A stretch of 64,000 nt of DNA from contig NZ_FOCX01000018.1 of assembly GCF_900110215.1 (NCBI RefSeq), forward strand, positions 1 through 64,000, read 5' to 3'. The notes beneath the pieces are model-generated. The model was not told where the DNA came from. It was given only the letters and a program-made list of their open reading frames with translations, and searched no databases. Source of the DNA: Halorientalis persicus (lineage in GTDB: Archaea > Halobacteriota > Halobacteria > Halobacteriales > Haloarculaceae). The position numbers were made by a program, and so were the translations under genes. How positions within the stretch are numbered: position 1 is the stretch's first letter; every line of letters starts with the position of its first letter. Positions 1 through 64,000 of this stretch are shown here, piece after piece.

Positions 1-560
1 TTCTCGGCGGCATCTTGTTCGATGTTGAGGCAGGCATACCATGCACCCGTGTGGTCTTTTTTGACCGTGACGTGTTTCACGTCAACGTCGTCTGGGAGTG
101 GTCGGTGGAGTCGTATCGGAACGTCGATGTTGTCGCCGTTGACTTTCTTGAGTGTCAGGAGTCCACGTCCATTGGGGCCACTCTTCTCATCGAGTTCGAA
201 ACCCCGTTGGCGATACGTGAAACTCCGATACTCATGTGGCGCTTTCCAGTTTACCGACCCAACCGAGTAGCCTTTCTGCTTGAGCTTCCCGAGGTTCTCG
301 ATGTTGGTGGCGATCTACTCGACAGCCTGTTGAAGGACTGTCGAGTAGATGTTCGTCAGATCAGTTCACCAGTCTTTCAAATCGGGTATCTCATCTCTGA
401 CCTGTGTGACGCGCTGTTTGACAGTCCCCTCGGTTTCGGGTATCCGGTTGTAGCGGTGGAGTGCGTGGTTGTAGAGTTGTCGCACGGTGTCACGCACCCA
501 GTCCAGTTGCTCCCGCTGCTGACTGTCAGGAAACAACCGATACTTGAATGCGTAATCCAT
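1..560 (-). pseudogene. TnpB (IS200/IS605 OrfB) pseudogene, 3' end outside window
   Basis: The minus strand from an ATG at 558-560 reads as the N-terminus of a haloarchaeal TnpB: MDYAFKYRLFP, then WVRDTVRQLYNHALHRYN. The frame is broken by TGA at 366-368, where it reads DLKDW-stop-TDLTNIYSTVLQQAVE, and by TAG at 315-317. After both stops the same frame continues as recognisable TnpB sequence (SVNWKAPHEYRSFTYRQRGF, then LHRDLPDDVDVKHVTVKK) to the window edge. Intact homologues are RNA-guided nucleases carried by the transposon; with two stops this copy should be dead. The C-terminal RuvC and zinc-finger part lies outside the window. The plus-strand open frame over the same bases is a shadow. 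Confidence 0.85.
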
Positions 561-799
561 GCGCCGTACCCCAATTATCTACCTGTAGGAAGTTAAAGGA
601 GAGGTGTCCTTTCAGGGCGATTCATCCCCACCCTACTCGCTCCCATTCGGTCGCTCTTTGAGGGGGGCTTCTCACCCAATCTGCTAAAACCACTCTCTTT
701 CTCCAATATGCTTGATCTCCAGATCGAGGAGTCTGGAACCAACATAGACTACCTCATCTCTACTGTCCAAGCGAGAATAGAACAACCGTGTTCTCGTTC

Positions 800-1099
800 C
801 TATGCCAGTACTGAACTCTCATCGAGATAGTTACTCTCCCACTCTCGCCGGGCTTCTATTTCGCGCTGGCCGCGCTTGGTTAATTTGTAAACATTCGTTC
901 GTTGGTCTTTCGTGCCTTTCTCGACGAGTCCCTTTTCGACCAGCGTATCGAGATTCGGGTACAGACGTCCATGATGGATTTCACTCTCGTAATACTTGTC
1001 CATGGTTTCCTTGATTGCTAAACCGTGAGGCTCCTCAGAGCCGGCAATCACGTACAACAGATCACGCTGAAACCCAGTCAGATCGTGCATACTACTCAC
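800..1099 (-). CDS. PadR-family winged-helix transcriptional regulator
   Basis: A 99-residue protein with the compact PadR fold: DLTGFQRDLLYVIAG at the N-terminus, then EPHGLAIKE, HHGRLYPNLDTLVEKGLVEK (recognition helix and wing) and the C-terminal KLTKRGQREIEARREWE. PadR proteins are small DNA-binding repressors. Haloarchaea carry many copies next to plasmid and origin genes. A close paralogue lies at 38123-38392 and shares the whole HHGRLYPNLDTLVEKGL block. An internal ATG three codons in could be the real start. It precedes the orc1 gene's 3' end on the same strand but sits 230 bp away, so it is probably transcribed alone. The target is unknown. Confidence 0.85.
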   Translation of the reverse strand: MSSMHDLTGFQRDLLYVIAGSEEPHGLAIKETMDKYYESEIHHGRLYPNLDTLVEKGLVEKGTKDQRTNVYKLTKRGQREIEARREWESNYLDESSVLA

Positions 1100-1330
1100 G
1101 TTCTTATCGGATGCATTAAATTATTTCGGCGGCACATCTGAAACCCTGTTCGGGCGTGAGCCTGCCGCCGAGTGAAGACCATGTAGGTCCCAGTTCTCGA
1201 TTGGCCAAGGATAGAATGCGCCGTGTCAGAGTTACCTCACAGTAGGGATGATTTCAAATAGTGGGGCGATCAGAGCGGGGCTCCATAGGCAGAGTAGGCT
1301 CAGTTAGTCGGAATTCAATCTTGGGTGTGT

Positions 1331-2707
1331 CTAGTAATCGCTAATTTTAGATCCTTTGCCAGGATTGATTTTATCCAGGTTTAGACCGTCAAGGCGGGAG
1401 ATTTCGTTGAGAACTTCGACAACGATATCGATCGCGACTTGCAGTTCGAAGTGCCATGCGGGGCCACCGACTGACCCGGCTGCTCGTTTGCGTGCGTCGA
1501 TAATTCCCTGCATGTCGAGTTCCATGAGATGGTCTCGCATTCGCCGCTGGACGAGCTTATCCGCGCCGACCTCGTCGGCAATATTTTGATAGATTGCGTA
1601 GACTGGTTTGGTTCGGACTGGCGTATCTCCTGACTTCTCGAGGACAGTGATTGCGGCAAGTGCCAGCTGTGCCTGCGTTGTCATTTCTCGCATTGCTTCC
1701 GTGACGGTTTCTTTCTCCACCTGAGATTGTGCTTGTCGGACTGTTTCTTCATCTAATTGCTCAATCCCATTCGCATCAGCGATCTCTCCTGCTTTTCTGA
1801 GGTACTTAATCGCCTGCCGAGCATCGCCTTTGTCTTGGGCAGCGAATGCTGATATCAGCGGGATAACATCGGAAGTGAGCACTTCACTCCGGAAGACGTA
1901 CTGCTCGCCACTGCAATCAATCTCAACGACTTCACCTGGATCAGATCCAAATTCGCCGGTATCAATAATCGTGTCGTCCTCAACAGTCACGTCTGCCTCG
2001 TCGACTGGGATCAGTTCTGTGTCCTGGAAGGCCTTTGCAGCTCGGCGGCGAAGGATCTGTTTCAGCTGGATGGCATCGTATGGTGAGAAGAGGATCTGAT
2101 CGTCGTATAGTGAACTCTTGACTTTTGAACTCAGGTTATCTCGCCACTGCAAGTCGTTGCTGATGCCGATGACGCTTGGGTAGACATGATCTCCAACGTA
2201 GTTTTGCGCTCGAGCCCGTGGAAGGCTGTAGAGCAATCTGTCATCGTCACCCAAAGTATCGATCTCGTCTAGAACGATGATGATTGTCCCGCCGACATCG
2301 TTCATCGCCTCGAACATCATATCCATGACGGCGTCTGTGGAGTGACCTGTTGGCCGTTCGTTCCCCGTGAGTTCCATATAAATCCGTGAGGCAGCACGGA
2401 AGCTGGTAGAGAGATCGTGGCTTTCACATGAGATATACAGTGTTGTCAAATCCAGACGGTCTGATTCTTCCTCTGCGTGATATTCAAGTTCGGCAAGCTC
2501 GGTTTTGGCGGCAGCTGTCTTCCCCTGGCCTGCTTTGCCGTAGAGGAATGCATTATTTGCACCGACACCTCGTGCGGCAGGAGAGAGTGCCATGTGCAGA
2601 TTATCTAGTTCATCCTCGCGTTCGGGGAGTTCATCGGGCCGATAGTCTTCCCGGAGAACCTCTTCTTCCTGGAAGATATGAGAGGTGGAAGCATACCGTG
2701 ATGGCAT
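1331..2707 (-). CDS. orc1/cdc6: Orc1/Cdc6 family replication initiator (origin-linked)
   Basis: A 458-residue AAA+ ATPase. Walker A is GKAGQGKT (residues 57-64) and Walker B is IIIVLDEID (near 150). Sensor-2 and lid sequence and a C-terminal winged helix (RRMRDHLMELDMQGIIDARK) follow. Orc1/Cdc6 proteins bind origin recognition boxes and load the MCM helicase. The gene start faces directly into a repeat field with G-strings (2737-4113), the usual arrangement for an archaeal initiator and its own origin. An acidic insert of about 50 residues (near 240-290, rich in D, E and T) in the lid region is unusual; it may be a clade feature. Confidence 0.93.
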   Translation of the reverse strand: MPSRYASTSHIFQEEEVLREDYRPDELPEREDELDNLHMALSPAARGVGANNAFLYGKAGQGKTAAAKTELAELEYHAEEESDRLDLTTLYISCESHDLSTSFRAASRIYMELTGNERPTGHSTDAVMDMMFEAMNDVGGTIIIVLDEIDTLGDDDRLLYSLPRARAQNYVGDHVYPSVIGISNDLQWRDNLSSKVKSSLYDDQILFSPYDAIQLKQILRRRAAKAFQDTELIPVDEADVTVEDDTIIDTGEFGSDPGEVVEIDCSGEQYVFRSEVLTSDVIPLISAFAAQDKGDARQAIKYLRKAGEIADANGIEQLDEETVRQAQSQVEKETVTEAMREMTTQAQLALAAITVLEKSGDTPVRTKPVYAIYQNIADEVGADKLVQRRMRDHLMELDMQGIIDARKRAAGSVGGPAWHFELQVAIDIVVEVLNEISRLDGLNLDKINPGKGSKISDY

Positions 2708-2736
2708 TGACCGGGGATTGTAACCGACGATACATA

Positions 2737-2826
2737 AACCCCCATGTCCGCAATGTCAGTGTTGTCTGGCTTGTCCAGAAATGGACCAACCCAAAACCCA
2801 CCCACACCCCCATGTCTGCAATTTTC
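2737..2826 (-). repeat. Left-arm ORB-like boxes, two copies, reverse orientation
   Basis: Two boxes are seen: ACCCCCATGTCCGCAATG at 2738-2755 and CACACCCCCATGTCTGCAAT at 2803-2822. On the minus strand they read ATTGCRGACATGGGGGT(GTG), the same core as the right-arm boxes but facing the opposite way. They sit 30-120 bp upstream of the orc1 start, so initiator binding could also autoregulate orc1. Confidence 0.8.
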
Positions 2827-2879
2827 TTCGATAGACGGGGAGGGGGTACTACAAGCTGAATCCTCAAGCAACCCTCTAA

Positions 2880-3080
2880 ACACCGTTTACTACAGTCAAT
2901 TGGGTCTCTTCCTCTCTTTTTAGAGATACTGTCGCTCCATCTTTGCAATATAAATAAATACTTTTCTACTAGGTAAGGTAAAGGACAAGGAAAAGCAGCT
3001 TAAACCCTTGTATTCCACCCACTATCAATCTCTTCCATCGCCATTTATAAGTGAAACCCTCTATTTGTATATTTGGTCCC
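2880..3080. other. AT-rich putative DNA unwinding element
   Basis: This stretch lies between the inverted ORB groups and is visibly AT-rich compared with its surroundings, with runs such as GCAATATAAATAAATACTTT at 2944-2963. No open frame of note is present. Its position between oppositely oriented initiator boxes is what is expected for the duplex unwinding element. This is inferred from composition and context only. Confidence 0.6.
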
Positions 3081-3095
3081 GCACTATTCCAGCCA

Positions 3096-3314
3096 ATAAT
3101 TGCGGACACGGGGGTGTGTGGGGGTCCAATACATTAACGTTCGCACCCAGGATACGTATGGACTCTTCAGGAGACGGCACACTGTCGGACGGTTCTCCTA
3201 TGTTTTGACAATCAGGATCTAGTGGAACGGATGTTATCCAGTCTGTCGGGAGTGGTATTGTCAGCTTGAATGTATGCTTCTTCAGACTGGAATTCCAGAC
3301 ATGGGGGTGTGTCC
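3096..3314 (+). repeat. Right-arm ORB-like boxes, first two copies
   Basis: ATAATTGCGGACACGGGGGT starts at 3096 and AATTCCAGACATGGGGGTGT starts at 3291. Both are followed by GTGT and face away from orc1, opposite to the left-arm copies. The second copy has a variant core (TTCCAGACA). Confidence 0.75.
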
Positions 3315-3330
3315 GTCCCACCTAAATCAG

Positions 3331-3660
3331 CGAGGGAGTCCCGCCGTTCACGGCGGGCAGGAATCGCGTAAGCTCCTATAACTACCTGACCCGTCACAGC
3401 CCGGTGATCCGAGGACTTTCTACATCAAGAGTCGAAGCGACTGGTTGCAGAGGCCGTGTCACAGGGCTGTTCGGTGATCGTGTTCGAGGACTTAAACAGA
3501 TACGCGAGCGCATCTCGAACGCCCCGAAATTCCAGCAGTGGGCGTTCCGCGAGTTGAGACGGCAGACCGAATACAAAGCCCGTGCCGAGGGAATTGCCGT
3601 TGAGTCGATTCATCCAGCCAGGAAGCCTCTGGGCTTGACCCCGAGGCGATTCACTGAGGG
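3331..3660 (+). pseudogene. TnpB (IS605-type) relic inserted among origin boxes
   Basis: A perfect hairpin, CCCGCCG-TTCA-CGGCGGG (3340-3357), typical of IS200/IS605 subterminal ends, is followed by degraded TnpB coding sequence. From about 3405 it reads VIVFEDLNRY in one frame. From about 3508 it reads IRERISNAPKFQQWAFRELR, then TEYKARAEGIAVESIHPA, in another. The frame changes mean it is frameshifted, and the zinc-finger part is missing. It looks like an internal remnant of a TnpB element left inside the origin. Confidence 0.75.
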
Positions 3661-3678
3661 CAATAATTCCGCAAACAG

Positions 3679-3991
3679 GAATTGCGGACATGGGGGGTGT
3701 GTCTATTTCACTTTCTCCTGATAAGGGTGTATAATTCTACGGACTGTAATTGCGGACAATGGGGTGTGTCCACCCCGCCTTCTTTCCCATGAGAATGCAT
3801 TATTGCATAGACTGTAATTGCGGACAATGGGGTGTGTCCACCCCGCCTTCTTTCCCATGAGAATACATTATTGCATAGACTGTAATTGCGGACAAAGGGG
3901 TGTGTCCACCCCGCCTTCTTTCCCATGAGAATATATTATTGCACAGACTGTAATTGCGGACAAAGGGGTGTGTCCACCCTAATTCACCGAG
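3679..3991 (+). repeat. 68-bp tandem repeats carrying ORB-like boxes
   Basis: A single box (ATTGCGGACATGGGGGGTGT, from 3681) is followed by an array. The phrase ACTGTAATTGCGGACA recurs at 3743, 3811, 3879 and 3947, exactly 68 bp apart. Each unit has the G-string plus GGGGTG-TGTC-CACCCC, a small hairpin, and then CCTTCTTTCCCATGAGAAT. The last copy is truncated after the hairpin. The copies differ only at a few positions (CAATGGGG against CAAAGGGG), so the amplification looks recent. Iteron-like multiplication of an initiator box fits copy-number or initiation control. Confidence 0.85.
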
Positions 3992-4088
3992 AGAATCCCA
4001 ACCTCCAGACCGGGACATGAATCGCGTATCCGCGGTCATCCCAGTCACCCACGATTTCCCGACTCGACTCCCATAGATATTTTAACAA

Positions 4089-4113
4089 TAATTGCAGACA
4101 TGGGGGTGTGTCT
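4089..4113 (+). repeat. Distal ORB-like box
   Basis: TAATTGCAGACATGGGGGTG followed by TGTCT, in forward orientation like the other right-arm boxes. It is the last copy before the coding region at 4331. Confidence 0.75.
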
Positions 4114-4272
4114 ATACCTGGTGTACACCGCAGGCCCCATGGACATACCGAAAACCATGATGACAAATCGGTCTTTGAATCCCTTGTCTCCAAGCGGTTC
4201 ATTCCTGAACCCGTCTCTGTTCCTGAATCGTTTACTCTGCGCACTCTTCAGCCCGTGGCGGGACGATATCTG

Positions 4273-4314
4273 ATTAACCAACAGACCTATACTCATGGGC
4301 GTTTTGTTGGTTAA
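4273..4314. promoter_or_regulatory. Inverted repeat ATTAACCAACA ... TGTTGGTTAA
   Basis: The arms are at 4273-4283 and 4305-4314, separated by 21 bp, immediately upstream of the ATG at 4331. The same two arms recur at 7145-7184, 12077-12118 and 26397-26440 with 18, 21 and 24 bp between them. Recurrence in front of different genes suggests the operator of one regulator. Confidence 0.55.
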
Positions 4315-4330
4315 CACGAGGCGACTGCCG

Positions 4331-4654
4331 ATGTCATACGAGCCACCGACGCCGGCGGCGGAGCTCCCGACAGAGATCGTCGAAACCCTCAACGGCTACT
4401 CCCCAGATCAGCTCCAACGTATTGCACGCTACGCTGAGGAACTGGCAGAGCACAAAGCTCGCAAAGCCCGCCTCGAGAACGAGCCGGATGAGAACGAGAT
4501 CAACGAACGAACGGACGATCTTCCGGACGATGTCCCGTCGAAGGCGACGATCACAACCAAGGAGATCAACGACAACCGCTACTACTACTGGCAGTGGAGG
4601 GAAGGTGACAAAGTGAAGTCCAAATACAAGGGGCCAGTCAATTCTGACGAGTAG
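4331..4654 (+). CDS. Small acidic haloarchaeal protein, DUF6788-like
   Basis: A 107-residue protein. The N-terminal half is helical and charged (QLQRIARYAEELAEHKARKA). The C-terminal part, ATITTKEINDNRYYYWQWRE followed by GDKVKSKYKGPV, resembles the short domain I know as DUF6788, found on haloarchaeal plasmids; that assignment is from memory. Its function is unknown. The ATG at 4331 is preferred over an upstream ATG at 4295, because the inverted repeat 4273-4314 would then lie upstream of the coding sequence. It is the only plus-strand gene before the polB cluster. Confidence 0.7.
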   Translation: MSYEPPTPAAELPTEIVETLNGYSPDQLQRIARYAEELAEHKARKARLENEPDENEINERTDDLPDDVPSKATITTKEINDNRYYYWQWREGDKVKSKYKGPVNSDE

Positions 4655-4820
4655 GAAGATACCCGAAAGAACGCGTGGTTTGCTGTTGGAGTGGCTCTCC
4701 ATATTCGAAGTGAAAATCCATGTTCCAGACGGCAAGAGTCGGAGACTGACCGATCTTCATATCGAAGGCGCAGGGAGGGAGTGTGACCGCGGACCTCCAT
4801 TGGTATCATTCACTGCTCGG

Positions 4821-6971
4821 TCACTGAAAATCAGTTAGCTCCGGCTCACGTATCCCTGAGAGTTTTTGTTGAATGTCCGTGCGATCCCACCCAAGCGGAG
4901 AGAGGAGACTCTCTATCGCCCGGACGAGTTGCGTCTCGTAATACGACGCATCGTATGACTCGACCTCCTCATGAGCCAATGCGACCCGTTCTCGCGACTG
5001 CTTCTCATCGTCGACGATAACGTACTCGATGTCCTGTCCGGGGTGGACAGCGAGTTCTTGATCACGAGCCCGCTTCAGCGCGGCCACATTCTGCGTATTC
5101 TGCGTGTACCCTTCGAGTGGCTTGGAGACGCGATTTCGTTCGACGAGTTCCTCAACCGGCACCGTTCCAGAGTGAAGCCGCTTGATCGCGTCTTGAAGAC
5201 GGTCGAGTACTGCGTCCGGCGACCGAGTTGCGTCGAATCGCTCGAGACAGTCTCGCTGGACGTCCTTGATGAATCGTGGGGTTGAGCGCTGCCGAGCTTC
5301 TATACCGCGTATCTTGAACTCATCTTCGCCGGCGACCTTTCCAAAGTACTTCGTCAGCGCGCCGGCGTCGCTCTCGCGTTGCGGGACGAACGCCACCCAG
5401 TCGTAGTGGGCCTCGTGTTCCAGGCGGATTTCGATGCGTTCCGTAATCTCCGTCGCGAGCGTCTCGAGGTCCTCGCGGTCGTCGCTCTCAACCTCAGGGT
5501 CTGGTGTGACCCAGATCGAATCGACGATCCCGTGGACGACGCGCCAGCCGCCGGCTTCCAGCCGCTGTTTTGCCGTCAGCAGAATTTCACGAGCGAATGC
5601 GTTGATCGCCTCGTGGCACTCGATGCGTCCAAACTTTGCGTTGCTGAACCCCTGATACCCGAAGCAGGCGACGAGAATCCACTTCAGCGCTCCCGACCGT
5701 CCTTCGAGTTCTGTAAGCCGTTCCTCGTCAGGATTCGTGCGCTGTTGTTCGCGACGGATGGCTGCCTTGATCTCGTCGCGAGCGTCGATGATGGGCTGGA
5801 GGACGTCGACCAGGTAGCCGCGGTCGTCGCAGATAGAGTACCCGAGCCCGGGGACGTCGTCGCGGTCGCTGTGGCAGTCACACCGGATAACGTCGGGCGA
5901 GACGTTCCGGGTACAGATGATGTTCGGATACAGGCTCGAAAAGTCGAGTTCGTGGACGTTCTCGTGGACGCCGACTTCGGGCGCAAAGATGAACCCGCCA
6001 CGGTCGGCGTCGTGGAGTGTGCCCATCGGCTTGTAGAACTCGTGGCGCCAGGAATTCCACGGGACGAGGACGTCGCGGTCGTGGGCCTCACAGATCTGGA
6101 TCGCCGTAAGGACGTTCCCGATCGATGCCCACGCAAGCTCCTGGACCGGTTTCTTCGAGCGCGACACGAGATCGAGGACGCCATCGAGGTTCGTCTCCCC
6201 ATAGAAGAACGTGTTTGACTCGTCGATGATTGCCCGGCCGGGCACGTTGTAGCGCGCTGGTGAGTGGCCGACGCGACCGTAGCTCGAGTACGTCGACTGA
6301 CTTGCGAGCTGTTGGTAGCCCACGTCGGGCCACCGACTCAGCGTGAAGCCGTCGATGCCGGCGGTCGTCGCCATCTCATATAGCGTCGGGATGATTTCGC
6401 TCGTCGAGCAGACGAGGACGTCCGGCTTGTGTGCTTCGAGCGCTGCTTGGACGGCGGTCAGAATATCTGTCGGCGAGCCGGTGACGGTGTCGCCGGCGAC
6501 GGACAGCTCCCCATAGACGTCGTTGCTCGTTTCGGTCACCGGGACGCTGAGCCGGAGCGTCGACAGCTCGCTCGCCGGCGTCGGATCGACGCCGGTCTCC
6601 AGACAGTACCGAAACTCTCGCGAGAAGTCGACGTTGAAACAGGCGAGATCCCCGACTGGATATGCGGACAACTGGCGCGCCTGCTGAGCGAGTGAGGTGA
6701 CCCGGTCGATGTGTTCGACATCGACGGCGAGGACTGGCTTCTCTTCACGACGAAATCCGGGGCGTTGCGTCACCATCTCGGTCGTGACGACGTCCGGGTG
6801 CCGGTCGTAGACTGCCCGGAGGGCCTCGAGATCGACATCTACGTCAGATGCACGAGGAGCCACGTAGAAGCGGGGCGTGTAGACGTCGCGCTCGGTCACG
6901 ATGGCACCGTCACTGGTTGCCTCCCATTCGAGTACACGGCCGTCGTCGAGGAAGTCGATCGTGAATGACAT
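4821..6971 (-). CDS. polB2: Family B DNA polymerase, PolB2-like with altered catalytic motifs
   Basis: The open frame encodes 724 residues from 6995. The ATG at 6969-6971 (MSFTIDFLDDGRVLEWE) matches the usual start. Motif A is intact (HELDFSSLYPN, near 348-358). Motif B is a variant (LKWILVACFGYQGFSNAKFG, near 437-456). Motif C reads HGIVDSIWV (near 488-496), so the first Asp of the canonical DTD triad is replaced. No exonuclease I, II or III motifs are visible in the N-terminal half. This fits the partly inactivated archaeal PolB2 group, which in other archaea is damage-inducible and implicated in translesion synthesis. Nearby genes supply a separate exonuclease and a RecA-like protein. Shared promoter motifs (7028-7132) point to co-regulation with them. 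Confidence 0.88.
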   Translation of the reverse strand: MSFTIDFLDDGRVLEWEATSDGAIVTERDVYTPRFYVAPRASDVDVDLEALRAVYDRHPDVVTTEMVTQRPGFRREEKPVLAVDVEHIDRVTSLAQQARQLSAYPVGDLACFNVDFSREFRYCLETGVDPTPASELSTLRLSVPVTETSNDVYGELSVAGDTVTGSPTDILTAVQAALEAHKPDVLVCSTSEIIPTLYEMATTAGIDGFTLSRWPDVGYQQLASQSTYSSYGRVGHSPARYNVPGRAIIDESNTFFYGETNLDGVLDLVSRSKKPVQELAWASIGNVLTAIQICEAHDRDVLVPWNSWRHEFYKPMGTLHDADRGGFIFAPEVGVHENVHELDFSSLYPNIICTRNVSPDVIRCDCHSDRDDVPGLGYSICDDRGYLVDVLQPIIDARDEIKAAIRREQQRTNPDEERLTELEGRSGALKWILVACFGYQGFSNAKFGRIECHEAINAFAREILLTAKQRLEAGGWRVVHGIVDSIWVTPDPEVESDDREDLETLATEITERIEIRLEHEAHYDWVAFVPQRESDAGALTKYFGKVAGEDEFKIRGIEARQRSTPRFIKDVQRDCLERFDATRSPDAVLDRLQDAIKRLHSGTVPVEELVERNRVSKPLEGYTQNTQNVAALKRARDQELAVHPGQDIEYVIVDDEKQSRERVALAHEEVESYDASYYETQLVRAIESLLSPLGWDRTDIQQKLSGIREPELTDFQ

Positions 6972-7027
6972 CCGTTGGTTACAGTCCTCCAACAATGTAC
7001 AGAACAGTCGAGTCGCTGATTACTTCT

Positions 7028-7132
7028 GGCGTGTCGCTTCCGGATTTCAGGAATGAGTAACAAGGACTCTCTTACCGCTGTATTCCGACTTTTTAGCCAA
7101 TTATTGGCTGTTTCCGGAATGCTTTCCAGAAT
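7028..7132. promoter_or_regulatory. Upstream motif block of polB (TTTCC..GGAA palindromes)
   Basis: Box A, GGCGTGTCGCTTCCGGATTT followed by CAGGAAT, is at 7028-7054. Box B, GGCTGTTTCCGGAAT, starts at 7106, with a second TTTCCAGAAT 12 bp further on. The same two boxes in the same order and nearly the same spacing (78 against 80 bp) lie upstream of the RecA-like operon at 10213-10319. This is a duplicated regulatory region, best explained as shared operators. Confidence 0.7.
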
Positions 7133-7144
7133 TCCCAAACCAGC

Positions 7145-7184
7145 GATAACCAACAATCTCCAACTATCCCCGATGTTGGTTAAT
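7145..7184. promoter_or_regulatory. Inverted repeat GATAACCAACA ... TGTTGGTTAATA
   Basis: The arms lie at 7145-7155 and 7174-7184 with an 18-bp spacer. The site is in the same intergenic region as the TTTCCGGAA boxes, upstream of polB. It belongs to the repeat group also found upstream of the SRAP gene and at 4273 and 12077. Confidence 0.55.
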
Positions 7185-7255
7185 AGGTAGCGATCACTAC
7201 CGATCTCTGCTGCTGATCAGCAACAAACCCGACTTGCTCGACGAACACACTTGCT

Positions 7256-7822
7256 TCACCGGGTCGCATCGAGATACTGCTGGCGCAACTGGGCCACATA
7301 CTGTGCATCCCAACCTTTGGTCTCAACATAGTAGGTGAGCACAGCATCGACGTATTCCCCGGGTAAGATTTCGTGGGCCGCGAGCGTGCAGAGGATGTGT
7401 GGTGTCGTGAAGAGCGTATTTCGGTCGTCGAGTGCAAGATTGATGAATAGATAGTTGGTCGTATTGAATTCGTCCGTGATGATGAGGTCCGCCTCCAAGT
7501 CGTTGGCCAGCCAGATGCAGTCGGATTCCCCGCGATCAAGCCCGTAGTCAAGGGGCTCGTCAGTCCGGTCATTGACATCGTGGGTCGTGAGCTGGTGGGC
7601 GGCCTGAAGGACGAGATCGGCAGCTACAGCTAGGAGGTCATCGCCCCCTGTTGCATCGGTGACTTCGCCGAGGACGCTCGCAGGTGTGTGGACATCGTAC
7701 GCGGTGAGGAGGGCTTTGAGTGGGTCCGCACCGGAGGGTGCCTGCGAACGTCCGTCAACAACTGGTGTCGCGAGATTCAACAGTACGTTCGTATCAACAA
7801 CGGCGACTGCCTGCTCCGACAT
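7256..7822 (-). CDS. PIN-domain ribonuclease toxin (VapC-like)
   Basis: A 188-residue PIN-fold protein with acidic active-site blocks VVDTNVLLNL (D10), GESDCIWLAND (near 105) and DLIITDEFNTTNY (near 120). PIN toxins cleave RNA, and VapC types are held in check by a cognate antitoxin. It starts 2 bp after the stop of the ribbon-helix-helix gene at 7825-8223, the usual antitoxin-toxin order. It lies between polB and the exonuclease gene, so it may act as an addiction element of this cluster. RNase activity is inferred from the family. Confidence 0.85.
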   Translation of the reverse strand: MSEQAVAVVDTNVLLNLATPVVDGRSQAPSGADPLKALLTAYDVHTPASVLGEVTDATGGDDLLAVAADLVLQAAHQLTTHDVNDRTDEPLDYGLDRGESDCIWLANDLEADLIITDEFNTTNYLFINLALDDRNTLFTTPHILCTLAAHEILPGEYVDAVLTYYVETKGWDAQYVAQLRQQYLDATR

Positions 7823-7824
7823 TG

Positions 7825-8223
7825 TCAGAGGTGGGACTCATCGTCCGACGATTCGGACGAATTCGAGTCCGTCCATTCGGAGATCTCGTCGTCGTAGAAC
7901 GCTTCATCACTCGGAAGGTCGTCCTCAAGTTGGGGCTCGGCAGGTGTCCTGTCTATCGATTCCCGGAGGAGTTTCAATCGCATCGCCTCCTGACGACCGA
8001 GGATTGCTTCGACGGTCTCGTAGTCGACGTGATCGTCGTAGTAGGCGTCGCTCAGCCGCCGTCGGAACTCGTCGTCAGTTGCCAGATCCTCGAGCTCGTC
8101 CTCCAGAGCGTCAATGAGGAGCCGGGTCCGCGAGATATCGAGGATTTCAACGACGCTGTCAGCACGTTCGACGAGGGATTTTGGAGCATTGAAATCGACG
8201 CGGGTTTTCTCGTCGGCCATCAC
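7825..8223 (-). CDS. RHH-type antitoxin partner of the PIN protein
   Basis: A 132-residue protein. The N-terminus (TRVDFNAPKSLVERADSVVE, then ISRTRLLIDALEDELEDL) looks like a ribbon-helix-helix DNA-binding domain. A long acidic C-terminal tail (EWTDSNSSESSDDESHL) probably neutralises the PIN partner. Its start, with ATGs at 8223 and 8220, lies a few bases from a perfect 9-bp inverted repeat (8226-8246), as expected for an autoregulated antitoxin operon. Whether it shares a transcript with the exonuclease operon upstream is unclear, since only 40 bp separate them. Confidence 0.75.
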   Translation of the reverse strand: MMADEKTRVDFNAPKSLVERADSVVEILDISRTRLLIDALEDELEDLATDDEFRRRLSDAYYDDHVDYETVEAILGRQEAMRLKLLRESIDRTPAEPQLEDDLPSDEAFYDDEISEWTDSNSSESSDDESHL

Positions 8224-8225
8224 TC

Positions 8226-8246
8226 TATGTGTAGGGTCTACACATA
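8226..8246. promoter_or_regulatory. Perfect inverted repeat, likely RHH operator
   Basis: TATGTGTAG-GGT-CTACACATA: a 9-bp perfect palindrome with a 3-bp spacer, directly upstream of the antitoxin start. Its position and symmetry fit a dimeric RHH repressor. Confidence 0.65.
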
Positions 8247-8263
8247 CTTAGTTCACTCGCCGA

Positions 8264-8911
8264 TCAGGCGATCGACTCGAGGGATTTCATCGAGAAGTCG
8301 GACTTCGAACAGTACCGTTCCGCGAGATCCATCAACGCTCGCGTCCGCCGAATATCTGCGACATTGTGGGTGAGGAGCGGTTCGAATGCTCCGTCCTGCC
8401 ACGTCGTGACTGCTGCTTCGCTGTCCGTGAATGGGTCGAGATCGTTCAACCCGTGGCCAATCAGTTCCTCATAGACACCACAGAGTGTGTTTTCAGACGT
8501 GTTGAATCGCTTCTCGAAGACATCCATCACATCCACGTAGGGAAGACTCCCGAACGGCCAGTCGATGGCGTGCGTGCACAATCTGGTCCGCAGGAACGGG
8601 AGGTCGAACCCGCCGGACCACCGCTCGCCGTTGTATGCGACGAGTTTCGCGTCACGCTGGGTGAGTGTCGACGTCACGAACACGGACATCTCGTGCAGAA
8701 GCTCCTGCTCACTACCGTGAACCGAGAGTCGGACCGGTGCATTCAGGTTCCCGTTGAGCCGCTCTTCGAGGTCGTCAGAAGGCATTCCGCCATCCGTATT
8801 GAGGAACATACGTGAGGCGACCGTGGAGTCGAAGCCGATGACCGTGAGTTGGTCGGCTGTCTCGAAGCCGGTCGTTTCGATGTCGAACGCCACTGTAGAG
8901 AGGTCCGTCAT
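8264..8911 (-). CDS. DEDD-family 3'-5' exonuclease (RNase H-like)
   Basis: A 215-residue protein with the DnaQ/PolB-type exonuclease motifs: VAFDIETTGF (D10, E12), KLVAYNGERWSGGFDLPFLR (Exo II, near 92-111) and LLTHNVADIRRTRALM (Exo III, near 180-195). These residues bind two metals for 3'-5' hydrolysis. Its start overlaps the 3' end of the small gene upstream by 4 bp, so it is translated in the same operon as the RecA-like protein. Because the neighbouring PolB lacks visible exonuclease motifs, a stand-alone proofreading or end-trimming role is plausible; that is inference. Confidence 0.85.
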   Translation of the reverse strand: MTDLSTVAFDIETTGFETADQLTVIGFDSTVASRMFLNTDGGMPSDDLEERLNGNLNAPVRLSVHGSEQELLHEMSVFVTSTLTQRDAKLVAYNGERWSGGFDLPFLRTRLCTHAIDWPFGSLPYVDVMDVFEKRFNTSENTLCGVYEELIGHGLNDLDPFTDSEAAVTTWQDGAFEPLLTHNVADIRRTRALMDLAERYCSKSDFSMKSLESIA

Positions 8912-9228
8912 GTGTCGCCTCCAGTGTCCTCCTCTGGGGCTGTTGCTGACTGCTGTGTGTCGTGTTGTGCTATGGCCTGTTCAAGCTCAGCGAGTCGCTC
9001 TTCGTGTTCGTCGAGACGGGCCTCCTGTTCGAGATCGATACTGAACAACGCCGGCAGCAGCGGGTTCTGATGATTCAGCAGGCCGCTGGCGTCGGCGTGC
9101 TCGCGAGCGTACTCGAAGAGCCGATCGAAGTGGGGCTGATCACGACGGCGAAGCGCACGCCGGAAATCCGCCCAGCGCTCTTCGATAGCCCGCAGCGCAT
9201 CTCGATACGTTGGATTCGTGCGCCCCAT
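8908..9228 (-). CDS. Small coiled-coil protein of the RecA-like/exonuclease operon
   Basis: A 106-residue protein starting at the ATG 9226-9228 (MGRTNPTYRDALRAIEERWA). The N-terminus is basic and helical (FRRALRRRDQPHFDRLFEYA). The C-terminus forms a coiled coil (EARLDEHEERLAELEQAIAQ) with a disordered tail. I do not recognise a named family. It sits between the RecA-like gene (2-bp gap) and the exonuclease gene (4-bp overlap), so a structural or bridging role in one complex is the natural guess. Confidence 0.75.
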   Translation of the reverse strand: MGRTNPTYRDALRAIEERWADFRRALRRRDQPHFDRLFEYAREHADASGLLNHQNPLLPALFSIDLEQEARLDEHEERLAELEQAIAQHDTQQSATAPEEDTGGDT

Positions 9229-9230
9229 CG

Positions 9231-10178
9231 CTATCGCCCTCCAGTGCCAGGTGCTGTCCACGCATCGAGCAGGGGATCCGCAGTGACCGACACCGTCTCG
9301 CCGTCAGCTGTGACGCCCGTCCCGACACCCTCCGGGGTCGGCGTCGACGGCGCCGGCGTCGTCGGTTCCATGCCGACCTGTGTGGCGCGTGCCGCGAGCA
9401 GCTGCCGCCAGTACGCGAACGTCGTCTGGTAGTACGCGCCGTCGTCGACGGGATAGACGAGCGTCTCGAACTCGTCGCCGACGAAACGTGGCCCCATTCG
9501 CGTTTGCTCGCATTTCAGGTGGTGGCTGGCTGCCGTCGCAACCGGTTCGGTGAATTCGTTACGTTCGTTTCGCGTAACGAGCACCGGGATGTCGTACCCA
9601 TCGGCGTAGGTCGCCAACCGAGCGAGTGTTCGGGCCTGAAGGGTCTGGGACTGCACCTCGCCAAGGGTATCATCCGTACGATACTGGGCATCGACGTCCG
9701 GCACGACGATGAGCGAAGGGGTGTGTAGTGATCCATCGCCCTGACCCGTGGGCTGTCGCCTTCTCGAGTTGTCGTCGGCTGTCGATTCCCGGATCGACTG
9801 ATTGACCGCTCCCGTGAGATCGCACACAGCACCGTAGTGCTGGTAAGCGGTGAAGCCGCGTGTAACGTGGATCCGGTCGAGTAAGCGCTGGCTGGGAGCG
9901 ATCTGTGCGAGTGAGGTTGTCGTCGCGTGGCCGTTTGCGTCCACCCAGAACGCGGGCCCATCGTGCAGGAGGAGATGGTCAAGCACGAGCGACTGAAGGA
10001 CCGGGACTCCACGGCCACCGTCTACGTCAAGCAGCGTGATCCCGTCATCAAGTGATGGGAGCAACATCCCCTCGCTGGCTGGGTCGGCCTGTGTTGTAAG
10101 GGACCGATTTTGATCCGCACTCCGTGTCGGTTGATCCACTGCCAACCGGTCTGATGTCGATCTTGAGTGATCGGGCAT
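9231..10178 (-). CDS. RecA/RadA-like protein with degraded ATP-binding site
   Basis: A 315-residue protein. The core follows the RecA/RadA pattern: GITLLDVDGGRGVPVLQSLV where Walker A should be, without the GK[ST] residues; HVTRGFTAYQHYGAV; LIVVPDVDAQYR at the Walker B place; and DIPVLVTRNERNEF. The N- and C-terminal tails are disordered. An inactivated recombinase paralogue beside an altered polymerase recalls the bacterial ImuA-ImuB-DnaE2 mutasome, where ImuA is RecA-like. The gene heads an operon of RecA-like, coiled-coil and DEDD exonuclease genes. Its promoter region is homologous to that of polB. Confidence 0.75.
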   Translation of the reverse strand: MPDHSRSTSDRLAVDQPTRSADQNRSLTTQADPASEGMLLPSLDDGITLLDVDGGRGVPVLQSLVLDHLLLHDGPAFWVDANGHATTTSLAQIAPSQRLLDRIHVTRGFTAYQHYGAVCDLTGAVNQSIRESTADDNSRRRQPTGQGDGSLHTPSLIVVPDVDAQYRTDDTLGEVQSQTLQARTLARLATYADGYDIPVLVTRNERNEFTEPVATAASHHLKCEQTRMGPRFVGDEFETLVYPVDDGAYYQTTFAYWRQLLAARATQVGMEPTTPAPSTPTPEGVGTGVTADGETVSVTADPLLDAWTAPGTGGR

Positions 10179-10212
10179 AGTTACCTAGATACCCACATCC
10201 CGAATAAGCCGC

Positions 10213-10319
10213 GGCGTGTCGTTTCCGCGTTTCATGGAAAGGAGGCCTCAGCTAATAATCTGGACTCAGTCACGGGATTTCTGCGTGAGTTGGGCTGTTT
10301 CCGAGAAGGTTTCCGGAAT
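10213..10319. promoter_or_regulatory. Upstream motif block of the RecA-like operon
   Basis: Box A is GGCGTGTCGTTTCCGCGTTT followed by CATGGAAA (10213-10240). Box B is GGCTGTTTCCGAGAA from 10293, then TTTCCGGAAT (10310-10319), with the second half-motif again 12 bp after the first. It matches the polB upstream block at 7028-7132 in order, spacing and sequence. Box A lies about 35 bp upstream of the start codon. Confidence 0.7.
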
Positions 10320-10355
10320 CTCTCGCTGGACTACTCAATCGATGATATGCCAAAG

Positions 10356-10430
10356 AGAGGATGCTGAATACAGGGCGCTTAGTCAGCATTGAGAAATTAC
10401 TGAGCTTGGACTACACTAAGTGCTCAATAC
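10356..10430. repeat. Degenerate dispersed intergenic repeat, copy 1
   Basis: TGCTGAATACAGGGCGCTTA, then GTCAGCATTGAGAAAT, begins here. A reverse-oriented relative is at 32766-32835 (GCGCCCTGTATTCAGCA), with more distant ones at 38996-39032 and 39676-39745. The rest of 10320-10637 has no gene; TTTTATA at 10607-10613 may be the promoter of the next gene. Confidence 0.5.
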
Positions 10431-10637
10431 AGAGTGCGAATGTAGCAATCACACTAGGACCAGTTCGGTTGTAGTGTTCAATGTGGATTTGACTGTACCC
10501 GCTGTGACAAGTGTGGAATATTAGTTCAGAATTTAAACGTCGAAAAGCACCGCTCACCTGTGTTATTACATCCCCATTGTGGTTTTTTAACCAAATTGAA
10601 ATGAATGTTTTATACTTCCCTCATGATGTCGCCAGAC

Positions 10638-11684
10638 ATGAACCGAAGAGAGTTTCTTCAGACAAGTGCCGGTGGCATTGGTGGGATAGCACTATCTGTA
10701 GTACCTGTTCATGGTCAACAGGATACAGATCCGAACCCAAAAGTAGTCTCACAATTTGCACCTCCCAAACCAAATGCGAGGGGGATTACATTTGACGGCG
10801 AAAGCCTGTGGGTCGGTCACGAAAAAGACAATGGCGACCTTATTTATGAACTTGGGACTGATGGCCGAATCAAGCAGTCGTTCTCATTCCCTGGCGACGA
10901 TACGATGCCGGACATCTACGGCATCACAGCGATGAACGATCACCTTTTTGCTGTCGGTGATGAGTTTATTCTGCACGAAAGCCGCCAGCCTGTCTTGTAC
11001 AAAATCACCAAACAAGGTGAGCGAGTGACCCGATACGAAACCAGTGGGTCGTTTGGCTATCAGGGAATAGCTAACGATGGCACCCGACTTTTCGTGAGTA
11101 AAGGAGAACAGATTGTCCGGGTTTTGACCACCGCTGCAAACCAGTATCGGAGTATTGGTGTTCCTCAGGAATTTCAGGGGCTCTGTTACGATGGCACCGA
11201 CTTCTGGGGTACTGCAAATGCCAATATCTTCAGGTTTACGTCAGACGGAACTGTTAAACAGCGGTTTAGCTATCCAGCTGACTACGGAATCGGTATTGCG
11301 CACGATGGCCGCTATCTCTACATGATTGATAAGGATCAGAATCGAATTTTCAAGCTTGACCCAGATGTTGCTGGTGGGAACACCGAAGCCGGTCCGTCGA
11401 CCCAGCAACCCGACAGCGATGGTGACGGCATTTCAGATTCTCAGGATGAGAATCCGCAGAAACCATCGACGGCTCGGTCACATCGCACAGAGCAAGATAG
11501 CGACGGAGATGGCGTCCCTGACTCAGATGACTATGCGCCCGACGACCCAGAAGTCCAAGCTAAATCTGATCTTGAAGAAAGTGGTTCAAGTGGCATCGGA
11601 CCTGGATTCGGTCCTTTTTCAGCCCTCGCTGCACTCGGGGGTGCCTCTGCATACTTCTTGAAGAAACGGATGACAGACGAATAA
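10638..11684 (+). CDS. Tat-exported beta-propeller-like protein with PGF-CTERM anchor
   Basis: A 348-residue protein from the ATG at 10638. The N-terminus (MNRREFLQTSAGGIGGIALS) is a twin-arginine signal. The middle shows repeated blades of the pattern GITFDGESLWVG, GIANDGTRLFVS, GLCYDGTDFWGT and GIAHDGRYLYMI, suggesting a propeller. Two calcium-binding thrombospondin-3-like repeats follow (DSDGDGISDSQDENP, DSDGDGVPDSDDYAPDD). The C-terminus (PGFGPFSALAALGGASAYFL plus KKR) is a PGF-CTERM-type archaeosortase signal. It should be an extracellular, lipid-anchored protein; its ligand is unknown. Codon use is less GC-biased than in the polB cluster. Confidence 0.85.
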   Translation: MNRREFLQTSAGGIGGIALSVVPVHGQQDTDPNPKVVSQFAPPKPNARGITFDGESLWVGHEKDNGDLIYELGTDGRIKQSFSFPGDDTMPDIYGITAMNDHLFAVGDEFILHESRQPVLYKITKQGERVTRYETSGSFGYQGIANDGTRLFVSKGEQIVRVLTTAANQYRSIGVPQEFQGLCYDGTDFWGTANANIFRFTSDGTVKQRFSYPADYGIGIAHDGRYLYMIDKDQNRIFKLDPDVAGGNTEAGPSTQQPDSDGDGISDSQDENPQKPSTARSHRTEQDSDGDGVPDSDDYAPDDPEVQAKSDLEESGSSGIGPGFGPFSALAALGGASAYFLKKRMTDE

Positions 11685-11748
11685 TACAGAGTAGCTATTG
11701 ATTACCCTCATCCAGAAAAAATATCAGAAACAAACGTAAGTACTTGGT

Positions 11749-11883
11749 ATGGTTAACGCACTTCCTTTCATCCTTTTTTGGCTCCCTATTGTTTTTGCCT
11801 TCCTCGTCGGTGCGTCTTATCTTGGAACAAAACTTGCTCTCCGCTCATATTTTGATGACGAAGACTCACCTTCGAGATCTTGA
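11749..11883 (+). CDS. Small single-pass membrane protein, 44 residues
   Basis: An ATG at 11749 opens a 44-codon frame reading MVNALPFILFWLPIVFAFLV, then GASYLGTKLALRSYFDDED. There is one clear hydrophobic helix and a charged C-terminus. It lies 64 bp after the propeller gene on the same strand and may be cotranscribed with it. No family recognised. Confidence 0.5.
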   Translation: MVNALPFILFWLPIVFAFLVGASYLGTKLALRSYFDDEDSPSRS

Positions 11884-12456
11884 GGATGAAAACGGTGAAC
11901 GATAAGCAGGTTTACTGAGCGGGCCAGTTCAGCATGAAGTGAGTGAAATAACCCAATTGTCGCTGCTGTATACATTCTCTCCATTCAGCAACTCTCATCT
12001 GGTAGATACTGAGCAACTCACCCCTTGGACTGTCCCAGTACTCGCCAGCACTCCCAGAAGCCCAGCAACACTCTGGCTTAACCAACACAACCACCGGTCC
12101 CTGCCGTGTGTTGGTTAAATGGGTGAGCCCATGGGTAGCAGATGCCCCGACCGCACCGCACGCTCGATGAAACCTGCAACAGCGGGGTGAGCGTGTGATG
12201 GACGACGTGGATCGCGATGTCGTCGAACGTAGCTCCCCCAAGCGTATACGCGGGCGATCCAGCCAGCCAATCGCGAGCCTATCCACCATCCAGCGTTGGT
12301 AGAGTTAGCGCCGAACCCGAAGGTTCACTGAGTTTCCTAACTGCGGGGCATGGTGCTGCCCGTACGTCTCCGAGACCACGACTGTTGAGTGCCCTCGCCA
12401 TAGCTTCCATTCAGAGCGGGTGCTGTATAGAGAGCATATCCGTCATAGAGAGTCCG
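11884..12456. other. Gene-poor stretch between the small membrane gene and the formyltransferase-like gene
   Basis: No gene can be supported here. The minus frame from about 12270 to 12130 reads AGSPAYTLGGATFDDIAIHV, then VHHTLTPLLQV, which looks protein-like and may be a relic. I do not recognise it. The stretch contains the inverted repeat at 12077-12118. Confidence 0.4.
12077..12118. promoter_or_regulatory. Inverted repeat CTTAACCAACA ... TGTTGGTTAA, orphan copy
   Basis: The arms are at 12077-12087 and 12109-12118 with a 21-bp spacer, the same geometry as at 4273. No convincing gene follows on either side, so it may mark the promoter of a gene that has been lost. Confidence 0.5.
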
Positions 12457-13233
12457 TTAAAGAAACGCGTTCCCTCGCTCGTAGAACAGCCGTCGCTCCT
12501 CAGGGCCGGGAAGCCCGTGGTAGTCTTCAGGGGTCGTCTCGTTGGGACGCTCGGCTGGCAATTCGGGATATGCGTCAAGCAACTCGACCGCGAGGGAGGC
12601 ACCCGTCTCGGCGAGTTTGCGGTACACCGAATCGACGGTGTCGGCGTCGTCGAGGGGGAACGCCTGCTGGGCGAGAATCGGGCCCGCGTCGAAGCGCTCG
12701 GTCATGCGATGTGCTGTGACACCCGTTCGGGCGTCGCCGTAGAACAGCGGCCAGAAGGCAGTCGCCCGGCCACGATACTTCGGCAATAGCGACCCGTGGA
12801 GATTCACCGCGTCGTCGGCACTCTCCAGTACCGGCCTGGGCAGTCGCTGGCCCGCCACGATCGAGAGCAGCAGGTCCGGTTCGAGGGCCTCCATACGCTC
12901 GACGAAAGTCGGGTCACTCACGTCGGGGATGCGTTCAACGGTGACGCCATAGGCTCGCGCGACCGCCGAAACCGAGTGATACCTACCAGTTACGCGCCGG
13001 GCGACCTGCCCGGGCAGCGCGTCGAGCACCCGACTCCGTCCGTAGCGGAGCGCCATCCGGATGCCCGCGCTGGCACCGTACATACCCGCCTGCGAGCGTA
13101 GTTCCTCAACAGTGGATGTATCGAAGGGTGCGATGACGACCTGGTCGATGGTGTCAGCGTGAGCCTCAAAGATGGGTTGGAGGTACCGAGGGAGATAGAG
13201 TGGTTCCGCACTCGTGAACAGGACGACTCGCAC
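12457..13233 (-). CDS. Formyltransferase-family protein (Fmt-like)
   Basis: A 258-residue protein with the formyltransferase core: AVNLHGSLLPKYRGRATAFW (Asn-x-His plus SLLPKYRG, near 144-163), GVTAHRMTERFDAGPILAQQ (near 172-191) and an early Rossmann-like MRVVLFTSAEP. Enzymes with this core transfer a formyl group from 10-formyl-THF to amino groups of tRNA, sugars or nucleotides. It lacks the C-terminal tRNA-binding domain of true Fmt. With no translation neighbours, a sugar or small-molecule substrate is more likely. It stands alone, divergent from the gene at 13317. Confidence 0.8.
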   Translation of the reverse strand: MRVVLFTSAEPLYLPRYLQPIFEAHADTIDQVVIAPFDTSTVEELRSQAGMYGASAGIRMALRYGRSRVLDALPGQVARRVTGRYHSVSAVARAYGVTVERIPDVSDPTFVERMEALEPDLLLSIVAGQRLPRPVLESADDAVNLHGSLLPKYRGRATAFWPLFYGDARTGVTAHRMTERFDAGPILAQQAFPLDDADTVDSVYRKLAETGASLAVELLDAYPELPAERPNETTPEDYHGLPGPEERRLFYERGNAFL

Positions 13234-13316
13234 AATCGAGGGAGGGGGCCCTGAGGCGCATATAACTTCTGCTCGATTGGCACAAAGCCTATTTCATCCG
13301 GTTTGGATACGCAACT

Positions 13317-13922
13317 ATGTCCCCCCTCTCCATGGGCAACGCCCTCACCACGATGTTCAGAGACGCCTGTCGGACTGTCGGTGTCCTCCTCGTCAGTGGC
13401 CTCGCCATCGCCGTACTGTCGCTTTGGCACAGGACCATCTCGTCGGTTCAAGCAGTTAGAGACGGACCCGGAGATGAACCACACGACAACCCCGAAATCC
13501 TCGAGTACGAACTCGACTGGTACCGGTACATCAAGGCCTTCGACGCCCATCACGGCCCTGGCGGGGGCCCCGACCGGGCGATCGACTCAGGGATGTTTGT
13601 CCGCGGACTGCGTGAGTGGCTGGCAACTCGCTGTCTCCGAGGCTATACGCTGGAAAACGAAGTGTACGTATGCCCGAAGGCGCCACAGATACTGCGCGTC
13701 CACCAGGCAGGCCATGCCCCCGCGTTCGGGAAGGAGTCTGAGACGCTGGTCCAGCCACGACGCGAAAACGGCGGTCTCGACGACGAACCGCTCTACACTC
13801 TCGACGTAATGCTTCCGGGCGACTTCCCGCATACGTTGCTCCGCCTGCGCGACCCACGCGGACTCACGGACCGATATGAGGCGTGGCTACGAGACGGTAA
13901 TATCACACGGGTTCGAGCTTGA
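13317..13922 (+). CDS. Membrane-anchored protein of unknown function
   Basis: A 201-residue protein. One N-terminal hydrophobic helix (TVGVLLVSGLAIAVLSLW) is followed by a soluble domain with conserved-looking aromatic and acidic residues (EILEYELDWYRYIKAFDAHH, then FVRGLREWLATRCLRGYTLE). It is probably anchored in the membrane with the bulk outside. No family recognised. It is divergent from the formyltransferase-like gene, with about 80 bp between the starts. Confidence 0.6.
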   Translation: MSPLSMGNALTTMFRDACRTVGVLLVSGLAIAVLSLWHRTISSVQAVRDGPGDEPHDNPEILEYELDWYRYIKAFDAHHGPGGGPDRAIDSGMFVRGLREWLATRCLRGYTLENEVYVCPKAPQILRVHQAGHAPAFGKESETLVQPRRENGGLDDEPLYTLDVMLPGDFPHTLLRLRDPRGLTDRYEAWLRDGNITRVRA

Positions 13923-14235
13923 GGGAAACTTCTGCCGTCACCGCTCTTCGGAACTGAGCCTCTATATTTAGCCACACAGAGAAAGGGGGTGTATGTATTT
14001 CTCAAATTCTGGTCATCCCTGGTTGAACGGCTATATCCGAATTCGACTGGCATAGCGAGACGATCTCGTGTACTGGTCGCGGTACCGACTTCGTTGGATA
14101 ATCAACAGTGCCAGTTGACCTATTCATCTGGATGTCCCTTCAGTAGGCGCTGGACGTTCTTGCAATTGGCCATACCTGGATTATCAGAGACCGTCTCGTA
14201 GATGCGGCTGTACCGCATCATCGATCTGCAGATGA
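13923..14235. other. Intergenic stretch without a recognisable gene
   Basis: About 310 bp between a plus-strand gene end and a minus-strand gene end. Short frames on both strands show no protein-like composition, and no repeats or hairpins were noticed. Confidence 0.5.
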
Positions 14236-14580
14236 CTATTCGATGGAACCCTCGAAATAGCGGTCATAGTGCCTGCGACAGCCTGGATTGAACTCGACAC
14301 CACAGGCTGGACACGTATGCTCCCCATCAAGATACTCAGAGACGGACAGAGCAGTTTTACAGACGCCACAGAGGACAGCCGGCTCCCCGAAGCGCTCACG
14401 GGGCCACGGCTGTGACTCGTGGTCGGTGACCGACTCGTGACACCGGTGGCAGGAATAGAAGTCTTCACAGCAGCCCAGTCGAAGCGCGATGACGTCCCGC
14501 TCGCTCTCGTAGTGGGCACACCGCGTTTCTGGACCCACGTCGATCCCGTGGACCTCGTAGCTGCCGACAGAACGCGCCAT
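14236..14580 (-). CDS. CHY zinc-finger protein
   Basis: A 114-residue protein with the CHY zinc-finger pattern: TRCAHYESERDVIALRLGCC, then FYSCHRCHESV, and further Cys pairs CGVCKTA and CPACGVEFN. The Cys and His residues should bind up to three zinc ions. Homologues are common as single genes in haloarchaea; their role is not established. The start is the ATG at 14578-14580. No operon partner. Confidence 0.88.
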   Translation of the reverse strand: MARSVGSYEVHGIDVGPETRCAHYESERDVIALRLGCCEDFYSCHRCHESVTDHESQPWPRERFGEPAVLCGVCKTALSVSEYLDGEHTCPACGVEFNPGCRRHYDRYFEGSIE

Positions 14581-14699
14581 ATCCGTGTACGACTATCGCG
14601 ACTATTCAATTACTCGCACGCTCTTCTAAAGTACATTGTTGGTGGAGGACCATCTTGCGGTTCGTAGGCTACTGAGAACCAGAGGTGACTGAGTCAAGT

Positions 14700-15275
14700 T
14701 ATAGGCTGAACAGGCGCAATACCACGCCGTTCACGGCGTGGATACGCGCCGTCACTTCGGGAAACAGATCACCGTTCAACCGCCTGCCCTGAGTTTCCCA
14801 CGGTGAGGTTTAAGTGATAGGCCGCCCAACTTGTGAGTAGGAATTGGTCGGAACGGAGCGGATTCCGAACCGTCCTTCGGAGGTCGTTCGAAAATCAAAG
14901 ATTTTCGTGATCACGAGAGACGAAGTCTCTCAGACGACGGCCTGTCCGCCCACGTAACGAGGTAGTATCCGCAAGGGTAGTCGGTGAACGCACATGCTCG
15001 AAGCGTGTGTCTGTGCTGACTGCTCGAAGCGAACCAGACGATACCCTCAACTCTGCTGACACCTGCCGGCGTCCCGCTGGCAAAAACAACACCGGGACGC
15101 CGTACATGGTCGAGGATAGGGGTAACGGCCATTTGGCATGGCCAGCAGTCCACCAGACCGACACTGTGGGACTACCCGTGCCCGAAAGGTCTGATAGTCC
15201 GGTGACTGGACTGCACACCTGAAACTCCCACCGCTCGGGATTCCTCCGCGTTCACGCGGAGGAGGATGTCAAGGT
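14700..15275 (+). mobile_element. Decayed or non-autonomous IS200/IS605-TnpB type element
   Basis: Two hairpins with a TTCA loop frame about 0.5 kb: CACGCCG-TTCA-CGGCGTG (14723-14740) and CCTCCGCG-TTCA-CGCGGAGG (15245-15264). The second is followed by AGGATGTCAA, a sequence typical of the right end of haloarchaeal TnpB elements. The interior has no intact frame. The C-terminal-like phrase TPTARDSSAFTRRRMSR is readable just before the right hairpin. It may be a tnpB remnant or a MITE-like derivative. Confidence 0.55.
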
Positions 15276-15697
15276 TGGGACCAGCTGAATACGGGTTCTA
15301 CTACCTCAAGACAAGATCCGCTAAGGCCACCAACAACCTGCTTCCCAAGAGCGTTCCCTGAGAGTGACTTCGGCGACCGGTGACCACTCGGCTGGATGTT
15401 GCTGATCGGTGCTGTCGATGATACAGACAGACGAAAGGCGCCGTCGGAGACAAAAACGGAGACAGCACACCGACTGCGAAACAGTCGAAGACTGACGCGA
15501 CCTAGAAGCCGAAACTGGAGCGGTCCGACAGAAGAGCGAAAAAGAGGGGGGTTTGGAAGTAGCGGGTGACTAGCGGAGACGGCTCTGAACCGTGGTCAGA
15601 TACTGGGAGTCCCGCCTCTGACCCGGGCGGGTATGTCTAGTAGGGGATGTGGGTGTATCAACCGGGTGGCACTATTGCAGGGTCTGAAACACTCGCT
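15276..15697. other. Intergenic stretch after the IS relic
   Basis: Apart from degraded sequence adjoining the element, no gene, clear promoter or repeat is seen. Frames on both strands are short. Confidence 0.45.
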
Positions 15698-16816
15698 TTA
15701 TTCAACCTCAATGGGCTCGGCTATCTCGATCGTCTCCGATTCCGAGAGGTCGCCATAGAGGGTGTAGGTGTGGTTAGCAGACTCCCAGATGAGCATCGAG
15801 GTGCCGTCGAACTTGTTGTACCAGCCAGTCTGGTTACCGATATCGACGGCCTCGAACTCGTCGTTGTCGCTGTAGTTGTAGCCGGTATCAGTTCGCTTTG
15901 AGAGGCTCACTTCGCCGTCTGACCCGTTCGTGTAACGAAGGCGCACCACCGAGTAGTCGTCGCTCTCGGTGAGGTATGCTGACTCGTACTCATATTCGTC
16001 GGGTACCTCGGGTGAGGGCACCGATATTTCGGCTTCCGAACGGACATCCGAGAGTGAATCGAACGTGTGTCGTTCGTGATGAGGCGGCTCGGGTTCACTG
16101 GCGTTTGCTGGGATGTCGATTGTGAATCGCGAGTCCGACAGGTCATCGTTCAGGCTGACGTTCGAGAACTGCATCGTCATGGTGTAGTTCATTCGCTCGG
16201 TGTCGGTGTCGACGGTCACCTTCGTCGGGAAGTACGTCTCGGTGTCTACCCAGACTGTCCCGGTTACGTCAGCATTCCGGTCCGCCGTGGTGTTCGGAAT
16301 CGCACGGAGTCGATAGACCTCGTTGCCGTCGACTGTCTCACTGGCCTCGTACTCGAACTCGGCGGACCCGACCATGCGTGTGGCAATCGTCGAGACGTTC
16401 GAGCCCACGTCGTACGTATTGTACTGGTTCTCATCAGGTCTATAGGTGATCGTCCCGGTTTCGTTCCGGACGGTGATCGTCTCCGAGCCAGAGCTGGATT
16501 CGGCGACTTCGCGTCGGATTCGATCAGTCTCGAAGTCGACCCAGAGTTTCGTCTCGGTCGTCGAGGTTTGGTTCCCGTTCATGGTCATTTTTGTCGTCTT
16601 GGTCATCACCAGCGTGTCTATCGAGTCGACTCGCTGTTTGAACGTGTCGACGATTTCCTCGCCGGACGTATCGGAGACGTCAGATGGTCCGTCAGCGGTC
16701 GGTGTACTGCCTATCGGGGCTGCCATTGCGGCAGCACCGGTCACGGCACTGAAGACCAAGAGGAGGGCTCCGAGCATCGCGACCAATCTGGAGGGCGGAA
16801 AGTCGTCAGCGGACAT
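15698..16816 (-). CDS. Secreted LolA-like lipoprotein-carrier-fold protein
   Basis: The open frame runs from 16843. The internal ATG at 16814-16816 (MSADDFPPSRLVAMLGALLL) gives a cleaner signal peptide ending near TGAAAMAAP. The mature protein starts with a long helix and a strand-rich fold (IVDTFKQRVDSIDTLVMTKT, then ETKLWVDFETDRIRREV and GTVWVDTETYFPTKVTVDT) that resembles LolA/MucB-type half-barrels. A second strand-rich domain (EYESAYLTESDDYSVVRLRY) follows. No lipobox is evident. A role in lipid or lipoprotein handling is inferred from the fold only. It is transcribed alone. Confidence 0.7.
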   Translation of the reverse strand: MSADDFPPSRLVAMLGALLLVFSAVTGAAAMAAPIGSTPTADGPSDVSDTSGEEIVDTFKQRVDSIDTLVMTKTTKMTMNGNQTSTTETKLWVDFETDRIRREVAESSSGSETITVRNETGTITYRPDENQYNTYDVGSNVSTIATRMVGSAEFEYEASETVDGNEVYRLRAIPNTTADRNADVTGTVWVDTETYFPTKVTVDTDTERMNYTMTMQFSNVSLNDDLSDSRFTIDIPANASEPEPPHHERHTFDSLSDVRSEAEISVPSPEVPDEYEYESAYLTESDDYSVVRLRYTNGSDGEVSLSKRTDTGYNYSDNDEFEAVDIGNQTGWYNKFDGTSMLIWESANHTYTLYGDLSESETIEIAEPIEVE

Positions 16817-16843
16817 TGCACTCCCATCTTTCATTTCCATCAT

Positions 16844-17253
16844 AGTAAGACGGGAAACAGGGTTTCCGACCCGGAATCACACCCCAAAAGGTTAAATAAT
16901 GGATACACTGCTCGATGGGGAGCGGTCCGTCTCCAAGGTGGCCTTCACGAGAGATGGAGGAGGGCTTCAGTTACGGCCTCGCGCTCGTGGTGAATATGGT
17001 GTGTGCGTTAGGGACATCCGTAGCCGATCGTCGTCACAGTAGTTCACACTCTGTTCACCCATCGAGGGAGCGAGTCCGAGGTCGTCTTCGCTCCAGTGGA
17101 TCAATGTCGGATGGGGATCATGATCCCGTGGCGCGTCTGTCCAGACCACCGAGTACTCGCTGCCGCCGAAGAATCCGAGACGGCATCCGACGGAGTTTCT
17201 AGCTCTGAAACACTGGCCCTTCGTTTATTATTCAGTTCCCACAAGGGACAGGT
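16844..17253. other. Intergenic stretch upstream of the LolA-like gene
   Basis: About 400 bp. It holds the promoter side of the LolA-like gene (AAAAGGTTAAATAATGG at 16886-16902). Near 17224 it holds TTTATTA, a plausible TATA box for the small frame at 17254. No other gene is supported. Confidence 0.45.
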
Positions 17254-17379
17254 ATGCGTCCTACTCGAACACAGTTCGCAGGTATTGTCACCATTACCAT
17301 CACCGTTCTCCTCGCTCTTCAGCGCTGGCGAGGCTCGGAGGACGACACCAGCCACGAAATCGCTCGGACTGGTGACTGA
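17254..17379 (+). CDS. Possible 41-residue single-pass membrane protein
   Basis: An ATG at 17254 opens a frame reading MRPTRTQFAGIVTITITVLL, then ALQRWRGSEDDTSHEIARTG. It has a basic N-terminus, one hydrophobic segment and an acidic tail. A TATA-like TTTATTA lies about 30 bp upstream. There is no homologue in mind, so it is offered as a candidate only. Confidence 0.4.
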   Translation: MRPTRTQFAGIVTITITVLLALQRWRGSEDDTSHEIARTGD

Positions 17380-17454
17380 GACTAACGAACAGCGGACAGC
17401 CCGAACAGGTGCCGGACACGCCCCAGGCGCCGAAGACCCCGAATTCTCCCGATA

Positions 17455-17763
17455 GTGATCCACTGACGTGTCTTGAACAGCTTCCCAGAGATCCGCGCCG
17501 TCAATCGAATTCCAGTCCGGGATCTCATCGGAAAGTGCCTGCTCAAAAACCACAATACTGACCAGAGCATCTGGGCAGTAGGCATCGTTAAAATCTGCGA
17601 CTGTTTGCCCAGTTCCGGGGACATCCCACTCACTGGCAACCGTACCAGGTTAATGGACTATCACCATACTCGTCTGCCCATCCTTATCTCGGTCTAGAAC
17701 ATGTCGGCCAACAGAGTAGCGGTGCGTAAATTCCGCATCAGGGCTTGTTTCAGTATCAGACAT
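17455..17763 (-). pseudogene. Broken small haloarchaeal gene with an internal stop
   Basis: From the ATG at 17761-17763 the minus strand reads MSDTETSPDAEFTHRYSVGR, then HVLDRDKDGQTSMVIVH, and meets TAA at 17650-17652. The same frame then continues convincingly: PGTVASEWDVPGTGQTVADF, ALVSIVVFEQALSDEIPDWN. The pattern resembles a small haloarchaeal protein family of unknown role. The 3' end of the reading is uncertain. One nonsense codon probably inactivates it. Confidence 0.6.
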
Positions 17764-17838
17764 CCGTGAGAGTCTAGCTATTCAGTCTGTTACTCGCTAC
17801 TTGACTCTTTAGGAGTACTGTCGAGGAAGAGAATCCAC

Positions 17839-17940
17839 TTTCCGGAAATTTCCGGAAATCCTGGATTTCCGCATACAAAATCGCATGATGGCGGCACAGT
17901 GGATCGCGGTCTACAGGTGCAACCATGCCATTTCCGGAAA
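17839..17940. promoter_or_regulatory. Three TTTCCGGAAA palindromes upstream of orc1-CBASS
   Basis: Two perfect 10-bp palindromes stand side by side at 17839-17848 and 17849-17858, and a third is at 17931-17940. The last is 50 bp upstream of the ATG at 17990 and just before a TATA-like TTTTTATTA (17953-17961). The same core occurs in the polB and RecA-like promoter blocks. I saw no further intergenic copies. Confidence 0.7.
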
Positions 17941-17989
17941 TGACCCGGTTACGTTTTTATTACTTGCCGGTAAAACCAGTCAGTTACAG

Positions 17990-19018
17990 ATGATCCGCGA
18001 TGCTCGTGTCCTCCGTGCTGGCTTCGTCCCTCGAGAAGTCGAGCATCGCGACGCCGAAGTCAACCACCTTTCAACCGTCCTCGAACCCATCACCAACGAA
18101 GAACCCGCAGATACCGCTATCGTCACCGGGCCCAGCGGGACCGGCAAAACGTGTATCTCGCAGTTCGTCACCGAGCGCCTTCGCGAAGAGGTCCTCGGCG
18201 TCGAAGCCACCTACGTCAACTGCTGGCGCAACTACACTCGATTCCGAACGCTCTACCAGATCCTCGACGATCTCGGTGCAACCATCGACATCCACCGCCA
18301 ATCCACGCCCCACGACGAACTCGTCGACCGCCTCCAGCAATACGACGGCCCGCGAACCGTCATCATCCTTGACGAGGTCGACCAGCTCGAAGACCCAAGC
18401 GTCCTTTACGACCTCCACAGCCTCTCGCAGTTCGCAATCATCTGCATCGCCAACAAGGAAGAGGAATTGTTCAGCCGTGTCGACGACCGTCTCGTGAGTC
18501 GACTCCGTTCGAGTGAACACGTCCAAATGGACAAGTACCACGACGAGCAGCTGTACGACATCCTGAGTGCTCGGGCTAAGTGGGGGCTCGACGAAGACGT
18601 CATCACCAACGACCACCTTTACCGAATCGCCGATGCGGCCGCCGGTGACGCCCGCCTCGCAATCGGCATCCTCCGAACGGCCGCCGGCAAGGCCAACCGC
18701 GAGAACCACGAGCGCATCACCGACGACATCCTCCTGGACGCCGCCGAGGACGCCCGGGCCCAGATCAAGCAGAAGAGCATCGATTCACTCACGCCACACC
18801 AGCGCGTCGTCTACGACATCGTTCGTGAGCACGGCCCGCTCGGCCCGAGCGAGATTCACGACCACTATACGGACGAGGTAGACGATCCCCGGACGAAACG
18901 GACAGTCCGGTCCTATCTCTCGAAGATGGCTCAGTACAACCTCCTCGAGGCCAAGGGCACGAGCCGGGATCGAGAATACGCGATCATTGAGTCACCGCCT
19001 GCTGCAACAACCACTTAA
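17990..19018 (+). CDS. orc1/cdc6: Orc1/Cdc6-like AAA+ ATPase heading the CBASS operon
   Basis: A 342-residue protein from the ATG at 17990 (MIRDARVLRAGFVPREVEHR); upstream codons of the longer frame overlap the promoter. Walker A is GPSGTGKT (47-54) and Walker B is TVIILDEVDQL (near 122-132). The lid reads IADAAAGDARLAIGILRTAA, and a C-terminal winged helix follows. It belongs to the short haloarchaeal Orc1 paralogues, which need not be origin initiators. Only 24 bp separate its stop from the CD-NTase start, and no ORB-like repeats are adjacent. It may therefore serve the defence operon or simply mark an insertion site. Scars of another orc1 C-terminus lie downstream at 23775 and 25560. Confidence 0.9.
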   Translation: MIRDARVLRAGFVPREVEHRDAEVNHLSTVLEPITNEEPADTAIVTGPSGTGKTCISQFVTERLREEVLGVEATYVNCWRNYTRFRTLYQILDDLGATIDIHRQSTPHDELVDRLQQYDGPRTVIILDEVDQLEDPSVLYDLHSLSQFAIICIANKEEELFSRVDDRLVSRLRSSEHVQMDKYHDEQLYDILSARAKWGLDEDVITNDHLYRIADAAAGDARLAIGILRTAAGKANRENHERITDDILLDAAEDARAQIKQKSIDSLTPHQRVVYDIVREHGPLGPSEIHDHYTDEVDDPRTKRTVRSYLSKMAQYNLLEAKGTSRDREYAIIESPPAATTT

Positions 19019-19042
19019 AACATTCCAGAACATCGATACACT

Positions 19043-20167
19043 ATGACCACACTCCCCACACTGTTCGAGACCTTCCTGTCAGACATCCGCCCGCAGGACG
19101 AGCACAATGATGCCTACAAGGAGGGCCACGAAACCCTCCGCGACCACTTGCAGAATGACGATGACATCGACGATTTCTACGTTTCAGACTTTCTACAGGG
19201 GAGCTACCGTCGGTGGACGGCACTCAGACCGCAAGAAGACGAGAAATCCGACGTTGACGTCGTCTTTGTCTCTGATCTCAGCAGTGATCTCGATACCGAT
19301 GTTGCGCTAAGAAAATGCGAGCCGTTCCTGGATGAACACTATGAGGGGCAGTGGGAACCGAATGCCCACTCCTACAAAATCGAGGAAGAGGAGGTGGAGA
19401 TCGATCTCGTCTTGACAGCGGCACCGAGCGAGGCAACACGAGAAGCCGTCAAATCACTGGGTTCACTGGACGTAGGCACAGCCCTGACTCCGGACGACCT
19501 TTCGACCGTGGCGGAGGCCCTCAATATGTCGGCAGATGGCGACGACGAGTGGAAGGACGAACCGCTCAAGATCCCACATCGAGATGAAAACGAGTGGGAG
19601 AATACCCATCCCCTCGCGACTATCGCCTTCACCGTAAATAAGAACGATATCACGGATGGCCACTACGTGAACGTCGTCAAAGCCATCAAATGGTGGCGGC
19701 GAACGAAGACACCCGACGTCGAAGGACCGACAAGCTATCCCCTCGAGCACATCGTTGGTCAGTGCTGTCCAGATGATATCGACAGCGTCGCTGAAGGCGT
19801 GACAAGGACGCTCGAAGAACTTACACGGCAGTTCAAGACCGAAGCAATGGCCGAGGAAACCCCCGTCTTGCCGGCTCACGGGCTCCCGGAAACCCCCGAG
19901 AATGACGTCCTCAAACAAATCGACGGGGACGATTTCGCGGCGTTCTACGATGAGGCCGAGGATGCCGCCGCGCTCGCGCGGACAGCACTGGATGAGGAGG
20001 ACAAAGAAACATCGAGGGATTACTGGTACCAGCTCTTCGGCGAGAAATTCCCTCCATTCGGAAGCGACGACGATTCTGACGATGGAGGGGAGAAAGCCAT
20101 GTCAGTAGGGTCGTCCTCACAGGTAGAGGATCCATCTGATCACCAGTTCGCCGAGTCGGACAGCTGA
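19043..20167 (+). CDS. CBASS CD-NTase (cyclic oligonucleotide synthase)
   Basis: A 374-residue nucleotidyltransferase. The active-site signature is FLQGSYRRWTALRP (G53-S54) followed by SDVDVVFVSDL (D70, D72), with the third acidic residue in EVEIDLVLTAAP (D122). These are the cGAS/DncV-like residues that bind metal and make cyclic di- or trinucleotides upon phage infection. The long acidic C-terminus ends HQFAESDS; in type II CBASS the synthase C-terminus is the site ligated by Cap2. It is followed after 8 bp by the E2-E1-JAB gene. The product nucleotide cannot be told from sequence. Confidence 0.9.
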   Translation: MTTLPTLFETFLSDIRPQDEHNDAYKEGHETLRDHLQNDDDIDDFYVSDFLQGSYRRWTALRPQEDEKSDVDVVFVSDLSSDLDTDVALRKCEPFLDEHYEGQWEPNAHSYKIEEEEVEIDLVLTAAPSEATREAVKSLGSLDVGTALTPDDLSTVAEALNMSADGDDEWKDEPLKIPHRDENEWENTHPLATIAFTVNKNDITDGHYVNVVKAIKWWRRTKTPDVEGPTSYPLEHIVGQCCPDDIDSVAEGVTRTLEELTRQFKTEAMAEETPVLPAHGLPETPENDVLKQIDGDDFAAFYDEAEDAAALARTALDEEDKETSRDYWYQLFGEKFPPFGSDDDSDDGGEKAMSVGSSSQVEDPSDHQFAESDS

Positions 20168-20175
20168 CGTTACAA

Positions 20176-22512
20176 ATGCCTCCCCACGAAATTACAGAAG
20201 CCGTTGCATCCATTGCCGAACGGGACGGAGTCACCGTCCTCAAAGAGCCATATCGACACGATAGCAACGGACGGTGGATCGTCAAGATCAGGCTTTCACC
20301 AGACGACTTAGAACCCCATCCGGACGTGCCACGCGAGACGGACTGGTATCTCCATCTACGGGATACGTACCCCGCCGGTTCAATTGGGATCTACCCTGCG
20401 GATCAAGAAGAGAACACCATTACCGCCACATTCCCCCACCAGAAGCTGAACGTGGCTGGGAGCAACGATACTCCATGGCGAAGAGGCGATATCTGTGTTG
20501 CTCGGTATGGGCACACTCTCAGTCAAACGGGAGCCACCGGCGAACCCAGCACAAGCCGTGATCGACTCTGCTGGCATATGGACCGAGCATTACGGTGGTT
20601 AAGTAATGCTGCAAAAGGGGAACTCCGGAAACCAGACGAACCGTTTGAAATCCCGGCCTTCGATACGAACTCGGCTTCGGCCCCGACCATCGCATTCAAC
20701 GAGACGCAGGAGTCGTTCTCAGACTGGAGGGAGACGTATGGACAGTGGGGTACGGTCAACCTCTGCTCGTTGCCGACCGCTGAAGAGACATACGCGACTG
20801 GAACGTTCAAAGACAGCGACGATGAAGTCGTCTATCAGCCACAATGGGGTGGATACATCGATGCGAATCCTGAGGACTCTGTTTCCGGAGCGTGGGCACT
20901 GTTAGAAGAGGTGCCGATTGAACCCCCGTGGGAGGCCCCGGGAACGTGGCAAGATTTGGAAGGGTTTTTCGATGGCACCGAGACCGACCCGTACGAGCTA
21001 CGGGCAAATATCAAGCCTGTGTTGGACGATGAACCGGTCAAAGTTCTTCTAATCGGGTTCCCTATCCCGGCAACGGTCGACGGCGATCCTGAGATCATCT
21101 ATTGGCAACCAATCGAGATAGAGGAGTTCAAAGATCCGAATGACCTCTCCGGCGGATTTCGAGATACTGGAAAGGGGCCAGAGATAGCCGAACGGCGAGA
21201 AGCAGGAGAGGAACAGATTCGGTGGCTGGACTCGGACAACTGGTCGCACGAGCAGCTCACCAGACGCGGACATATGACGGAGTGGTTCCTGGATCGCAAC
21301 ATCGTACTCATCGGAGCGGGAGCGCTCGGCAGTATGGTTGCCGAGAATCTCGTTCGAGCCGGCTTTCAGCAGCTTACCATCGTCGACAACGACACGTATG
21401 AGATCGGCAACGTGGCTCGCCACACACTAACAATCGATGAGGTGGGACGAAACAAGGCGACAGCAATCGCGGACCGGCTCGAATCCATTGCACCGTACGC
21501 CCAGATCTTTGATGTGGATAGCGCCTTTCCACCGAGCGGTGAGTTGCCGGAGCCAATTAGAGAAGCGGAGGTAGTAATTGACTGTACCGCATCACAGGGA
21601 GTTCGTCGCGCTCTGGATGCGATTAGATGGAATCACCCGGTCGTGTTTTGCTCCGCTGCGATGGGTCGGCGAGCGAACCGGTTGTTCTGCTTCACAGCTT
21701 ACTCACATACCTTTCCGTACCGCGATTACAACGAAGCGTTCGATCCATGGCGGTTGCAAGAACAGATCGAATGGGACGAAGACGAGGATGCCATCCCCGA
21801 ACGAGTCGGCTGCTGGCACCCAGCATCAGTTATCCGAACGGACCGGGTGATGACGTGGGCAGGAACAGTGACACGACTTCTCGATCAGGCGACGTCATTG
21901 AGCCTGCGCGAGAATCACTTCACCGTACTCGAGACCGGTAGTGACGACGAGCTGCCGACCATTTCACAGGCCACACCTCCCTTCCAGGACGGAACAATAT
22001 GGCGAGCACCGGAATCGCCAATCACCGTACAGATTCCGGCCACGTGTCTTGAAGCGATGTATGAGCGCTGTCGGAAAGAACACCCCTGTGAGACGGGTGG
22101 TATTCTGGCTGGAACCGACCGTCTCGATGGACCAGCACTGGTGGTTAATGCCCGAGACCCACCGCGGGACTCCATTCAAGAACCAACTCGATTCCTCCGC
22201 GGAACCGACAAAGTCGAGGAGTGGCTCAAAGACGCCAAGGAGAGCATCGGCATCGACTATCTCGGTGAATGGCACTACCACCCCGGCGCTTCACCCGATC
22301 TCAGTCGGGACGATCGGACTGCGATGAATGACATCGCCAACGACGACGGCTACGACTGTCCCCATCCGCTCCTCTTCATCGTTGGACAGGACGAAGAAGG
22401 TCAATTCACGATCAACGCCTATCTATTCCACGATAGTAAGGAATACGAGCAGTTAGAACGGATTGACAACCCAGATGCAGCGACAACTCTCAACGTCGGT
22501 GACGATATATGA
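20176..22512 (+). CDS. CBASS Cap2-Cap3 fusion: E2-E1-JAB protein
   Basis: A 778-residue protein with three parts. Residues 1-115 look E2-like: TFPHQKLN, then WRRGDICVARYG, with C107 as candidate thioester Cys. Residues about 370-560 form a ThiF/E1 domain: IVLIGAGALGSMVAENLVRA, IVDNDTYEIGNVARH, and a candidate Cys in RVGCWHPASV. Residues about 620-760 form a JAMM protease: HPCETGGILAG, then GEWHYHPGASPDLSRDD. In type II CBASS, Cap2 conjugates the synthase to targets and Cap3 removes it. Here both activities sit in one chain. The stop overlaps the next start by 4 bp. Confidence 0.9.
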   Translation: MPPHEITEAVASIAERDGVTVLKEPYRHDSNGRWIVKIRLSPDDLEPHPDVPRETDWYLHLRDTYPAGSIGIYPADQEENTITATFPHQKLNVAGSNDTPWRRGDICVARYGHTLSQTGATGEPSTSRDRLCWHMDRALRWLSNAAKGELRKPDEPFEIPAFDTNSASAPTIAFNETQESFSDWRETYGQWGTVNLCSLPTAEETYATGTFKDSDDEVVYQPQWGGYIDANPEDSVSGAWALLEEVPIEPPWEAPGTWQDLEGFFDGTETDPYELRANIKPVLDDEPVKVLLIGFPIPATVDGDPEIIYWQPIEIEEFKDPNDLSGGFRDTGKGPEIAERREAGEEQIRWLDSDNWSHEQLTRRGHMTEWFLDRNIVLIGAGALGSMVAENLVRAGFQQLTIVDNDTYEIGNVARHTLTIDEVGRNKATAIADRLESIAPYAQIFDVDSAFPPSGELPEPIREAEVVIDCTASQGVRRALDAIRWNHPVVFCSAAMGRRANRLFCFTAYSHTFPYRDYNEAFDPWRLQEQIEWDEDEDAIPERVGCWHPASVIRTDRVMTWAGTVTRLLDQATSLSLRENHFTVLETGSDDELPTISQATPPFQDGTIWRAPESPITVQIPATCLEAMYERCRKEHPCETGGILAGTDRLDGPALVVNARDPPRDSIQEPTRFLRGTDKVEEWLKDAKESIGIDYLGEWHYHPGASPDLSRDDRTAMNDIANDDGYDCPHPLLFIVGQDEEGQFTINAYLFHDSKEYEQLERIDNPDAATTLNVGDDI

Positions 22513-23756
22513 CTGATCCAACTGGCCGTGTATTTCTCAGCTATAAGCACGAACAGACGGACGTCGCCAACTTCCTGCAAACGGAACTCGAGCGACACGG
22601 GGTGCCGATTTGGCGGGATATCTTCGATTTGAAGCCGGAGCCACTCAGAGACGAAATCATCGACCAGTTGGAGAACCCGGAAACGGCCAGTGGTATTGCG
22701 CTCGTCAGTGAGGGCGTAGCCGACTCCGACATCATTCTCAACGACGAGTTGCCGGGATTCAACAAGCGCTGGGACGGGGATGACGAGTTTTTCGTGGTCG
22801 TTGTGCCATGTCCCGATATCAGCGTTGGAGAAGCCAAATCGATACTCAACGAGGCACCGATCCTCCACGGCTTTTCCGCCTGGAAAATGCTCCCCCTAGA
22901 GGAGACCACGTCTGACAAAGCTACAGAGATCGTCCAGGCCGTCTTATCAGAGCGGATCGAGCGGATAAATGGGTATTTGCCGGACGGTGAGCCCCTCGAA
23001 TGTTCACTTGATACCTACGAATCGCCCGCTCACGACATCGATCCAGCGATTGCTATCGACTGGTCAAGATCTTTCGAACATGGTCCGCCATCCCAAGAAG
23101 TATGGAACCAGCGTCTACTCCCGGCGTTAACTACGGTAACGGACAGTCTCATTCAAAACGCATCGGGCCGCCCCCTTCGATTCCGTGGCCGAACGCATCT
23201 TCCCGCTGCGTTCGCGGCCGGTTACTGTCTTCCAACCACACGTCGTATCCAAGCAACGTGGATGCAACCCACCGGCCCTGCCGGGATGACAGAATGGACA
23301 CTCGATATCGACCAAGAGGAAAGCGGGTTAGAAGGAGATCTCCAGCGACAACCGAATCACGGAACCGAGCTTGCGGTGCTCGTCAACATCGCAGCCGATG
23401 TGCAACCGGAGATCGACCAAATGCATAACGACCTTCCGGATTTCAACGGTATCCTCAGATTGACACCAGAAGATGGACCTGGTGTGGAATTGTCCCCGGC
23501 ACAGGCAGCCCATGCTGCAGATGTTTTCCGTACCAAGGTACGAGACGCAATCAAAAAACTGCCCAAAACATCGACTATTCATCTCTTCATGGCCGGCCCT
23601 ACAGGGCTCGCCTTTCTCTTCGGGCGAAACTCAAACACTCTCAGACCGATCCAGACTTACCTCTACAGCAAAGACGAGGGTCGGTACTATCCTGCTGGTC
23701 GATTACAGAATCAGTCACTTTCAGACGGCTCAGACACCGCCTCAGAAGATCAATAG
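22509..23756 (+). CDS. CBASS effector: TIR-SAVED protein
   Basis: A 415-residue protein. The N-terminal TIR domain (residues 4-150) begins RVFLSYKHEQTDVANFLQTE and continues GVPIWRDIFDL and IALVSEGVADSDIILNDEL. The C-terminal domain (about 215-395) has the SAVED pattern, including LPKTSTIHLFMAGPTGLAFL and FGRNSNTLRPIQTYLY. TIR-SAVED effectors oligomerise when SAVED binds the cyclic nucleotide; the TIR part then destroys NAD+. It completes the operon CD-NTase, E2-E1-JAB, effector. Its 5' end overlaps the previous gene by 4 bp. Confidence 0.9.
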   Translation: MTDPTGRVFLSYKHEQTDVANFLQTELERHGVPIWRDIFDLKPEPLRDEIIDQLENPETASGIALVSEGVADSDIILNDELPGFNKRWDGDDEFFVVVVPCPDISVGEAKSILNEAPILHGFSAWKMLPLEETTSDKATEIVQAVLSERIERINGYLPDGEPLECSLDTYESPAHDIDPAIAIDWSRSFEHGPPSQEVWNQRLLPALTTVTDSLIQNASGRPLRFRGRTHLPAAFAAGYCLPTTRRIQATWMQPTGPAGMTEWTLDIDQEESGLEGDLQRQPNHGTELAVLVNIAADVQPEIDQMHNDLPDFNGILRLTPEDGPGVELSPAQAAHAADVFRTKVRDAIKKLPKTSTIHLFMAGPTGLAFLFGRNSNTLRPIQTYLYSKDEGRYYPAGRLQNQSLSDGSDTASEDQ

Positions 23757-23774
23757 CAAATCAGTGCCCATTGC

Positions 23775-23837
23775 CAGAAGAGCATCGACTCGATCATTTC
23801 GCACCAGCGCGTCGTCTACGAGATGATTAAAGAACTG
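23775..23837 (+). pseudogene. Scar of an orc1/cdc6 C-terminal region
   Basis: The plus strand reads QKSIDSIISHQRVVYEMIKE. It is close to QKSIDSLTPHQRVVYDIVRE in the Orc1-like gene at 17990-19018, and the DNA is also clearly similar. Similarity stops after about 60 bp. It is a fragment left just downstream of the CBASS operon. Confidence 0.8.
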
Positions 23838-23909
23838 GTAGGTCGTGTTTTGTTGACCAAGAGAATGCACCCCCGTGATTTATTACTGCAGGAGCGATTA
23901 TGTCCTATT

Positions 23910-24032
23910 ATGAGCGCAAAGGGCCAGCTCCGTCGGTTCGAGAACAGGGCGCAGTTGCTGCGCCATATCTCTGAGGAGACCGGCACGGACATCGACACGC
24001 TTTGGGACGAGTACGAAGCCCAAGTCGAATAG
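23910..24032 (+). CDS. Possible 40-residue protein ahead of the HEPN-like gene
   Basis: An ATG at 23910 gives MSAKGQLRRFENRAQLLRHI, then SEETGTDIDTLWDEYEAQVE: two charged helices with good haloarchaeal codon use. A TATA-like TTTATTA lies about 30 bp upstream, near 23879. The next gene starts 22 bp after its stop. No family recognised; it could be a small antitoxin-like partner, though that is a guess from position. Confidence 0.5.
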   Translation: MSAKGQLRRFENRAQLLRHISEETGTDIDTLWDEYEAQVE

Positions 24033-24054
24033 AGCTCTTTGCTGTTTTTGATGC

Positions 24055-25455
24055 GTGGGCGACGACACTGATCTCGACGTATCGTTCGCAATAGACGCAG
24101 AGACAGTCTCTCTGAGCCCAATCGGGGAATATCAGGTTCTCGATCTGGAAGGGCCGGTCGTCATCGTTGGAGATGCGTCGTACCGGGTCGTGCCGGTCGG
24201 TGAAGAATCAGACCCGTCAGAAGATGTCCGGGAACTTAGCGTCGACGAAATACGTGCTGCACTCAGCGAGCTCGCTGACAACGACGACTTTCAGTCAATC
24301 GTAGACAATTGCCCGACGAATACGCCGCTCGTCTACGACGACATCGATTATTTGACTCGCCATCTCCCCACAACTTCGCTCCAGAAGTGCCAGAAGCTGA
24401 GTGAGAGCACCCCTTTCGAGAAGGAATTACTCCTCCAAGTTGCCTACGTAGAACGCCAAAACTCTCTCGTCGGGCACTCAGACAACGTCCTCGAGTATTA
24501 TCTCGAACAGCGTACTGAAATCGCTGAAAAACTCCGGTCCACCGACGAGATAGACGGCGACGTTGAGCGGTCATTCTTTTCGTATCTCCTCCTCGCCTCG
24601 GCACTCATCGAAGAGTTGACGACAGAAACGGTCCTCAACGAGCTCTTTCGCGAGGAAGCTCGTCTCGACAGCATCACAGAGCACGTTCGGAGTATGGGGC
24701 ACGCGAAGCGATTAAAGAAACTTTGTGATATCCAGATACTGACCGGAGGTGACCATGGATCGCTTGTCGAGGTCAAAGAACGCAGAAACAACCTCGTCCA
24801 CGACGCGCAGAAGCGTGCAGGCCTTGACGAACTCGAATCGCGTCGTGAAGTCGCACAGATCCTCGAACAGACTGATCGATGTGCGTCCGTCCTACTGACG
24901 ATCTCGGGAAAGAACATCGAGTCAGTCATCGCGAAGCGGGGGTGTGAGCCCTATATCGAACACGCTCAATCTGAGGCAGTAGCCGACACAATCACAACCT
25001 GGGAACAGGAGAATCCAGAGCGCCTGTCGAGACTTCACGACTGTGAAAGAGCGGCCCTCGAAGAGATTCGCTGGGATACGGAAGAGAGTGACCCTAGGAA
25101 CAACATCACGGAGGGATTCACGTTTGATGGATTTGATGACGAGGAGCTGTATGAGATACTGATGGAGTTCGTTAGTGATGCCTCACAGGCGTTCCTCGAC
25201 CGGATTGATGCCGATGCGAACGAGAGCAATCTCGATCGCTTCGATTTCGCAGTGATGGTGCTGCTCTGTGCTGGTCACAGTTACGAGGAGATTGGCCGCT
25301 GGCTAGATACCGACGAAAAGTACGTCCAGCGGAAGGAGAACGTGATAGCCTGGAGAGCTTCGCAGTTCGAGAAGGATCTGGTTGAGGAGATCCCCCGCCC
25401 AGAGGGCCCAACATGGCCATCGGACACAGCATCAGATGATCAGGATGGGTGCTAG
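24055..25455 (+). CDS. Unknown protein with HEPN-like motif
   Basis: A 466-residue protein starting at GTG 24055. The central helical region (about 170-280) contains FFSYLLLASALIEELTTETV and VKERRNNLVHDAQKR. The R-N-N-L-V-H spacing fits the Rx4-6H active site of HEPN ribonucleases. The C-terminus (SYEEIGRWLDTDEKYVQRKE) resembles a helix-turn-helix. The N-terminus is a beta-rich acidic segment. I do not know the family. It is wedged between relics of orc1 and pglX and follows CBASS, so a defence or toxin role is likely but unproven. Confidence 0.65.
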   Translation: MGDDTDLDVSFAIDAETVSLSPIGEYQVLDLEGPVVIVGDASYRVVPVGEESDPSEDVRELSVDEIRAALSELADNDDFQSIVDNCPTNTPLVYDDIDYLTRHLPTTSLQKCQKLSESTPFEKELLLQVAYVERQNSLVGHSDNVLEYYLEQRTEIAEKLRSTDEIDGDVERSFFSYLLLASALIEELTTETVLNELFREEARLDSITEHVRSMGHAKRLKKLCDIQILTGGDHGSLVEVKERRNNLVHDAQKRAGLDELESRREVAQILEQTDRCASVLLTISGKNIESVIAKRGCEPYIEHAQSEAVADTITTWEQENPERLSRLHDCERAALEEIRWDTEESDPRNNITEGFTFDGFDDEELYEILMEFVSDASQAFLDRIDADANESNLDRFDFAVMVLLCAGHSYEEIGRWLDTDEKYVQRKENVIAWRASQFEKDLVEEIPRPEGPTWPSDTASDDQDGC

Positions 25456-25489
25456 CTCGATAACAGACGGGTCATCGTCGCATAGTACG

Positions 25490-25624
25490 TGCTGCTCTCT
25501 CAGCGGAAGGCACACTTAGATAAGACCGAGCGTAAGCATCTCGAAGACCGCCTCACGGCAGAAGGCATCCGGGATCGAGAGTACTCGCTCGTCGATTCGG
25601 CAGCTGCGTCGCCGATGCAGTGAC
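25490..25624 (+). pseudogene. Chimeric scar: pglX 5' end joined to orc1 3' end
   Basis: Bases 25497-25558 translate LSQRKAHLDKTERKHLEDRL. The N-terminus of the PglX protein encoded at 51982-56289 reads LSQRKAQLDKSEREHLEDVV, and the DNA is similar as well. Directly after it comes AEGIRDREYSLVDSAAASPM-stop, which matches the Orc1-like C-terminus AKGTSRDREYAIIESPPAAT. This is a recombination scar implying that a second BREX/pglX copy once stood here. Confidence 0.75.
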
Positions 25625-25641
25625 TGTGACCCCGTCAGCTA

Positions 25642-26328
25642 TCAGGAACTGAACTCGCCGAGGCCCGATTGCTCGTGGTCCAGCGGCTCGATGACCTGGG
25701 GATCGTCGTTGCCGGGGTTGTTGACTCGCGTCGAAATCTCGTAGGCGTCCAGATCGTCCTTCGGGTACGGCTGGCACAGTTCCTTGGGGGTGTCCGAATC
25801 TGCGGCGAGCCAGTCAGATTCCGCGTCCTGCGGGAGGACGACCGGCATCCGGTCGTGGATGGAGTTCATCAAGTCGTTTGGCTCCGTCGTGAGAATCGTC
25901 ACGCACGAGATCGTCTCGTCGTCACCCTCCCAGACGTCCCAGAGTCCAGCCATCGCGATGGCCGGATCATCCTCGCGGTGAATTCGATACGGCTGTTTCA
26001 TCTCGCTGTTCGGTGATTTCCACTCGTAGAACCCCGACGAGAGGACGAGACAGGGGCGGGATTCCCACGCTTGTTCGAAGACGCGTTTCTCGTCGGCAGT
26101 CTCGGAGCGGGCGTTGATGATTCCCTCCACAGACTCATCTGCCCAAAAGGGGATCAAACCCCAGTGGTAGCGGTCGATCTCGTTGGAAGCCTCGTTCGTG
26201 ATGATGTGTAAGTCGTCGGCGGGCGCAATGTTGTATCGCGGTGTATAGCCCCCGTCCGTGACAAGCTCGGCGTCGAAGCGCGCCTCGAGGTCTCCTTGTT
26301 CGACGAAGAGAGAATTGCGTCCACACAT
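25642..26328 (-). CDS. SRAP-family protein (HMCES/YedK-like)
   Basis: The ATG at 26326-26328 starts MCGRNSLF, with the catalytic Cys at position 2; the frame upstream is not needed. Conserved SRAP blocks follow: YTPRYNIAPADDLHII, HWGLIPFWADESVEGIINAR with SETADEKRVF, PCLVLSSGFYEWKSP, and MNSIHDRMPVVLP. SRAP proteins crosslink through Cys2 to abasic sites in single-stranded DNA and shield them. The operator-like inverted repeat at 26397-26440 lies about 70 bp upstream and matches one upstream of polB, linking the two repair genes. Confidence 0.93.
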   Translation of the reverse strand: MCGRNSLFVEQGDLEARFDAELVTDGGYTPRYNIAPADDLHIITNEASNEIDRYHWGLIPFWADESVEGIINARSETADEKRVFEQAWESRPCLVLSSGFYEWKSPNSEMKQPYRIHREDDPAIAMAGLWDVWEGDDETISCVTILTTEPNDLMNSIHDRMPVVLPQDAESDWLAADSDTPKELCQPYPKDDLDAYEISTRVNNPGNDDPQVIEPLDHEQSGLGEFSS

Positions 26329-26396
26329 ATGCGCGTGTTCGTGGAGGAATGTCTTCAACGTAGTCGCAAAGGAGCATCGTCAACGGCGGCTCTCGT

Positions 26397-26440
26397 CTTA
26401 ACCAACACGACTCGGGCTCATCAGGACAGGATATTGGTTA
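26397..26440. promoter_or_regulatory. Inverted repeat CTTAACCAACA ... TATTGGTTA upstream of SRAP
   Basis: The arms are at 26397-26407 and 26432-26440 with a 24-bp spacer; the right arm has one mismatch to TGTTGGTTA. It is the fourth member of the TTAACCAACA group. Confidence 0.55.
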
Positions 26441-26531
26441 CCGCTATCGACACTAGCCGAGTCCTATATGGCTTGTTTTTCAGTACGCATCAGAAGGCTG
26501 AAGCAATTTCTCTGAGGATTAAAGATCCAGA

Positions 26532-27173
26532 GTGAGTGCTTCCCAGAATTCTTCCATCTACCTGTTCGGGGACAACCGTCGGGACTCGCGTGGCGAAGTG
26601 AAGCAACGGCTGCACTCTGTAATCCCGGAAAGTGCTGAGGCCTTGGTTATGGAGCACGCTGAGAAGACTGGTGGAGAGGAACCCTCTCAGTGGGTGGTCC
26701 TGAAGAACCCGAGTATAATCCTGATTCAACTGCTTACGGTGTGGTGGCAGAAGAGGAAGAGATCGGCGTCGGACAGGGTTACGGAAGAGAGTCAAACCTC
26801 TGTAGCGGAGGAAGTGGCGGAGGAGCTTGAGCTCGAAGTGGAGTACACGGATCTGTCCTGGCTTCAGCGCTTCGACCAGCAACCGCTGTACTTGACAGCG
26901 GCCTCCTGCACCGCCGTACTACTGCTTTTCTTCGGCTGGATTCTACACCCCTCACTGAGCTTTCTGTCCATCCTGTTCGTCCCGACCATGGCGCTGTGGA
27001 CTCACGGGGTACACATGGGAATGCGAGACCAGAAGATGGCCGAAGACCTGAGGAAGTACGGAGACCAGTACTCTGGGATCGTGTTCTTTGCAGGAGACGA
27101 CCACATCGACTCGGTAGGCGGACTTCTCGACGGCGGGTTTGAGATAGTGGAAGACGAGGATTCACGGCCCTAA
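26532..27173 (+). CDS. Two-helix membrane protein of unknown function
   Basis: A 213-residue protein starting at GTG 26532. The cytoplasmic N-terminal part (SSIYLFGDNRRDSRGEVKQR) is followed by two adjacent hydrophobic segments near residues 118-160 (LYLTAASCTAVLLLFFGWIL and SFLSILFVPTMALWTHGVHM) and a soluble C-terminus. No family recognised. It begins a run of genes to 31323 with more AGG and AGA codons and lower GC than their neighbours, suggesting a separate acquisition. Confidence 0.6.
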   Translation: MSASQNSSIYLFGDNRRDSRGEVKQRLHSVIPESAEALVMEHAEKTGGEEPSQWVVLKNPSIILIQLLTVWWQKRKRSASDRVTEESQTSVAEEVAEELELEVEYTDLSWLQRFDQQPLYLTAASCTAVLLLFFGWILHPSLSFLSILFVPTMALWTHGVHMGMRDQKMAEDLRKYGDQYSGIVFFAGDDHIDSVGGLLDGGFEIVEDEDSRP

Positions 27174-27236
27174 ATCCTTGATCCTGAAGGCCTGGTTACT
27201 GGCCATTTAATTGGGCGGCACACGACGACTCCGGTA

Positions 27237-28040
27237 ATGAGTCAGTCAAGGGTGGAAGTACAGGACTATATCGATGATTTGGAAGAGGACGCCGAGGAGA
27301 TCGGGGAGCAGGCCCGGCAGTTTTTCTCTTCGCTCGATACGGAGAAGAAGCGGGTTAGAGCTAGTATTATGTCAAATAAGAAGAGTCAGAAGACTTTCTG
27401 GGTAGACCCTGAGGGCGCTCTAAGGGATACTCAACGCGATCTGAAGAGGCAGTATGAGTCCTGGTATACCAGGTCGGAGAATTTGGTAGCGGAGTATCTT
27501 CCCGGTCGGTTAGACGAGTTTGAGGAAGCTCGTTCAGAGATCAAGGAGTACTTCGACTTGGACAAGCCGAGTGCGGGACGAGGCTGGGAGAATGCGTTCA
27601 ACGGGTTCGTGGATCTGTTCGATGAGCAGAGACACATCCTGAACTCGGTGCCTGGCAGGATCGAATCAGCTACGCTGGAAGCGTGGCAGCAGATCTCCCG
27701 CCGAGTGGAGAAGGAAGAGATCCAGCAGGCCAGGGAACTGTTTGACGAGGATTTCGTCAGGTCCAGTGGTGTAGTCGCTGCAGTAGCCCTGGAACGCCAC
27801 CTCTTGACTCTTTGCGAGAACTCTGAAGAGGTCGAGGAGTACGAGCCGAACCACGGGATTTCTCGCCTGGCACAAACCCTTCACGAAGCAGATGTGATTG
27901 AGAAGACTACGTGGAACGATCTAAAAGCGTTAGCAAGTATCCGGGAGACCTGTGCCCATGCAGAAGAGCCGAAAAAGCCTGCTGTACGCAGGTTGATCAA
28001 CGACTCTGAAGACTTCATCCGGCGAAACCCGCTTCATTGA
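27237..28040 (+). CDS. Coiled-coil protein with HEPN-like C-terminus
   Basis: A 267-residue helical protein. The N-terminal coiled coil (VEVQDYIDDLEEDAEEIGEQ) leads to a C-terminal domain with SSGVVAAVALERHLLTLCEN and DLKALASIRETCAHAEEPKK. The R-E-T-C-A-H spacing fits Rx4H of HEPN-type folds, as in abortive-infection proteins. The family name is unknown to me. It converges on the nuclease pseudogene (10 bp between the ends) and shares its atypical codon use. Confidence 0.6.
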   Translation: MSQSRVEVQDYIDDLEEDAEEIGEQARQFFSSLDTEKKRVRASIMSNKKSQKTFWVDPEGALRDTQRDLKRQYESWYTRSENLVAEYLPGRLDEFEEARSEIKEYFDLDKPSAGRGWENAFNGFVDLFDEQRHILNSVPGRIESATLEAWQQISRRVEKEEIQQARELFDEDFVRSSGVVAAVALERHLLTLCENSEEVEEYEPNHGISRLAQTLHEADVIEKTTWNDLKALASIRETCAHAEEPKKPAVRRLINDSEDFIRRNPLH

Positions 28041-28049
28041 TACCGTCTT

Positions 28050-29555
28050 CTACTCTGTGACCTTCGTATAGACTGTGTTCCCGTATTTGTCCGTTCCGAC
28101 CTTTCTCACGTTCATCTGGGTGATTCTTCGGATCAAGGGTCGGTTGCATTCGGGGCAGCGACGGCCACTCATGTCTAATTCTGCAACAGCCTCGCAGGAG
28201 GTACACTCGACGAAAGTGAGCTCTTCCTCAGGATCGTCGTATTCCTCTGCCTGTAAGGCCTCGTCGCACCAGTCTAAGTCGGAGACATCTCTTTCTGTGG
28301 GGTCCGGTCCGTCGTATCGGCCTTCCAGGTTTTCCTGATCCCACACCGGTTTCAGACCCTGGTTCTTTTCGAGCCATGCCATTCCCCAGCCGGTCTGGCA
28401 GACACTGTGATTGTTCCGAGAGAGCTCCAACCCAGGGTACTCTATATCCTGGTCAGAGGGGCGGCGGGCCAACTGCACCTCATCTTCTTCCCCATCGTAG
28501 ACGAGCAGGCCTACATCACCCAATGTGTCGTGTCGGGTCTCCAAGAAATGAAGGCCGTCCTCTGCGTATTTCAGGGGTAGACAGAGATAGAGCTCTGTCA
28601 GGCCTCCGGAGTCGAGGTACCGCTTCAGTTGCTCGGCGATGTTCTCCTTGTTGGAGAGATCTGGCTTCACCTCGGCAGCAGTGATCTTGAACTGTTCTCG
28701 AGGATTCTCACCGTCACCGTCTTCGTCGTCTTCGGTTTCCATTCCTCCGAACCCGTACCGCTTGTCTTGGCGTTCGTGGTAGATCCTGAACGGACTCGCG
28801 TGTCCAGAGAAATGCATAATATCCGGTTGCTGCGGCTTCCTACTCTCCTTGCTGGGAATCACGGGCTCACGGATAACAGGTCCGTGGCTTTGTTCAATCA
28901 AGTGCTTCCACACACCGTGTGCGATATCAAATTCCCTGGGCTCGCCTTCTCCTCGCTCCGCTGCTTCCACGCAGGGAGGTAGCTCAGGAGAAGCACCGGA
29001 GGGCCGGTCGTCGGTCAACGCTCGAGGCTGGCGCACGATTTCGATGCCGCGAGGCCTGTCGAAGTCCCGTGGCAACCTTCTCTCGTCGACGTCGCCAGGT
29101 GCTAAAGGTGGTGCCCGGATCGCACCCACGTATTCTGGTGGCTCCTTGTCACCCCATTTGTCGAAGAACAGGCTCCACTTTTCGTCCCAGTTGTCCCTGT
29201 CCTCGATCGCCCGAATCAACGGCTTCGGACCTTGGGTAACAACGTACATCGAGTCGCAGTAACCGGACTCAGCGTATCGGTCAAGTTGCTCGGTCAATCT
29301 TCGGATCTCTGTAGGTTTGATCTCATCCTCAGGATCCGGAGCCTCGGTACCGAGATCTTCGTCGCGTGCTCCCTAGGCCACTATGTTCCAATGGTTCTTG
29401 ACTTCGATACCCCACCGCTGTCCGTTCGGTGTGACGACGTAGAGATCGATCCGACCTGAGTCCGGCAGTGAGACCTCACCGTAGACAGAAAATCCTCGGG
29501 ACTCCAGTTCGCTCCAGAGGGTTTCCTGGATCAAGGGTTCGATGATCCTCGCCAT
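28050..29555 (-). pseudogene. Restriction-endonuclease-like gene interrupted by one TAG
   Basis: From the ATG at 29553-29555 the frame reads MARIIEPLIQETLWSELESR, then SGRIDLYVVTPNGQRWGIEV (a PD-(D/E)XK core: D, then E-V-K) and KNHWNIVA. It meets TAG at 29373-29375. The same frame continues without other defects for about 440 codons: RRLTEQLDRYAESGYCDSMY, then YVGAIRAPPLAPG. It ends in a zinc ribbon (CTSCEAV, then CPECNRPL). The full length would be about 500 residues. The nuclease core lies before the stop, so normal termination would leave only a 60-residue stub. A recent nonsense mutation is the simplest reading. Confidence 0.8.
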
Positions 29556-29575
29556 TACCCAGCTGTTTGTGGGTT

Positions 29576-29598
29576 AAAGACCTAATAAGTAGGTCTTT
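29576..29598. promoter_or_regulatory. Perfect 9-bp inverted repeat between divergent genes
   Basis: AAAGACCTA-ATAAG-TAGGTCTTT lies 20 bp upstream of the nuclease-like gene and 119 bp upstream of the TIR gene. Its symmetry fits an operator for a dimeric repressor shared by the divergent transcripts; a small terminator-like hairpin is the alternative. Confidence 0.55.
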
Positions 29599-29716
29599 AG
29601 CCAGTACCGATGGAGTCGAATCCCCTCCAGAGAAAAGAGGTTCTGATAAGCCTCTAATCCTACATAAACAGCAGTTATTTGATGGTAGACACCTGATAAC
29701 TGTTAAGAGGAAAATT

Positions 29717-30208
29717 ATGGTCAGGAGAGTATTTTTCAGCTTCCACTTCGACCGCGATCACTGGCGAGCCAACCAGGTCAGGAACAGCTGGCTGACTCAG
29801 GACGACCGAGAATCAGCCGGATACATCGATGCAGCTGACTGGGAGAGTCTGAAACGACAAGGTGACGACGCGATCAAACGCTGGATCAACGACCAGATGA
29901 AGGGTACCTCGGTCACAGCAGTTCTCATCGGCAAGGAGACCTACGACCGTGACTGGGTTGAATACGAGATCAAGAAGAGCTGGAGAGACGGTAACGGCAT
30001 TGTTGGCATCCGAATCCACAACTTAGAGGATGAGAGCGGATACACGGACTCGCGTGGAAAGAATCCGCTCAGCAAGATCTACATCGAGGAGAACGGGCAA
30101 AAGAAGTTCTTCGATGATATCTTCAGCACGTACCGTTGGAAGCGGGATAGCGGCTACGATAACTTGGGAGACTGGGTCGAAGAAGCCGCTCAAATAGCAG
30201 GTCGATAG
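29717..30208 (+). CDS. ThsB-like TIR-domain protein (DUF1863)
   Basis: A 163-residue protein from the ATG at 29717 (MVRRVFFSFHFDRDHWRANQ). Conserved blocks VRNSWLTQ, IKRWINDQMKGTSVTAVLIG and RDWVEYEIKKSWRDGNGIVG match the DUF1863/ThsB branch of TIR domains. In Thoeris, ThsB senses phage and makes an NAD-derived signal that activates an effector. Here the next gene (4-bp gap) is a three-helix membrane protein, and a second TIR gene follows. Codons upstream of 29717 in the longer frame lie over the intergenic palindrome side and are unlikely to be used. Confidence 0.85.
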   Translation: MVRRVFFSFHFDRDHWRANQVRNSWLTQDDRESAGYIDAADWESLKRQGDDAIKRWINDQMKGTSVTAVLIGKETYDRDWVEYEIKKSWRDGNGIVGIRIHNLEDESGYTDSRGKNPLSKIYIEENGQKKFFDDIFSTYRWKRDSGYDNLGDWVEEAAQIAGR

Positions 30209-30212
30209 AGAA

Positions 30213-30644
30213 ATGGTTTCGGACGAGAGCTTCCATCAAGAGCTCGAACAGATTCAGAATGTTATCGACAGGCAGGCCTCTAACTCGTTCAAAATCAAGG
30301 GATGGACAGTGACCTTGGTTGTGGTCGCTCTGCTATTCCGGACTAACAACTTTCAGCTGTTCGCGGCATTCATCCCTCTAATTGGGTTCTGGTTCTTGGA
30401 TGCATACTACCTGAAGCAGGAGCGTAGGTTCCGAGAACTCTACAACTGGGTGAGACAGAACAGGCCGGACAACGAAGACCACCTCTTCGATATGGATCCA
30501 TCTAGGGTTGACGGTGACGTCGACGGCACGGCCAGGCTGATGTTGAATAACTCTTTGCTGTGGTTCTACGGCACGGTCGGCATCTTACTTATATTGTACT
30601 CGGCCATCCTGACCTTCATCAACGGAGGGACGATCTTTGGTTAG
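30213..30644 (+). CDS. Three-helix membrane protein paired with TIR genes
   Basis: A 143-residue protein. The cytoplasmic start (ESFHQELEQIQNVIDRQASN) leads to SFKIKGWTVTLVVVALLF (TM1), FAAFIPLIGFWFLDAYYLKQ (TM2), a charged loop (ERRFRELYNWVRQNRP) and LLWFYGTVGILLILYSAILT (TM3). I recall the block around RxxxNSFxIKGWxVTLVV and FWxLDAYYLxxE in bacterial proteins next to DUF1863 genes. A membrane-disrupting effector or receptor for the TIR signal is a fair hypothesis. It overlaps the next gene by 8 bp. Confidence 0.7.
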   Translation: MVSDESFHQELEQIQNVIDRQASNSFKIKGWTVTLVVVALLFRTNNFQLFAAFIPLIGFWFLDAYYLKQERRFRELYNWVRQNRPDNEDHLFDMDPSRVDGDVDGTARLMLNNSLLWFYGTVGILLILYSAILTFINGGTIFG

Positions 30645-31323
30645 ACGAGTTTTCTTCAGCTTCCACTACGGCCGGGACGTCTGGAGGGTGAATCAGGTCC
30701 GTAACAGCTGGGTTGCCAAGGAAAACCGGGAGGCTGCAGGGTTCATCGATGCGGCAGAGTGGGAGGAGGTAAAGCGTGAGGGTGAAGATACTATCAAGGA
30801 TTGGATCGATGAGCAGATGCACGGCACTTCTGTCACTGCAGTCCTGATCGGGAACGAGACAGCAGACCGGGACTGGGTTCGCTATGAGATAAAGAAGAGC
30901 ATCAAGCGAGGGAACGGCATCGTTGGCATCAAAGTCCACTCCCTGAAGGACAAGGAGGGCAGTACTGATTTCAGTGGGAGCAACCCGTTGAAGAAGTTCG
31001 TCGTCGAGGAGGACGGTGATGTGAAAACTCTCTCCAGCATTTTTCCGACCTATCACTGGAAGAGGGACAACGGCAGGGAGAATATCGGTAACTGGGTGGA
31101 GGAAGCAGCTCAGGCCTCTGAGCAATTATCTGGTGTTCAGCGGAGATCGGTTAGACGCAGAGAATCGATTGCTGAAGGATTGAATTTCGATGTTGGCGCA
31201 GTAATCGTACTCGGTATCTTGATCGTAATCTTCATCGAGAAATATACCGACATAGATATCCTGGAGAATATCGACCTCTCCCAGTTCCAGCAGGCTACTG
31301 GAGACGACAATATGTTCCCATAA
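30637..31323 (+). CDS. ThsB-like TIR protein with C-terminal membrane helix
   Basis: A 228-residue protein starting at TTG 30637, inside the end of the previous gene. Residues 1-160 are a close paralogue of the first TIR protein (VRRVFFSFHYGRDVWRVNQV, EQMHGTSVTAVLIGNETADR, YEIKKSIKRGNGIVGIKVHS). The extra C-terminus has a basic stretch (GVQRRSVRRRE) and one hydrophobic helix (VGAVIVLGILIVIFI), so this copy is probably membrane-tethered. Two TIR paralogues, one soluble and one anchored, around one membrane protein is an unusual Thoeris-like layout. Confidence 0.8.
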   Translation: MVRRVFFSFHYGRDVWRVNQVRNSWVAKENREAAGFIDAAEWEEVKREGEDTIKDWIDEQMHGTSVTAVLIGNETADRDWVRYEIKKSIKRGNGIVGIKVHSLKDKEGSTDFSGSNPLKKFVVEEDGDVKTLSSIFPTYHWKRDNGRENIGNWVEEAAQASEQLSGVQRRSVRRRESIAEGLNFDVGAVIVLGILIVIFIEKYTDIDILENIDLSQFQQATGDDNMFP

Positions 31324-31364
31324 CTTACCCGTGTGGCAACTAAACTCCAAGCTACATACTCAGT

Positions 31365-31781
31365 ATGCCTCCAGCAGATTCCTCCCAGCAACAGACGGAC
31401 GACTTCCATAGTCATCCGCCTATCCAGTGTGATGCGTGCGAGTCTGCTCTCTACTCTAACAGAGGTCACACATTGTCCTTCCTTCTCGTGGATCAGCTCA
31501 CACTCCCCCTTGTTGGATGTAATGACCACCTTGAGCAGTTCACCGCTGTCTGTGGATTCACTACCGAGAACACAGCTGAACTGATAGATCATCGGCCAGC
31601 CGGCGGTATCAACTGTCCTAGTTGCCACCTCGCACCCCATAATCCAGATCAACCGGTGGTTCCGGTACAAGACGGAGCAGTTGCGATCCTTGCCTGTCCA
31701 GAGCATCAAGTAGAGATCGTTGGTCGGTTCCACACAGGTCTTGATATGCAACAGCAGCTAACTGCTTCTCTCGATACGTGA
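31365..31781 (+). CDS. Small zinc-binding haloarchaeal protein
   Basis: A 138-residue protein with Cys pairs [11 protein letters not shown] and [14 protein letters not shown], plus [11 protein letters not shown], likely to bind zinc. Function unknown. It follows the TIR module by about 40 bp on the same strand but has the ordinary codon use of the host, so it is probably not part of that module. Confidence 0.6.
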
Positions 31782-32151
31782 GAATAGGCATCACATATTC
31801 TGATTTACCCGGAATCGGTCGATGAGATAATAGGGCCTCTATACAAATTCTGCGCGTTATATCCAGCACGACACTGGTACACATCACCGGAAGAGGGATT
31901 CAACTAGACCATTCTGGAAACAGTCTCGGAAACGGTCGAACTGTACAGAAACCCGGCGACTTGCGTCGTTCCATCGATGATCTGGTCGAGAAGGCTCCAA
32001 ACGACGGGGAAGCCGCGATGGATCGCGGCTTCCACCTCCCGAATAGCCGTGTGAACGGTTTTGTAGACCCACCCGAGCAAAGTGCGGCCTGAGTGATGCT
32101 GAGCAACGTATCGGCAGATATAATAGTATTTCAATTTGATGGATTCATATC
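31782..32151. other. Intergenic stretch with possible minus-strand gene relic
   Basis: A minus frame, 31904-32134, reads GWVYKTVHTAIREVEAAIHR, then GFPVVWSLLDQIIDGTTQVA. It has no recognisable homologue and may be a decayed transposase end. CAGATATAATAGTATTTC (32116-32133) holds a TATA-like promoter for the lipoprotein gene. Confidence 0.35.
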
Positions 32152-32628
32152 ATGAATCGCAGGAAGTACTTGATGGGGGTACTAGCGGTCCCGTCGTTGA
32201 CTGGATGCCTAGGTTCCGACACCGGAAACAACAATGAAGATCAAACGGAGACAGACGAGCCAGATCTATTAGTGAGATATAACGTTGAAATAATCAATGA
32301 CGCCTACGCTCCCGGAAGTTCTGAGACTTACAGCGAAGGGCCACACGCAGTGTTCACAATCTGGATCGAGAATAAAATGAGTGACCTGCTTCCTCTCGGG
32401 GACCAAGAAGAACAGTTGGACCCACCTTTCGAACCCCCGTCACAAGGTGCCCAAGTTTGGAGTGTTTTCGAGAATATCCCAGCAGATGAAGAAGAAAAAG
32501 GCAATTATGTCTGGGTAGCAGACAGTATGGACGCTGATCCAACGCTCGTTGCGGCAAGTGACGAATACGAAGTGGTCGTCAACCGAGATGAGGAGTTCGA
32601 CGTTGAGACGCAGATATTTAAAGGATAA
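32152..32628 (+). CDS. Tat-exported lipoprotein of unknown function
   Basis: A 158-residue protein. MNRRKYLMGVLAVPSLTGCL carries twin Arg and a lipobox (LTGC, Cys19), so it should be exported by Tat and lipid-anchored outside. The mature part is acidic and strand-rich (DLLVRYNVEIINDAYAPGSS, then AVFTIWIENKMSDLLPLG), resembling small extracellular beta-sandwich proteins. No operon partner. Confidence 0.8.
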   Translation: MNRRKYLMGVLAVPSLTGCLGSDTGNNNEDQTETDEPDLLVRYNVEIINDAYAPGSSETYSEGPHAVFTIWIENKMSDLLPLGDQEEQLDPPFEPPSQGAQVWSVFENIPADEEEKGNYVWVADSMDADPTLVAASDEYEVVVNRDEEFDVETQIFKG

Positions 32629-33086
32629 ACCCTAGAATCAGCAGTCGACGAGGAGCCAAGCCTCAACGACGGTTCCGTTGCCGTTCGGCGAACGTCGTGG
32701 ATTATTATAACTCCGATGCTCACACCCACAATTTCTCTATATTCCTGACTATATCCCCTGTACTGACCAAATCAAACGTTTCTGATTCTCGGTGTTTAAC
32801 GTGCTGATTATGCGCCCTGTATTCAGCAAATGCTATCTCTGAAAGCAGCACGCGACACTTTCTCCATTTGATGGGATCTAGTGATTCAGCCCCGATCGTC
32901 CGGCGACAGAAATTGTCTCCAGTGTCTGTCCTATAACATGGTGCCGGCTTGTGTCGTCGACAGCCGTTCGAGAGGTATACCACACAGTAACGGACCCAAG
33001 CTAACAACCGCGCGTGGGGTGTGATTTATTGCCGATCGTGGGAATTCGTGTGTCAGTTGGGGCGCATTCATCCCCCGGGGACAGCC
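32629..33086. repeat. Gene-free stretch carrying dispersed repeat copy 2
   Basis: It contains ACTGACCAAATCAAACG (32762-32778), GATTCTCGGTGTTTAACGTG (32783-32802) and GCGCCCTGTATTCAGCA (32813-32829). The same blocks recur in order at 39676-39745 and partly, in reverse, at 10356-10430. No gene is supported. The repeat probably derives from an old mobile element. Confidence 0.5.
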
Positions 33087-33926
33087 CTACCCGGTGACAG
33101 CGTCTGTCTCCGGTGGGTCGTCGGTCACGACGCCACCGGGAATCTCGGCATCACTGGGGAGGACGAGCCGGCGTTCTGTGTACTCGAGCCCGTCCTTGCG
33201 GTGAGTGCGGCGTTCGATATACACTCGGGATTTGGCGAGTTCGCGCAGTCGCTCCATCGCCCGCCCGGCTAACTTCTTGGCGTAGTCGCGACTGAGTGAC
33301 TCGTCGTCCCGTTCGCAGTTGGATTTGATGAACACACGGATGTCGCTGGCATCGACGTACTCGGCGACGTCCTTACAGCCTTGGGTCCAGAGACTGCCCG
33401 GGCTGTGGGTGGTTCGGGCCGTCCAGATGCGGGCCGCGATATAGTCCGCTCTGGTGTTGGTGGCCGTCGCCAGCGCGTCCTCGTCAATGCGTGCGAGTTG
33501 CTGGATTGGGAGGAGATCAGCTGCCGGTAATGTGTCCGGACCCCGATCGAGTGGATCCTCGTGGTCGGGCAATCGAACCCACTGGGTGCCGTCCTCACCG
33601 GTGAAGCGTTCGAGGCGATCGTCGGGTACGTCGAGTTGTGTCGGGGTGACGTGGTCGTATTGCAGGTGAGCGCCCTTTTCGAGTTCGCGGGCCTGGAGTT
33701 CGGCTAGCTGGGACTGGGTCGTGTCCGTGCGTTTTCGGAGTGCGTCGAGGAGGGCTGTCTGTTCCTCGACGGTGGTTTCGAGGTCGTCGACGCGTGCTTC
33801 GGCATCCTTGCAGGCTTGGCGTTCCTTTTCGAGGTCCGTCTGGAGTTGATCGATCTGATCTTGTTGGGCCTCGACGGTAGCCTCGAGGTCGGCAATGCGG
33901 GATTCGAGTGTTTCGAGGGCCGTCAT
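33087..33926 (-). CDS. Coiled-coil protein, plasmid-type haloarchaeal family
   Basis: A 279-residue protein from the ATG at 33924-33926 (MTALETLESRIADLEATVEA); the upstream part of the longer frame is unlikely to be coding. Residues 1-85 form a coiled coil. The C-terminal domain (AADLLPIQQLARIDEDALAT, DVAEYVDASDIRVFIKSNCE, KLAGRAMERLRELAKSRVYI) looks helical with a winged-helix-like end, suggesting DNA binding. Related proteins are familiar from haloarchaeal plasmids; the role is unknown. It is transcribed alone. Confidence 0.65.
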   Translation of the reverse strand: MTALETLESRIADLEATVEAQQDQIDQLQTDLEKERQACKDAEARVDDLETTVEEQTALLDALRKRTDTTQSQLAELQARELEKGAHLQYDHVTPTQLDVPDDRLERFTGEDGTQWVRLPDHEDPLDRGPDTLPAADLLPIQQLARIDEDALATATNTRADYIAARIWTARTTHSPGSLWTQGCKDVAEYVDASDIRVFIKSNCERDDESLSRDYAKKLAGRAMERLRELAKSRVYIERRTHRKDGLEYTERRLVLPSDAEIPGGVVTDDPPETDAVTG

Positions 33927-34122
33927 CGTGGCTGCCCTCCAGCGGATGTGGTAGCGAGCGATGCGACTGGGCGTGCGGGGGATTGAATAGCCCCCGTGAA
34001 TGTATCGAACATGTCGGCACTCCCGACTCCACATACGGCCCTGTGTCAGCAGCACATGGGCCGGTTTCTAGCCGACCCGCGGCCGTCGTGTAGAGTCATA
34101 CTTGGCTGTGATACACCGGCAT

Positions 34123-34144
34123 CATAAATTTGTTTGGTAACAAC
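34123..34144 (+). promoter_or_regulatory. TATA box and 16-bp operator of the plus-strand wHTH gene
   Basis: CATAAAT (34123-34129) overlaps TTTGTTTGGTAACAAC (34129-34144). The identical 16-mer, with the same TATA-like neighbour, stands in front of the convergent paralogue at 34681-34705. Placement immediately downstream of the TATA box fits repression by the encoded regulators. Confidence 0.7.
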
Positions 34145-34210
34145 TGGTAGTATCCACACAAGAATTGCCAAACAGTCGATGTTTTGAGGCTGGTCGTGAT
34201 GGTGTTATGT

Positions 34211-34453
34211 ATGGCAGGACGGAAACCATCCGTTTCAGATGTCGAGATTCTTCGCGAGATGGCGATCTCGCCAGATCCCGTCCTGACTGCAGTTGAGTTA
34301 GCCGAACGTATCGATATGAGCCAGCAAGGCGCTCACTCACGGTTAGAGTCGCTCGAAGATCAGCAATACGTGAGAAGTAAGAAAGCTGGATCCCGAGCAC
34401 GTGTCTGGTGGATCACGGACCGTGGTCGTCAACAGTTAGCTGAACTGGACTGA
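34211..34453 (+). CDS. Winged-helix DNA-binding protein
   Basis: An 80-residue protein from the ATG at 34211; an upstream ATG at 34199 is an alternative. SDVEILREMAISPDPVLTAV, ELAERIDMSQQGAHSRLESL and ARVWWITDRGRQQLAEL give a MarR/ArsR-like winged helix. It overlaps the 3' end of the convergent paralogue by 25 bp. The shared 16-bp operator suggests each protein may bind both promoters. Confidence 0.8.
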   Translation: MAGRKPSVSDVEILREMAISPDPVLTAVELAERIDMSQQGAHSRLESLEDQQYVRSKKAGSRARVWWITDRGRQQLAELD

Positions 34454-34656
34454 TCTTCTTTCAACCACCACACAACCGCTCGAGACCCAACCTCCTTTTT
34501 ACAGAGGGTCCCTGATTCCTTGAGTCGCTTCAGCCGATCATACGCTGCTTGTTGTGTGATATGGAATGATTCTGCTACCTCCGTCGCAGTCAGAACTGGC
34601 TCACATGAGTCTCGAAACAACTCTACAAGCTCTTCCTGAGTTTCTGTGAGGGACAT
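34429..34656 (-). CDS. Winged-helix DNA-binding protein, convergent paralogue
   Basis: A 75-residue protein. LVELFRDSCEPVLTATEVAE, SFHITQQAAYDRLKRLKESG and VGSRAVVWWLKED parallel the plus-strand gene block by block (PVLTAxEvAE, QQAAYxRL, GSRAxVWW). The two genes therefore arose by inverted duplication. The pair could form a bistable or mutual-repression switch; no target other than themselves is evident. Confidence 0.8.
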   Translation of the reverse strand: MSLTETQEELVELFRDSCEPVLTATEVAESFHITQQAAYDRLKRLKESGTLCKKEVGSRAVVWWLKEDQSSSANC

Positions 34657-34680
34657 ATGGATGGCCTATCTGATCCTAAG

Positions 34681-34705
34681 GTTGTTACCAAACAAAATAT
34701 TTATG
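34681..34705 (-). promoter_or_regulatory. TATA box and 16-bp operator of the minus-strand wHTH gene
   Basis: GTTGTTACCAAACAAA (34681-34696) is the exact reverse complement of 34129-34144. It is followed by TATTTATGG, a TATA-like element on the minus strand, 25-50 bp upstream of the start at 34656. Confidence 0.7.
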
Positions 34706-34821
34706 GTGGTAGCGCCTTACCTATCTGGTAGGAACACCGGCTCTATTGGGCAATATTCTGTAGAAAGCTGCCCGCCTGCTAAGGACAGGCGAGCTGGGGT
34801 TCCAGACTGATTCAAGAACCC

Positions 34822-35097
34822 ATGGCAACGAACACACGCACTGCTGAAAACGCTTCCGTCCGGCCACAGTGGCTCTTCTGTGGGACGGACAAGACTGGCA
34901 CCGATCATGTGTACAACACAGTTACTGACTCCGTCGTCGCAGTCGCGCCGGATGGCCACCGCGAACATGTCGCTGACCTCTCGGAGGCGAGTATCGACGA
35001 GTGGATGGCCTTCGTCGCTCAGAAACGCGGGTGGGCCGATCGACGTCTCTTCGAAACCTTCGGCGACGCACTAGCTGCTCGGGTGAGTAGAGTATGA
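34822..35097 (+). CDS. Small haloarchaeal protein of unknown function
   Basis: A 91-residue protein: RPQWLFCGTDKTGTDHVYNT, HREHVADLSEASIDEWMAFV and KRGWADRRLFETFGDALAAR. It has a mixed fold and no recognised motif. Its stop overlaps the next gene's ATG (ATGA), so the two are translationally coupled. Confidence 0.65.
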   Translation: MATNTRTAENASVRPQWLFCGTDKTGTDHVYNTVTDSVVAVAPDGHREHVADLSEASIDEWMAFVAQKRGWADRRLFETFGDALAARVSRV

Positions 35098-35297
35098 CCG
35101 ACTGTGTTGATACAGAGGCTCTCCAGCATCAGTTGGTCCAGGCGTACACTCGTGCTGTGCATCCCGATGTGATTGCCCATCTGCGGGCGGCGTTGGAAGA
35201 GTTCGACGACGAGCAGTTAGATGAGTTGGTAGAGTGTCCAACTTGTGGGCGACTTGGGATGGCTGAGCGGATTCAAGTGCACGACTGTCAGAGGTAG
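35094..35297 (+). CDS. Small protein with zinc-finger-like C-terminus
   Basis: A 67-residue protein. A helical N-terminus (LQHQLVQAYTRAVHPDVIAH) is followed by LVECPTCGRLGMAERIQVHDC, a CxxC ... HxC zinc site. Coupled to the preceding gene by a 4-bp overlap. Function unknown. Confidence 0.65.
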   Translation: MTDCVDTEALQHQLVQAYTRAVHPDVIAHLRAALEEFDDEQLDELVECPTCGRLGMAERIQVHDCQR

Positions 35298-35550
35298 AAC
35301 TCAACGGCGGGGAGACCTATGAATATTTGATTGATTACGGACACTCCCTAATCTATCCCGGCTTAGCGCGATAATCACTATCACAGACTGTCTCTGCGTT
35401 GTCCCCGACTACAACTGCCTTTAGGGCGTGCGCCCGAATTCAGGCGTTTCAGAAACGCCGATTCTGGCAATCGGATAAGCGCTACCTGCGACGCTACCTG
35501 CGACGAACATCTCTGACGATCAAATTGCCATCACAGCCAACGCAATGCCA

Positions 35551-35703
35551 TCACTCGGGTGCAACGACAGTTTCACACCCAGGACACTCGGCCCAGATAC
35601 CATCGGTTCCGTCATCTTTGGTGTATTCGACGAGAACCCACGCTTCGGGGATGGACTCGCCACACTCCGGGCAGTGTCCGAGTGAGGGGGTGTCGGTGTT
35701 CAT
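35551..35703 (-). CDS. Small zinc-ribbon protein
   Basis: A 50-residue protein from the ATG at 35701-35703. GHCPECGESIPEAWVLVEYT and IWAECPGCETVVAPE form two CxxC knuckles, a minimal zinc ribbon. Similar micro-proteins are frequent in haloarchaea; no role is known for this one. Confidence 0.65.
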   Translation of the reverse strand: MNTDTPSLGHCPECGESIPEAWVLVEYTKDDGTDGIWAECPGCETVVAPE

Positions 35704-35862
35704 GCCAGAGGGTGGAAGGAGCGTGTGACAGAGTTCTTCCGGGTGTCTGTTTTTCACCCTCAAAGGTAAATTTTCGCCACGAACGATGCAGTGAGTCCCG
35801 TGGTTCTGGTGGGTGAAAGCTCCGCCAGGATTAATTGGCTGTCACCGGAACTGAACATACGG

Positions 35863-36018
35863 ATGGGAGTCCGAACAGTCATCACGGGCCTGTTGCCCGG
35901 TGGGGGATCAGACGTCGTCGTCGAGTGCCGCAACTGTGGCACGACCGTGTCTCCGGGGACCGACGCGTGTCCGGACTGTGGCAGAGACCAATTCTGCCGC
36001 TACGAAATCCCGGAGTGA
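35863..36018 (+). CDS. Small zinc-ribbon protein
   Basis: A 51-residue protein from the ATG at 35863. VECRNCGTTVSPGTDACPDC (CxxC ... CxxC) and a short tail give a rubredoxin-like zinc ribbon. The longer upstream frame is not needed. Function unknown. Confidence 0.65.
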   Translation: MGVRTVITGLLPGGGSDVVVECRNCGTTVSPGTDACPDCGRDQFCRYEIPE

Positions 36019-36109
36019 GTGGCCAACGGTGACGCGTGGGCTGCTATTGTGGAGGACTCAGATTCACGAGTAGGCGGGTGTAGTACATTTCTTGTCCCAA
36101 AATCGCCGC

Positions 36110-36679
36110 TCAGACGTCGAGTTCGTCTGTAACGGCGTCGATATCGGTGAGATGAGAGTCCGGCGGACACGCGTCGAGAATCGACGTGATAGTGGTCAGC
36201 GAGATGGGCCTGAAGTTCAACAGGTCAACTCCCACGTTGACCCGTTTTCTCTCGGAGTTGATCAGGGGATACTGCTGGAGGTCGTTGTTGTGGTGGTGGC
36301 CGTGCAGGACCCACCCGTCCCAGTTGTCGGGACCGTGCTCGGGGCGATGGGTGCAGTAGAACGTGTATCCATTGTGGCTGAGGACACACGAGTCGACGAC
36401 CGGGAACGGCGCCTGACCGTCTGACAGCCCGACGTCGTGGTTCCCCTGCACGAGCAGGTCACCGCCCAGCGCATCCATTCGCTCAACGGTCTCGCGGCCG
36501 TCTTGCATATCCATCGCGACGTCCCCGAGATGAATGACGACATCATCCGTCGAGACGACCTCGAAGTGCCGATTCAGCATCACCGTGTCCATCTCCCCTG
36601 GAGAGTTGAACGGGCGATCGCAGTACTCGATGATGTTTGCGTGCCCAAAATGGTGGTCAGAGACAACAAATCGGGACAT
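36110..36679 (-). CDS. Calcineurin-like metallophosphoesterase
   Basis: A 189-residue protein from the ATG at 36677-36679 (MSRFVVSDHHFGHANIIEYC). Metal-binding motifs of the family are present: DHHFGH, VVIHLGDVA, LLVQGNHDVG, and HGHHHN near the C-terminus. It should bind two metal ions and hydrolyse a phosphoester. Related stand-alone phosphoesterases are often found on plasmids and phages. The substrate is unknown. It is divergent from the gene at 36894. Confidence 0.88.
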   Translation of the reverse strand: MSRFVVSDHHFGHANIIEYCDRPFNSPGEMDTVMLNRHFEVVSTDDVVIHLGDVAMDMQDGRETVERMDALGGDLLVQGNHDVGLSDGQAPFPVVDSCVLSHNGYTFYCTHRPEHGPDNWDGWVLHGHHHNNDLQQYPLINSERKRVNVGVDLLNFRPISLTTITSILDACPPDSHLTDIDAVTDELDV

Positions 36680-36893
36680 GTCCCGTCGTTTCGTCGAATC
36701 GGGGAAAAGCGCACCTGTGGTGTGAGAGACAGTAACATTACGGCTTTCCTGACTCACCACAGAGCTTCCACCGTCGAGAATTGCAGGCCTTCCGGCCTGC
36801 TAGACTCACACGAGTGAGGAACCGAACCGCTGTCGAGGTGGCTCGTGTTGCACGAACAGTATGGCTTTCCTGCGAGCAGGTGAACATGAACAT

Positions 36894-37895
36894 ATGCCGT
36901 TCAGCGTCAGTTGGCACACGCTGCTTGACCACGCCGACGAATTAGCCGACAAGGCGACACTCGTGACGCCCCTTACCCACACCGAGTTCCGCCTCTCGGA
37001 CGTGCAGGAACACCGGATCATCATCGACTACGTCCAGAAAGACGAGACCCGTCCACTCCAGCGCGAGCAGTTCAAGACACTGTTCCGCCGGATTCAGGAC
37101 GAACCGACGAACGAGTTCGAGCTGGACCGATTGCCGCCAGACGCCGACCCGTACGCGGCGGTGTTCTCGTTGCATCCCCGCTTCGAGATCGACGAAGATG
37201 CTGGCCTCATCCGCGAGTCCGAAGATGCACTCGGCACGCAGGTTCTCGAAGACGGGACTGCCGACAGTGACGGTGACGAGGAACCACGTCAGGAACCGGA
37301 CCTCCAGGTCTACAGTGACGCACTCCTGTTGACGGACACGCTTGAACGTCACGAAATGGCCGACCTGACCGACGTGGAGACGGACGCGCTGGTCAACCTC
37401 TATACGAGTCTCTCGGACGTCCAGCGCAGCGCCGACGACCTCCGGAAAGAGATCGCCGACGTATTGTTGTCGCGATTGCACCACGACCGGCCGGTCAGCG
37501 GGCAGTTTGGCTCCGTCCAGCGGACGAGTCGGCGGCAGCGAACGCTCAAAGACGAGGAGACGGTGCTGAACGCACTCGAAGCCGCCGGGATCGATCGCGA
37601 TCAGGTCACCAGCGTCGACCGCGACAAGGTCGACGACGCCCTGGAGGTGACCGACCTCTCGGAGTCGGACCTCTACGAGATCGAGACTACCGAATACGTC
37701 CGCAAAGCCGACGTTGACGAGGAGACCAAGGAAACCCGCCTTCAGGGGCTGAAAGACCGCCTCGCCGCCAGCGACGAAGACAACGAGGAGGTTCAGCAAC
37801 TACAAGCCGAAATCGAAGAACTCGAGAACCGGATCGAAGAGCTCACGTCATTCTCCTCCGGGACTGCTTACCATACCGAAACACAGCGTGGGTAA
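36894..37895 (+). CDS. Haloarchaeal protein of unknown function
   Basis: A 333-residue acidic protein. The ATG at 36894 (MPFSVSWHTLLDHADELADK) is preferred over 36861. An N-terminal domain (VTPLTHTEFRLSDVQEHRII) is followed by a helical region (LVNLYTSLSDVQRSADDLRK), a segment RTSRRQRTLKDEETVLNALE, and a C-terminal coiled coil (EVQQLQAEIEELENRIEELT). I recall similar proteins beside plasmid genes but know no function. It is transcribed alone. Confidence 0.65.
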   Translation: MPFSVSWHTLLDHADELADKATLVTPLTHTEFRLSDVQEHRIIIDYVQKDETRPLQREQFKTLFRRIQDEPTNEFELDRLPPDADPYAAVFSLHPRFEIDEDAGLIRESEDALGTQVLEDGTADSDGDEEPRQEPDLQVYSDALLLTDTLERHEMADLTDVETDALVNLYTSLSDVQRSADDLRKEIADVLLSRLHHDRPVSGQFGSVQRTSRRQRTLKDEETVLNALEAAGIDRDQVTSVDRDKVDDALEVTDLSESDLYEIETTEYVRKADVDEETKETRLQGLKDRLAASDEDNEEVQQLQAEIEELENRIEELTSFSSGTAYHTETQRG

Positions 37896-38122
37896 CACGC
37901 TCGATATGCGCTGTCTCGTTCACTCGGCATTGCTGGCAGGTTCTGAGTCGCCCTGCTGCAAACGCTACTGATAGGTTAGTTCCCTTTCCTGTCTGACAGA
38001 TACGTGTCAGAGAAAGTATAGTAGCGGTTCGTACTCATCGGCTACGGTGGACCGGGCGAATCAACCGCGCATCGGTTGGAAGCCCCGGTTGAGACACCCT
38101 CTCATTTCGACTGTCCCTTGGG

Positions 38123-38392
38123 TCAGAGGTACTGGTCTTCCCAGTCGCGACGAGCCTCGAGTTCCCGTTGGCCACGGGTGGTCACGATGTAGTAGTTGGT
38201 CCGGCGATCCTGTTCGCCCTTCTCGAGGAGACCTTTTTCGACGAGAGTATCGAGATTCGGGTACAGCCGGCCATGATGGATCTCTTTCTCGTAGTCGTCC
38301 TCAAGTTCGTCTTTGATCGCCAGGCCATGCGGTTCGTCTTGCCCAGCAACAACGTACAGGAGGTCACGCTGGAATCCCGTTAGATCGTACAT
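38123..38392 (-). CDS. PadR-family winged-helix regulator
   Basis: An 89-residue protein from the ATG at 38390-38392 (MYDLTGFQRDLLYVVAGQDE). The recognition-helix block HHGRLYPNLDTLVEKGLLEK is nearly identical to the PadR protein at 800-1099, as are EPHGLAIK and RGQRELEARRDWE. The longer frame to 38425 adds an implausible N-terminus. Target unknown; it stands alone in a gene-poor region. Confidence 0.85.
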   Translation of the reverse strand: MYDLTGFQRDLLYVVAGQDEPHGLAIKDELEDDYEKEIHHGRLYPNLDTLVEKGLLEKGEQDRRTNYYIVTTRGQRELEARRDWEDQYL

Positions 38393-38636
38393 TTCATTCC
38401 ACGCATATAGAGAATATGACATCAATGTTGGGGGTTAGAAGGGTTGAGGAGACGCTGGAAAGGTCCCGAGTCGCGCGATAATCTCGATCGACTCCCACCG
38501 ACCACAGCGAAACAGCGGCATATGACTGTGTATTGGCAGGTGAGCTGATGAGAGATAGAGAGTATGAAGTCAGCACGGCGCTCACCTTCATTCCACGCTC
38601 TCTCGAATGAATCGGCTGCTCACTGCGTGTGCACAG

Positions 38637-38903
38637 TTAGCGGTGTGACTCGATCTCGATGATCGGTGATCCCTGTTCGTCGGCATCGATAGTGACCGTT
38701 GTTGTATCTGCTTCGAATCGGAGTATCATATTCTGATTTCCCTCTTGAAACAGTCTATCAAGGCCATCAGGGTTGATGTCATTGCTTATGATCCAATCTT
38801 GCTCAAGGACTCCCTCGTGATGTGCCAATGCCACCGCTCTCACAACAGCCATGCTAAGTGATTCGCCTTCTTCAGGTTCGTAGCGATAATTTTCATCCAT
38901 CAT
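38637..38903 (-). CDS. HalOD1 output-domain protein
   Basis: An 88-residue protein with the HalOD1 pattern: ESLSMAVVRAVALAHHEGVL, DWIISNDINPDGLDRLFQ and MILRFEADTTTVTIDADEQG. HalOD1 is a haloarchaea-specific domain linked by context to signalling output; its biochemical role is not established. A single gene between intergenic repeats. Confidence 0.85.
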   Translation of the reverse strand: MMDENYRYEPEEGESLSMAVVRAVALAHHEGVLEQDWIISNDINPDGLDRLFQEGNQNMILRFEADTTTVTIDADEQGSPIIEIESHR

Positions 38904-39094
38904 TATTTAAACGGTGTCCAAAGGAATAAACAGTGGCTTCAGTCATTGATTCGACCGATACGCGGTCTCTTACATCTACCCCACAACATGGAGTCGATTA
39001 CCTGCAAGAGACGCGCGCTGTGTTCTGACAACCTTCGTATATTGCAAGCAGAGATAACAAATCGACGTTAGCGTCGGATACACCCGATTGTCAC
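38904..39094. repeat. Intergenic stretch with dispersed repeat copy 3 (partial)
   Basis: GCAAGAGACGCGCGCTGTGT (39004-39023) matches GCAAGACTCGCGCTGTGT at 39717-39734. The surrounding blocks are degraded, and no gene is seen. Confidence 0.4.
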
Positions 39095-39274
39095 TCATTT
39101 CTGATCTGCTAACTGGATGGTGTCACTCTCCGGAGATCGTATCCACATGGTTTTGAGGTCCTCGTCGGCCGCGTCTTTTGGATAAAAAACGTAGATGTTG
39201 TCCTCGTCGTATTCCCCGAACTGTACCACATCAAGATTGTTTCGTTCAGCATCATATTCATCCGTGGGTGCCAT
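39095..39274 (-). CDS. Small haloarchaeal protein, DUF7511-like
   Basis: A 59-residue protein from the ATG at 39272-39274 (MAPTDEYDAERNNLDVVQFG), then NIYVFYPKDAADEDLKTMWI. It resembles the short haloarchaeal family I know as DUF7511; the name is from memory. Function unknown. It directly follows the UPF0058 gene with a 1-bp gap and is probably cotranscribed. Confidence 0.65.
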   Translation of the reverse strand: MAPTDEYDAERNNLDVVQFGEYDEDNIYVFYPKDAADEDLKTMWIRSPESDTIQLADQK

Positions 39275-39275
39275 A

Positions 39276-39530
39276 CTAGAATGGGGGAGACAACTCAGTA
39301 GTGCTACTATGCGTCTGCTGATGGTGTTTGTCAATTACTTGGCAGCAGCGACTCGATAAGAGTTTGACTGCGGTTGCGTGTGCGTCTTTGCTTCGGTGGA
39401 TGTCCTTCGGACGAGTCGGTTGTGTTTTGTAGTGAACAAAGACACCATCAGGTATCGATTCGTCTCGTGTGAGATGCTCCCCCACTTTGAACAGCAACCC
39501 GTGGAGGTGGATGAACTCCTGGTGTTTCAT
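39276..39530 (-). CDS. UPF0058 family protein
   Basis: An 84-residue protein from the ATG at 39528-39530. MKHQEFIHLHGLLFKVGEHL is the family's signature start (MKxQExIHLHGLL). The C-terminal half (AHATAVKLLSSRCCQVIDKH) is helical. UPF0058 proteins are small and conserved in haloarchaea; no biochemical function is known. Confidence 0.8.
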   Translation of the reverse strand: MKHQEFIHLHGLLFKVGEHLTRDESIPDGVFVHYKTQPTRPKDIHRSKDAHATAVKLLSSRCCQVIDKHHQQTHSSTTELSPPF

Positions 39531-39870
39531 TATACAAGACAACACACCAGCGTACAAAAGCTAATTTTCCAATTGGGTGTCGTATTCTCAGGCATCTCTA
39601 TTTTAGAACGCTCATACGCTACGTATTCACGAAATACTGAGTGAACCAACTTTGTGGAGTCAATAGAACGTCTGCACTGACCGAATCAGACGACCCCGAT
39701 TCTCGGTGTGCGACGTGCAAGACTCGCGCTGTGTATTTCGCATGACAAGCTGTGACTGTGTCTATTTTCTTATGAGTGTATTACTCAATTCGATCACTCG
39801 GTTTGCACCTGTTCCCATATGTTCACACAAAGGGGAACAACTTATCAGACCAGGCTGCCTATCCCTAGCT
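39531..39870. repeat. Intergenic stretch with dispersed repeat copy 4 and a possible operator
   Basis: ACTGACCGAATCAGACG (39677-39693), GATTCTCGGTGTGCGACGTG (39698-39717) and CGCGCTGTGTATTTCGCA (39726-39743) match the blocks at 32762-32829 in the same order. Upstream of the antitoxin start, TGTTCCC (39810-39816) and GGGAACA (39833-39839) form an inverted repeat with a 16-bp spacer, a possible antitoxin operator. Confidence 0.5.
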
Positions 39871-40182
39871 ATGAGTCAGGAATCGCTCGACGACACGATC
39901 AAATTCCGTGCTGGCCCGATCAAAGAGGCGGCAACCGAGTTGGATGCTGTCCATTTGGGCGGGATCAATATTAGCGAACTCGCACGTGAGGGACTCACCC
40001 AGATGCTTCGTCGAGCGATGACTGACGACGACAAGATCGCGATTTACGAGCGCTATTCGGCGGGCGAACTCTCGGAGGATGCTGCTCGAGTCCTCCTTGG
40101 TGAGGAGTTCGACCGCCTCGAAGAAGATATCGACGCCTTCCGCGAGGCCGCCGAGGACGATACCAGCGACTATCTCGTCTAG
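39871..40182 (+). CDS. Probable antitoxin partner of the PIN-like protein
   Basis: A 103-residue protein from the ATG at 39871 (MSQESLDDTIKFRAGPIKEA). The N-terminus resembles a strand-helix-helix DNA-binding domain (IKFRAGPIKEAATELDAVHL, NISELAREGLTQMLRRAM). The acidic C-terminus (EDAARVLLGEEFDRLEEDID) probably binds the partner. Its stop abuts the PIN gene's ATG without a gap, the standard antitoxin-toxin layout. The pair precedes an integrase, a recurring haloarchaeal grouping. Confidence 0.75.
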   Translation: MSQESLDDTIKFRAGPIKEAATELDAVHLGGINISELAREGLTQMLRRAMTDDDKIAIYERYSAGELSEDAARVLLGEEFDRLEEDIDAFREAAEDDTSDYLV

Positions 40183-40788
40183 ATGGCTGGTGACGACACA
40201 CGGTATCCGATCCTCGTTGACACGGATACCCTGATTGCCGTTGCGACCAGTTCGCTGTGGACCCATATCACTGAGAACGTCGGCCTCACAACGACCAACG
40301 TCTGCAAACAGGAACTCGAGCGGCACGTCGAGGAAACGCGCGAGACTGCACCGGAGGGAAGTCGCCCCTACCGGCTCCATCACGGGAGCCGGGCAGCGCT
40401 TGATGCGCTTGCGGATAAGGACATCCCGCTCACCCAGGTGACCAGCGTGCCCCGGCCTCACGGAGCGGACGCCGGCGAGGAATCGCTCCGACAGGAAGTG
40501 GCACAGAATCCGGACGCTATCGACTACGTTATTTTGATGGACGCGGCAGGCCGACGCTCGATTCGCCGCGCTGTTGACGACCAAGACGAAGACATTCGTG
40601 TCCTGGCACCGCCGTTTCTGTTCTACATCCTCTACGATAACGACCTCATATCTCGTGGTGAGTTCTGTGAAGCCTGCGGTGAACTGTTGGAACGTGAGGG
40701 CTGGACCGGATACAACGCCGTGAAAGCTGCGTGGGAGGGAATTCCGATCGATTGCAGTGACATTCTGGACGATGATCTCCTTCCCTGA
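40183..40788 (+). CDS. PIN-like toxin of an integrase-linked TA pair
   Basis: A 201-residue protein. YPILVDTDTLIAVATSSLWT carries the first acidic residue. A further block, VCKQELERHVEE, resembles the second, and DAIDYVILMDAAGRRSIRRA takes the place of the third. The fold reads as a PIN-type nuclease. The partner is the upstream 103-residue protein; the integrase starts 9 bp downstream, so all three may share a transcript. RNase activity is inferred from the family. Confidence 0.7.
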   Translation: MAGDDTRYPILVDTDTLIAVATSSLWTHITENVGLTTTNVCKQELERHVEETRETAPEGSRPYRLHHGSRAALDALADKDIPLTQVTSVPRPHGADAGEESLRQEVAQNPDAIDYVILMDAAGRRSIRRAVDDQDEDIRVLAPPFLFYILYDNDLISRGEFCEACGELLEREGWTGYNAVKAAWEGIPIDCSDILDDDLLP

Positions 40789-40797
40789 CGAACTCGA

Positions 40798-42042
40798 ATG
40801 GATCGGAACACCGCAGCGAGACGCGATCGCTCGACACCGCTGGTGGATTCGTTCGAGCGGTATCTCCGGGACAAGGGGAAAGGCCGTCGAGGGAACAGCG
40901 GAAACTACCGACGCAACGCAGCTCGCGAACTCGAACGATTCGCCGAGTGGACTGTCGGGAACCGTGGCGGTGATGACTGGAGTGGCATCGTCACTGACGC
41001 CGTCGACCGCGACCCTACGTTTGAGGACCTCGCCGAGTGCGTGTTCCGGCGGTACGCCCGACACCTCACCAGTGACCGCGGGCTCAAGGAGAACACTATC
41101 CAGACGTATTACAACTACATTTCAGCCTGGTGTGGGTGGTGCGTCAACGAGGGGTATCTTGACGCGCATTTAGCACAACGGTCGAGCGCGATGGCACCGC
41201 TCCCCGACGATGACGGCCGAAAGCCAGGGGATCAGCAGGTCTGGACGTCTGAGCAGCGCCACGGCCTCACCCGCCACGTTGACGAACGAGCACAAGATGC
41301 ACTCGAGACGTACACAACACTTCCGGAGGATGCTGGCCGCCTCGACACGCAGCGAGCACGCTACGAGGCGCTGAAGGCGACTCGTGACCGTGCACTCGTT
41401 TACGTTCTCGCGTACACCGCTGTCCGTGTCGGGGAACTGCTCCGGGATCCGAACGATACGCGCCGACGTGGTGTTCGGTGGAGCGAGGTATCGTTTGCTG
41501 ACGAGGGTATGGACGTCTACCGGAAGAAACAGCAGTGAGACGTTGCGAGTCTCCCAGAGCCGGTAATTTCCCCACTGCGGAGCTATCGACGGCTGCTGGA
41601 ACCACCAACCGAACGGTGGCCAGTATTCCCCACGTTCGGCCAGCGGACCCTCGCGAGGCTCGTGCAGGACGAACTGGCGGATCGAGTAGGAGACCCGGAT
41701 GCAATCAACGAGTACCGTGACGAGTACGCCCGTGACCTCTTACTGGCTCTCGATGAAGGTATTCGCCCGCCCTCGTTGACGACAGACGGAGCCCGCTCGA
41801 TTCTCCAGCGGCTATCAGATGAGGCGGAGATCGAGATCGACCACCCGAAACACGAGTACCTCGCTCCGCATGGCGGTCGACGGGGAATGGGAGAAGTCCT
41901 CGTCCGAGGGTTCGGGTATACGGTCGCAGCCCGGTATCTCGATAACTCGGAGAAGATGGTTCGTGAACGCTACTCTCACATTGAGGCCGACGAACTGGGT
42001 GATATAGCGACGGAAGCGATCAACGAGATGGATTCCGTTTGA
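40798..42042 (+). pseudogene. Tyrosine recombinase (integrase) broken by one TGA
   Basis: The frame runs from the ATG at 40798 to TGA at 41536-41538 and then continues unbroken to TGA 42040-42042. Around the stop it reads MDVYRKKQQ-stop-DVASLPEPVISPLRSYRRLL, where Trp is the likely ancestral codon (TGG to TGA). The N-terminal SAM-like domain and box-I Arg (AYTAVRVGELLRD) precede the stop. HxxR (APHGGRRGMGEVL) and the Tyr nucleophile (KMVRERYSHIEADE) follow it. All catalytic parts are present, so the loss is recent. Confidence 0.88.
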
Positions 42043-42269
42043 ACTGGCGGAGAGTCAATCTGTGCTCGCCAGTGGTGCCACTGGGTTAGACCAATTGGAC
42101 TCGCGCGATAATCACGACCAGAACGTGACTCACTTTGCCGTCCCCGACTACAACCAAGTCGAACGAGCAAACCCATATCAACAGACAGTAAAGGTTGAAT
42201 AGGTTTGTCAAGAACTCCCGGCTGGACGCTCCAAGTGAATCAGTTCAACATTGTCGGAATTAATGTCAT

Positions 42270-43067
42270 TTACTGTTGCTTGTGGCTCTTGAGGGCGTCC
42301 TCGGATTCCTTCTCGCTGTAAACGAGGTCGTCGCTGTAGAACTCGCTCTCAGCCCAGATGAGCGAGAGATCGTATCTATCGGCCATCACATTTTCGGCAT
42401 GGAGATAGCCACCGTCGCCGGTGACCAGCTTGTCGACTTCACCCGATTTCGCCAGATAGACCGCATCCAGCAGAATGCAGAAGTCCTCCTCTTGGATCCA
42501 GCCGTCGGTGGCGTACTCGATGTCCTCGCGGGTCTTCTGCATCTCGTGATATTGGGACTTCTCTATCCGCATCTGGCTGAGGAGGGATCCCTTGTTCTCC
42601 TCGCTCGTATAGAGAATCCGATCTACCAAGTCCCGTACAGCGGCCTTGACCTGCCGCTCTACAAGGGCCCGTTCCTCGAAGTAGTCCTCAATGAACTCCG
42701 CCACCTGCGGTTCGGCCTGCTTGCGTATCTCGAAGTGGTCGATGACGGCATCAACCACCCCGTCAATTGTGAGCCCATCCATCGCGAGACGGCTCACCTT
42801 CCGGTGGAATCGGGGTAGTTTCTTCTCAACGTCATTACGAATCTGTCTGTATCTCCCCTCTACGGCATCGACAGATATGTCGAACTCCGACGGATCGTCA
42901 GGCATCGGAGGGTCACCGTCTTCTCGGTTGCAGTACTCGTACAGGACGGCCTCGCTCGCGTATAACCGATTGTTCTCAAACAGCGGTGTGACGTCTCTAT
43001 GCCATCTATCGTGGAAGAACGTCAGCCCGATAAGGCAATTAGTGTCAATGAAGTATCGCGGCATCAA
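42270..43067 (-). CDS. PIN-domain protein, large variant
   Basis: A 265-residue protein. MMPRYFIDTNCLIGLTFFHD (first acidic residue), ASEAVLYEYCNREDG (second), FCILLDAVYLAKSGEVDKLV and TGDGGYLHAENVMADRYDLS (third and fourth) give the PIN fold, with a long helical insert in the middle (VERQVKAAVRDLVDRILYTS). Its start overlaps the stop of the 286-residue gene by 4 bp, so the two are coupled. The pair is divergent from the nuclease-APAZ/Argonaute operon and may be its partner or an independent toxin module. Confidence 0.8.
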   Translation of the reverse strand: MMPRYFIDTNCLIGLTFFHDRWHRDVTPLFENNRLYASEAVLYEYCNREDGDPPMPDDPSEFDISVDAVEGRYRQIRNDVEKKLPRFHRKVSRLAMDGLTIDGVVDAVIDHFEIRKQAEPQVAEFIEDYFEERALVERQVKAAVRDLVDRILYTSEENKGSLLSQMRIEKSQYHEMQKTREDIEYATDGWIQEEDFCILLDAVYLAKSGEVDKLVTGDGGYLHAENVMADRYDLSLIWAESEFYSDDLVYSEKESEDALKSHKQQ

Positions 43068-43924
43068 TTAGAACGCGTCAGATAATACTCTTTCACAGTA
43101 CCTTCCACCAGCGCGTCAGCCGCTCGGGTCTCCGGGGTATCGTACTGGCCGTCATCATCGAACTTAGCGGCGAGGGCGTCAGACTCGATGCTCCGCAGAG
43201 TCCGACGGCAGGACTCACGAGCGCCCTCGAAGGACTCGATGTCAAGAACATCCTTCACCTCGGATTTCGACATCTTGTGGCGATGCTCCTCTGCTAACTG
43301 CAGAGAGAAGATTCGCCAAAACTGGACGTTTACTTCCATCATCCCACCTGCGTCCATCTCCGGGCGGTTGAGTTCCCGAGTGATCATCGAGTACCACTTC
43401 GTCAGATCGGATTCCAGTTCGGGGAACCGGGCAGTCGGGAAGACATCGAAGACATCAAAGATGGACTCCTCTATCGAGTTCCGACTCGGCTCTACCTCGT
43501 AGAAATCGGGATAGTTGTCGTGGAGCGTCTGCAACTTCTTGTCGAGAGTGCGCCACGTCCGCTGAACGTCGTATGGTGCATCGCTGTAGGTCTCGTCGGT
43601 CACTTCCTCCAGAGACGTCGAATAGTAGCGATTCAGAACGCGCCTCACGATGGGGCGGAGTTCGGCCTCAAATTCACTCCCGGTATCGCCGCTGGCCTTT
43701 CCGCCGGCATTCAATGGATCGACGCCGATGTCCGCCTCGGCAGGTGTAACCACCCCGTACTGGAACCAGAAGTAGGGGATGTCAACCTCAAGCCCCTGTT
43801 CCTGGGCCTCTGCATTTAGGAGATACAGGAGCTTGTGAACCGCCTTCCGAGGAAGAGAGCTGCCGTCGTACTTGTGTTCCTCGTGGAGGAGGCGGTAAGC
43901 GAGGGTGAACTGAGGCCTCGTCAT
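43064..43924 (-). CDS. Unknown protein coupled to the PIN gene, possibly Panacea/SocA-like
   Basis: A 286-residue protein. The N-terminal segment KAVHKLLYLLNAEAQEQGLE, then VDIPYFWFQYGVVTPAEADI, recalls the DUF4065 (Panacea/SocA) antitoxin pattern of KLLYLxxxE ... PYGP; the match is weak. The rest is helical (FWRIFSLQLAEEHRHKMSKS). Its start codon is 34 bp from the TTG start of the nuclease-APAZ gene, so the two promoters must overlap. As first gene of the PIN pair it could be an antitoxin. Confidence 0.6.
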   Translation of the reverse strand: MTRPQFTLAYRLLHEEHKYDGSSLPRKAVHKLLYLLNAEAQEQGLEVDIPYFWFQYGVVTPAEADIGVDPLNAGGKASGDTGSEFEAELRPIVRRVLNRYYSTSLEEVTDETYSDAPYDVQRTWRTLDKKLQTLHDNYPDFYEVEPSRNSIEESIFDVFDVFPTARFPELESDLTKWYSMITRELNRPEMDAGGMMEVNVQFWRIFSLQLAEEHRHKMSKSEVKDVLDIESFEGARESCRRTLRSIESDALAAKFDDDGQYDTPETRAADALVEGTVKEYYLTRSN

Positions 43925-43958
43925 ATACGTATCTCTATACGGTTGTGATAAATGTCTA

Positions 43959-45404
43959 TTGGGGGATCGGCTCGATATCGCCGAAGCAGTTTTGCGGCCG
44001 GTCTTCTTGCATGGGCTTGTGGGAGGACACGAAACGCCAAGCGGACGGGAGGCGAACTCTCAGAAGGGACGCGACTACGCTGATGCTGTAATTCGGTTCA
44101 TGGATAGTCGCGGATATATCTGCACCGACCGAGCCGAGGTCAGTGGTAGCGGGACTGACTTGAAGTTCAAGCCAAAGGTAAGCGGGCGCCCCATTATAGC
44201 CGAGGCGAAACATCGGGGACAGAACCAGCAGGGTCTCAGTCCGAAGAAGTACAAAGAGGGGTTCGCTGAGTACTTCATTCGCTGGGTAGAAAACCCAGAG
44301 TACGAATTCCACTTCTTCATCAGTAATGAGGCCAACGGGCAGCTGTGGCGCCGGTTGTTTCGGCAAGACCCAGACAGCGAGACTGTCCGGGAATATTTCG
44401 AGGAACTGCAGGAAGACATAGCAGGAGAGACTGGCGAAGAACTGTCTAAGTATACCGTTGAGACCTTTGAGGACTTTGCCGCCGACACCACCGTTTGGAA
44501 CTGGGACTACGTCGAACTTGTACGTGAAGCGGATCGGGCGGAGCGGACGGGCGACTTGGATTACGAACCGTATCTCACGCCGTATTCGCCAATCAAAGAC
44601 GGACAAGGCAAACTCCACACCAACTTCTTCGAGGTGACTAACCTCCCGAGTACGGTCTACCGATTCGCTGTACAGGACGGCGTGTCTCCGTCCTCCTTCT
44701 ATGGCAGGCAGATGAATCGCCATGCCCCGGTAGCGCTCTATGAAGGAATGCTCTACTCGCTGCTCCCTCAGGAAGATCTTCCCGATGCTGCTGCCGATGC
44801 GACTGACGGCGGCGAAGACCAACTGAGCTTCGTGGAATTTTCCGACCGATCTGACGACGACAGCAAAAATTGGGCTAAGTCTCTGCTAGAAGGACTCCTC
44901 GCGTTTTATGCAAGGGAGAACGGTGCCGTGGTCGGTGAACGACACGACGGCCGTGTTACGCTAATTTATATGCCACTCAGTGATGGCGGGAACCACGGTA
45001 AGGAAAGGAAAGTAGGACGACGATGGCTGGCCAAGGAGGCTGACCGACATCCAGTTGTCAGACACCGTGCTATCGAAGTTGACGTCAAGCGGTTCGCCGG
45101 CCGATATTACTACGCGTTTTCGCCAAAGCAGGAGTTCACCGAAGACGGAAGGACGCTCGTCGATCCGGCCTACAAAGACAAGTTATCAGACGACTTCTCG
45201 CAGAGTCGCTACCCGCAGAACGCCCGCAAGCGGGGGAACATCGAGGCGTGGGCAGAGGTATTGGATCCACAAGAGTCGCTCATGGCCTACGGGGCGGCGA
45301 AGCCTATACAAGAGCTTGAATTCGAGCAGGTGAGAGACATCGAGACAAACTGCCGTCCACCGAGCGATGGCGATGAACGAACCGAACTCATCGAGCGACA
45401 ATGA
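43959..45404 (+). CDS. Nuclease-APAZ protein, partner of short Argonaute
   Basis: A 481-residue protein from TTG 43959; later GTG or TTG codons are possible. The N-terminal domain is a PD-(D/E)XK nuclease: SGSGTDLKFKPK (D67), then RPIIAEAKHRGQ (E82, K84). The C-terminal part, KEADRHPVVRHRAIEVDVKR, then FAGRYYYAFSPKQEFTEDGR, shows the pattern of APAZ, the N/L1/PAZ-like partner region of short prokaryotic Argonautes. The next gene, overlapping by 4 bp, is that Argonaute. In characterised nuclease-type systems (SPARDA, SPARMA) guide-directed target recognition unleashes the nuclease. Confidence 0.82.
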   Translation: MGDRLDIAEAVLRPVFLHGLVGGHETPSGREANSQKGRDYADAVIRFMDSRGYICTDRAEVSGSGTDLKFKPKVSGRPIIAEAKHRGQNQQGLSPKKYKEGFAEYFIRWVENPEYEFHFFISNEANGQLWRRLFRQDPDSETVREYFEELQEDIAGETGEELSKYTVETFEDFAADTTVWNWDYVELVREADRAERTGDLDYEPYLTPYSPIKDGQGKLHTNFFEVTNLPSTVYRFAVQDGVSPSSFYGRQMNRHAPVALYEGMLYSLLPQEDLPDAAADATDGGEDQLSFVEFSDRSDDDSKNWAKSLLEGLLAFYARENGAVVGERHDGRVTLIYMPLSDGGNHGKERKVGRRWLAKEADRHPVVRHRAIEVDVKRFAGRYYYAFSPKQEFTEDGRTLVDPAYKDKLSDDFSQSRYPQNARKRGNIEAWAEVLDPQESLMAYGAAKPIQELEFEQVRDIETNCRPPSDGDERTELIERQ

Positions 45405-46825
45405 CTGTCTACCATCCATTCCGCGTGGAGTATCTTGAGGAGCCCGAAATCCAGTTTGGAGATGGCAGATCGGAGTCTTCACCGAAACGTGGACTCTTCA
45501 AGTATGGCCCCCGACTCAGAGAGGACGAACACCACGCAATTCGGGTGGGGATTATCGGAGACAGAACCTCTATCCAACGCTTGTCCGGTCTCTTCCAGGA
45601 CATGAGGTCGCCCATCCACACCAACCCTGATGACGACGATGTGAAGCCGTGGCAGGTTCCATACCCGGGCACCGGCGAACAGTCGAACCTGAACATCAGC
45701 ATTGACGACACGAAGGCGTGGCAGCAGCGCATCAGCAAAGCTAGTCTGCGAGCGATCAGGACAGAGTCCAGTACTAAGGCGAAGATGGAGGAACTCCTCA
45801 ACCAGCTCCAAGGGGACATCGAGTTCCTCGCCGACATAGACGGGCCAGATGTCATCGTCGTCTGCATCCCAAAGAAGGTCATCGACGAATGTACTCCAGA
45901 CACCGAGTCGGAGTCGAAGATTCAGGCGGCCGGGAGCGACCTACGGAACCGGATCAAGATCCTCGGAATGGAAGCGGGAATTCCAACCCAGCTCGTCAAG
46001 CCGTCGACGTTAGACATCAACTCCGAGCGGCAACGTGCCTCACGGGCGTGGAACCTGACTGCGGGCCTCCTCTACAAGTCCCAGCGAGGGTATCCGTGGA
46101 AGACCAAGGATCTCGATGCCGGAACATGCTACGCGGGCATCTCGTTCTACCATAAGCGCGGCCGCGGGGATAGCGCCGTTCGCGCCGCGCTAACCCACGT
46201 GTTCACCCACCACGGGCACACGATCCTCCAGAGCAACCCGATGCGGAACATGGAAGAGGACGATAACGGAAAGCCACACCTGTCCTACGAAGGTGCCCAG
46301 CAACTCGTCAAGAGGATCATCGACCACTACAAGCAAGGCAAAGGAGGGTCGCCCCCCAGCAGGTTGGTACTGCACAAGACTTCCGCATTCTGGGAGGAGG
46401 AGCGCGAGGGATTCCTAGATGCCGCTTCGGACGTGGCCACACGGGACTTAGTCCACGTCCGAGAGCGCACGGACGTCCGACTGTTCACGGACGGGCAGTT
46501 CACTCCGCAGCGCGGCCGCCTCTTTAGCATTCCCGACGACGATCGCCACTACCTCTTCACAACCGGGTATGCGGCGAGCGTTGGGACGTACGAGGGGAGC
46601 AACATCCCCTCGCCGATTGAGGTTCGGCCTGACGAGTTCTGCGAGACACCGTCTCGCCAGCTCTGTGAGGAAACCCTCTTTCTCACGAAGATGGACTGGA
46701 ACACGACAGCTCTCGCGGTGAAGATGCCGGTGACAATCAAAATCGCTCGAAAGGTCGGTCGCGTTCTATCTGATGTTGATGCCAACCCTGACGACGCGCA
46801 GGTGCAGTACTTCTACTACATGTAA
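45401..46825 (+). CDS. Short prokaryotic Argonaute (MID-PIWI), catalytically inactive
   Basis: A 474-residue protein, the usual length for short pAgo. The MID part includes GPDVIVVCIPKKVIDECTPD and RIKILGMEAGIPTQLVKPST. The PIWI part includes TCYAGISFYHKRGRGDSAVR, RLVLHKTSAFWEEEREGFLD and LFLTKMDWNTTALAVKMPVT. The catalytic DEDX residues are replaced (S at the GIDxS position, T in HKTSAF), as in all short pAgos. It should bind a guide and target while its partner nuclease acts as effector. The C-terminus ends in aromatic residues (QYFYYM). It converges on the BREX operon. Confidence 0.9.
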   Translation: MTVYHPFRVEYLEEPEIQFGDGRSESSPKRGLFKYGPRLREDEHHAIRVGIIGDRTSIQRLSGLFQDMRSPIHTNPDDDDVKPWQVPYPGTGEQSNLNISIDDTKAWQQRISKASLRAIRTESSTKAKMEELLNQLQGDIEFLADIDGPDVIVVCIPKKVIDECTPDTESESKIQAAGSDLRNRIKILGMEAGIPTQLVKPSTLDINSERQRASRAWNLTAGLLYKSQRGYPWKTKDLDAGTCYAGISFYHKRGRGDSAVRAALTHVFTHHGHTILQSNPMRNMEEDDNGKPHLSYEGAQQLVKRIIDHYKQGKGGSPPSRLVLHKTSAFWEEEREGFLDAASDVATRDLVHVRERTDVRLFTDGQFTPQRGRLFSIPDDDRHYLFTTGYAASVGTYEGSNIPSPIEVRPDEFCETPSRQLCEETLFLTKMDWNTTALAVKMPVTIKIARKVGRVLSDVDANPDDAQVQYFYYM

Positions 46826-46900
46826 CCATTACAGTGGTTCCTCTATAGTCTCGCAACGGCTTATTTCAGTCCATTGTATCCCTCTACAACGGAGTTGGTA

Positions 46901-49807
46901 TTAGACAGGAAGAGCAAAACAGAAGTTTTCGACGTTGGGGGCAAGAGAAATTACCTGTGCCTTCCGCTGCAACTCCTTTCGCCGGTTTTCAATACGCTGC
47001 TCGAGTTTATTCAGACGCTCCTGCTGGCCTCGAATAGCGATATCCATGTCCGTGCCAGCTTCGGCCTTCTGCTCGTAGTTCTGAATAAACTCTTGAATCC
47101 GCTGGCGTTCGGCTTCCGCGTACTCTTCAAGATCGTCCAGCTCTTGTTGCGTTTCTTCTCGCCGACGCTCATGCAATTCCTCTCTAAGCGATGCGACTTG
47201 CCGGCTAATATGGCGATCTGCAACTCCCCGCAACTGATCTTGACTCTCAATCAGAGACCGCAGGTGGTCAGCGTCGGGCGAGCCTTTGACGCTGTCGCCC
47301 TGGACGACGCGCTGACCCAATCGCTGTCGCGGGTCCTGATGCTGAGCATCAACATACACTGGAATCATGTCTTCGCGAATGACCTCGCCCGTGCCGTCTT
47401 CGAACGTCACGTGATAGTTGTACGCAATCCCTGGCTCGTCGACGAACGGGAGGAGCTTCAGCCCAACATCGCCGTGCTCACTATCCAGGATTTGCTGCAT
47501 CAGTCGCTGGACCAGATCATCATCGGGTGAAACGTAGTCGATACCATCGTGGTCCATCGCGAAGTCTCTGCTGAACGTGAACGGTCCGTACTCTTCGTTT
47601 GTTCCTTGCCGAAGGGAGCGAGGGAGCTGGGCCCTGTAGAGGTTGCTCCCGGCTTTCTCGACCTCGCCACCGAGCGCCTCGACACCGCGCTCGACGAACT
47701 CGTGGATGTCAGCCTCCGTCCCGTAGACGTCTTCGGACTCGTCCATGACCTCTTGGATCTTCTCTCGGCTCTCCTGGTCGAACGTACTCGTGTCGATGAG
47801 ACTGCGTTCGTACCACTCCTGAAGCGTGCGTTGGCGCTCGTCGATGAGTTCCTCGAGTTCCTCCTTTGTTGCGCTCGCAGGCTCCTCGTTCTGGATGGAC
47901 TCCATAATGAGCGAGTCGACGTTGATGTCGTCGAGCATCCCCAGCACGTCAGCCGTGTTGCCGAGTTGGCCGCGGATGTTCTCGACCTTGTTCTGGAGCA
48001 TATCGAAGATCTCGCCCTCGCGCGTATCCTCGAATGTGAAGTTCCAGACCTTGACCTCCTTGTCCTGCCCATAGCGGTGGAGACGGCCGATGCGCTGCTC
48101 AAGGCGGTTCGGGTTCCACGGCAGTTCATAGTTCACCATGATGTGGCAGCTGTGCTGGAGGTCGATACCCTCGCTCGCTGCATCCGTCGCGAACAGCAGC
48201 CGGGACTGTCCGTGGTTGAACTCTTCCTCGATACGGGCACGTTCCTCCTTGTCGACGTCGCCGTGGATCACGAGAATCTCGTCGGCCCAGGGTTCGTCCT
48301 TCACGAGGTCAAGCAGGTAGTCCAGTGTGTCGCGATACTCGGTGAACAGCAGGAGTTTCTCATCGGGTTGATCTTCGAGTAACTGTTGGATGTAACGACG
48401 GACCTTCTGGGCTTTGGAGTCGACCGAGATACCCTCGGCAAGCGAGACGAGATCGCGGAGCGTTTCGATCTCTTCTTCGAGTTGCGCATCGCTTTCGGTG
48501 ACGGTCAGCGCGGAGAGTTCTTCCTCAGCCTGTTGTTTATCTTCCTCGTCGAGGTCCTCGCCGTCGAGATACGCAGCTGCCTCCTCTGAGAGAGTAGTGG
48601 AGGTCGACTGCTCGTCGACGAGGTCGCCCAAGCGACGACTCAGTGTCGCCTGGATGGCGCCGATGCTACTGACCAGGCGTTTCTGCATCAATGCCATCGC
48701 GAACCCCACTGCGGGCTCGTTCAGCTTCTCGGAGCGATTGTAGACGTTCTGAACATAGTCAGTAACGGCACGGTAGAACTGCCGTTCGTCGTGGGTCATC
48801 TCCACAGGAACGGTGTTGACCTCACGATCGGGGAAGATACGTTCCCCGTCATCATCGTATAAGGTCTGCTTCCCGCGGCGGATCATCACCCGGTCCACAG
48901 CTTCCTTCGAGAGGTCTTGATCCTCGGCGACGAGGAACGGGTCGATGTACTCGACGAGTGAACGGAAGGCCTCACCCTTGCCGTCGTGTGGCGTCGCGCT
49001 GAGCAGGAGAAGTGAGTCGGAGTTGCCGGCGACCCGTTCGACCATCTTCGATGTCTTGCTCGGGGATTCGCCCCGTTTGGCGGCCTTGTGTGCCTCGTCG
49101 ACGACTACGACGTCCCAAAACGCCTCCTCGAGCGCAGGCTGGAACTCATCCTGACGGAGGAAGGCTTGGCTCGTGACCATCTGCTGGTGGTCTTGGTCCC
49201 AGATGTTCGCCTCTTCGCCGAGCCGGCGGCGCTCCGCTTCAACCCACTGTCGGTCGGCCGGCGTCAGATCGATGTCAAAGAAGCGGTCCATATCGCGAAT
49301 CCACTTCTTCTGGAGATGGGCAGGAACGACGAACAAGACACGGTCGGCGCGGTTTCGCGCAGTGAGTTCTTTGAGGATGAGACCCGCTTCGATCGTTTTC
49401 CCGAGGCCAACGTCGTCGGCAATAAGCGTGCGCTGGCGCAGTTTCTGCATCACCCAGTTGACTGCGGCAAGTTGGTAGGGTTCGAGGCGGACCAGCGAGT
49501 TCGAGATACTCAGCAACTGCCCCTGTTCGTGAGCGATCTGGAGCTGGAGTGCTTGGGAACGCAGGTCGAACCACTCGGCTGAGACTGTTTCGTGGTCAGG
49601 ATGCAACTGATCAGCTGACGCCTGATTTAGTTCGCCAAGTTGGTCGTGTTTCGGCTCGATATCGACATCGTCGATACAGACGGTCTTCACGCCCGCACCT
49701 TCGACGTAGGCCCGGAGATACTCGAGGTCGCCCACGGAGTAGGTTTTGATGACCTCGGCGGTGGTTCCGTTGAGAAGAATCGCGTCACCGGGCTCGAAAT
49801 CATTCAT
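46901..49807 (-). CDS. brxHII: BREX SNF2-family helicase (BrxHII-like)
   Basis: A 968-residue helicase. DDVGLGKTIEAG (Walker A, near 130), VVVVDEAHKAAKR (near 235), LLLLSATPHDGKG and the C-terminal RecA lobe with LFATDAASEGIDLQHSCHIM and RLEQRIGRLHRYGQ are all intact. A long coiled coil occupies the last 120 residues (LREELHERRREETQQELDDL). SNF2-type helicases occur in BREX types 3 and 5 and in DISARM. It is the last gene of the operon, 6 bp after pglZ. Its likely role is ATP-driven translocation on DNA during self/non-self discrimination. Confidence 0.9.
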   Translation of the reverse strand: MNDFEPGDAILLNGTTAEVIKTYSVGDLEYLRAYVEGAGVKTVCIDDVDIEPKHDQLGELNQASADQLHPDHETVSAEWFDLRSQALQLQIAHEQGQLLSISNSLVRLEPYQLAAVNWVMQKLRQRTLIADDVGLGKTIEAGLILKELTARNRADRVLFVVPAHLQKKWIRDMDRFFDIDLTPADRQWVEAERRRLGEEANIWDQDHQQMVTSQAFLRQDEFQPALEEAFWDVVVVDEAHKAAKRGESPSKTSKMVERVAGNSDSLLLLSATPHDGKGEAFRSLVEYIDPFLVAEDQDLSKEAVDRVMIRRGKQTLYDDDGERIFPDREVNTVPVEMTHDERQFYRAVTDYVQNVYNRSEKLNEPAVGFAMALMQKRLVSSIGAIQATLSRRLGDLVDEQSTSTTLSEEAAAYLDGEDLDEEDKQQAEEELSALTVTESDAQLEEEIETLRDLVSLAEGISVDSKAQKVRRYIQQLLEDQPDEKLLLFTEYRDTLDYLLDLVKDEPWADEILVIHGDVDKEERARIEEEFNHGQSRLLFATDAASEGIDLQHSCHIMVNYELPWNPNRLEQRIGRLHRYGQDKEVKVWNFTFEDTREGEIFDMLQNKVENIRGQLGNTADVLGMLDDINVDSLIMESIQNEEPASATKEELEELIDERQRTLQEWYERSLIDTSTFDQESREKIQEVMDESEDVYGTEADIHEFVERGVEALGGEVEKAGSNLYRAQLPRSLRQGTNEEYGPFTFSRDFAMDHDGIDYVSPDDDLVQRLMQQILDSEHGDVGLKLLPFVDEPGIAYNYHVTFEDGTGEVIREDMIPVYVDAQHQDPRQRLGQRVVQGDSVKGSPDADHLRSLIESQDQLRGVADRHISRQVASLREELHERRREETQQELDDLEEYAEAERQRIQEFIQNYEQKAEAGTDMDIAIRGQQERLNKLEQRIENRRKELQRKAQVISLAPNVENFCFALPV

Positions 49808-49813
49808 GGGTGG

Positions 49814-51979
49814 TCACTCCTGCGTGATTGTGACGAAGTTCAGGACGAACTCCTGGGGGAGGACGCCACCATGGTAGAAGCGGGCGTCCGGGAGTCCCTG
49901 GTTGCGGAAGCGCTGAATCGGGTCCGCGAGAGCGCTGATCTTCGTGTCGTCATCGAGGTAGCCGAGGTGTGTGTCCTCGTCAAGAAGGACACCAGGTGTG
50001 TCTTCGTCAAAATTCTCTCCAGCAACCCACCGACGAGTCACTTTCTCGGCCTCATCGGGCGGGTGAATGTCGTCGATGTCGACGCTCTGTGGAAGGGAGA
50101 CAAAGCCGTGATCGGCGAGGATGTACGCACGATCGAACCCGTTGTTGCCGAGTTTCTCACAGATGATTCGGGCAATAGAATCGATCCGGTCGCTGAACAC
50201 GCCCTCGAAATCGGTCAGCTCCTCTTCACCGGCTTTGTCGAGGTCGTTCCAGTAGTAGGCGACACGAGGCTGCCCCCATCCTGATTCGTGATCCTCGCTT
50301 TGCATGATGTAGCTCCACCCGTCGTCTTTCAGCAGTTTCTCCCGGCGGTAGTTGGTGATCTTGCGGCCGTTGCGTTCCGGGAAGAGTTCGCCATCCTCCA
50401 GTTCGATATTGAAGCTGAACTTGCTGCCCGGCGTGAGTGCTGCCTTCCCGTATTCAGTGTCCGAGGGGAGCGTTCCGACCCAAGCAGTCTCGTCGACCTC
50501 AAGGCCCGGAAGCTCACGCCGGACGGCTTCAGCCAGTTCGTGTGCGAGGTCGAATCGCAGCGCGTCGACGATGAACAATGCGACGCTCTGGCCACTCTGG
50601 AGGTGGTCTTGCTCTTGTTCGAAGAACTGGTGGGCGTAGTTTTTGCCGACGAACGGCGAGCCGGCTTCGATCTGGTCGACAACGAGGTCACCGAGATCGC
50701 TGAGGTAGTCGAGATACCGTGATTCCGTCAGTGACGTGCGCAGATCCGCAAGCGTCGCCGTCGCGGGATGCTCTTCCGGAAGGTCTTGTTCGGGCTCACC
50801 AGAGATGATGAGGTTGAACACGGCATTGTCAATCTGCCAAGTTCCGTTATCGACGTCGCCATAGAGGTCAACGACGTCAGTGGTGTCGCCGCGTTCCTCC
50901 CAAGTCTCGAGTTCGTGAGCGAGGTTGGCGACTTCGATGGCCTGCTCCCAGACTAGAGTCCACGGAACGTCACCATAGGTCGTTTCCAGACGCTGGTGGC
51001 GCTTTGACGCACGAGTCTCACACGTCTCGTACTCGCCGTCGTGGAACGCCTGCGTCCACTCGTCCCACAGTTCGTGTTCGAGTGAGGCATCAACGGGACA
51101 GTCGGCAAGTTCCCACGGGTCATCATAGGTTCGCAGGATGTCGTGCCAAAAGGTGGTGTCAGGGTCGAGATAGATGTCGGCGAGTTCTTCAGCACGCTCG
51201 GGGTCGACCTTGCTCAGTAGAGACTGGAGTTCGGGTCGGGAGATTCCGAGTCCCGAACTGGGTTCGGGCCGGTACTCGGCATCGAAGAACGACTCGTCGA
51301 GACCCGCGTCGACGAGCCACTCGGCGACCGCCCAGCGGCGGGTTCGCGTCACGAGTGTGTCTTCGTCGGTGACTCCCTCGACGGCAGTGACGCCATCGTC
51401 GACCAACAGGTTACGAATTTTCAGCAGCTCGTCTGAATTGTCCGGGAGGTTCTCAACGCCGTGTTCGAGGATGAACTGCACCGAATCGTCATAGCCGTCC
51501 AGCACAATCCTCGTCTGGAGGCTCTGGAGATCAGGTAGGCCGCCATCGCCGTTGAGTTCCTGAAAGAGTGTCTTCGCGACCTGCTTGCGTTCGTTCTCGT
51601 CGGCATCCTCGTAGGCCGTGCGGAGTGAAGCAGCCTGCAAGCGATCGTTCTCGAAGCAGCGCGCTGCGAGCTTGCCGATGTGGGCTTCGACGACACTACC
51701 AGTGTTTTCGACATCCTTGAACCAGTCTACGTCGTCGCTGTGGCCCTGTGGCACGTACCAGACAGTTCGGTTGCGGGGTGCGTCAGTGCGGAGCTCAAGC
51801 GGTGTCTGATCGGCCGCGTGGAACTCACAGCCCAGCGAGTGACTCACGCTCTCAACGATGTCATGGAGGTAGCCGCCGTCGTCCCACCAGAGCACGACTG
51901 GATCTTCGTCAACTGCCTCGTCGATGGCAGTTTCGATGGCGTCTTCAGCACACTGTGGAAGGGTCTTCGTCGCGGGCAT
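49814..51979 (-). CDS. pglZ: BREX alkaline-phosphatase-fold protein PglZ
   Basis: A 721-residue protein. The PglZ domain occupies the C-terminal half: SVALFIVDALRFDLAHELAE (near 465), VGTLPSDTEYGKAALTPGSK and FDRAYILADHGFVSLPQSVD (near 620), the last with the metal-binding DHG. The N-terminal half is helical and divergent. PglZ is the hallmark gene of BREX systems and is required for defence. The gene starts 2 bp after pglX ends and is followed 6 bp later by the helicase, so all are one operon. Confidence 0.92.
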   Translation of the reverse strand: MPATKTLPQCAEDAIETAIDEAVDEDPVVLWWDDGGYLHDIVESVSHSLGCEFHAADQTPLELRTDAPRNRTVWYVPQGHSDDVDWFKDVENTGSVVEAHIGKLAARCFENDRLQAASLRTAYEDADENERKQVAKTLFQELNGDGGLPDLQSLQTRIVLDGYDDSVQFILEHGVENLPDNSDELLKIRNLLVDDGVTAVEGVTDEDTLVTRTRRWAVAEWLVDAGLDESFFDAEYRPEPSSGLGISRPELQSLLSKVDPERAEELADIYLDPDTTFWHDILRTYDDPWELADCPVDASLEHELWDEWTQAFHDGEYETCETRASKRHQRLETTYGDVPWTLVWEQAIEVANLAHELETWEERGDTTDVVDLYGDVDNGTWQIDNAVFNLIISGEPEQDLPEEHPATATLADLRTSLTESRYLDYLSDLGDLVVDQIEAGSPFVGKNYAHQFFEQEQDHLQSGQSVALFIVDALRFDLAHELAEAVRRELPGLEVDETAWVGTLPSDTEYGKAALTPGSKFSFNIELEDGELFPERNGRKITNYRREKLLKDDGWSYIMQSEDHESGWGQPRVAYYWNDLDKAGEEELTDFEGVFSDRIDSIARIICEKLGNNGFDRAYILADHGFVSLPQSVDIDDIHPPDEAEKVTRRWVAGENFDEDTPGVLLDEDTHLGYLDDDTKISALADPIQRFRNQGLPDARFYHGGVLPQEFVLNFVTITQE

Positions 51980-51981
51980 GG

Positions 51982-54900
51982 TTACAGGACGTCGTCGTTA
52001 ACGGTCTTTGGAACGATCTCGGCGTCGGCGAGCGGCGTGATGTTGATCTCGACACCGTGCTTCCGGTTCGGCTGATAGCCAGCGGTTGTGATCTCCGAGA
52101 GGGCGCGGTCAGCCCAGTCTGAGGGAATGCGTTTATCGATTTCTTGGCAGCGATCATCGATTTCTTCGGCCAGCGCTTTGAACTCAGCCAGTGGCGGGAG
52201 GTCGTCGACGCTCTCAATGTCCTCGTCGTCGGCGATTACCTCTAGGTACTCCTCGTCGACGATCGAGCGGTCGTCAATACCCATCGCCAGAGAGGCGCGG
52301 AGCCGTTCATCTTCGGTGAGCGTATCGAACGGCTGGCCGTCGTCGTTGAGCAGGTCGGCCCCCTCGCGCTCAAAGTAGTAAGTCATGAACAGGATGCCCG
52401 TACTAGAGTAGTGGTCGGAGCCCTTGAGCCGCCAGTTGAAGTAGTCGAAAAGGTCGGCTAGGTGTGCCTCGACGGGCTCGTCGGCGGGCTTGGCGTACGC
52501 CTCGCAGGCACGTTCGAGTTCTTCGAGCGCGTCAATCCACTCGTCGCGCCACTTGTCGACGGCGTCCCAGAACTTTTCGGCGAACGTGTCCTGGAACCAC
52601 TCTTCGTCGTTACGCTCTCGCAGTTCGACTAGCGTCTCGATCCGAGAGCGAGTCTCCTCGCGGAACGCGGCGACTTTCGGGGCGAGTTCCTCGACACGCT
52701 TGCGATCCTCGTCGTTGAAGTCCCGTTTATCAGTGCTTCCGAGGTCTTGAATCACGTCTTCGAAGACGGCGATTTGGTCAAGCCCGCTCGCACAGCGCTC
52801 GTACTGCTCGGCGGCCTCGGCCTGCTCGCTTGCCGAGAGCGAGTCGTCGCTCCGACGCCGGTTCGCCGCGCTCCGGCGCTCCCGCAGTTCGGCCTTCTGC
52901 GGTTCGAGGTACTGGTTCGCAAGTCGGTCGAACAGCCCGGCGTCGAGGCTGTGGTAGTCAACGAAGCAGGCGAAGCCTTCTCCCGTGGAGTCGGCAATGA
53001 GACGCTCGGTAGTGAGTCGCCAGAGAACCGGCGTGTTCTCCATCGTGTCAACGTGGTAGTCGAAGAGGTCGTCCTCGATGAAGGTACGGAGGTTGGGGTA
53101 CGCCTCCTCGGTCGCCGACTCGGCGCCGAGGATCTCGTCGACCTCGACGAGGCGGTCCTCGCCGTACTCGCCGTACGCTTCCTCGAAGCGCTCGACGATG
53201 CGGTCAACCATGTCTGCCTGATCGTCGGCACCATGGATCGGGACGATACCGTCTGGCTCCTCGCGGACAGCCTCCATCGCGAAGTGGTGGATGAGGTCTC
53301 TTACGTAGTCATCAATATTTTCTGGAGTAACGGTAACTGACTCTGGATCAGGGACTTCGCGATCCTCAGGGGATTCCGAAGTACGGAGAAAGATTTCTTG
53401 ACGTATCTCTTCGCGAGAGGTCTTCGATATATCTAGAGTATTATAAACTAGCGAGTCTATCCTCTCGCTCAGGTTTTCCATTCTGTTGTCGTGAGAATTG
53501 CTATCTTTTTCTGCCTTTACTGCCGCAGTCTTGATTTTATCAGATCGGTCAATTACTGTCTCTACCTCCGGTACCTCAGCATTTCTGTTATGTGGATGAT
53601 CATAGAAGAAATTCTCCCGATTATTAGAAGGAAGGATGTTTGGACCGATATAATACGGACTCAACGGACTTCTAGACCTACGATTAATCTGCAATGAATA
53701 CTGATCTTTGACTATTTGTTGTATTTCATTTATCTTGTCCAGTGATTCCATCCATGGAATTCGTCCTACTTCCCCAGGATTCCAATGCCTACCTGCGGTC
53801 AAGGACAGGAAAAGAGCATGGTAAATATCAGAATTTAGTACACCGATTAGCTTCCATGTATTATAGTTTTCATTAGGGAATAGCATTGATCCAGAATAGC
53901 CAAAAACACCATCTTCCGGGAAGTAACCAAACCTTCTTCCTGTCTCTTTTATATAGGTCCAAGTTGCGCCTGATTGACCATAGTATTGGGAATTCTGGAA
54001 TCTAGAGCCAGATATTCTCTGTAACTCTATACCACTATTCTCAAATTGAACTGTAGAGTCTACTTGAGGGAGGACCCACGCTTTTTCGCCTCCATTTGAG
54101 ATGGGGACGAATGATTCGTCGTTTTCCGTTTCCCAGTGCGATCTTAGGAACCGATCATTATTTCCAGTTAGCAATCCTTGCGCAGCATTTCCTACTGAGC
54201 CAGTCGCTTTTTCAGAGTCAATCTTTATATCCGACTGATGCAGCTGTCGTACCTCGCTCGGGATAGAATAACTAATCGGAGTTCCCGGAATACTGTCAAA
54301 TTCTCTCATGGGTACTCGATAAAACCGTCGTATTCCGTCTACTCTCCGTGATTCTAGTGTCCGCAAGAACACGTCCTCTTTCTCCTCGGTCTGAACATCA
54401 TGTAATCGGATAAATGAACCATCTGGCTCCTGATCGACGCCAATTCTCAGAACGGACCCCACAGTTCTTACGTGAGCGTTATCTAGAACGCCGAGACCAT
54501 ATTCTGAAAGGAAGTCAAATGAACCAGACCCTCCAACAAAGTCTTCTCGGAAGTCCTGATAGGTTTTCTTAAACATAAACTCTCTCTTAATCAGCATACC
54601 GATTCTACCGTTATTCTTGCAGAGATTGTTACATACTTCAACAAAATTACTACAATATTCTGTATTGTATTTGTATTTATTTTTGATATATTTTTTAACA
54701 CTCTTTGGCATCCGATTTCCGGACCCATACGGCGGGTTCATCAGCGCCACGTCGTAGTCCTGCGCCAGAATATCCAGTAACCTCACAAAACTCCGCAGGT
54801 CCTGTGCGAGGAATGAATCCGACTCCCGATGCTGCTCGACGGCCTCACGCAGACTATGCAATACCTGCCCGAGGGTGTGGCTCTCCCGAGGGTCGTCGCC

Positions 54901-56289
54901 GAGGGTCAGTTGGGTGCCCCCAACGTCGGCGTCGTCTTCAAAGAGGTCGCCGAGCGTCCCACGCACGTCAAGGAGACTCCCAAGGCCGTGAACCTCCTCG
55001 AACGCGTCGAGGATACGCCGCAGTGCCTGCTCGACATCTTCATCATCGCCGGCGACTTCCTCGAACACCTCCTCGACGCCGTCGATCTCAGCGACTGTCG
55101 CGTCGGAACAAACGATGCCGACCTCGGGCATATCGAAGCCACTCGCACCCTCCACCTCGGTACGGGTCCGTCCCTTCAAGTAGAGATTGAACGCCGCGAG
55201 CTGGCAGGCCCGCATGTCGAGGTCGACGCCATAGAGGTTATCCCGGAGAATCTTCCGCGGGATCTCCTCGTAAGGTAGGTCGGTCTCGGCGCGCCAGATG
55301 CGCTCCAGCACGTCGAAGGCATACAGCAGGAAGTGCCCACTCCCACAGGCTGGGTCGATGACCCGAAGCTCTTCAGGGTGGTCGAAATCAGTGGGCTCGC
55401 CCTCCTCTTCAGACGGAACGAGGTAGGTACAGAAGTCAGCAATGTCAGGCGATTCGTCCGGTGAGAGAGGGCGGTTCTTCCGCTCGTCAGGGGAGAACTC
55501 CTCCTGCGCTTTCACGACGTCCTGCAACTCGCCGGTGTGTTCGAGATAGAGCTTCCCCAGCGAGTTGTCGGTGAGCATCCGGACGACCCAATGAGGCGTG
55601 TAAAACTGGTTCGCCGGCGGGACATCTTCGGGGTCGAGTCCTTCACGGTCGCCCTTGCGGCGCAGGTCGTCGAGGAGTTTGACGTTGTAGTATTCGTAGA
55701 CCCACCCGAGCACGTCGTCGGCCCGCCAGACCTCGTCGGGTACGGAATCAAGCATTTTGCAGAGTTCCTCGAGGGTGTCGTCGTCCGGGTCGATCAGGCT
55801 GTACGCAGACGAGCGGTCGAAGAGTATCTCGATCTCTTCGGCGAGGTTGTCACAGGCGTTGTGGTAGGCTTCGAGGATCGCTTCGTCTTCCAGCAAGAAC
55901 TCCTCGTGGACGAGCGTCTCGGCGGCAGGTGTCAGGCCGTTATCCTTGAATACGGTGACTTCCTCGTCGATGAAACCCCGCACTTCCATGCAGCGCAGTG
56001 CGGCCAGACGGTTGACGATGGTATAGCCCACGCCTGTGACGTATTGATCGAAGGCCTCAGCCCACGTTTCGCCGTCGACGGCTTCGAGTTCAATCGCTTC
56101 CACGAGCTGCTGGGTGTTCTCGTCCAGTGAGTCGGAGTCTCCCTGTTCGTCGTCAAGCCCCTTCTGCGTGAGTTGGAATTCGACGTTATCCTCAACGCGC
56201 TCACGCATCTCGGTGACGACATCTTCGAGATGTTCACGCTCTGACTTATCGAGTTGAGCCTTCCGCTGGGAGAGAGAATCACTTGCCAT
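51982..56289 (-). CDS. pglX: BREX adenine-specific DNA methyltransferase PglX
   Basis: A 1435-residue class I methyltransferase. Motif I, RVIDPACGSGHFLLYAFDVL (near 305-325), binds SAM, and motif IV, DVALMNPPYGSGNRM (near 515), is the N6-adenine signature NPPY. The N-terminus is helical (LSQRKAQLDKSEREHLEDVV) and the C-terminal third is again helical and acidic. PglX marks host DNA in BREX. The segment after NPPY (53310-54712, about residues 526-993) is strikingly AT-rich compared with both flanks and covers the target-recognition part, indicating a swapped specificity module. A scar of a second pglX N-terminus is at 25490. Confidence 0.93.
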   Translation of the reverse strand: MASDSLSQRKAQLDKSEREHLEDVVTEMRERVEDNVEFQLTQKGLDDEQGDSDSLDENTQQLVEAIELEAVDGETWAEAFDQYVTGVGYTIVNRLAALRCMEVRGFIDEEVTVFKDNGLTPAAETLVHEEFLLEDEAILEAYHNACDNLAEEIEILFDRSSAYSLIDPDDDTLEELCKMLDSVPDEVWRADDVLGWVYEYYNVKLLDDLRRKGDREGLDPEDVPPANQFYTPHWVVRMLTDNSLGKLYLEHTGELQDVVKAQEEFSPDERKNRPLSPDESPDIADFCTYLVPSEEEGEPTDFDHPEELRVIDPACGSGHFLLYAFDVLERIWRAETDLPYEEIPRKILRDNLYGVDLDMRACQLAAFNLYLKGRTRTEVEGASGFDMPEVGIVCSDATVAEIDGVEEVFEEVAGDDEDVEQALRRILDAFEEVHGLGSLLDVRGTLGDLFEDDADVGGTQLTLGDDPRESHTLGQVLHSLREAVEQHRESDSFLAQDLRSFVRLLDILAQDYDVALMNPPYGSGNRMPKSVKKYIKNKYKYNTEYCSNFVEVCNNLCKNNGRIGMLIKREFMFKKTYQDFREDFVGGSGSFDFLSEYGLGVLDNAHVRTVGSVLRIGVDQEPDGSFIRLHDVQTEEKEDVFLRTLESRRVDGIRRFYRVPMREFDSIPGTPISYSIPSEVRQLHQSDIKIDSEKATGSVGNAAQGLLTGNNDRFLRSHWETENDESFVPISNGGEKAWVLPQVDSTVQFENSGIELQRISGSRFQNSQYYGQSGATWTYIKETGRRFGYFPEDGVFGYSGSMLFPNENYNTWKLIGVLNSDIYHALFLSLTAGRHWNPGEVGRIPWMESLDKINEIQQIVKDQYSLQINRRSRSPLSPYYIGPNILPSNNRENFFYDHPHNRNAEVPEVETVIDRSDKIKTAAVKAEKDSNSHDNRMENLSERIDSLVYNTLDISKTSREEIRQEIFLRTSESPEDREVPDPESVTVTPENIDDYVRDLIHHFAMEAVREEPDGIVPIHGADDQADMVDRIVERFEEAYGEYGEDRLVEVDEILGAESATEEAYPNLRTFIEDDLFDYHVDTMENTPVLWRLTTERLIADSTGEGFACFVDYHSLDAGLFDRLANQYLEPQKAELRERRSAANRRRSDDSLSASEQAEAAEQYERCASGLDQIAVFEDVIQDLGSTDKRDFNDEDRKRVEELAPKVAAFREETRSRIETLVELRERNDEEWFQDTFAEKFWDAVDKWRDEWIDALEELERACEAYAKPADEPVEAHLADLFDYFNWRLKGSDHYSSTGILFMTYYFEREGADLLNDDGQPFDTLTEDERLRASLAMGIDDRSIVDEEYLEVIADDEDIESVDDLPPLAEFKALAEEIDDRCQEIDKRIPSDWADRALSEITTAGYQPNRKHGVEINITPLADAEIVPKTVNDDVL
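53310..54712 (-). other. AT-rich mosaic segment inside pglX (target-recognition region)
   Basis: GC content drops sharply between these points, by eye from roughly 60 percent to about 40 percent, and recovers abruptly at 54712 beside the NPPY codons. The reading frame is intact. Antisense open frames, abundant in the flanks, almost vanish here, as expected for AT-rich coding DNA. Confidence 0.75.
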
Positions 56290-56358
56290 AGGGGATATGT
56301 ATGCTTTTCCCGAGACAGAGAAGCGTCTTTAATGTTGCCGAAGGGTAACGAATGCTAA

Positions 56359-59300
56359 TCAGTCCGAGTTTTCAAGGAGAACAATTCTCCCATCCTCGAG
56401 ACCGTCCAGACGTTCCTTCACGCCCCGGATTCGCTCCAAGACCGTTTCCGCTTCCGAAAGCAGCTCGTTCACCCGTTCTTCAGTCGGCCGCTCGTCGGCA
56501 TCGACAGCCGCAGTAACTTCGTCAGTCACAGTAGCATTCGGAAGCTCTTGGCGTAGTTCCTCAGCAACGGTCTGAAGCTTGGCCCACGCATCATCGTCTG
56601 CCCCAGGCGGTTTCGGTTTCTTGGCACGCTCGATGAGTTGGCTCACACGTCTCTTCGTGGGTGGCCGCGAGGAGTCGAGTGCCGTCTCCACGGCGTCAGT
56701 TGTCGGCGAATCTGGGTGCTCTTCACGTAGCCGTCGACCTGCATCCTGTAGTTCCGACCAAAGGCTCTGCCCCTCAGTGTCGTCGAGCAGTTCGCGAACC
56801 TGCTCGTACATATCGGCCTGCTGCACGACGGTAGAGTCGACAAGGTCAGATTCCAGTAGCTCTTCCCCGGACCACACATTCTCGAATTTCGCTTCCAAAT
56901 CGTCAAGGACGACATCGTCGAACTCGTCGGTGGCTGCGCTGCTGATTTCTCGAACGCCGTCCTTGTTCGATTGAAGCCACGCGCTCAGGTCGCCACAGAT
57001 GGTGTCGGGATCGGATTCGGCAGTGGTGTCACCCGTAATTCGTCGGTACTGTTCCGACGTTTCATCGACGCGGTGTCCCTTCGCCTCCTGGAGCCGTGAC
57101 TCGACCGTCGCCACACTCGGGACGGTGTTGCTTTCGGCCGTCGCTCGCATACTGTCAGTGACCGACGCACTCGGATAGAGCGACGCCATCGTGTCCAGTT
57201 CGTCACTAAAGCGATCCCACAGCGTTTCCCCATCGTCCTCAACGCCGAAGAGCTCGCGAGCGTCCGCGAAGGTCTTCGCTTCGTCGAGTACCGTCTCCAG
57301 GTCATCTTCAGCTCCCAGGTCGGATGTGGACAACTCATCGCCCCCGAGGGCGGGTTCGATCGTCGCCTCGAAGGCGTCGAGCGTTACGTCGAATTCCTTG
57401 TTGGCCCCTTTCAGTGTCCGCTTGATCACCGCACTGTTCTCGTCGACCCACTGCCCGAGTTCGCCCAGCCACTCGTCCGGGCCATCGCCCCTTGGCTCCT
57501 CGCCGAGTACCGTCGTGACGAGTTCTCTCACAGCCTTCGGATCGATAATCTCAACCCCAAACCGGATCTGGAGTGACGTCAGTCTACCTTTAGTCCGCAC
57601 TTGTCGGCCGATATTGGCGGGGTCGGTCACGTACTCGGTATCTTGCTTGAGCGCGACTGACTCGTTGGAAGTCGCGAGCGTGATCAGGAGCGCTGCAATT
57701 GACTCCTGTGGCGTCCCACGATAGTCGCCGTTCGCAGTCTGGGTCTGCTGGAGGAGTTTCTCGACGTCGACCGACTTCTGTGATTCGTACTTGTCGATGA
57801 ATTCGCGACACCAGCCGCTATCAGCGATCTCGGCAGTATCGGTATCGACGCCAAGCATGGCTGCGTCTGCGTCCGAAAGCGGCCATTCACCGCTGCCGCG
57901 GAAGAACGCCGCCATCGCCTTCGAATCGTCGACTTCGACGAGTGGCTGCATGAGCGTCTTTCGAGACGATCCGAACACAGTGTCGACCTGGTCCTCAACG
58001 ACATCGGCGAGTACGCTAGAGCGTGCGCCGCGGTGTCCGTGTACTGTGTACACCGATGCATCTTCGAGGATTTCAGCCACCGACGCTTCCAGGCGGCGTT
58101 TGTCGGCGCTGTGTTCGCGTTCGAGGTCGTCGTGGGACTCCGCTTCTTCATCCAGTACCTGCCCCATCCCGATGACGTTGCGAATCCGTTCCAGCATCGT
58201 CCCAGGTACCTCAATCGTAATCAAAATGTGTTCGCCACCATCGTGCCCGTCGTTCACGTCTCGCCACGTATCCACTTGTTCAGAGACAGTATCGTGATCA
58301 TCTGCCAGCACTCGAACACGGAGTGCGTCATACTTGGGTGACGGTGCCCGGTCGACCGGTTCGAGAATAGAGTAATCATACCGAAGTGGGACGGAGCGCT
58401 CGTCGCCGATATCCGCCTTCTGTAGGCTTCCGTCACTTTGGAAGAAGTCGTCGTTCTCGCGCAACCGCGTCTCCAGCCACGCTGATAGCTGGTGTGGGGA
58501 AATCTTCGCGGCCTTGTCCTGTGCGCGACTGAGGATGCTCTCCTGTTCCTCAGAGACGAGCGTGTACACCTCGTCACCCTCTTCATTCGTCTCGGTGAGG
58601 GCCTTCTGCTTCTCGACAAGTGTCTTCAGACCTGACTCAGTTCGCTCGACAACGTCGTCGGCTGACGCTGTGACGTCGTCAATCATCAACCGACCGAGGT
58701 TTTCTGGTGTTGAGGGGACAGCGGGTATCTGGTTCAGGAGGTAGAGTCCCTTGGCGAGGCGAACCTCCCACGCGTCTTCGTCGCCATCGAACGTTGGAAC
58801 CAGCGTGTTGTCGATCATTTCCTGAACCCACAGTGGGAGGTATGTCGTCTCTTCGACCAACAGGTCGAACAGTACGTCCCACGTGACCAGTGACCCCTCC
58901 TCTTTCGACGCCCACCCGAATTTGGTGAACAACGACCTGACCAAGACGAGCAGCGCTCGACCCTGGATGTAGTCTCGGTCGGTCGACCGGCCCTGCGTGA
59001 TGAGGTCCTGCATCACCGCCCGCAAGAGCGATAGGTCGTATTCCCGGAACGGATAGGATTCGATCGGGTTTGGATCTGCGCTCGTCACAGAGGAGTACGT
59101 GTGGAGTGAGAGATCAGGCATCGACGTCATCATCGACTCGACACGCTCCTTCCCATCGGGGTCAGATTTCTGGAGCCACCGCTTCCGGACAATAATCTCA
59201 GTGTCTGCTCCTTCGAGCTTCACCTGTTTGTTCGTCCAGTGGTCGTCAGAGCGCTCACCGATGAGGCTCTCACGCGTATCTGGGAGTGAATACTGCCCAG

Positions 59301-60198
59301 TGGTGACGACGACGGGATTCGGGCCCCGCTGGAGCGCTTCCATCGTCTCCTCGAACTCACGGTAGCGATGGCTGCTATCGCCGACGAAGAGTGCAACTTC
59401 GTCTAGTCCCAGCAGCAATTCCGTTCGCTTGCCTCCTTCATTTAAGGATTCAGTGGCAGTCTCGACACGCGAGACGAGATCCTCGGAATCGAACGCTTCA
59501 GGCTCAACGTCGTCTTCAGCGGTTTCGATCGACGCTTTTACCTTCGAACGGCTGTCGAGATCTGTCCCTGATGTTTCTGGTATCGCTGGCAACGCATCGT
59601 AGAGCCAGCTTCGGAGTGTGGCGCGTTCACCGAGCACGTCGTCGAACGTCTGCCCGTCGTGTTCATACTCCTGAAGCGCCTCCCAGACGCCGTCGTACTC
59701 CATGTCGAGAGTCCAGGCCCACTCGAGGAGCCAGTTCGGGTCAGTCGGGTACCCAAGCTCACGGCCAATCGCCTCAAAGATGAGGAACGGCAGGGGAGGC
59801 TCTTTCGACGCGTCGCGGTCAAGTAGGTTGAGGAAGACCGGCTTGAATTGGTCAGCGTGTGAGTCAGTGATAGACTGTTGGAGTTCATCGAAGCCTGGCC
59901 ACTGCTCAGCCAAACGATCACCGAGATAGGCAAACTGGGACTCGTCGTCTGCGAGGAGGCCGACTAGCTTCAGGAGGTGGGTCTTCCCCGAGCCAAACGT
60001 CGCATGAATGTAGAGGAATCGTGCAGCCTCACTGGGATGTGTCTGGATGACATCACCGAGTTCCGTGAGGACGCGCTCGGCGCTGTCTGTTTCGTAGAAC
60101 TCCCTAACGTCTGTCTCGGCCCGTTCACGGGTATTGACCTTCTGGACTTCTTCGAGTTGACGTGTCGGGTCGCTGTGGAAGAGGTCGACGATAGTCAT
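56359..60198 (-). CDS. brxC: BREX ATPase BrxC/PglY, copy 1
   Basis: A 1279-residue P-loop protein. FLYIHATFGSGKTHLLKLVG (Walker A, 66-76) and RTELLLGLDEVALFVGDSSH (Walker B, near 262) match the DUF499-like BrxC/PglY ATPase family. It starts TIVDLFHSDPTRQLEEVQKV, a common opening of the family. The C-terminal 400 residues carry repeated modules of the form WSELQDAGRRLREEHPDSPT, TVTDEVTAAVDADERPTEER, suggesting an internal duplication. Its start overlaps the brxB stop by 4 bp. A divergent second copy lies upstream at 60812-64000, the duplicated pattern of haloarchaeal BREX. Confidence 0.88.
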   Translation of the reverse strand: MTIVDLFHSDPTRQLEEVQKVNTRERAETDVREFYETDSAERVLTELGDVIQTHPSEAARFLYIHATFGSGKTHLLKLVGLLADDESQFAYLGDRLAEQWPGFDELQQSITDSHADQFKPVFLNLLDRDASKEPPLPFLIFEAIGRELGYPTDPNWLLEWAWTLDMEYDGVWEALQEYEHDGQTFDDVLGERATLRSWLYDALPAIPETSGTDLDSRSKVKASIETAEDDVEPEAFDSEDLVSRVETATESLNEGGKRTELLLGLDEVALFVGDSSHRYREFEETMEALQRGPNPVVVTTGQYSLPDTRESLIGERSDDHWTNKQVKLEGADTEIIVRKRWLQKSDPDGKERVESMMTSMPDLSLHTYSSVTSADPNPIESYPFREYDLSLLRAVMQDLITQGRSTDRDYIQGRALLVLVRSLFTKFGWASKEEGSLVTWDVLFDLLVEETTYLPLWVQEMIDNTLVPTFDGDEDAWEVRLAKGLYLLNQIPAVPSTPENLGRLMIDDVTASADDVVERTESGLKTLVEKQKALTETNEEGDEVYTLVSEEQESILSRAQDKAAKISPHQLSAWLETRLRENDDFFQSDGSLQKADIGDERSVPLRYDYSILEPVDRAPSPKYDALRVRVLADDHDTVSEQVDTWRDVNDGHDGGEHILITIEVPGTMLERIRNVIGMGQVLDEEAESHDDLEREHSADKRRLEASVAEILEDASVYTVHGHRGARSSVLADVVEDQVDTVFGSSRKTLMQPLVEVDDSKAMAAFFRGSGEWPLSDADAAMLGVDTDTAEIADSGWCREFIDKYESQKSVDVEKLLQQTQTANGDYRGTPQESIAALLITLATSNESVALKQDTEYVTDPANIGRQVRTKGRLTSLQIRFGVEIIDPKAVRELVTTVLGEEPRGDGPDEWLGELGQWVDENSAVIKRTLKGANKEFDVTLDAFEATIEPALGGDELSTSDLGAEDDLETVLDEAKTFADARELFGVEDDGETLWDRFSDELDTMASLYPSASVTDSMRATAESNTVPSVATVESRLQEAKGHRVDETSEQYRRITGDTTAESDPDTICGDLSAWLQSNKDGVREISSAATDEFDDVVLDDLEAKFENVWSGEELLESDLVDSTVVQQADMYEQVRELLDDTEGQSLWSELQDAGRRLREEHPDSPTTDAVETALDSSRPPTKRRVSQLIERAKKPKPPGADDDAWAKLQTVAEELRQELPNATVTDEVTAAVDADERPTEERVNELLSEAETVLERIRGVKERLDGLEDGRIVLLENSD

Positions 60199-60815
60199 TG
60201 GAGATGCACCTCTTTGATCGGGGTGTCGATTTGATGGGCTGGATAGTAGTGGCGGGATTCGTCGCTGAAGAAGCTCAGCTTCCCGCCAATGACGTCCCCA
60301 GGGAATGGGATTCCAATTGTGGACTTGACGTTCCGTCGGTCAAGTTCGTCGAGCAGTTCTGATGCACGCGTGAACGGATACAGACTGCCGAGGTTGAGCA
60401 AGAGCACCACGTGGCTCTGGGTCTCCAACTGGTCTTCGCTGAGTTCGTCCTCGATCATCTGTTGAACGAGTTGCTCGGCGAGGCGGTCCTGCATCGTCTC
60501 CTCGATACGCTCTCCCGGCGACCGATCGTCATCGAGATCGGCCAGGGGCTCGCCCAAATCAACGAGGAGTTTGTACACATCTGTCTGGGGGAGAAGTTCG
60601 TCGAGCCAGATCGGCTGAACAGTGATGTCGCTGGGGAGCTCCGGTGGCTCTTTTCGGCCATCCGACCAGGTTGCCAGACGGTCTGTGACCTGATGTTCGA
60701 CTTCCGGGTCGACAGCAGCGATTACGAACGGGTTTCGGATACCGTGCTGTCCCTGCGCGAACGTCCGTAGCTTCTCTTTGAATTCGCGATACGGTGATGA
60801 ACTGCTCTGACTCAT
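60195..60815 (-). CDS. brxB: BREX protein BrxB (DUF1788)
   Basis: A 206-residue protein. The pattern SPYREFKEKLRTFAQGQHGI, TVQPIWLDELLPQTDVYKLL, VVLLLNLGSLYPFTRASELL and GIPFPGDVIGGKLSFFSDES fits the DUF1788/BrxB family, a conserved small BREX component of unclear biochemical role. It overlaps brxC copy 2 upstream and copy 1 downstream by 4 bp each, so the three are tightly coupled. Confidence 0.88.
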   Translation of the reverse strand: MSQSSSSPYREFKEKLRTFAQGQHGIRNPFVIAAVDPEVEHQVTDRLATWSDGRKEPPELPSDITVQPIWLDELLPQTDVYKLLVDLGEPLADLDDDRSPGERIEETMQDRLAEQLVQQMIEDELSEDQLETQSHVVLLLNLGSLYPFTRASELLDELDRRNVKSTIGIPFPGDVIGGKLSFFSDESRHYYPAHQIDTPIKEVHLQ

Positions 60816-63800
60816 CGAATAATCACTCCTTCATCCGTCTCCTCAATCTCAAGATCTTGTTGTTCGACAAGACGCTCCAAGCGCCGGTTCAGTTTCTGCC
60901 GATCATCCGGGACAATGCCGATTTGATCGACATCATCGGGTGTCCGATCACCGACGATCGAAGACAGTTCGTCAAGCCGGGCATCCAACTCAGTCGGTCC
61001 GTATTTGACAGCGCTGTCAAGCGGGTCTAATTGGGCTATGTCGTCGGTTATCTCAACAATCTCATCTGGGTTGGCATCCCCTGACAGCGTCGCCACGGCA
61101 TCTTCTATTGTTTCGTACCACTGGTGAAGTTGGCGCAGTGGCGTGATGTATTCGCCCTCGAAAGCGATGTGAACACCTGCCGGGAGGTCGGTTGCTGGGA
61201 GCACCCATGGATGCACCTCAATACGGCTGACCAGTTCACGCAGGTTCTGGTCGTCAGCGAACGCGTCCCACGATCGTTCAAGTTCTGGAGCGAGATCTGG
61301 AACCAGTTCTCCGGAAAGTGTACTCCACCCGTCTGTTGTCCACCACTCGCCATCGAACGACGATACATCCGACGAGCGAGAGTCGATCGAAGACTGGGCA
61401 TCCTTGTCAATCCAGTCGAACTGTCTGTTGCCAATCGTAAGCACCGCGTCAAGCTGGTGAAGTGTTGAAAGACGACGATTCCAGACGTCAGTAACCTCTT
61501 CGATCCACTCACGGGTCTCGTTGGTCTTCTCAATAACCTCCTCGATGCCGTCGTCTTGTGATTTTATGGTCGAAAGACGGTCGTCGGTAGCGTCGATTTG
61601 TTCGGTTAACCGGTCGGCAAACGCAGTGAGTAATCTAGTGACCTCATCAGTCCGAATGTCGGTGTCGACAACCAACGTAACATCTTCGCGAAGTCCAGCC
61701 AGCTTCGATCGGATTTGCTGGTTGGCGTCCTCGAGGTGAATGAGACCCTCCGCGACAGTTTCAGTCGTCTCCTTGAATTCTCCCTCTTCCAGAAGCTTGC
61801 CCAAGTTCGTGCGTGGGAGTAATTTCAACCTCGTCTCAGAGAGGTTGTCGAGGTTGAGGACAGCCTCGTCTGCCAGTGTATTCCCGTCTTCGTCGATGGG
61901 GAGCAGTCGGCCTTCCCGACAGAAGCCCCAAATAATCGCGCGGAGGGCAGGTCGAGCCTCGTCGTAGAATGGCTTCTCTTCGACGATGCCATCAAGGACA
62001 GTAATCATGTTCAGCCCCTCGTCGCGGTCTTTCAACTGGCGACCAGTGAGAGACATGACGTTCCGCTGAATAGTCTGCTTGCCTTGCCCTCCATTCTGAT
62101 TCGACGAGGGAACCTGAATCGTCCGTGCCCATGCTGGAAGGGGTGCGTCGCTATCGAGTTCGCGCAATTCTCGCAGTCGACTCTCGTCGACCTGAAGCAT
62201 CATCGGATGGAAGTCAGTAGGATAGGTGACGTCCACTGCGACCCGAACGGCATTCGAGAGACCGTTGATATTCGTCCGGTCTTTCACCCTGTAGGACCCG
62301 CTCATCATCGCACTGGTCAACTTGCTACGAACGGCACTTGCACGGTCCTCGAGATCTCGCTCAACCGCTGGCGGAGTGTCGCGCGTCGCGATTGCATCAC
62401 GGAGCGCCCACCACTCAACCAACCGATCGCGCAAGTCTTGGAGACCGTCAGTGTCGATTTCCCAGTACAGCGTGTCCTCGTCTGTTTGTTCGGTATCTGT
62501 ATCTGGCTGAACACCCTGAATGGCGACATCGATATCCAGACCGCCCTCAGACACAATACTGGTCTCGAAGGTCGTCCCGTCGAGTTCGAAATGGTATGAG
62601 ACTGGGAATTCTTCCCCGGACTCGCCATACGGAACTGACTCTGGGAAAGGAACGTCCTGGATGAGGTCTTCCCAGAGGTGGTCGTCTATCGTGTTGACCA
62701 CGGCGTCCCAGTCTGGATTGGCTTCGTTCTCCTCGGTCTCATCGTAAATGAGACGCTCTTCCTGTGTCGCAAACCGATAGCGAGGTCCACTTTCGTCTTG
62801 CGTCGGGCGGATGAATTTCTCAAGCCGATCCAGTGATTCCTCAACGCGGTTTGTTGTACTAATCCACGATTGACCGTTCAGATCAGACATCACTGCCACT
62901 GCGATGTTCCCTTCGGTCAGCGGGACAATTTCGTACACAGGGCGGAGCAACAGTACCACCTTCGCGACATCAAGATCGAACTCCCGAATCTCACTCACAT
63001 CCTCATCAACTTCGTCGGCGATGCCAGTCGTCTCTTCAGCACCCTCAACGACACGCATATCTCGAGGAAGGATTTCACGCAATTCGGGTTCAATTAGCTC
63101 GAAGAAATCGACCAGCGTGATAATCTGGTCTTCCGATCCTTCGTCGACCCAGTCCTCCAACAATCCATGCATGAGTGCGAGAATCGCCCGTGCAGTTCCC
63201 GAGAAGATAGACTTCGCTGGATCATTGGCGTCTCGCCGGAGGTTGAACAGGATTTCAAGGAACAGTGGTGCATGATACGGCAAGAAGGGGTAGAACTCGA
63301 CGAGGTCTTTGCCGTCAATCTCCCCGAGCGGTGGCTTCGTGTTCTGCTTGATATCGTTGTAGATGAGCGATTCAGATGGTTTCACATCGGCTTCATCAAG
63401 GATACGCCGAACCGCCTCTTCACCTGGTTCTGACTTCTGGAAGAGCCGGCGTTTAGCGATGTCGCCGACGTGCTTGCTCGGTAGCTGATATCGGTGTGGG
63501 AACCGGTCTTTAACGATACTGAAATCAGCGCCGTGAGCTGCGAATTTCGGTTGGACGTCTTCGATTTTCGCCTGCGCCGTCGCGACGAGTTGGATGTCAC
63601 CATCACCGATGTCGTCGACGTTTTCAGCGAGCGTCTGAAGCTCTGTGAGACGCTCGAAGTCGGTCCCGATGAAAAGACTCACTTCGTCGAGCAGGAGAAC
63701 GAGTTTGACTGGTTCCCCGATCTCCTCTTCGCGTTCCTGTCGAAGCGATTCCAACCGACTGACGACCTCCTCTGGATCAATGTCAGATGGCTGGAGGTCA

Positions 63801-64000
63801 GTATAGCCGTCACGCGTGCCCGTCCTATCCTTGAACAACTCGGGAAGCACAACATCGGAGAGCGCGCTGTACTGCTGGACATCAGTCCAGATGTTTTCCG
63901 ACTCCCACTCATATCGAGGTGAGTCCGGCGTCACCCCGTCGACAACTGCTGCCGCTCGGTCTTGGCGATCCGGCCACGCTTCGGTCGTTTGATACCAGTC
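60812..64000 (-). CDS. brxC: BREX ATPase BrxC/PglY, copy 2, 5' end outside window
   Basis: At least 1062 residues; the frame is open to the window edge, so the start and Walker A are not visible. A GTG at 63932-63934 is in frame but is probably internal. PVKLVLLLDEVSLFIGTDFE (Walker B), VATAQAKIEDVQPKFAAHGA, VEFYPFLPYHAPLFLEILFN and SIFSGTARAILALMHGLLED mark a BrxC/PglY-type ATPase, only distantly similar to copy 1. The C-terminal half is helical. It is the first visible gene of the operon; brxA, expected nearby in such systems, would lie beyond the window. Confidence 0.82.
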   Translation of the reverse strand, partial: DWYQTTEAWPDRQDRAAAVVDGVTPDSPRYEWESENIWTDVQQYSALSDVVLPELFKDRTGTRDGYTDLQPSDIDPEEVVSRLESLRQEREEEIGEPVKLVLLLDEVSLFIGTDFERLTELQTLAENVDDIGDGDIQLVATAQAKIEDVQPKFAAHGADFSIVKDRFPHRYQLPSKHVGDIAKRRLFQKSEPGEEAVRRILDEADVKPSESLIYNDIKQNTKPPLGEIDGKDLVEFYPFLPYHAPLFLEILFNLRRDANDPAKSIFSGTARAILALMHGLLEDWVDEGSEDQIITLVDFFELIEPELREILPRDMRVVEGAEETTGIADEVDEDVSEIREFDLDVAKVVLLLRPVYEIVPLTEGNIAVAVMSDLNGQSWISTTNRVEESLDRLEKFIRPTQDESGPRYRFATQEERLIYDETEENEANPDWDAVVNTIDDHLWEDLIQDVPFPESVPYGESGEEFPVSYHFELDGTTFETSIVSEGGLDIDVAIQGVQPDTDTEQTDEDTLYWEIDTDGLQDLRDRLVEWWALRDAIATRDTPPAVERDLEDRASAVRSKLTSAMMSGSYRVKDRTNINGLSNAVRVAVDVTYPTDFHPMMLQVDESRLRELRELDSDAPLPAWARTIQVPSSNQNGGQGKQTIQRNVMSLTGRQLKDRDEGLNMITVLDGIVEEKPFYDEARPALRAIIWGFCREGRLLPIDEDGNTLADEAVLNLDNLSETRLKLLPRTNLGKLLEEGEFKETTETVAEGLIHLEDANQQIRSKLAGLREDVTLVVDTDIRTDEVTRLLTAFADRLTEQIDATDDRLSTIKSQDDGIEEVIEKTNETREWIEEVTDVWNRRLSTLHQLDAVLTIGNRQFDWIDKDAQSSIDSRSSDVSSFDGEWWTTDGWSTLSGELVPDLAPELERSWDAFADDQNLRELVSRIEVHPWVLPATDLPAGVHIAFEGEYITPLRQLHQWYETIEDAVATLSGDANPDEIVEITDDIAQLDPLDSAVKYGPTELDARLDELSSIVGDRTPDDVDQIGIVPDDRQKLNRRLERLVEQQDLEIEETDEGVIIR

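Follow-up and report, generated by a model that had tools for sequence, protein, structure and literature searches.

The plasmid copy of the PolB2 mutasome operon in Halorientalis persicus carries, in addition to the genes of the known complex, a gene for a free-standing exonuclease whose modelled fold is that of the proofreading module that PolB2 itself has lost. We propose that the operon encodes a translesion complex that is regulated by damage and can include, as an option, a PolB-type proofreading exonuclease acting in trans, and we give this reading a probability of about 0.55. The window, the whole stretch of 64,000 nucleotides that was analysed, has every element of the locus on the minus strand, transcribed in the order iRadA, PPB2, exonuclease, RHH, PIN and PolB2 (Table 1); the region 4821-10319 includes both promoter elements of iRadA.

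Table 1. Features of the mutasome locus in the window, in the direction of transcription
Feature	Position	Strand	Support
Upstream GGAAAC boxes (ATTCCGGAAACCTTCTCGGAAAC), iRadA promoter	~10297..10319	-	alignment of 74 iRadA upstream regions
Operator-like element (TTCCATGAAACGCGGAAACGACACGCCG) before iRadA	10212..10239	-	43.4 bits, weight matrix
iRadA, RadA/Rad51-fold protein without Walker A lysine	9231..10178	-	
PPB2, arCOG07300-type small helical protein, start at MGRTNPTYRDAL	8908..9228	-	
Free-standing DEDD 3'-5' exonuclease, B-family-polymerase proofreading type	8264..8911	-	
RHH-type protein, probable antitoxin; insert, outside mutasome	7825..8223	-	
PIN-type protein, probable toxin; insert, outside mutasome	7256..7822	-	
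Inverted repeat TTAACCAACA-N17-TGTTGGTTA upstream of PolB2	7147..7183	-	
Second operator-like element (ATTCCTGAAATCCGGAAGCGACACGCC) before PolB2	7027..7054	-	33.3 bits, weight matrix
PolB2, B-family polymerase, motif C HGIVDS, without exonuclease domain	4821..6971	-	
Orc1/Cdc6-family protein, neighbouring gene	1331..2707	-	TIGR02928 E 2e-106

The core of the operon is the published PolB2 mutasome

A preliminary description of the cluster recognized a mutasome-like set made of a PolB with an altered motif C and without exonuclease motifs, a RecA/RadA-like protein without the P-loop lysine, a coiled-coil protein and a complete DEDD exonuclease. All these components are present, and the coiled-coil protein is PPB2; the core trio (PolB2, PPB2 and iRadA) is, however, the published PolB2 mutasome and not a new archaeal one. 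PolB2 together with a small helical protein and an inactive RadA was reported in 2014 (Makarova; PMC4104785), and the "PolB2 mutasome" was modelled in 2025 (Timinskas; PMC11791011). The modelled assembly is a heteropentamer, PolB2-iRadA-PPB2(3), in which iRadA is a structural partner.

PolB2 of the window matches NCBIfam NF004418 with 1422 bits, the match to Pfam DNA_pol_B begins only at residue 330, and solved PolB structures can be aligned only from about residue 250, beyond the exonuclease domain. Motif A (DFSSLYP) and motif B (K..L.ACFGYQGF) are conserved across 77 PolB2 sequences, nearly all of which have HGIVDS as motif C, with its first Asp replaced; since nearly all the relatives share it, this is a conserved change and not a lesion. 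The P-loop of iRadA is missing, GK[ST] being absent from 20 of 20 relatives. Sequence support for relating iRadA to RadA is weak (Rad51 E 0.029), but its structural model, with a mean pLDDT of only 66, matches RadA/Rad51 (Foldseek E 3.3e-11). Recombinase-like functions, which had been attributed to this subunit, are doubtful, since the protein lacks an ATPase site and published models make it a structural component. The ATG of PPB2 lies at MGRT, 11 codons inside a longer open reading frame; this N-terminus is found in nearly all PPB2 relatives and agrees with the published PPB2.

The locus resembles the known mutasome in its three proteins and their order, in the motif C change, the missing P-loop, the MGRT start and the nearby orc1/cdc6 gene, and differs from it by three additions: the exonuclease gene, the RHH/PIN insert and, before PolB2, a second promoter element. 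The parts of PMC4104785 and PMC11791011 that were covered mention none of the three, and the exonuclease is the part that looks new.

A predicted free-standing exonuclease of the proofreading type

The start of the exonuclease gene overlaps the stop of PPB2 by 4 bp. Residues D10, E12, D103, H182 and D186 do not vary among the 33 sequences compared, and motif III reads HxxxD, with His where PolB domains usually have Tyr (DEDDy YxxxD). At the sequence level PF13482 (RNase_H_2) matches the window protein (E 1.6e-8) and 33 of 33 family members, whereas PF03104 is matched by 11 of the 33 relatives (E up to 0.01) and not by the window protein. The structural model (pLDDT 89) superimposes on the exonuclease domain of Pol epsilon over 191 of 215 residues at 2.4 A (Z 20.5), and the best 50 structure rows are all exonuclease domains of B-family polymerases (Z 18-20.5). 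A profile search against solved structures gave a marginal polymerase match (E 0.63), so that the assignment of the fold rests on the model. The protein shares with the proofreading domains of Pol epsilon, Pol II and KOD (PF03104) its modelled fold and the DIE and N...FD motifs, and differs from them in being free-standing, in the His of motif III and in a sequence closer to PF13482. The gene is under purifying selection (dN/dS 0.08-0.19). A phage origin was rejected, as a search of the phage collection gave no match.

The earlier suggestion that the exonuclease lost by PolB2 is encoded as a separate gene of the operon is correct. Since an exonuclease of the lost type is encoded there, a subunit distinct from PolB2 may edit the "error-prone" synthesis.

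Linkage and distribution of the exonuclease

The same gene order recurs in dozens of genomes and the linkage is far beyond chance. Among named genomes the exonuclease clade has 33 members, 32 of which lie directly behind PPB2, and in plasmid-type operons that carry the gene it is nearly always found 302-320 bp after iRadA. The survey of co-occurrence that had been proposed confirmed that the linkage recurs, but does not support the four genes, exonuclease included, as the usual haloarchaeal set: in the gene-order survey about a third of the plasmid-type mutasome operons (25 of 74) have the exonuclease, and the operons that carry it are patchily distributed on the iRadA tree (17 changes vs 21 in shuffles). 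With about two thirds of these operons devoid of it, the exonuclease is not an essential subunit, and an obligate role in the mutasome was rejected. Remnants of the gene were sought in the 0.7-kb gaps of three operons (L095, L132 and L134) and none was found.

Distant relatives occur in other mutasome arrangements: iRadA-EXO-PPB2-PolB2 (L185), ORC-iRadA-PPB2-PolB2-EXO, with the gene directly behind PolB2 (L209), and two loci where it is divergent from ORC-iRadA-PPB2-PolB2 (L189 and L190). The exonucleases of these three arrangements sit on separate branches. The family is also present beside solitary ORC genes and in HRAMP (CRISPR-derived) cassettes, and is therefore not polymerase-specific. 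In the haloarchaeal HRAMP cassettes a related exonuclease (~45-50% identical) follows a Cas5-like gene with an overlap of a few bases; these cassettes differ from the window in having RAMP proteins and an HNH nuclease and no polymerase. Cas5-like and Cas7-like proteins are absent from the genes around the window exonuclease and present beside more distant relatives.

This distribution gives some room to a rival explanation, which we consider clearly less probable than the proposed one: the locus would be a PolB2 mutasome operon of the ordinary kind, carried by a plasmid that recombines, and the exonuclease a cargo gene of defence or plasmid maintenance that inserted itself between PPB2 and PolB2, came under the control of the promoter and has no role with the polymerase. 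The patchy presence of the gene and its family's occurrence in HRAMP and ORC-adjacent loci fit such a view, as does the repeated recombination at these loci, which is evident from inserts 0-30 kb long and from fragmentary PPB2, exonuclease and PolB2 genes. However, behind PPB2 the position of the exonuclease, with its 4-bp overlap, is kept while the remainder of the insert varies, relatives occupy other positions in other mutasome operons, selection on the gene is purifying, and the predicted fold is exactly that of the module lost by PolB2.

The exonuclease usually accompanies an insertion between PPB2 and PolB2, so its linkage could be to the iRadA-PPB2 unit or to the insert and not to the polymerase. 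In fact, it adjoins iRadA-PPB2 even when PolB2 lies as far as 30 kb from it or is not found nearby. This would suit an exonuclease that works with iRadA-PPB2 at stalled forks or DNA ends, in resection or in trimming ahead of recombination, instead of proofreading for PolB2, a role that we regard as improbable because PolB2 of split operons keeps the same promoter element and the exonuclease of L209 lies directly behind PolB2.

The RHH/PIN pair is a mobile insert

The RHH and PIN proteins, named from motifs and context (the Pfam search gave no significant match), do lie inside the cluster as first described, at 8223-7256 from the exonuclease towards PolB2, but they do not belong to the set. About 30 relatives of PIN with 63-86% identity are almost all located away from PolB2. 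In several other loci a relative of RHH separates the exonuclease from PolB2, and relatives also occur in unlinked RHH-PIN pairs; adjacent pairs recur in L092, L093, L094 and L102. The pair is a mobile insert, and its inclusion in the mutasome was rejected because its relatives are mostly unlinked.

Promoter elements and regulation

Alignment of the sequences upstream of 74 iRadA genes shows the GGAAAC boxes to be conserved, and the core of the operator-like element precedes iRadA in 62 of the 74 operons. In the window, a TATA-like CTTAT follows this element, ~25 bp before the start codon, and the exact pattern of the element occurs once vs 0.15 expected. A copy of its own stands before PolB2 in 23 of 28 split operons, the type to which the window belongs, vs 0 of 38 contiguous ones. 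The 4.87 Mb genome holds five near-matches (reversed control 0), four of them at mutasome operons; the fifth (C67) was set aside as chance because it lies inside a long reading frame. Moreover, a solitary exonuclease in H. tiamatea keeps the element ~370 bp upstream. The inverted repeat found upstream of PolB2 is present at 3 places in the window, with 0 expected, and in most iRadA promoters as well.

Transcription would begin at the conserved element upstream of iRadA, and PolB2, pushed away by the RHH/PIN insert, probably uses its own copy of it, so that both halves would belong to one regulon. This regulon is probably damage-induced, perhaps under an Orc1/Cdc6-family protein, which we hypothesize to be the regulator acting on the element. 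Orc1/Cdc6 genes are found near almost all related loci of the survey and are the usual neighbours of these operons. In Sulfolobus, Orc1-2 activates Dpo2 (PMC9738581). PolB2 of that genus is inducible by damage, is active as an extender in translesion synthesis and has no exonuclease activity (PMC8764526, PMC7390963). The text of the published UV arrays of Halobacterium NRC-1, checked for polB2, reports none.

A proposed model of edited translesion synthesis

iRadA, PPB2 and PolB2 would make up the known translesion complex. In the proposed model PolB2 would extend primers with mismatched or lesion-terminated ends, held by iRadA through a Rad51-like contact, and PPB2 would insert its MGRT arm beside the active site. 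The exonuclease, translated right after PPB2, would most likely trim mispaired 3' ends where PolB2 is synthesizing DNA; it would either serve as an editor in trans or reset the primer for the return of the replicative polymerase. More tentatively, the complex may have lost its built-in proofreading and regained the same type of exonuclease as an optional subunit, recruited more than once from the family shared with HRAMP; haloarchaea would then possess, within one small regulon, a tunable and edited mode of damage-induced mutagenesis.

The locus had also been viewed as the counterpart of bacterial ImuA-ImuB-DnaE2, with the four genes and RHH/PIN as one conserved set; the likeness, as with E. 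coli Pol V, is no more than a functional analogy in the general architecture (a translesion polymerase, a RecA-type partner and a small subunit), but the polymerase families are different, no Y-family ImuB or C-family DnaE2 was found among the genes at 1331-11684, RHH/PIN is not conserved and the exonuclease is in a third of operons only, so that this reading, already disfavoured by the operon survey, is very improbable. To our knowledge the bacterial sets have no separate exonuclease.

PolB2 is the main mutagenic polymerase of Sulfolobus and is thought to act without proofreading. If a proofreader that can be detached accompanies haloarchaeal PolB2, the natural occurrence of operons in pairs, one with and one without exonuclease, offers a direct test of whether damage-induced mutation is limited by editing, and how. 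Through the conserved promoter element the haloarchaeal DNA-damage regulon becomes accessible to study, and the connection of HRAMP with an accessory nuclease of a polymerase is relevant to the source of nucleases in CRISPR-derived systems. The genome of the window itself holds both operon forms, its second mutasome operon (L087) being the one without exonuclease.

The core of the operon

The plasmid-borne operon consists of six genes whose order and positions are given in the table. PolB2, a B-family polymerase, matches the NCBI family NF004418 with 1422 bits. Polymerase motifs A and B are preserved, and almost all of 77 relatives have HGIVDS as motif C; in a comparison with solved structures no solved polymerase was matched upstream of about residue 250. 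The similarity of iRadA to Rad51 is marginal in sequence (E 0.029), the top structural matches of its model (mean pLDDT 66) are RadA and Rad51 (E 3e-11), and the Walker A lysine is absent from every relative examined. PPB2, a small helical protein, opens with MGRT, its described hallmark. The preliminary description had reported a PolB with a changed motif C and no exonuclease motifs, and a RecA/RadA-like protein without a P-loop lysine; both sightings are accurate, and its idea of a mutasome was right, the mutasome itself being already known.

PolB2 was linked with an inactivated RadA and arCOG07300, with orc and lexA as neighbours, by Makarova and colleagues in 2014 (PMC4104785), and a heteropentameric mutasome of these three proteins was modelled by Timinskas and colleagues in 2025 (PMC11791011). 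In Sulfolobus, PolB2 (Dpo2) is catalytically active as a polymerase, lacks exonuclease activity and extends ends that are mispaired or lie opposite lesions (PMC8764526); it is required for damage-induced mutagenesis (PMC7390963) and its induction requires Orc1-2 (PMC9738581). In the light of these studies, the core of the operon adds one more member to a system already known. It differs from the published mutasome by the exonuclease and RHH/PIN genes, which are unmentioned in the portions of PMC4104785 and PMC11791011 consulted. The additions to the known system are an optional, separately encoded PolB-type exonuclease, its kinship with an HRAMP nuclease, and a common promoter element.

Features of the window
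Feature	Position	Strand
iRadA, PPB2, exonuclease, RHH, PIN, PolB2 (in that order)	10178 to 4821	-
Promoter element, two copies	10212-10239; 7027-7054	
Palindrome TTAACCAACA-N17-20-TGTTGGTTA, three places	4274-4314; 7147-7183; 12078-12118	
Orc1/Cdc6-like protein, then SMODS nucleotidyltransferase and ThiF-JAB protein	17885-22512	+

A separately encoded exonuclease

The exonuclease had been described as carrying all DEDD motifs, and indeed the five active-site residues are invariant in 33 relatives. Its sequence family is the broad RNase_H_2, and 11 of the 33 relatives match PF03104 (DNA_pol_B_exo1). The AlphaFold model (pLDDT 89, pTM 0.88) matches the exonuclease domains of B-family polymerases, archaeal PolB and Pol epsilon scoring a Foldseek E of about 1e-8; VIA-align gives Z 20.5 against yeast Pol epsilon 281-509 (191 residues, 2.4 A) and Z 18-19 against E. 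coli Pol II and archaeal PolB. Motif III is HxxxD, in place of the YxxxD usual in those domains. Values of dN/dS between clade members are 0.08-0.19. The exonuclease may be an optional, separately encoded PolB-type part of the mutasome, with editing of PolB2 products as a candidate role.

Relatives occur in 79/293 genomes of the order. Profile annotation covered sixty retrieved regions and, later, forty more. The proposed co-occurrence of the four genes held in part: the exonuclease recurs after PPB2, its start overlapping the PPB2 stop in nearly all cases, but in just 25 of 74 distinct plasmid-type iRadA operons. In two of the 25 the exonuclease directly adjoins PolB2, and in the rest the two are about 1 to 30 kb apart; at one locus (L046) an insert separates iRadA from PPB2. 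On the iRadA tree exonuclease presence changes 17 times, little below the 21 changes with shuffled labels, and therefore the gene is easily gained and lost.

A second scan, which covered named genomes and shared part of the first set, gave 79 loci. In clade I, that of the window exonuclease, 32/33 members lie directly after PPB2, and among the more distant exonucleases 27/46 are in HRAMP cassettes and 4/46 in otherwise arranged mutasome operons. The cassettes comprise an HTH gene, a Cys-rich protein, Cas7-like (assigned by eye) and Cmr3/Cas5-like (Cmr3 match, E 7e-5) RAMP proteins, an unknown protein, the exonuclease and an HNH protein, a content that agrees with HRAMP as summarised in PMC8730458 and PMC12669027. 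Clade I and the HRAMP group are each well supported in the exonuclease tree, and the remaining mutasome members are scattered on separate branches. The family would either have entered mutasomes several times or have originated there and passed to HRAMP. At four loci (L074, L076, L077, L078) the cassette is adjoined by a 675-aa protein, which we take to resemble BrxL.

Solitary relatives, plasmid-borne or chromosomal, lie close to an Orc1/Cdc6-like gene (L040, L042, L082, L084, L216-L218, L220, L227), some with upstream GGAA boxes. In Halobacterium hubeiense (L038) a 481-aa metallophosphatase-RNase_H_2 fusion (6018-7463) is found just 5' of iRadA, and an SOS response-associated peptidase is also immediately upstream. 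A haloarchaeal iRadA-PPB2-exonuclease unit is present on a 3.4-kb contig labelled as a Clostridia MAG (L176), most likely mis-binned.

A common promoter element

When 74 regions upstream of iRadA were aligned, a block stood out as conserved, TTCCcTGAAAcgcGGAAgcgMCACGCCGCGGCTTAT, with its end about 25 bp 5' of the start codon. Its weight matrix (35.6 bits; threshold 11; best shuffled-sequence score 10.5 bits) gave 71 matches in front of iRadA and 27 in front of PolB2. PolB2 has its own copy in 23/28 split operons, in which an insertion follows iRadA-PPB2, versus 0/38 contiguous ones (Fisher P 3e-13, the operons not being independent); one locus (L058) was scored as lacking it by the automatic rule, yet has a 30-bit match at the PolB2 start. 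Where insertions have occurred, common control of PolB2 seems to be maintained by selection.

A relaxed pattern occurs at five places in the whole genome: the two window copies, the second plasmid operon, a chromosomal orc-iRadA-PPB2-PolB2 operon, and a site inside a gene, rejected as a chance site. The element therefore characterises a small regulon made up of mutasome genes, for which we infer damage induction and a regulator.

Insertions and other features

The interval following PPB2 or the exonuclease is a hot spot for insertions, and several loci hold pieces of a second PPB2, exonuclease or PolB2 N-terminus. About 30 genomes carry a relative of the PIN protein (63-86% identity), in nearly every case not beside PolB2, and several loci have RHH without PIN between exonuclease and PolB2. 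The most plausible reading of the pair is that of a passenger toxin-antitoxin module. Second PPB2 and exonuclease fragments between exonuclease and PolB2 (L038:10902-11437, L051:8999-9250, L052:7564-7740, L044:4519-5028) are remains of inter-operon recombination, and detached N-terminal pieces of PolB2 are present in L104, L107 and L131. L044 is Halobacterium NRC-1 pNRC200, whose polB2 was deleted in the NRC-1 study; PPB2 and the exonuclease exist there as fragments only and no iRadA lies within 7 kb of polB2, so the mutasome probed by that knock-out may have been incomplete.

The palindrome, with 0 places expected in the window, is present about 14 times genome-wide, on a few contigs that are probably plasmids, often intergenic or directly after stop codons, and may be a dispersed plasmid site, operator or terminator. 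The Orc1/Cdc6-like gene and those following it resemble a defence operon of the CBASS type with an Orc-like gene at its head.

What the first reader, a model, noticed from the sequence alone, without database searches (positions are those of the whole stretch)
17839..17940. TTTCCGGAAA palindromes connect CBASS-orc1 to the polB/RecA-like promoters
Two abutting perfect palindromes plus a third lie upstream of the Orc1-CBASS operon. The same core is present in the polB and RecA-like promoter blocks, and I saw it in no other intergenic region of the window. A single regulator may control damage-tolerance and anti-phage genes, an SOS-like circuit.
Basis: partly seen in the sequence, partly recalled or inferred. 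Interest (0 to 1): 0.75.

Follow-up and report, generated by a model that had tools for sequence, protein, structure and literature searches.

The report
Haloarchaeal Orc promoter box before CBASS
A conserved DNA switch in front of an Orc-like gene in salt-loving archaea also sits in front of the cell's mutation-prone DNA-repair genes, and an anti-virus gene cluster has been captured behind it, which hints at one shared damage-response control circuit.

Summary
TTTCCGGAAA occurs three times before an Orc1/Cdc6-like gene that heads a CBASS operon. The whole genome has only seven copies, all before three copies of that Orc gene. In 48 non-redundant Orc promoters nine of its bases carry 1.75-2 bits each, just upstream of the TATA box.

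The palindrome is the plasmid-clade form of a longer box (tandem GGAA, then NACCC, then TTAT). A profile trained only on 28 promoters of divergent Orc paralogs, none from this genome, ranked the window's Orc-CBASS, RecA-like and PolB promoters as its top three window hits. On 79 relative loci, 103 of 105 hits lay upstream of Orc, RecA-like or PolB genes. At chromosomal loci the box co-diverges between neighbouring Orc and RecA-like promoters.

Best reading: the Orc-like protein is a non-initiator regulator of itself and of the PolB2 mutasome. CBASS is later cargo: 9 of 10 close CBASS copies sit behind an intact Orc; 7 of 7 distant ones do not. Control by DNA damage is inferred from Sulfolobus Orc1-2 and SNJ2 Orf8, not shown. 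PolB2-Orc neighbourhoods are published; my searches found no report of this box or of Orc-CBASS.

The parts
17839..17858 (+). distal pair of abutting TTTCCGGAAA palindromes of the Orc-CBASS promoter
   Evidence: a distal site with at most 1 mismatch in 60 of 81 relative promoters
17931..17940 (+). promoter-proximal TTTCCGGAAA palindrome, core of the Orc box
   Evidence: at most 1 mismatch in 72 of 81 promoters
17930..17958 (+). full Orc box reaching into the TATA-like element; best window hit of profile R1 trained on other genomes
   Evidence: E 1.1e-4; genome-wide E 0.0087
17954..17960 (+). TATA-like TTTTTAT
   Evidence: sequence; conserved T/A columns
17990..19018 (+). Orc1/Cdc6-like AAA+ protein, 342 aa, C-terminal winged helix; proposed regulator
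19043..20167 (+). CBASS nucleotidyltransferase (SMODS / PADLOC Cyclase)
20176..22512 (+). CBASS E1-E2-JAB fusion
22509..23756 (+). CBASS effector, TIR-SAVED
10204..10240 (-). proximal box with TTAT of the RecA-like promoter
   Evidence: (E 1.6e-4)
9231..10178 (-). RecA/RadA-like protein without a Walker A motif (iRadA of a PolB2 operon)
   Evidence: sequence; weak Rad51 Pfam hit
8908..9261 (-). small MGRT-motif protein (PPB2 type)
   Evidence: MGRT motif described in PMC11791011
8264..8911 (-). RNase H-like/DEDD exonuclease-like protein of the operon
7019..7053 (-). proximal box of the polB promoter
   Evidence: (E 0.009)
4821..6971 (-). family B DNA polymerase of PolB2 type (first Asp of the DxD motif replaced); the ORF caller started it at 6995
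25642..26358 (-). SRAP (SOS-response-associated peptidase), usual neighbour of the module
1331..2707 (-). second, initiator-type Orc1/Cdc6 (contrast: not part of the regulon)
2733..3312 (.). inverted G-string ORB-like repeats of that initiator: the likely real replication origin

Best explanation
The palindromes are one form of an Orc box, the binding site of a family of non-initiator Orc1/Cdc6-like regulators in haloarchaea. The protein binds a tandem GGAA element just upstream of BRE/TATA (plus a second pair about 80-92 bp further up) and controls its own gene and the PolB2 mutasome operon (RecA-like, PPB2, exonuclease-like, PolB). Because the site abuts the core promoter on its upstream side, activation is more likely than repression. 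In one plasmid lineage a CBASS operon has been placed directly behind the Orc gene, so CBASS is transcribed from the Orc promoter and would rise with damage-tolerance functions when the regulator is activated. Shown here: the conserved element, its out-of-sample specificity for Orc, RecA-like and PolB promoters, co-divergence within loci, operon layout. Inferred: the Orc protein as the binder, activation, DNA damage as the signal, the effect on immunity.
For: Footprint: TTTCCGGAA 1.75-2.0 bits per column against 0.02-0.52 in the 30 bases upstream, 48 non-redundant promoters. R1, trained on 28 promoters of Orc paralogs from other genomes, found in G000 the chromosomal Orc (E 1.3e-5), chromosomal RecA-like (0.0037), window Orc-CBASS (0.0087), window RecA-like (0.013), two more Orc copies (0.032, 0.039) and window polB (0.59). 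In the window its first three hits are the three promoters. In 79 of the 80 relative loci 103 of 105 hits lie upstream of Orc (54), RecA-like (37) or PolB (12). Of 20 chromosomal Orc loci 13 carry RecA-like, PPB2 and PolB downstream; 12 of these 13 RecA-like promoters score 11 or more (8.4% of random 370-bp segments do); same-locus Orc and RecA boxes are more alike than permuted ones, 0.698 against 0.625, P 0.0008, 8 loci. The protein lacks a Cdc6_C match but ends in a well-predicted winged helix. Nearest viral relatives include SNJ2 Orf8, 37% identical.
Against: No binding or expression data. SNJ2 and LSV-48N, which encode relatives, lack the element in the stretches I read. Six divergent Orc paralogs (L201, L204, L208-L211) have no recognisable box. 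One RecA-like promoter of 13 (L282) has none. One of ten close CBASS copies (L230) sits behind a frameshifted Orc. Only 17 of 39 class genomes have any R1 hit at E 0.05. The UV array study of Halobacterium reported no SOS-like response (PMC1224876). The Sulfolobus DDRE hexamer ANTTTC is not conserved here (column -2).
Confidence: 0.72

Rival explanations
1. The element is read by another factor, such as a special TFB paralogue or an unlinked winged-helix regulator; the Orc-like gene is only one more target.
For: The box abuts the TATA region; a TFB gene lies near the chromosomal Orc of this genome (L142:9918-10853).
Against: Orc, RecA and PolB are the recurrent targets, and box sequence co-diverges within a locus, which fits a locus-encoded reader. 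An Orc paralogue plays this role in Sulfolobus and binds its own promoter (PMC9738581, passages).
Confidence: 0.15
2. The palindromes are origin recognition boxes: the Orc-like gene is an initiator and its upstream region a replication origin.
For: Orc1/Cdc6 homology (TIGR02928 just above its cut-off); haloarchaeal origins lie next to orc genes (PMC3528665, passages); GGAAAC resembles ORB cores as I recall them.
Against: No G-string and no ORB pair around an AT-rich element; the box sits in a promoter and also before RecA-like and PolB genes; the same replicon has a second Orc with Cdc6_C and inverted G-string repeats at 2733-3312.
Confidence: 0.06
3. Shared ancestry only: the sites are similar because the module is copied as a block between plasmids, and CBASS control is incidental.
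For: The module is mobile, 79 plasmid records with at least 60% identity, and many loci are about 90% identical in the Orc protein.
Against: Flanks are near 0 bits while the box is near 2 bits in the non-redundant set; divergent chromosomal paralogs keep it; different genes (Orc, RecA-like, PolB) carry it.
Confidence: 0.05
4. As in the best reading, but the Orc-like protein is a constitutive auto-repressor for dosage control of the module and does not answer to DNA damage.
For: The C-terminal winged helix weakly resembles repressors (Penicillinase_R below its cut-off; BlaI, MecI and Fur among many tied fold matches); no damage data.
Against: The box lies upstream of TATA rather than over it; Orc relatives with known roles answer to damage (PMC9738581; Chen 2023, recalled); PolB2 operons are damage-induced elsewhere (PMC11791011).
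Confidence: 0.2

Closest known systems
Sulfolobus/Saccharolobus Orc1-2 DNA-damage regulon (PMC9738581 passages read; Sun 2018 seen only as a reference)
   Same: non-initiator Orc1/Cdc6 homologue; element in its own promoter; activates the PolB2-type polymerase Dpo2
   Different: its element is the hexamer ANTTTC; here a tandem GGAA / TTTCCGGAAA box; here CBASS lies in the Orc transcription unit; damage response not tested here
PolB2 mutasome operon iRadA-PPB2-PolB2 with orc1/cdc6 and SRAP neighbours (PMC11791011, section 3.1 and passages read)
   Same: gene content and order, neighbouring Orc and SRAP, altered DxD motif
   Different: that paper reports gene neighbourhoods; the section and passages I saw describe no promoter element and no CBASS
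SNJ2 Orf8-Orf7-Orf4 switch (Chen 2023, NAR, paper not held; content recalled and second hand from PMC10544981)
   Same: haloarchaeal Orc1/Cdc6 homologue, 37% identical, reported as a damage-activated regulator
   Different: virus-borne; no such box in the SNJ2 stretch read
Bacterial CBASS controllers CapW, CapH/CapP, CapK/CapS (PMC13373217, abstract and passages)
   Same: regulator gene at the head of an immune operon, answering to DNA damage in bacteria; may lie between restriction and CBASS genes
   Different: unrelated proteins; here an AAA+ Orc homologue whose box is shared with repair genes
Bacterial LexA control of translesion polymerase genes
   Same: one regulator and one box for itself and damage-tolerance genes; LexA is the bacterial neighbour of PolB2 operons (PMC11791011)
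   Different: regulator is Orc-like, not LexA; sign of control unknown

Membership tests
PolB2 mutasome operon | RecA/RadA-like gene, MGRT-motif PPB2 gene and PolB in one orientation | tested here: met
   window 10178 to 4821, minus strand
PolB2 mutasome operon | RadA homologue with inactivated ATPase; first Asp of PolB DxD replaced in most members | tested here: met
   no GKT/GKS in the RecA-like sequence; HGIVDS in place of DTDS in PolB (read by eye; DTDS recalled)
Orc1/Cdc6 replication initiator with adjacent haloarchaeal origin | inverted G-string ORB repeats next to the gene | tested here: not met
   none seen by eye upstream of 17990; present at 2733-3312 by the second Orc
Orc1/Cdc6 replication initiator with adjacent haloarchaeal origin | AAA+ core plus Cdc6 C-terminal winged helix | tested here: inconclusive
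   AAA+ and Cdc6_lid found; Pfam Cdc6_C only E 0.09; TIGR02928 183.4 against cut-off 181.3; a winged helix is predicted
Orc1-2 type DNA-damage regulator | Orc homologue with its element in its own promoter and in repair promoters | tested here: met
Orc1-2 type DNA-damage regulator | ANTTTC element | tested here: not met
   position two before TTTC carries 0.15 bits and is mostly C
Orc1-2 type DNA-damage regulator | binds the element and answers to DNA damage | not testable with these tools
   needs binding and expression assays
CBASS with E1-E2-JAB and TIR-SAVED effector | nucleotidyltransferase, ancillary E1-E2-JAB and SAVED effector in one operon | tested here: met
CBASS controller (CapW, CapH/P, CapK/S) | protein of those families at the operon head | tested here: not met
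   the operon head is an Orc1/Cdc6-like AAA+ protein

The most novel reading that the evidence does not exclude
Haloarchaea have an SOS-like regulon in which an Orc1/Cdc6-family protein takes the place of LexA and reads a definable SOS-box equivalent. The box drives the regulator and the translesion PolB2 mutasome. Mobile elements have plugged into it twice: immunity operons (CBASS) captured into the Orc transcription unit, and proviruses that placed the box between a small winged-helix gene and their integrase. DNA damage would then decide repair, immunity and provirus excision together.
Probability: 0.35. Interest if true: 0.88.

Novelty: new variant of a known kind. Interest (0 to 1): 0.7.

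Why it matters
A UV study of Halobacterium found no SOS-like response (PMC1224876, passages), and the function of Haloferax Orc proteins not linked to origins is described as unknown (PMC7776575, passages). A defined box with a named candidate regulator makes both questions directly testable. It would also tie an archaeal anti-virus system to a repair regulon, as CapW, CapP and CapK tie immunity to DNA damage in bacteria with unrelated proteins.

Tried and rejected
Considered and set aside: (1) significance from raw counts: seven 10-mers in 4.87 Mb is about what dinucleotide content allows (scaled), so I do not use it. (2) A 20-base pair pattern searched genome-wide found only the RecA-like site: too rigid. 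(3) GGAARCGACMCG with one mismatch gave 172 places on the two strands against 55 for the reversed control: too loose; the profile replaced it. (4) The element in SNJ2 and LSV-48N: not found. (5) AlphaFold of the Orc-like protein: mean pLDDT 53, only residues about 183-335 usable; the fold list is filled by generic winged helices, with 2qby, 2v1u, 1fnn and 1w5s among them, and no family is excluded by it. (6) Literature searches for Orc with CBASS and for UV, polB2 and orc in Halobacterium gave no paper joining them; the library lacks most subscription papers. PMC12988326 on archaeal defence has no occurrence of 'Orc' or 'Cdc6' in its main text.

Rows dropped before counts: one search left out L031 and L069 (start misplaced or too little upstream), 81 of 83 used. 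Of 40 divergent paralogs fetched 28 went into R1; L190 was redundant, L186, L187, L192 and L205 had a misplaced start codon in my script, L201, L204 and L208-L211 lack a clear box, and L213 has only a distant site. The permutation left out the miss L282 and the near-duplicates L270, L271, L281, L288. One search used 79 of 80 loci (L020, near-copy of L019, left out).

Full report
WHAT IS THERE. TTTCCGGAAA lies at 17839, 17849 and 17931. The downstream gene is an Orc1/Cdc6-like AAA+ protein whose start is ATG 17990 (MIRDARVLRAG, 342 aa), as the two other genomic copies show. The ORF call at 17885 is too long. The third palindrome therefore starts 59 bp before the ATG, with 13 bp between it and a TATA-like TTTTTAT (17954-17960). 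Behind the Orc gene follow, with gaps of 24 and 8 bp and a 4-bp overlap, a CBASS nucleotidyltransferase, an E1-E2-JAB fusion and a TIR-SAVED effector.

GENOME-WIDE. The 10-mer occurs seven times in 4.87 Mb: three in the window, three with the same spacing on contig C26 and one on C41, all upstream of copies of the same Orc gene that are 91% identical in protein. Neither of these two copies has CBASS directly behind it (the C26 contig ends about 0.5 kb downstream). So the palindrome belongs to the Orc gene, not to CBASS.

CONSERVATION. A collection scan gave 80 relatives at 79-95% identity. With the window, C26 and C41, 63 of 83 have the exact palindrome within 220 bp upstream. In 81 usable promoters 72 have a proximal site with at most one mismatch (letter-shuffled patterns: mean 0.06, maximum 5); 56 of the 81 best sites start exactly 62 bp before the ATG; 60 have a distal site with at most one mismatch, mostly 79-95 bp further up. 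In 48 promoters that differ by more than 40% upstream, TTTCCGGAA carries 1.75-2.0 bits per column, the 30 columns before it 0.02-0.52.

THE REAL ELEMENT. This genome also has a chromosomal Orc paralogue (58% identical, C51) whose promoter reads TTTCTGGAAATTCCGGAAGCGACACGCCACCAGTTAAG. Upstream regions of 40 paralogs from 31 other genomes mostly show a tandem GGAA, then NACCC, then TTAT about 50 bp before the ATG. The palindrome is the plasmid-clade form. The window's RecA-like and polB promoters have the same layout: a distal pair (10295-10319; 7108-7131) and a proximal box (10204-10240; 7019-7053), 54 bp apart in both.

OUT-OF-SAMPLE TEST. A sequence-only profile, R1, was trained on 28 Orc-paralogue promoters, none from this genome (one of them, from G071, belongs to a gene 97% identical to the chromosomal Orc here). 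Searched against this genome, its first hits were the chromosomal Orc (E 1.3e-5), a chromosomal RecA-like gene (0.0037), the window Orc-CBASS promoter (0.0087), the window RecA-like promoter (0.013), and the other two Orc copies (0.032, 0.039); the window polB promoter came ninth (0.59), after two marginal places (0.36 each). In the window alone the three promoters were ranks 1-3 (1.1e-4, 1.6e-4, 0.009), the next hit having E 0.33. Over 79 of the 80 relative loci (1.47 Mb), 105 hits at E up to 0.5 were upstream of Orc (54), RecA-like (37) and PolB (12) genes; the two others are one homologous site in two loci. Over 39 genomes of the class, 27 hits at E up to 0.05 fell in 17 genomes: 7 Orc, 5 RecA-like, 4 PolB, 11 other; six of the 27 are in this genome.

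CO-DIVERGENCE. Of 20 chromosomal Orc loci fetched, 13 have the RecA-like, PPB2 and PolB genes downstream. Twelve of these 13 RecA-like promoters carry a box scoring 11 or more (8.4% of random 370-bp segments of the same loci do), 11 with a tandem GGAA (2.8% of random segments). In 8 loci left after removing the miss and near-duplicates, Orc and RecA boxes of one locus are more alike (0.698) than permuted pairs (0.625; P 0.0008; lineages are not fully independent). A reader encoded in the locus explains this best, and the Orc-like protein is the obvious candidate.

THE PROTEIN. Walker A (GPSGTGKT) and Walker B (ILDEVD) are present, and their key residues (G47, G50, G52, K53, T54; I126 to E129) are invariant among 18 relatives. 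It matches archaeal Orc structures (2qby 1.2e-22, 2v1u 4e-20) but not Pfam Cdc6_C (E 0.09), and its chromosomal paralogue falls below the TIGR02928 cut-off. A C-terminal winged helix is predicted with pLDDT about 80-94 at 271-330; the first 180 residues of the model are poor. The window's other Orc (1331-2707) has Cdc6_C and inverted G-string repeats (2733-3312), a proper haloarchaeal origin (features as in PMC3528665, passages). So the Orc studied here is most likely not an initiator.

WHAT THE NEIGHBOURS ARE. Within up to 10 kb of the Orc gene in the 80 loci, and in C26, C41 and the window, 83 in all, RecA-like genes occur in 54, PolB in 41, SRAP in 39 and the CBASS nucleotidyltransferase in 7 (some contigs end early). 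This is the PolB2 mutasome: PMC11791011 (section 3.1 read) reports iRadA-PPB2-PolB2 operons, enrichment of orc1/cdc6 homologues near them in archaea and of lexA in bacteria, and SRAP nearby. In Saccharolobus the Orc1-2 protein binds its own promoter and activates Dpo2 (PMC9738581, passages). SNJ2 Orf8, 37% identical to our protein, is a virus-borne Orc homologue reported to act in a damage-signalled lysogeny switch (Chen 2023; not held; recalled, and second hand in PMC10544981).

CBASS AS CARGO. Searching 391 class genomes with the nucleotidyltransferase gave 17 genomes. All ten with at least 91% identity have an Orc directly upstream: nine intact with boxes, one frameshifted (L230). All seven at 52-72% have none. 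CBASS thus joined the Orc unit once, most simply, and has travelled with it. On the other side of Orc, tested representatives of upstream genes match other defence models: HmaB/HmaC, BrxC, DndC, DpdJ-like, type IIG restriction; three of the nine tested had no match. The window has BREX genes at 46.9-60.8 kb. The module seems to be an anchor for defence cargo; I did not count this over all loci.

MECHANISM AND LIMITS. Most likely the Orc-like protein binds the box next to BRE/TATA and activates its own gene, the mutasome and, here, CBASS. Binding, sign of control and the damage signal are inferred. Against: six divergent paralogs without a box, one RecA-like promoter without, and no SOS-like response seen in a Halobacterium UV array (PMC1224876, passages). 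In bacteria, CBASS controllers that answer to DNA damage are known (CapW, CapP, CapK; PMC13373217, abstract and passages), so the logic has a precedent with unrelated proteins. Searches for Orc with CBASS found no paper that joins them, in a library of open papers only.

Noticed in passing
L262:6877, L263:6224, L264:6685, L265:11487: Four R1 boxes in three genomes lie beside a small winged-helix gene; in L262-L264 they lie between it and a divergent phage-type integrase (Pfam Phage_integrase). Proviruses may have adopted the Orc box for excision control.
   Followed up: partly
window 46901-60815: BREX genes (BrxHII, PglZ, PglX, BrxB by PADLOC) lie in the same window as the CBASS operon.
   Followed up: partly
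L142:3799-8576: The chromosome of this genome carries its own Orc, RecA-like, MGRT-protein and PolB module with boxes; a TFB gene lies nearby at L142:9918-10853.
   Followed up: yes
window 7256-8223: Two ORFs without Pfam match sit between the exonuclease-like gene and polB; polB then has its own box promoter, whereas in many relatives RecA-like, exo and polB are one run.
   Followed up: partly
L230: A CBASS copy 95% identical in its nucleotidyltransferase sits behind an Orc gene split over three frames; decay or sequencing error not told apart.
   Followed up: no
window 24055-25455: A 466-aa ORF behind the CBASS operon, with no Pfam, PADLOC or NCBIfam match, also follows Orc directly in some CBASS-less loci such as L055 and L057.
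   Followed up: no
L267:5824: An R1 box 117 bp before the start of a DDE transposase gene; may be chance.
   Followed up: no
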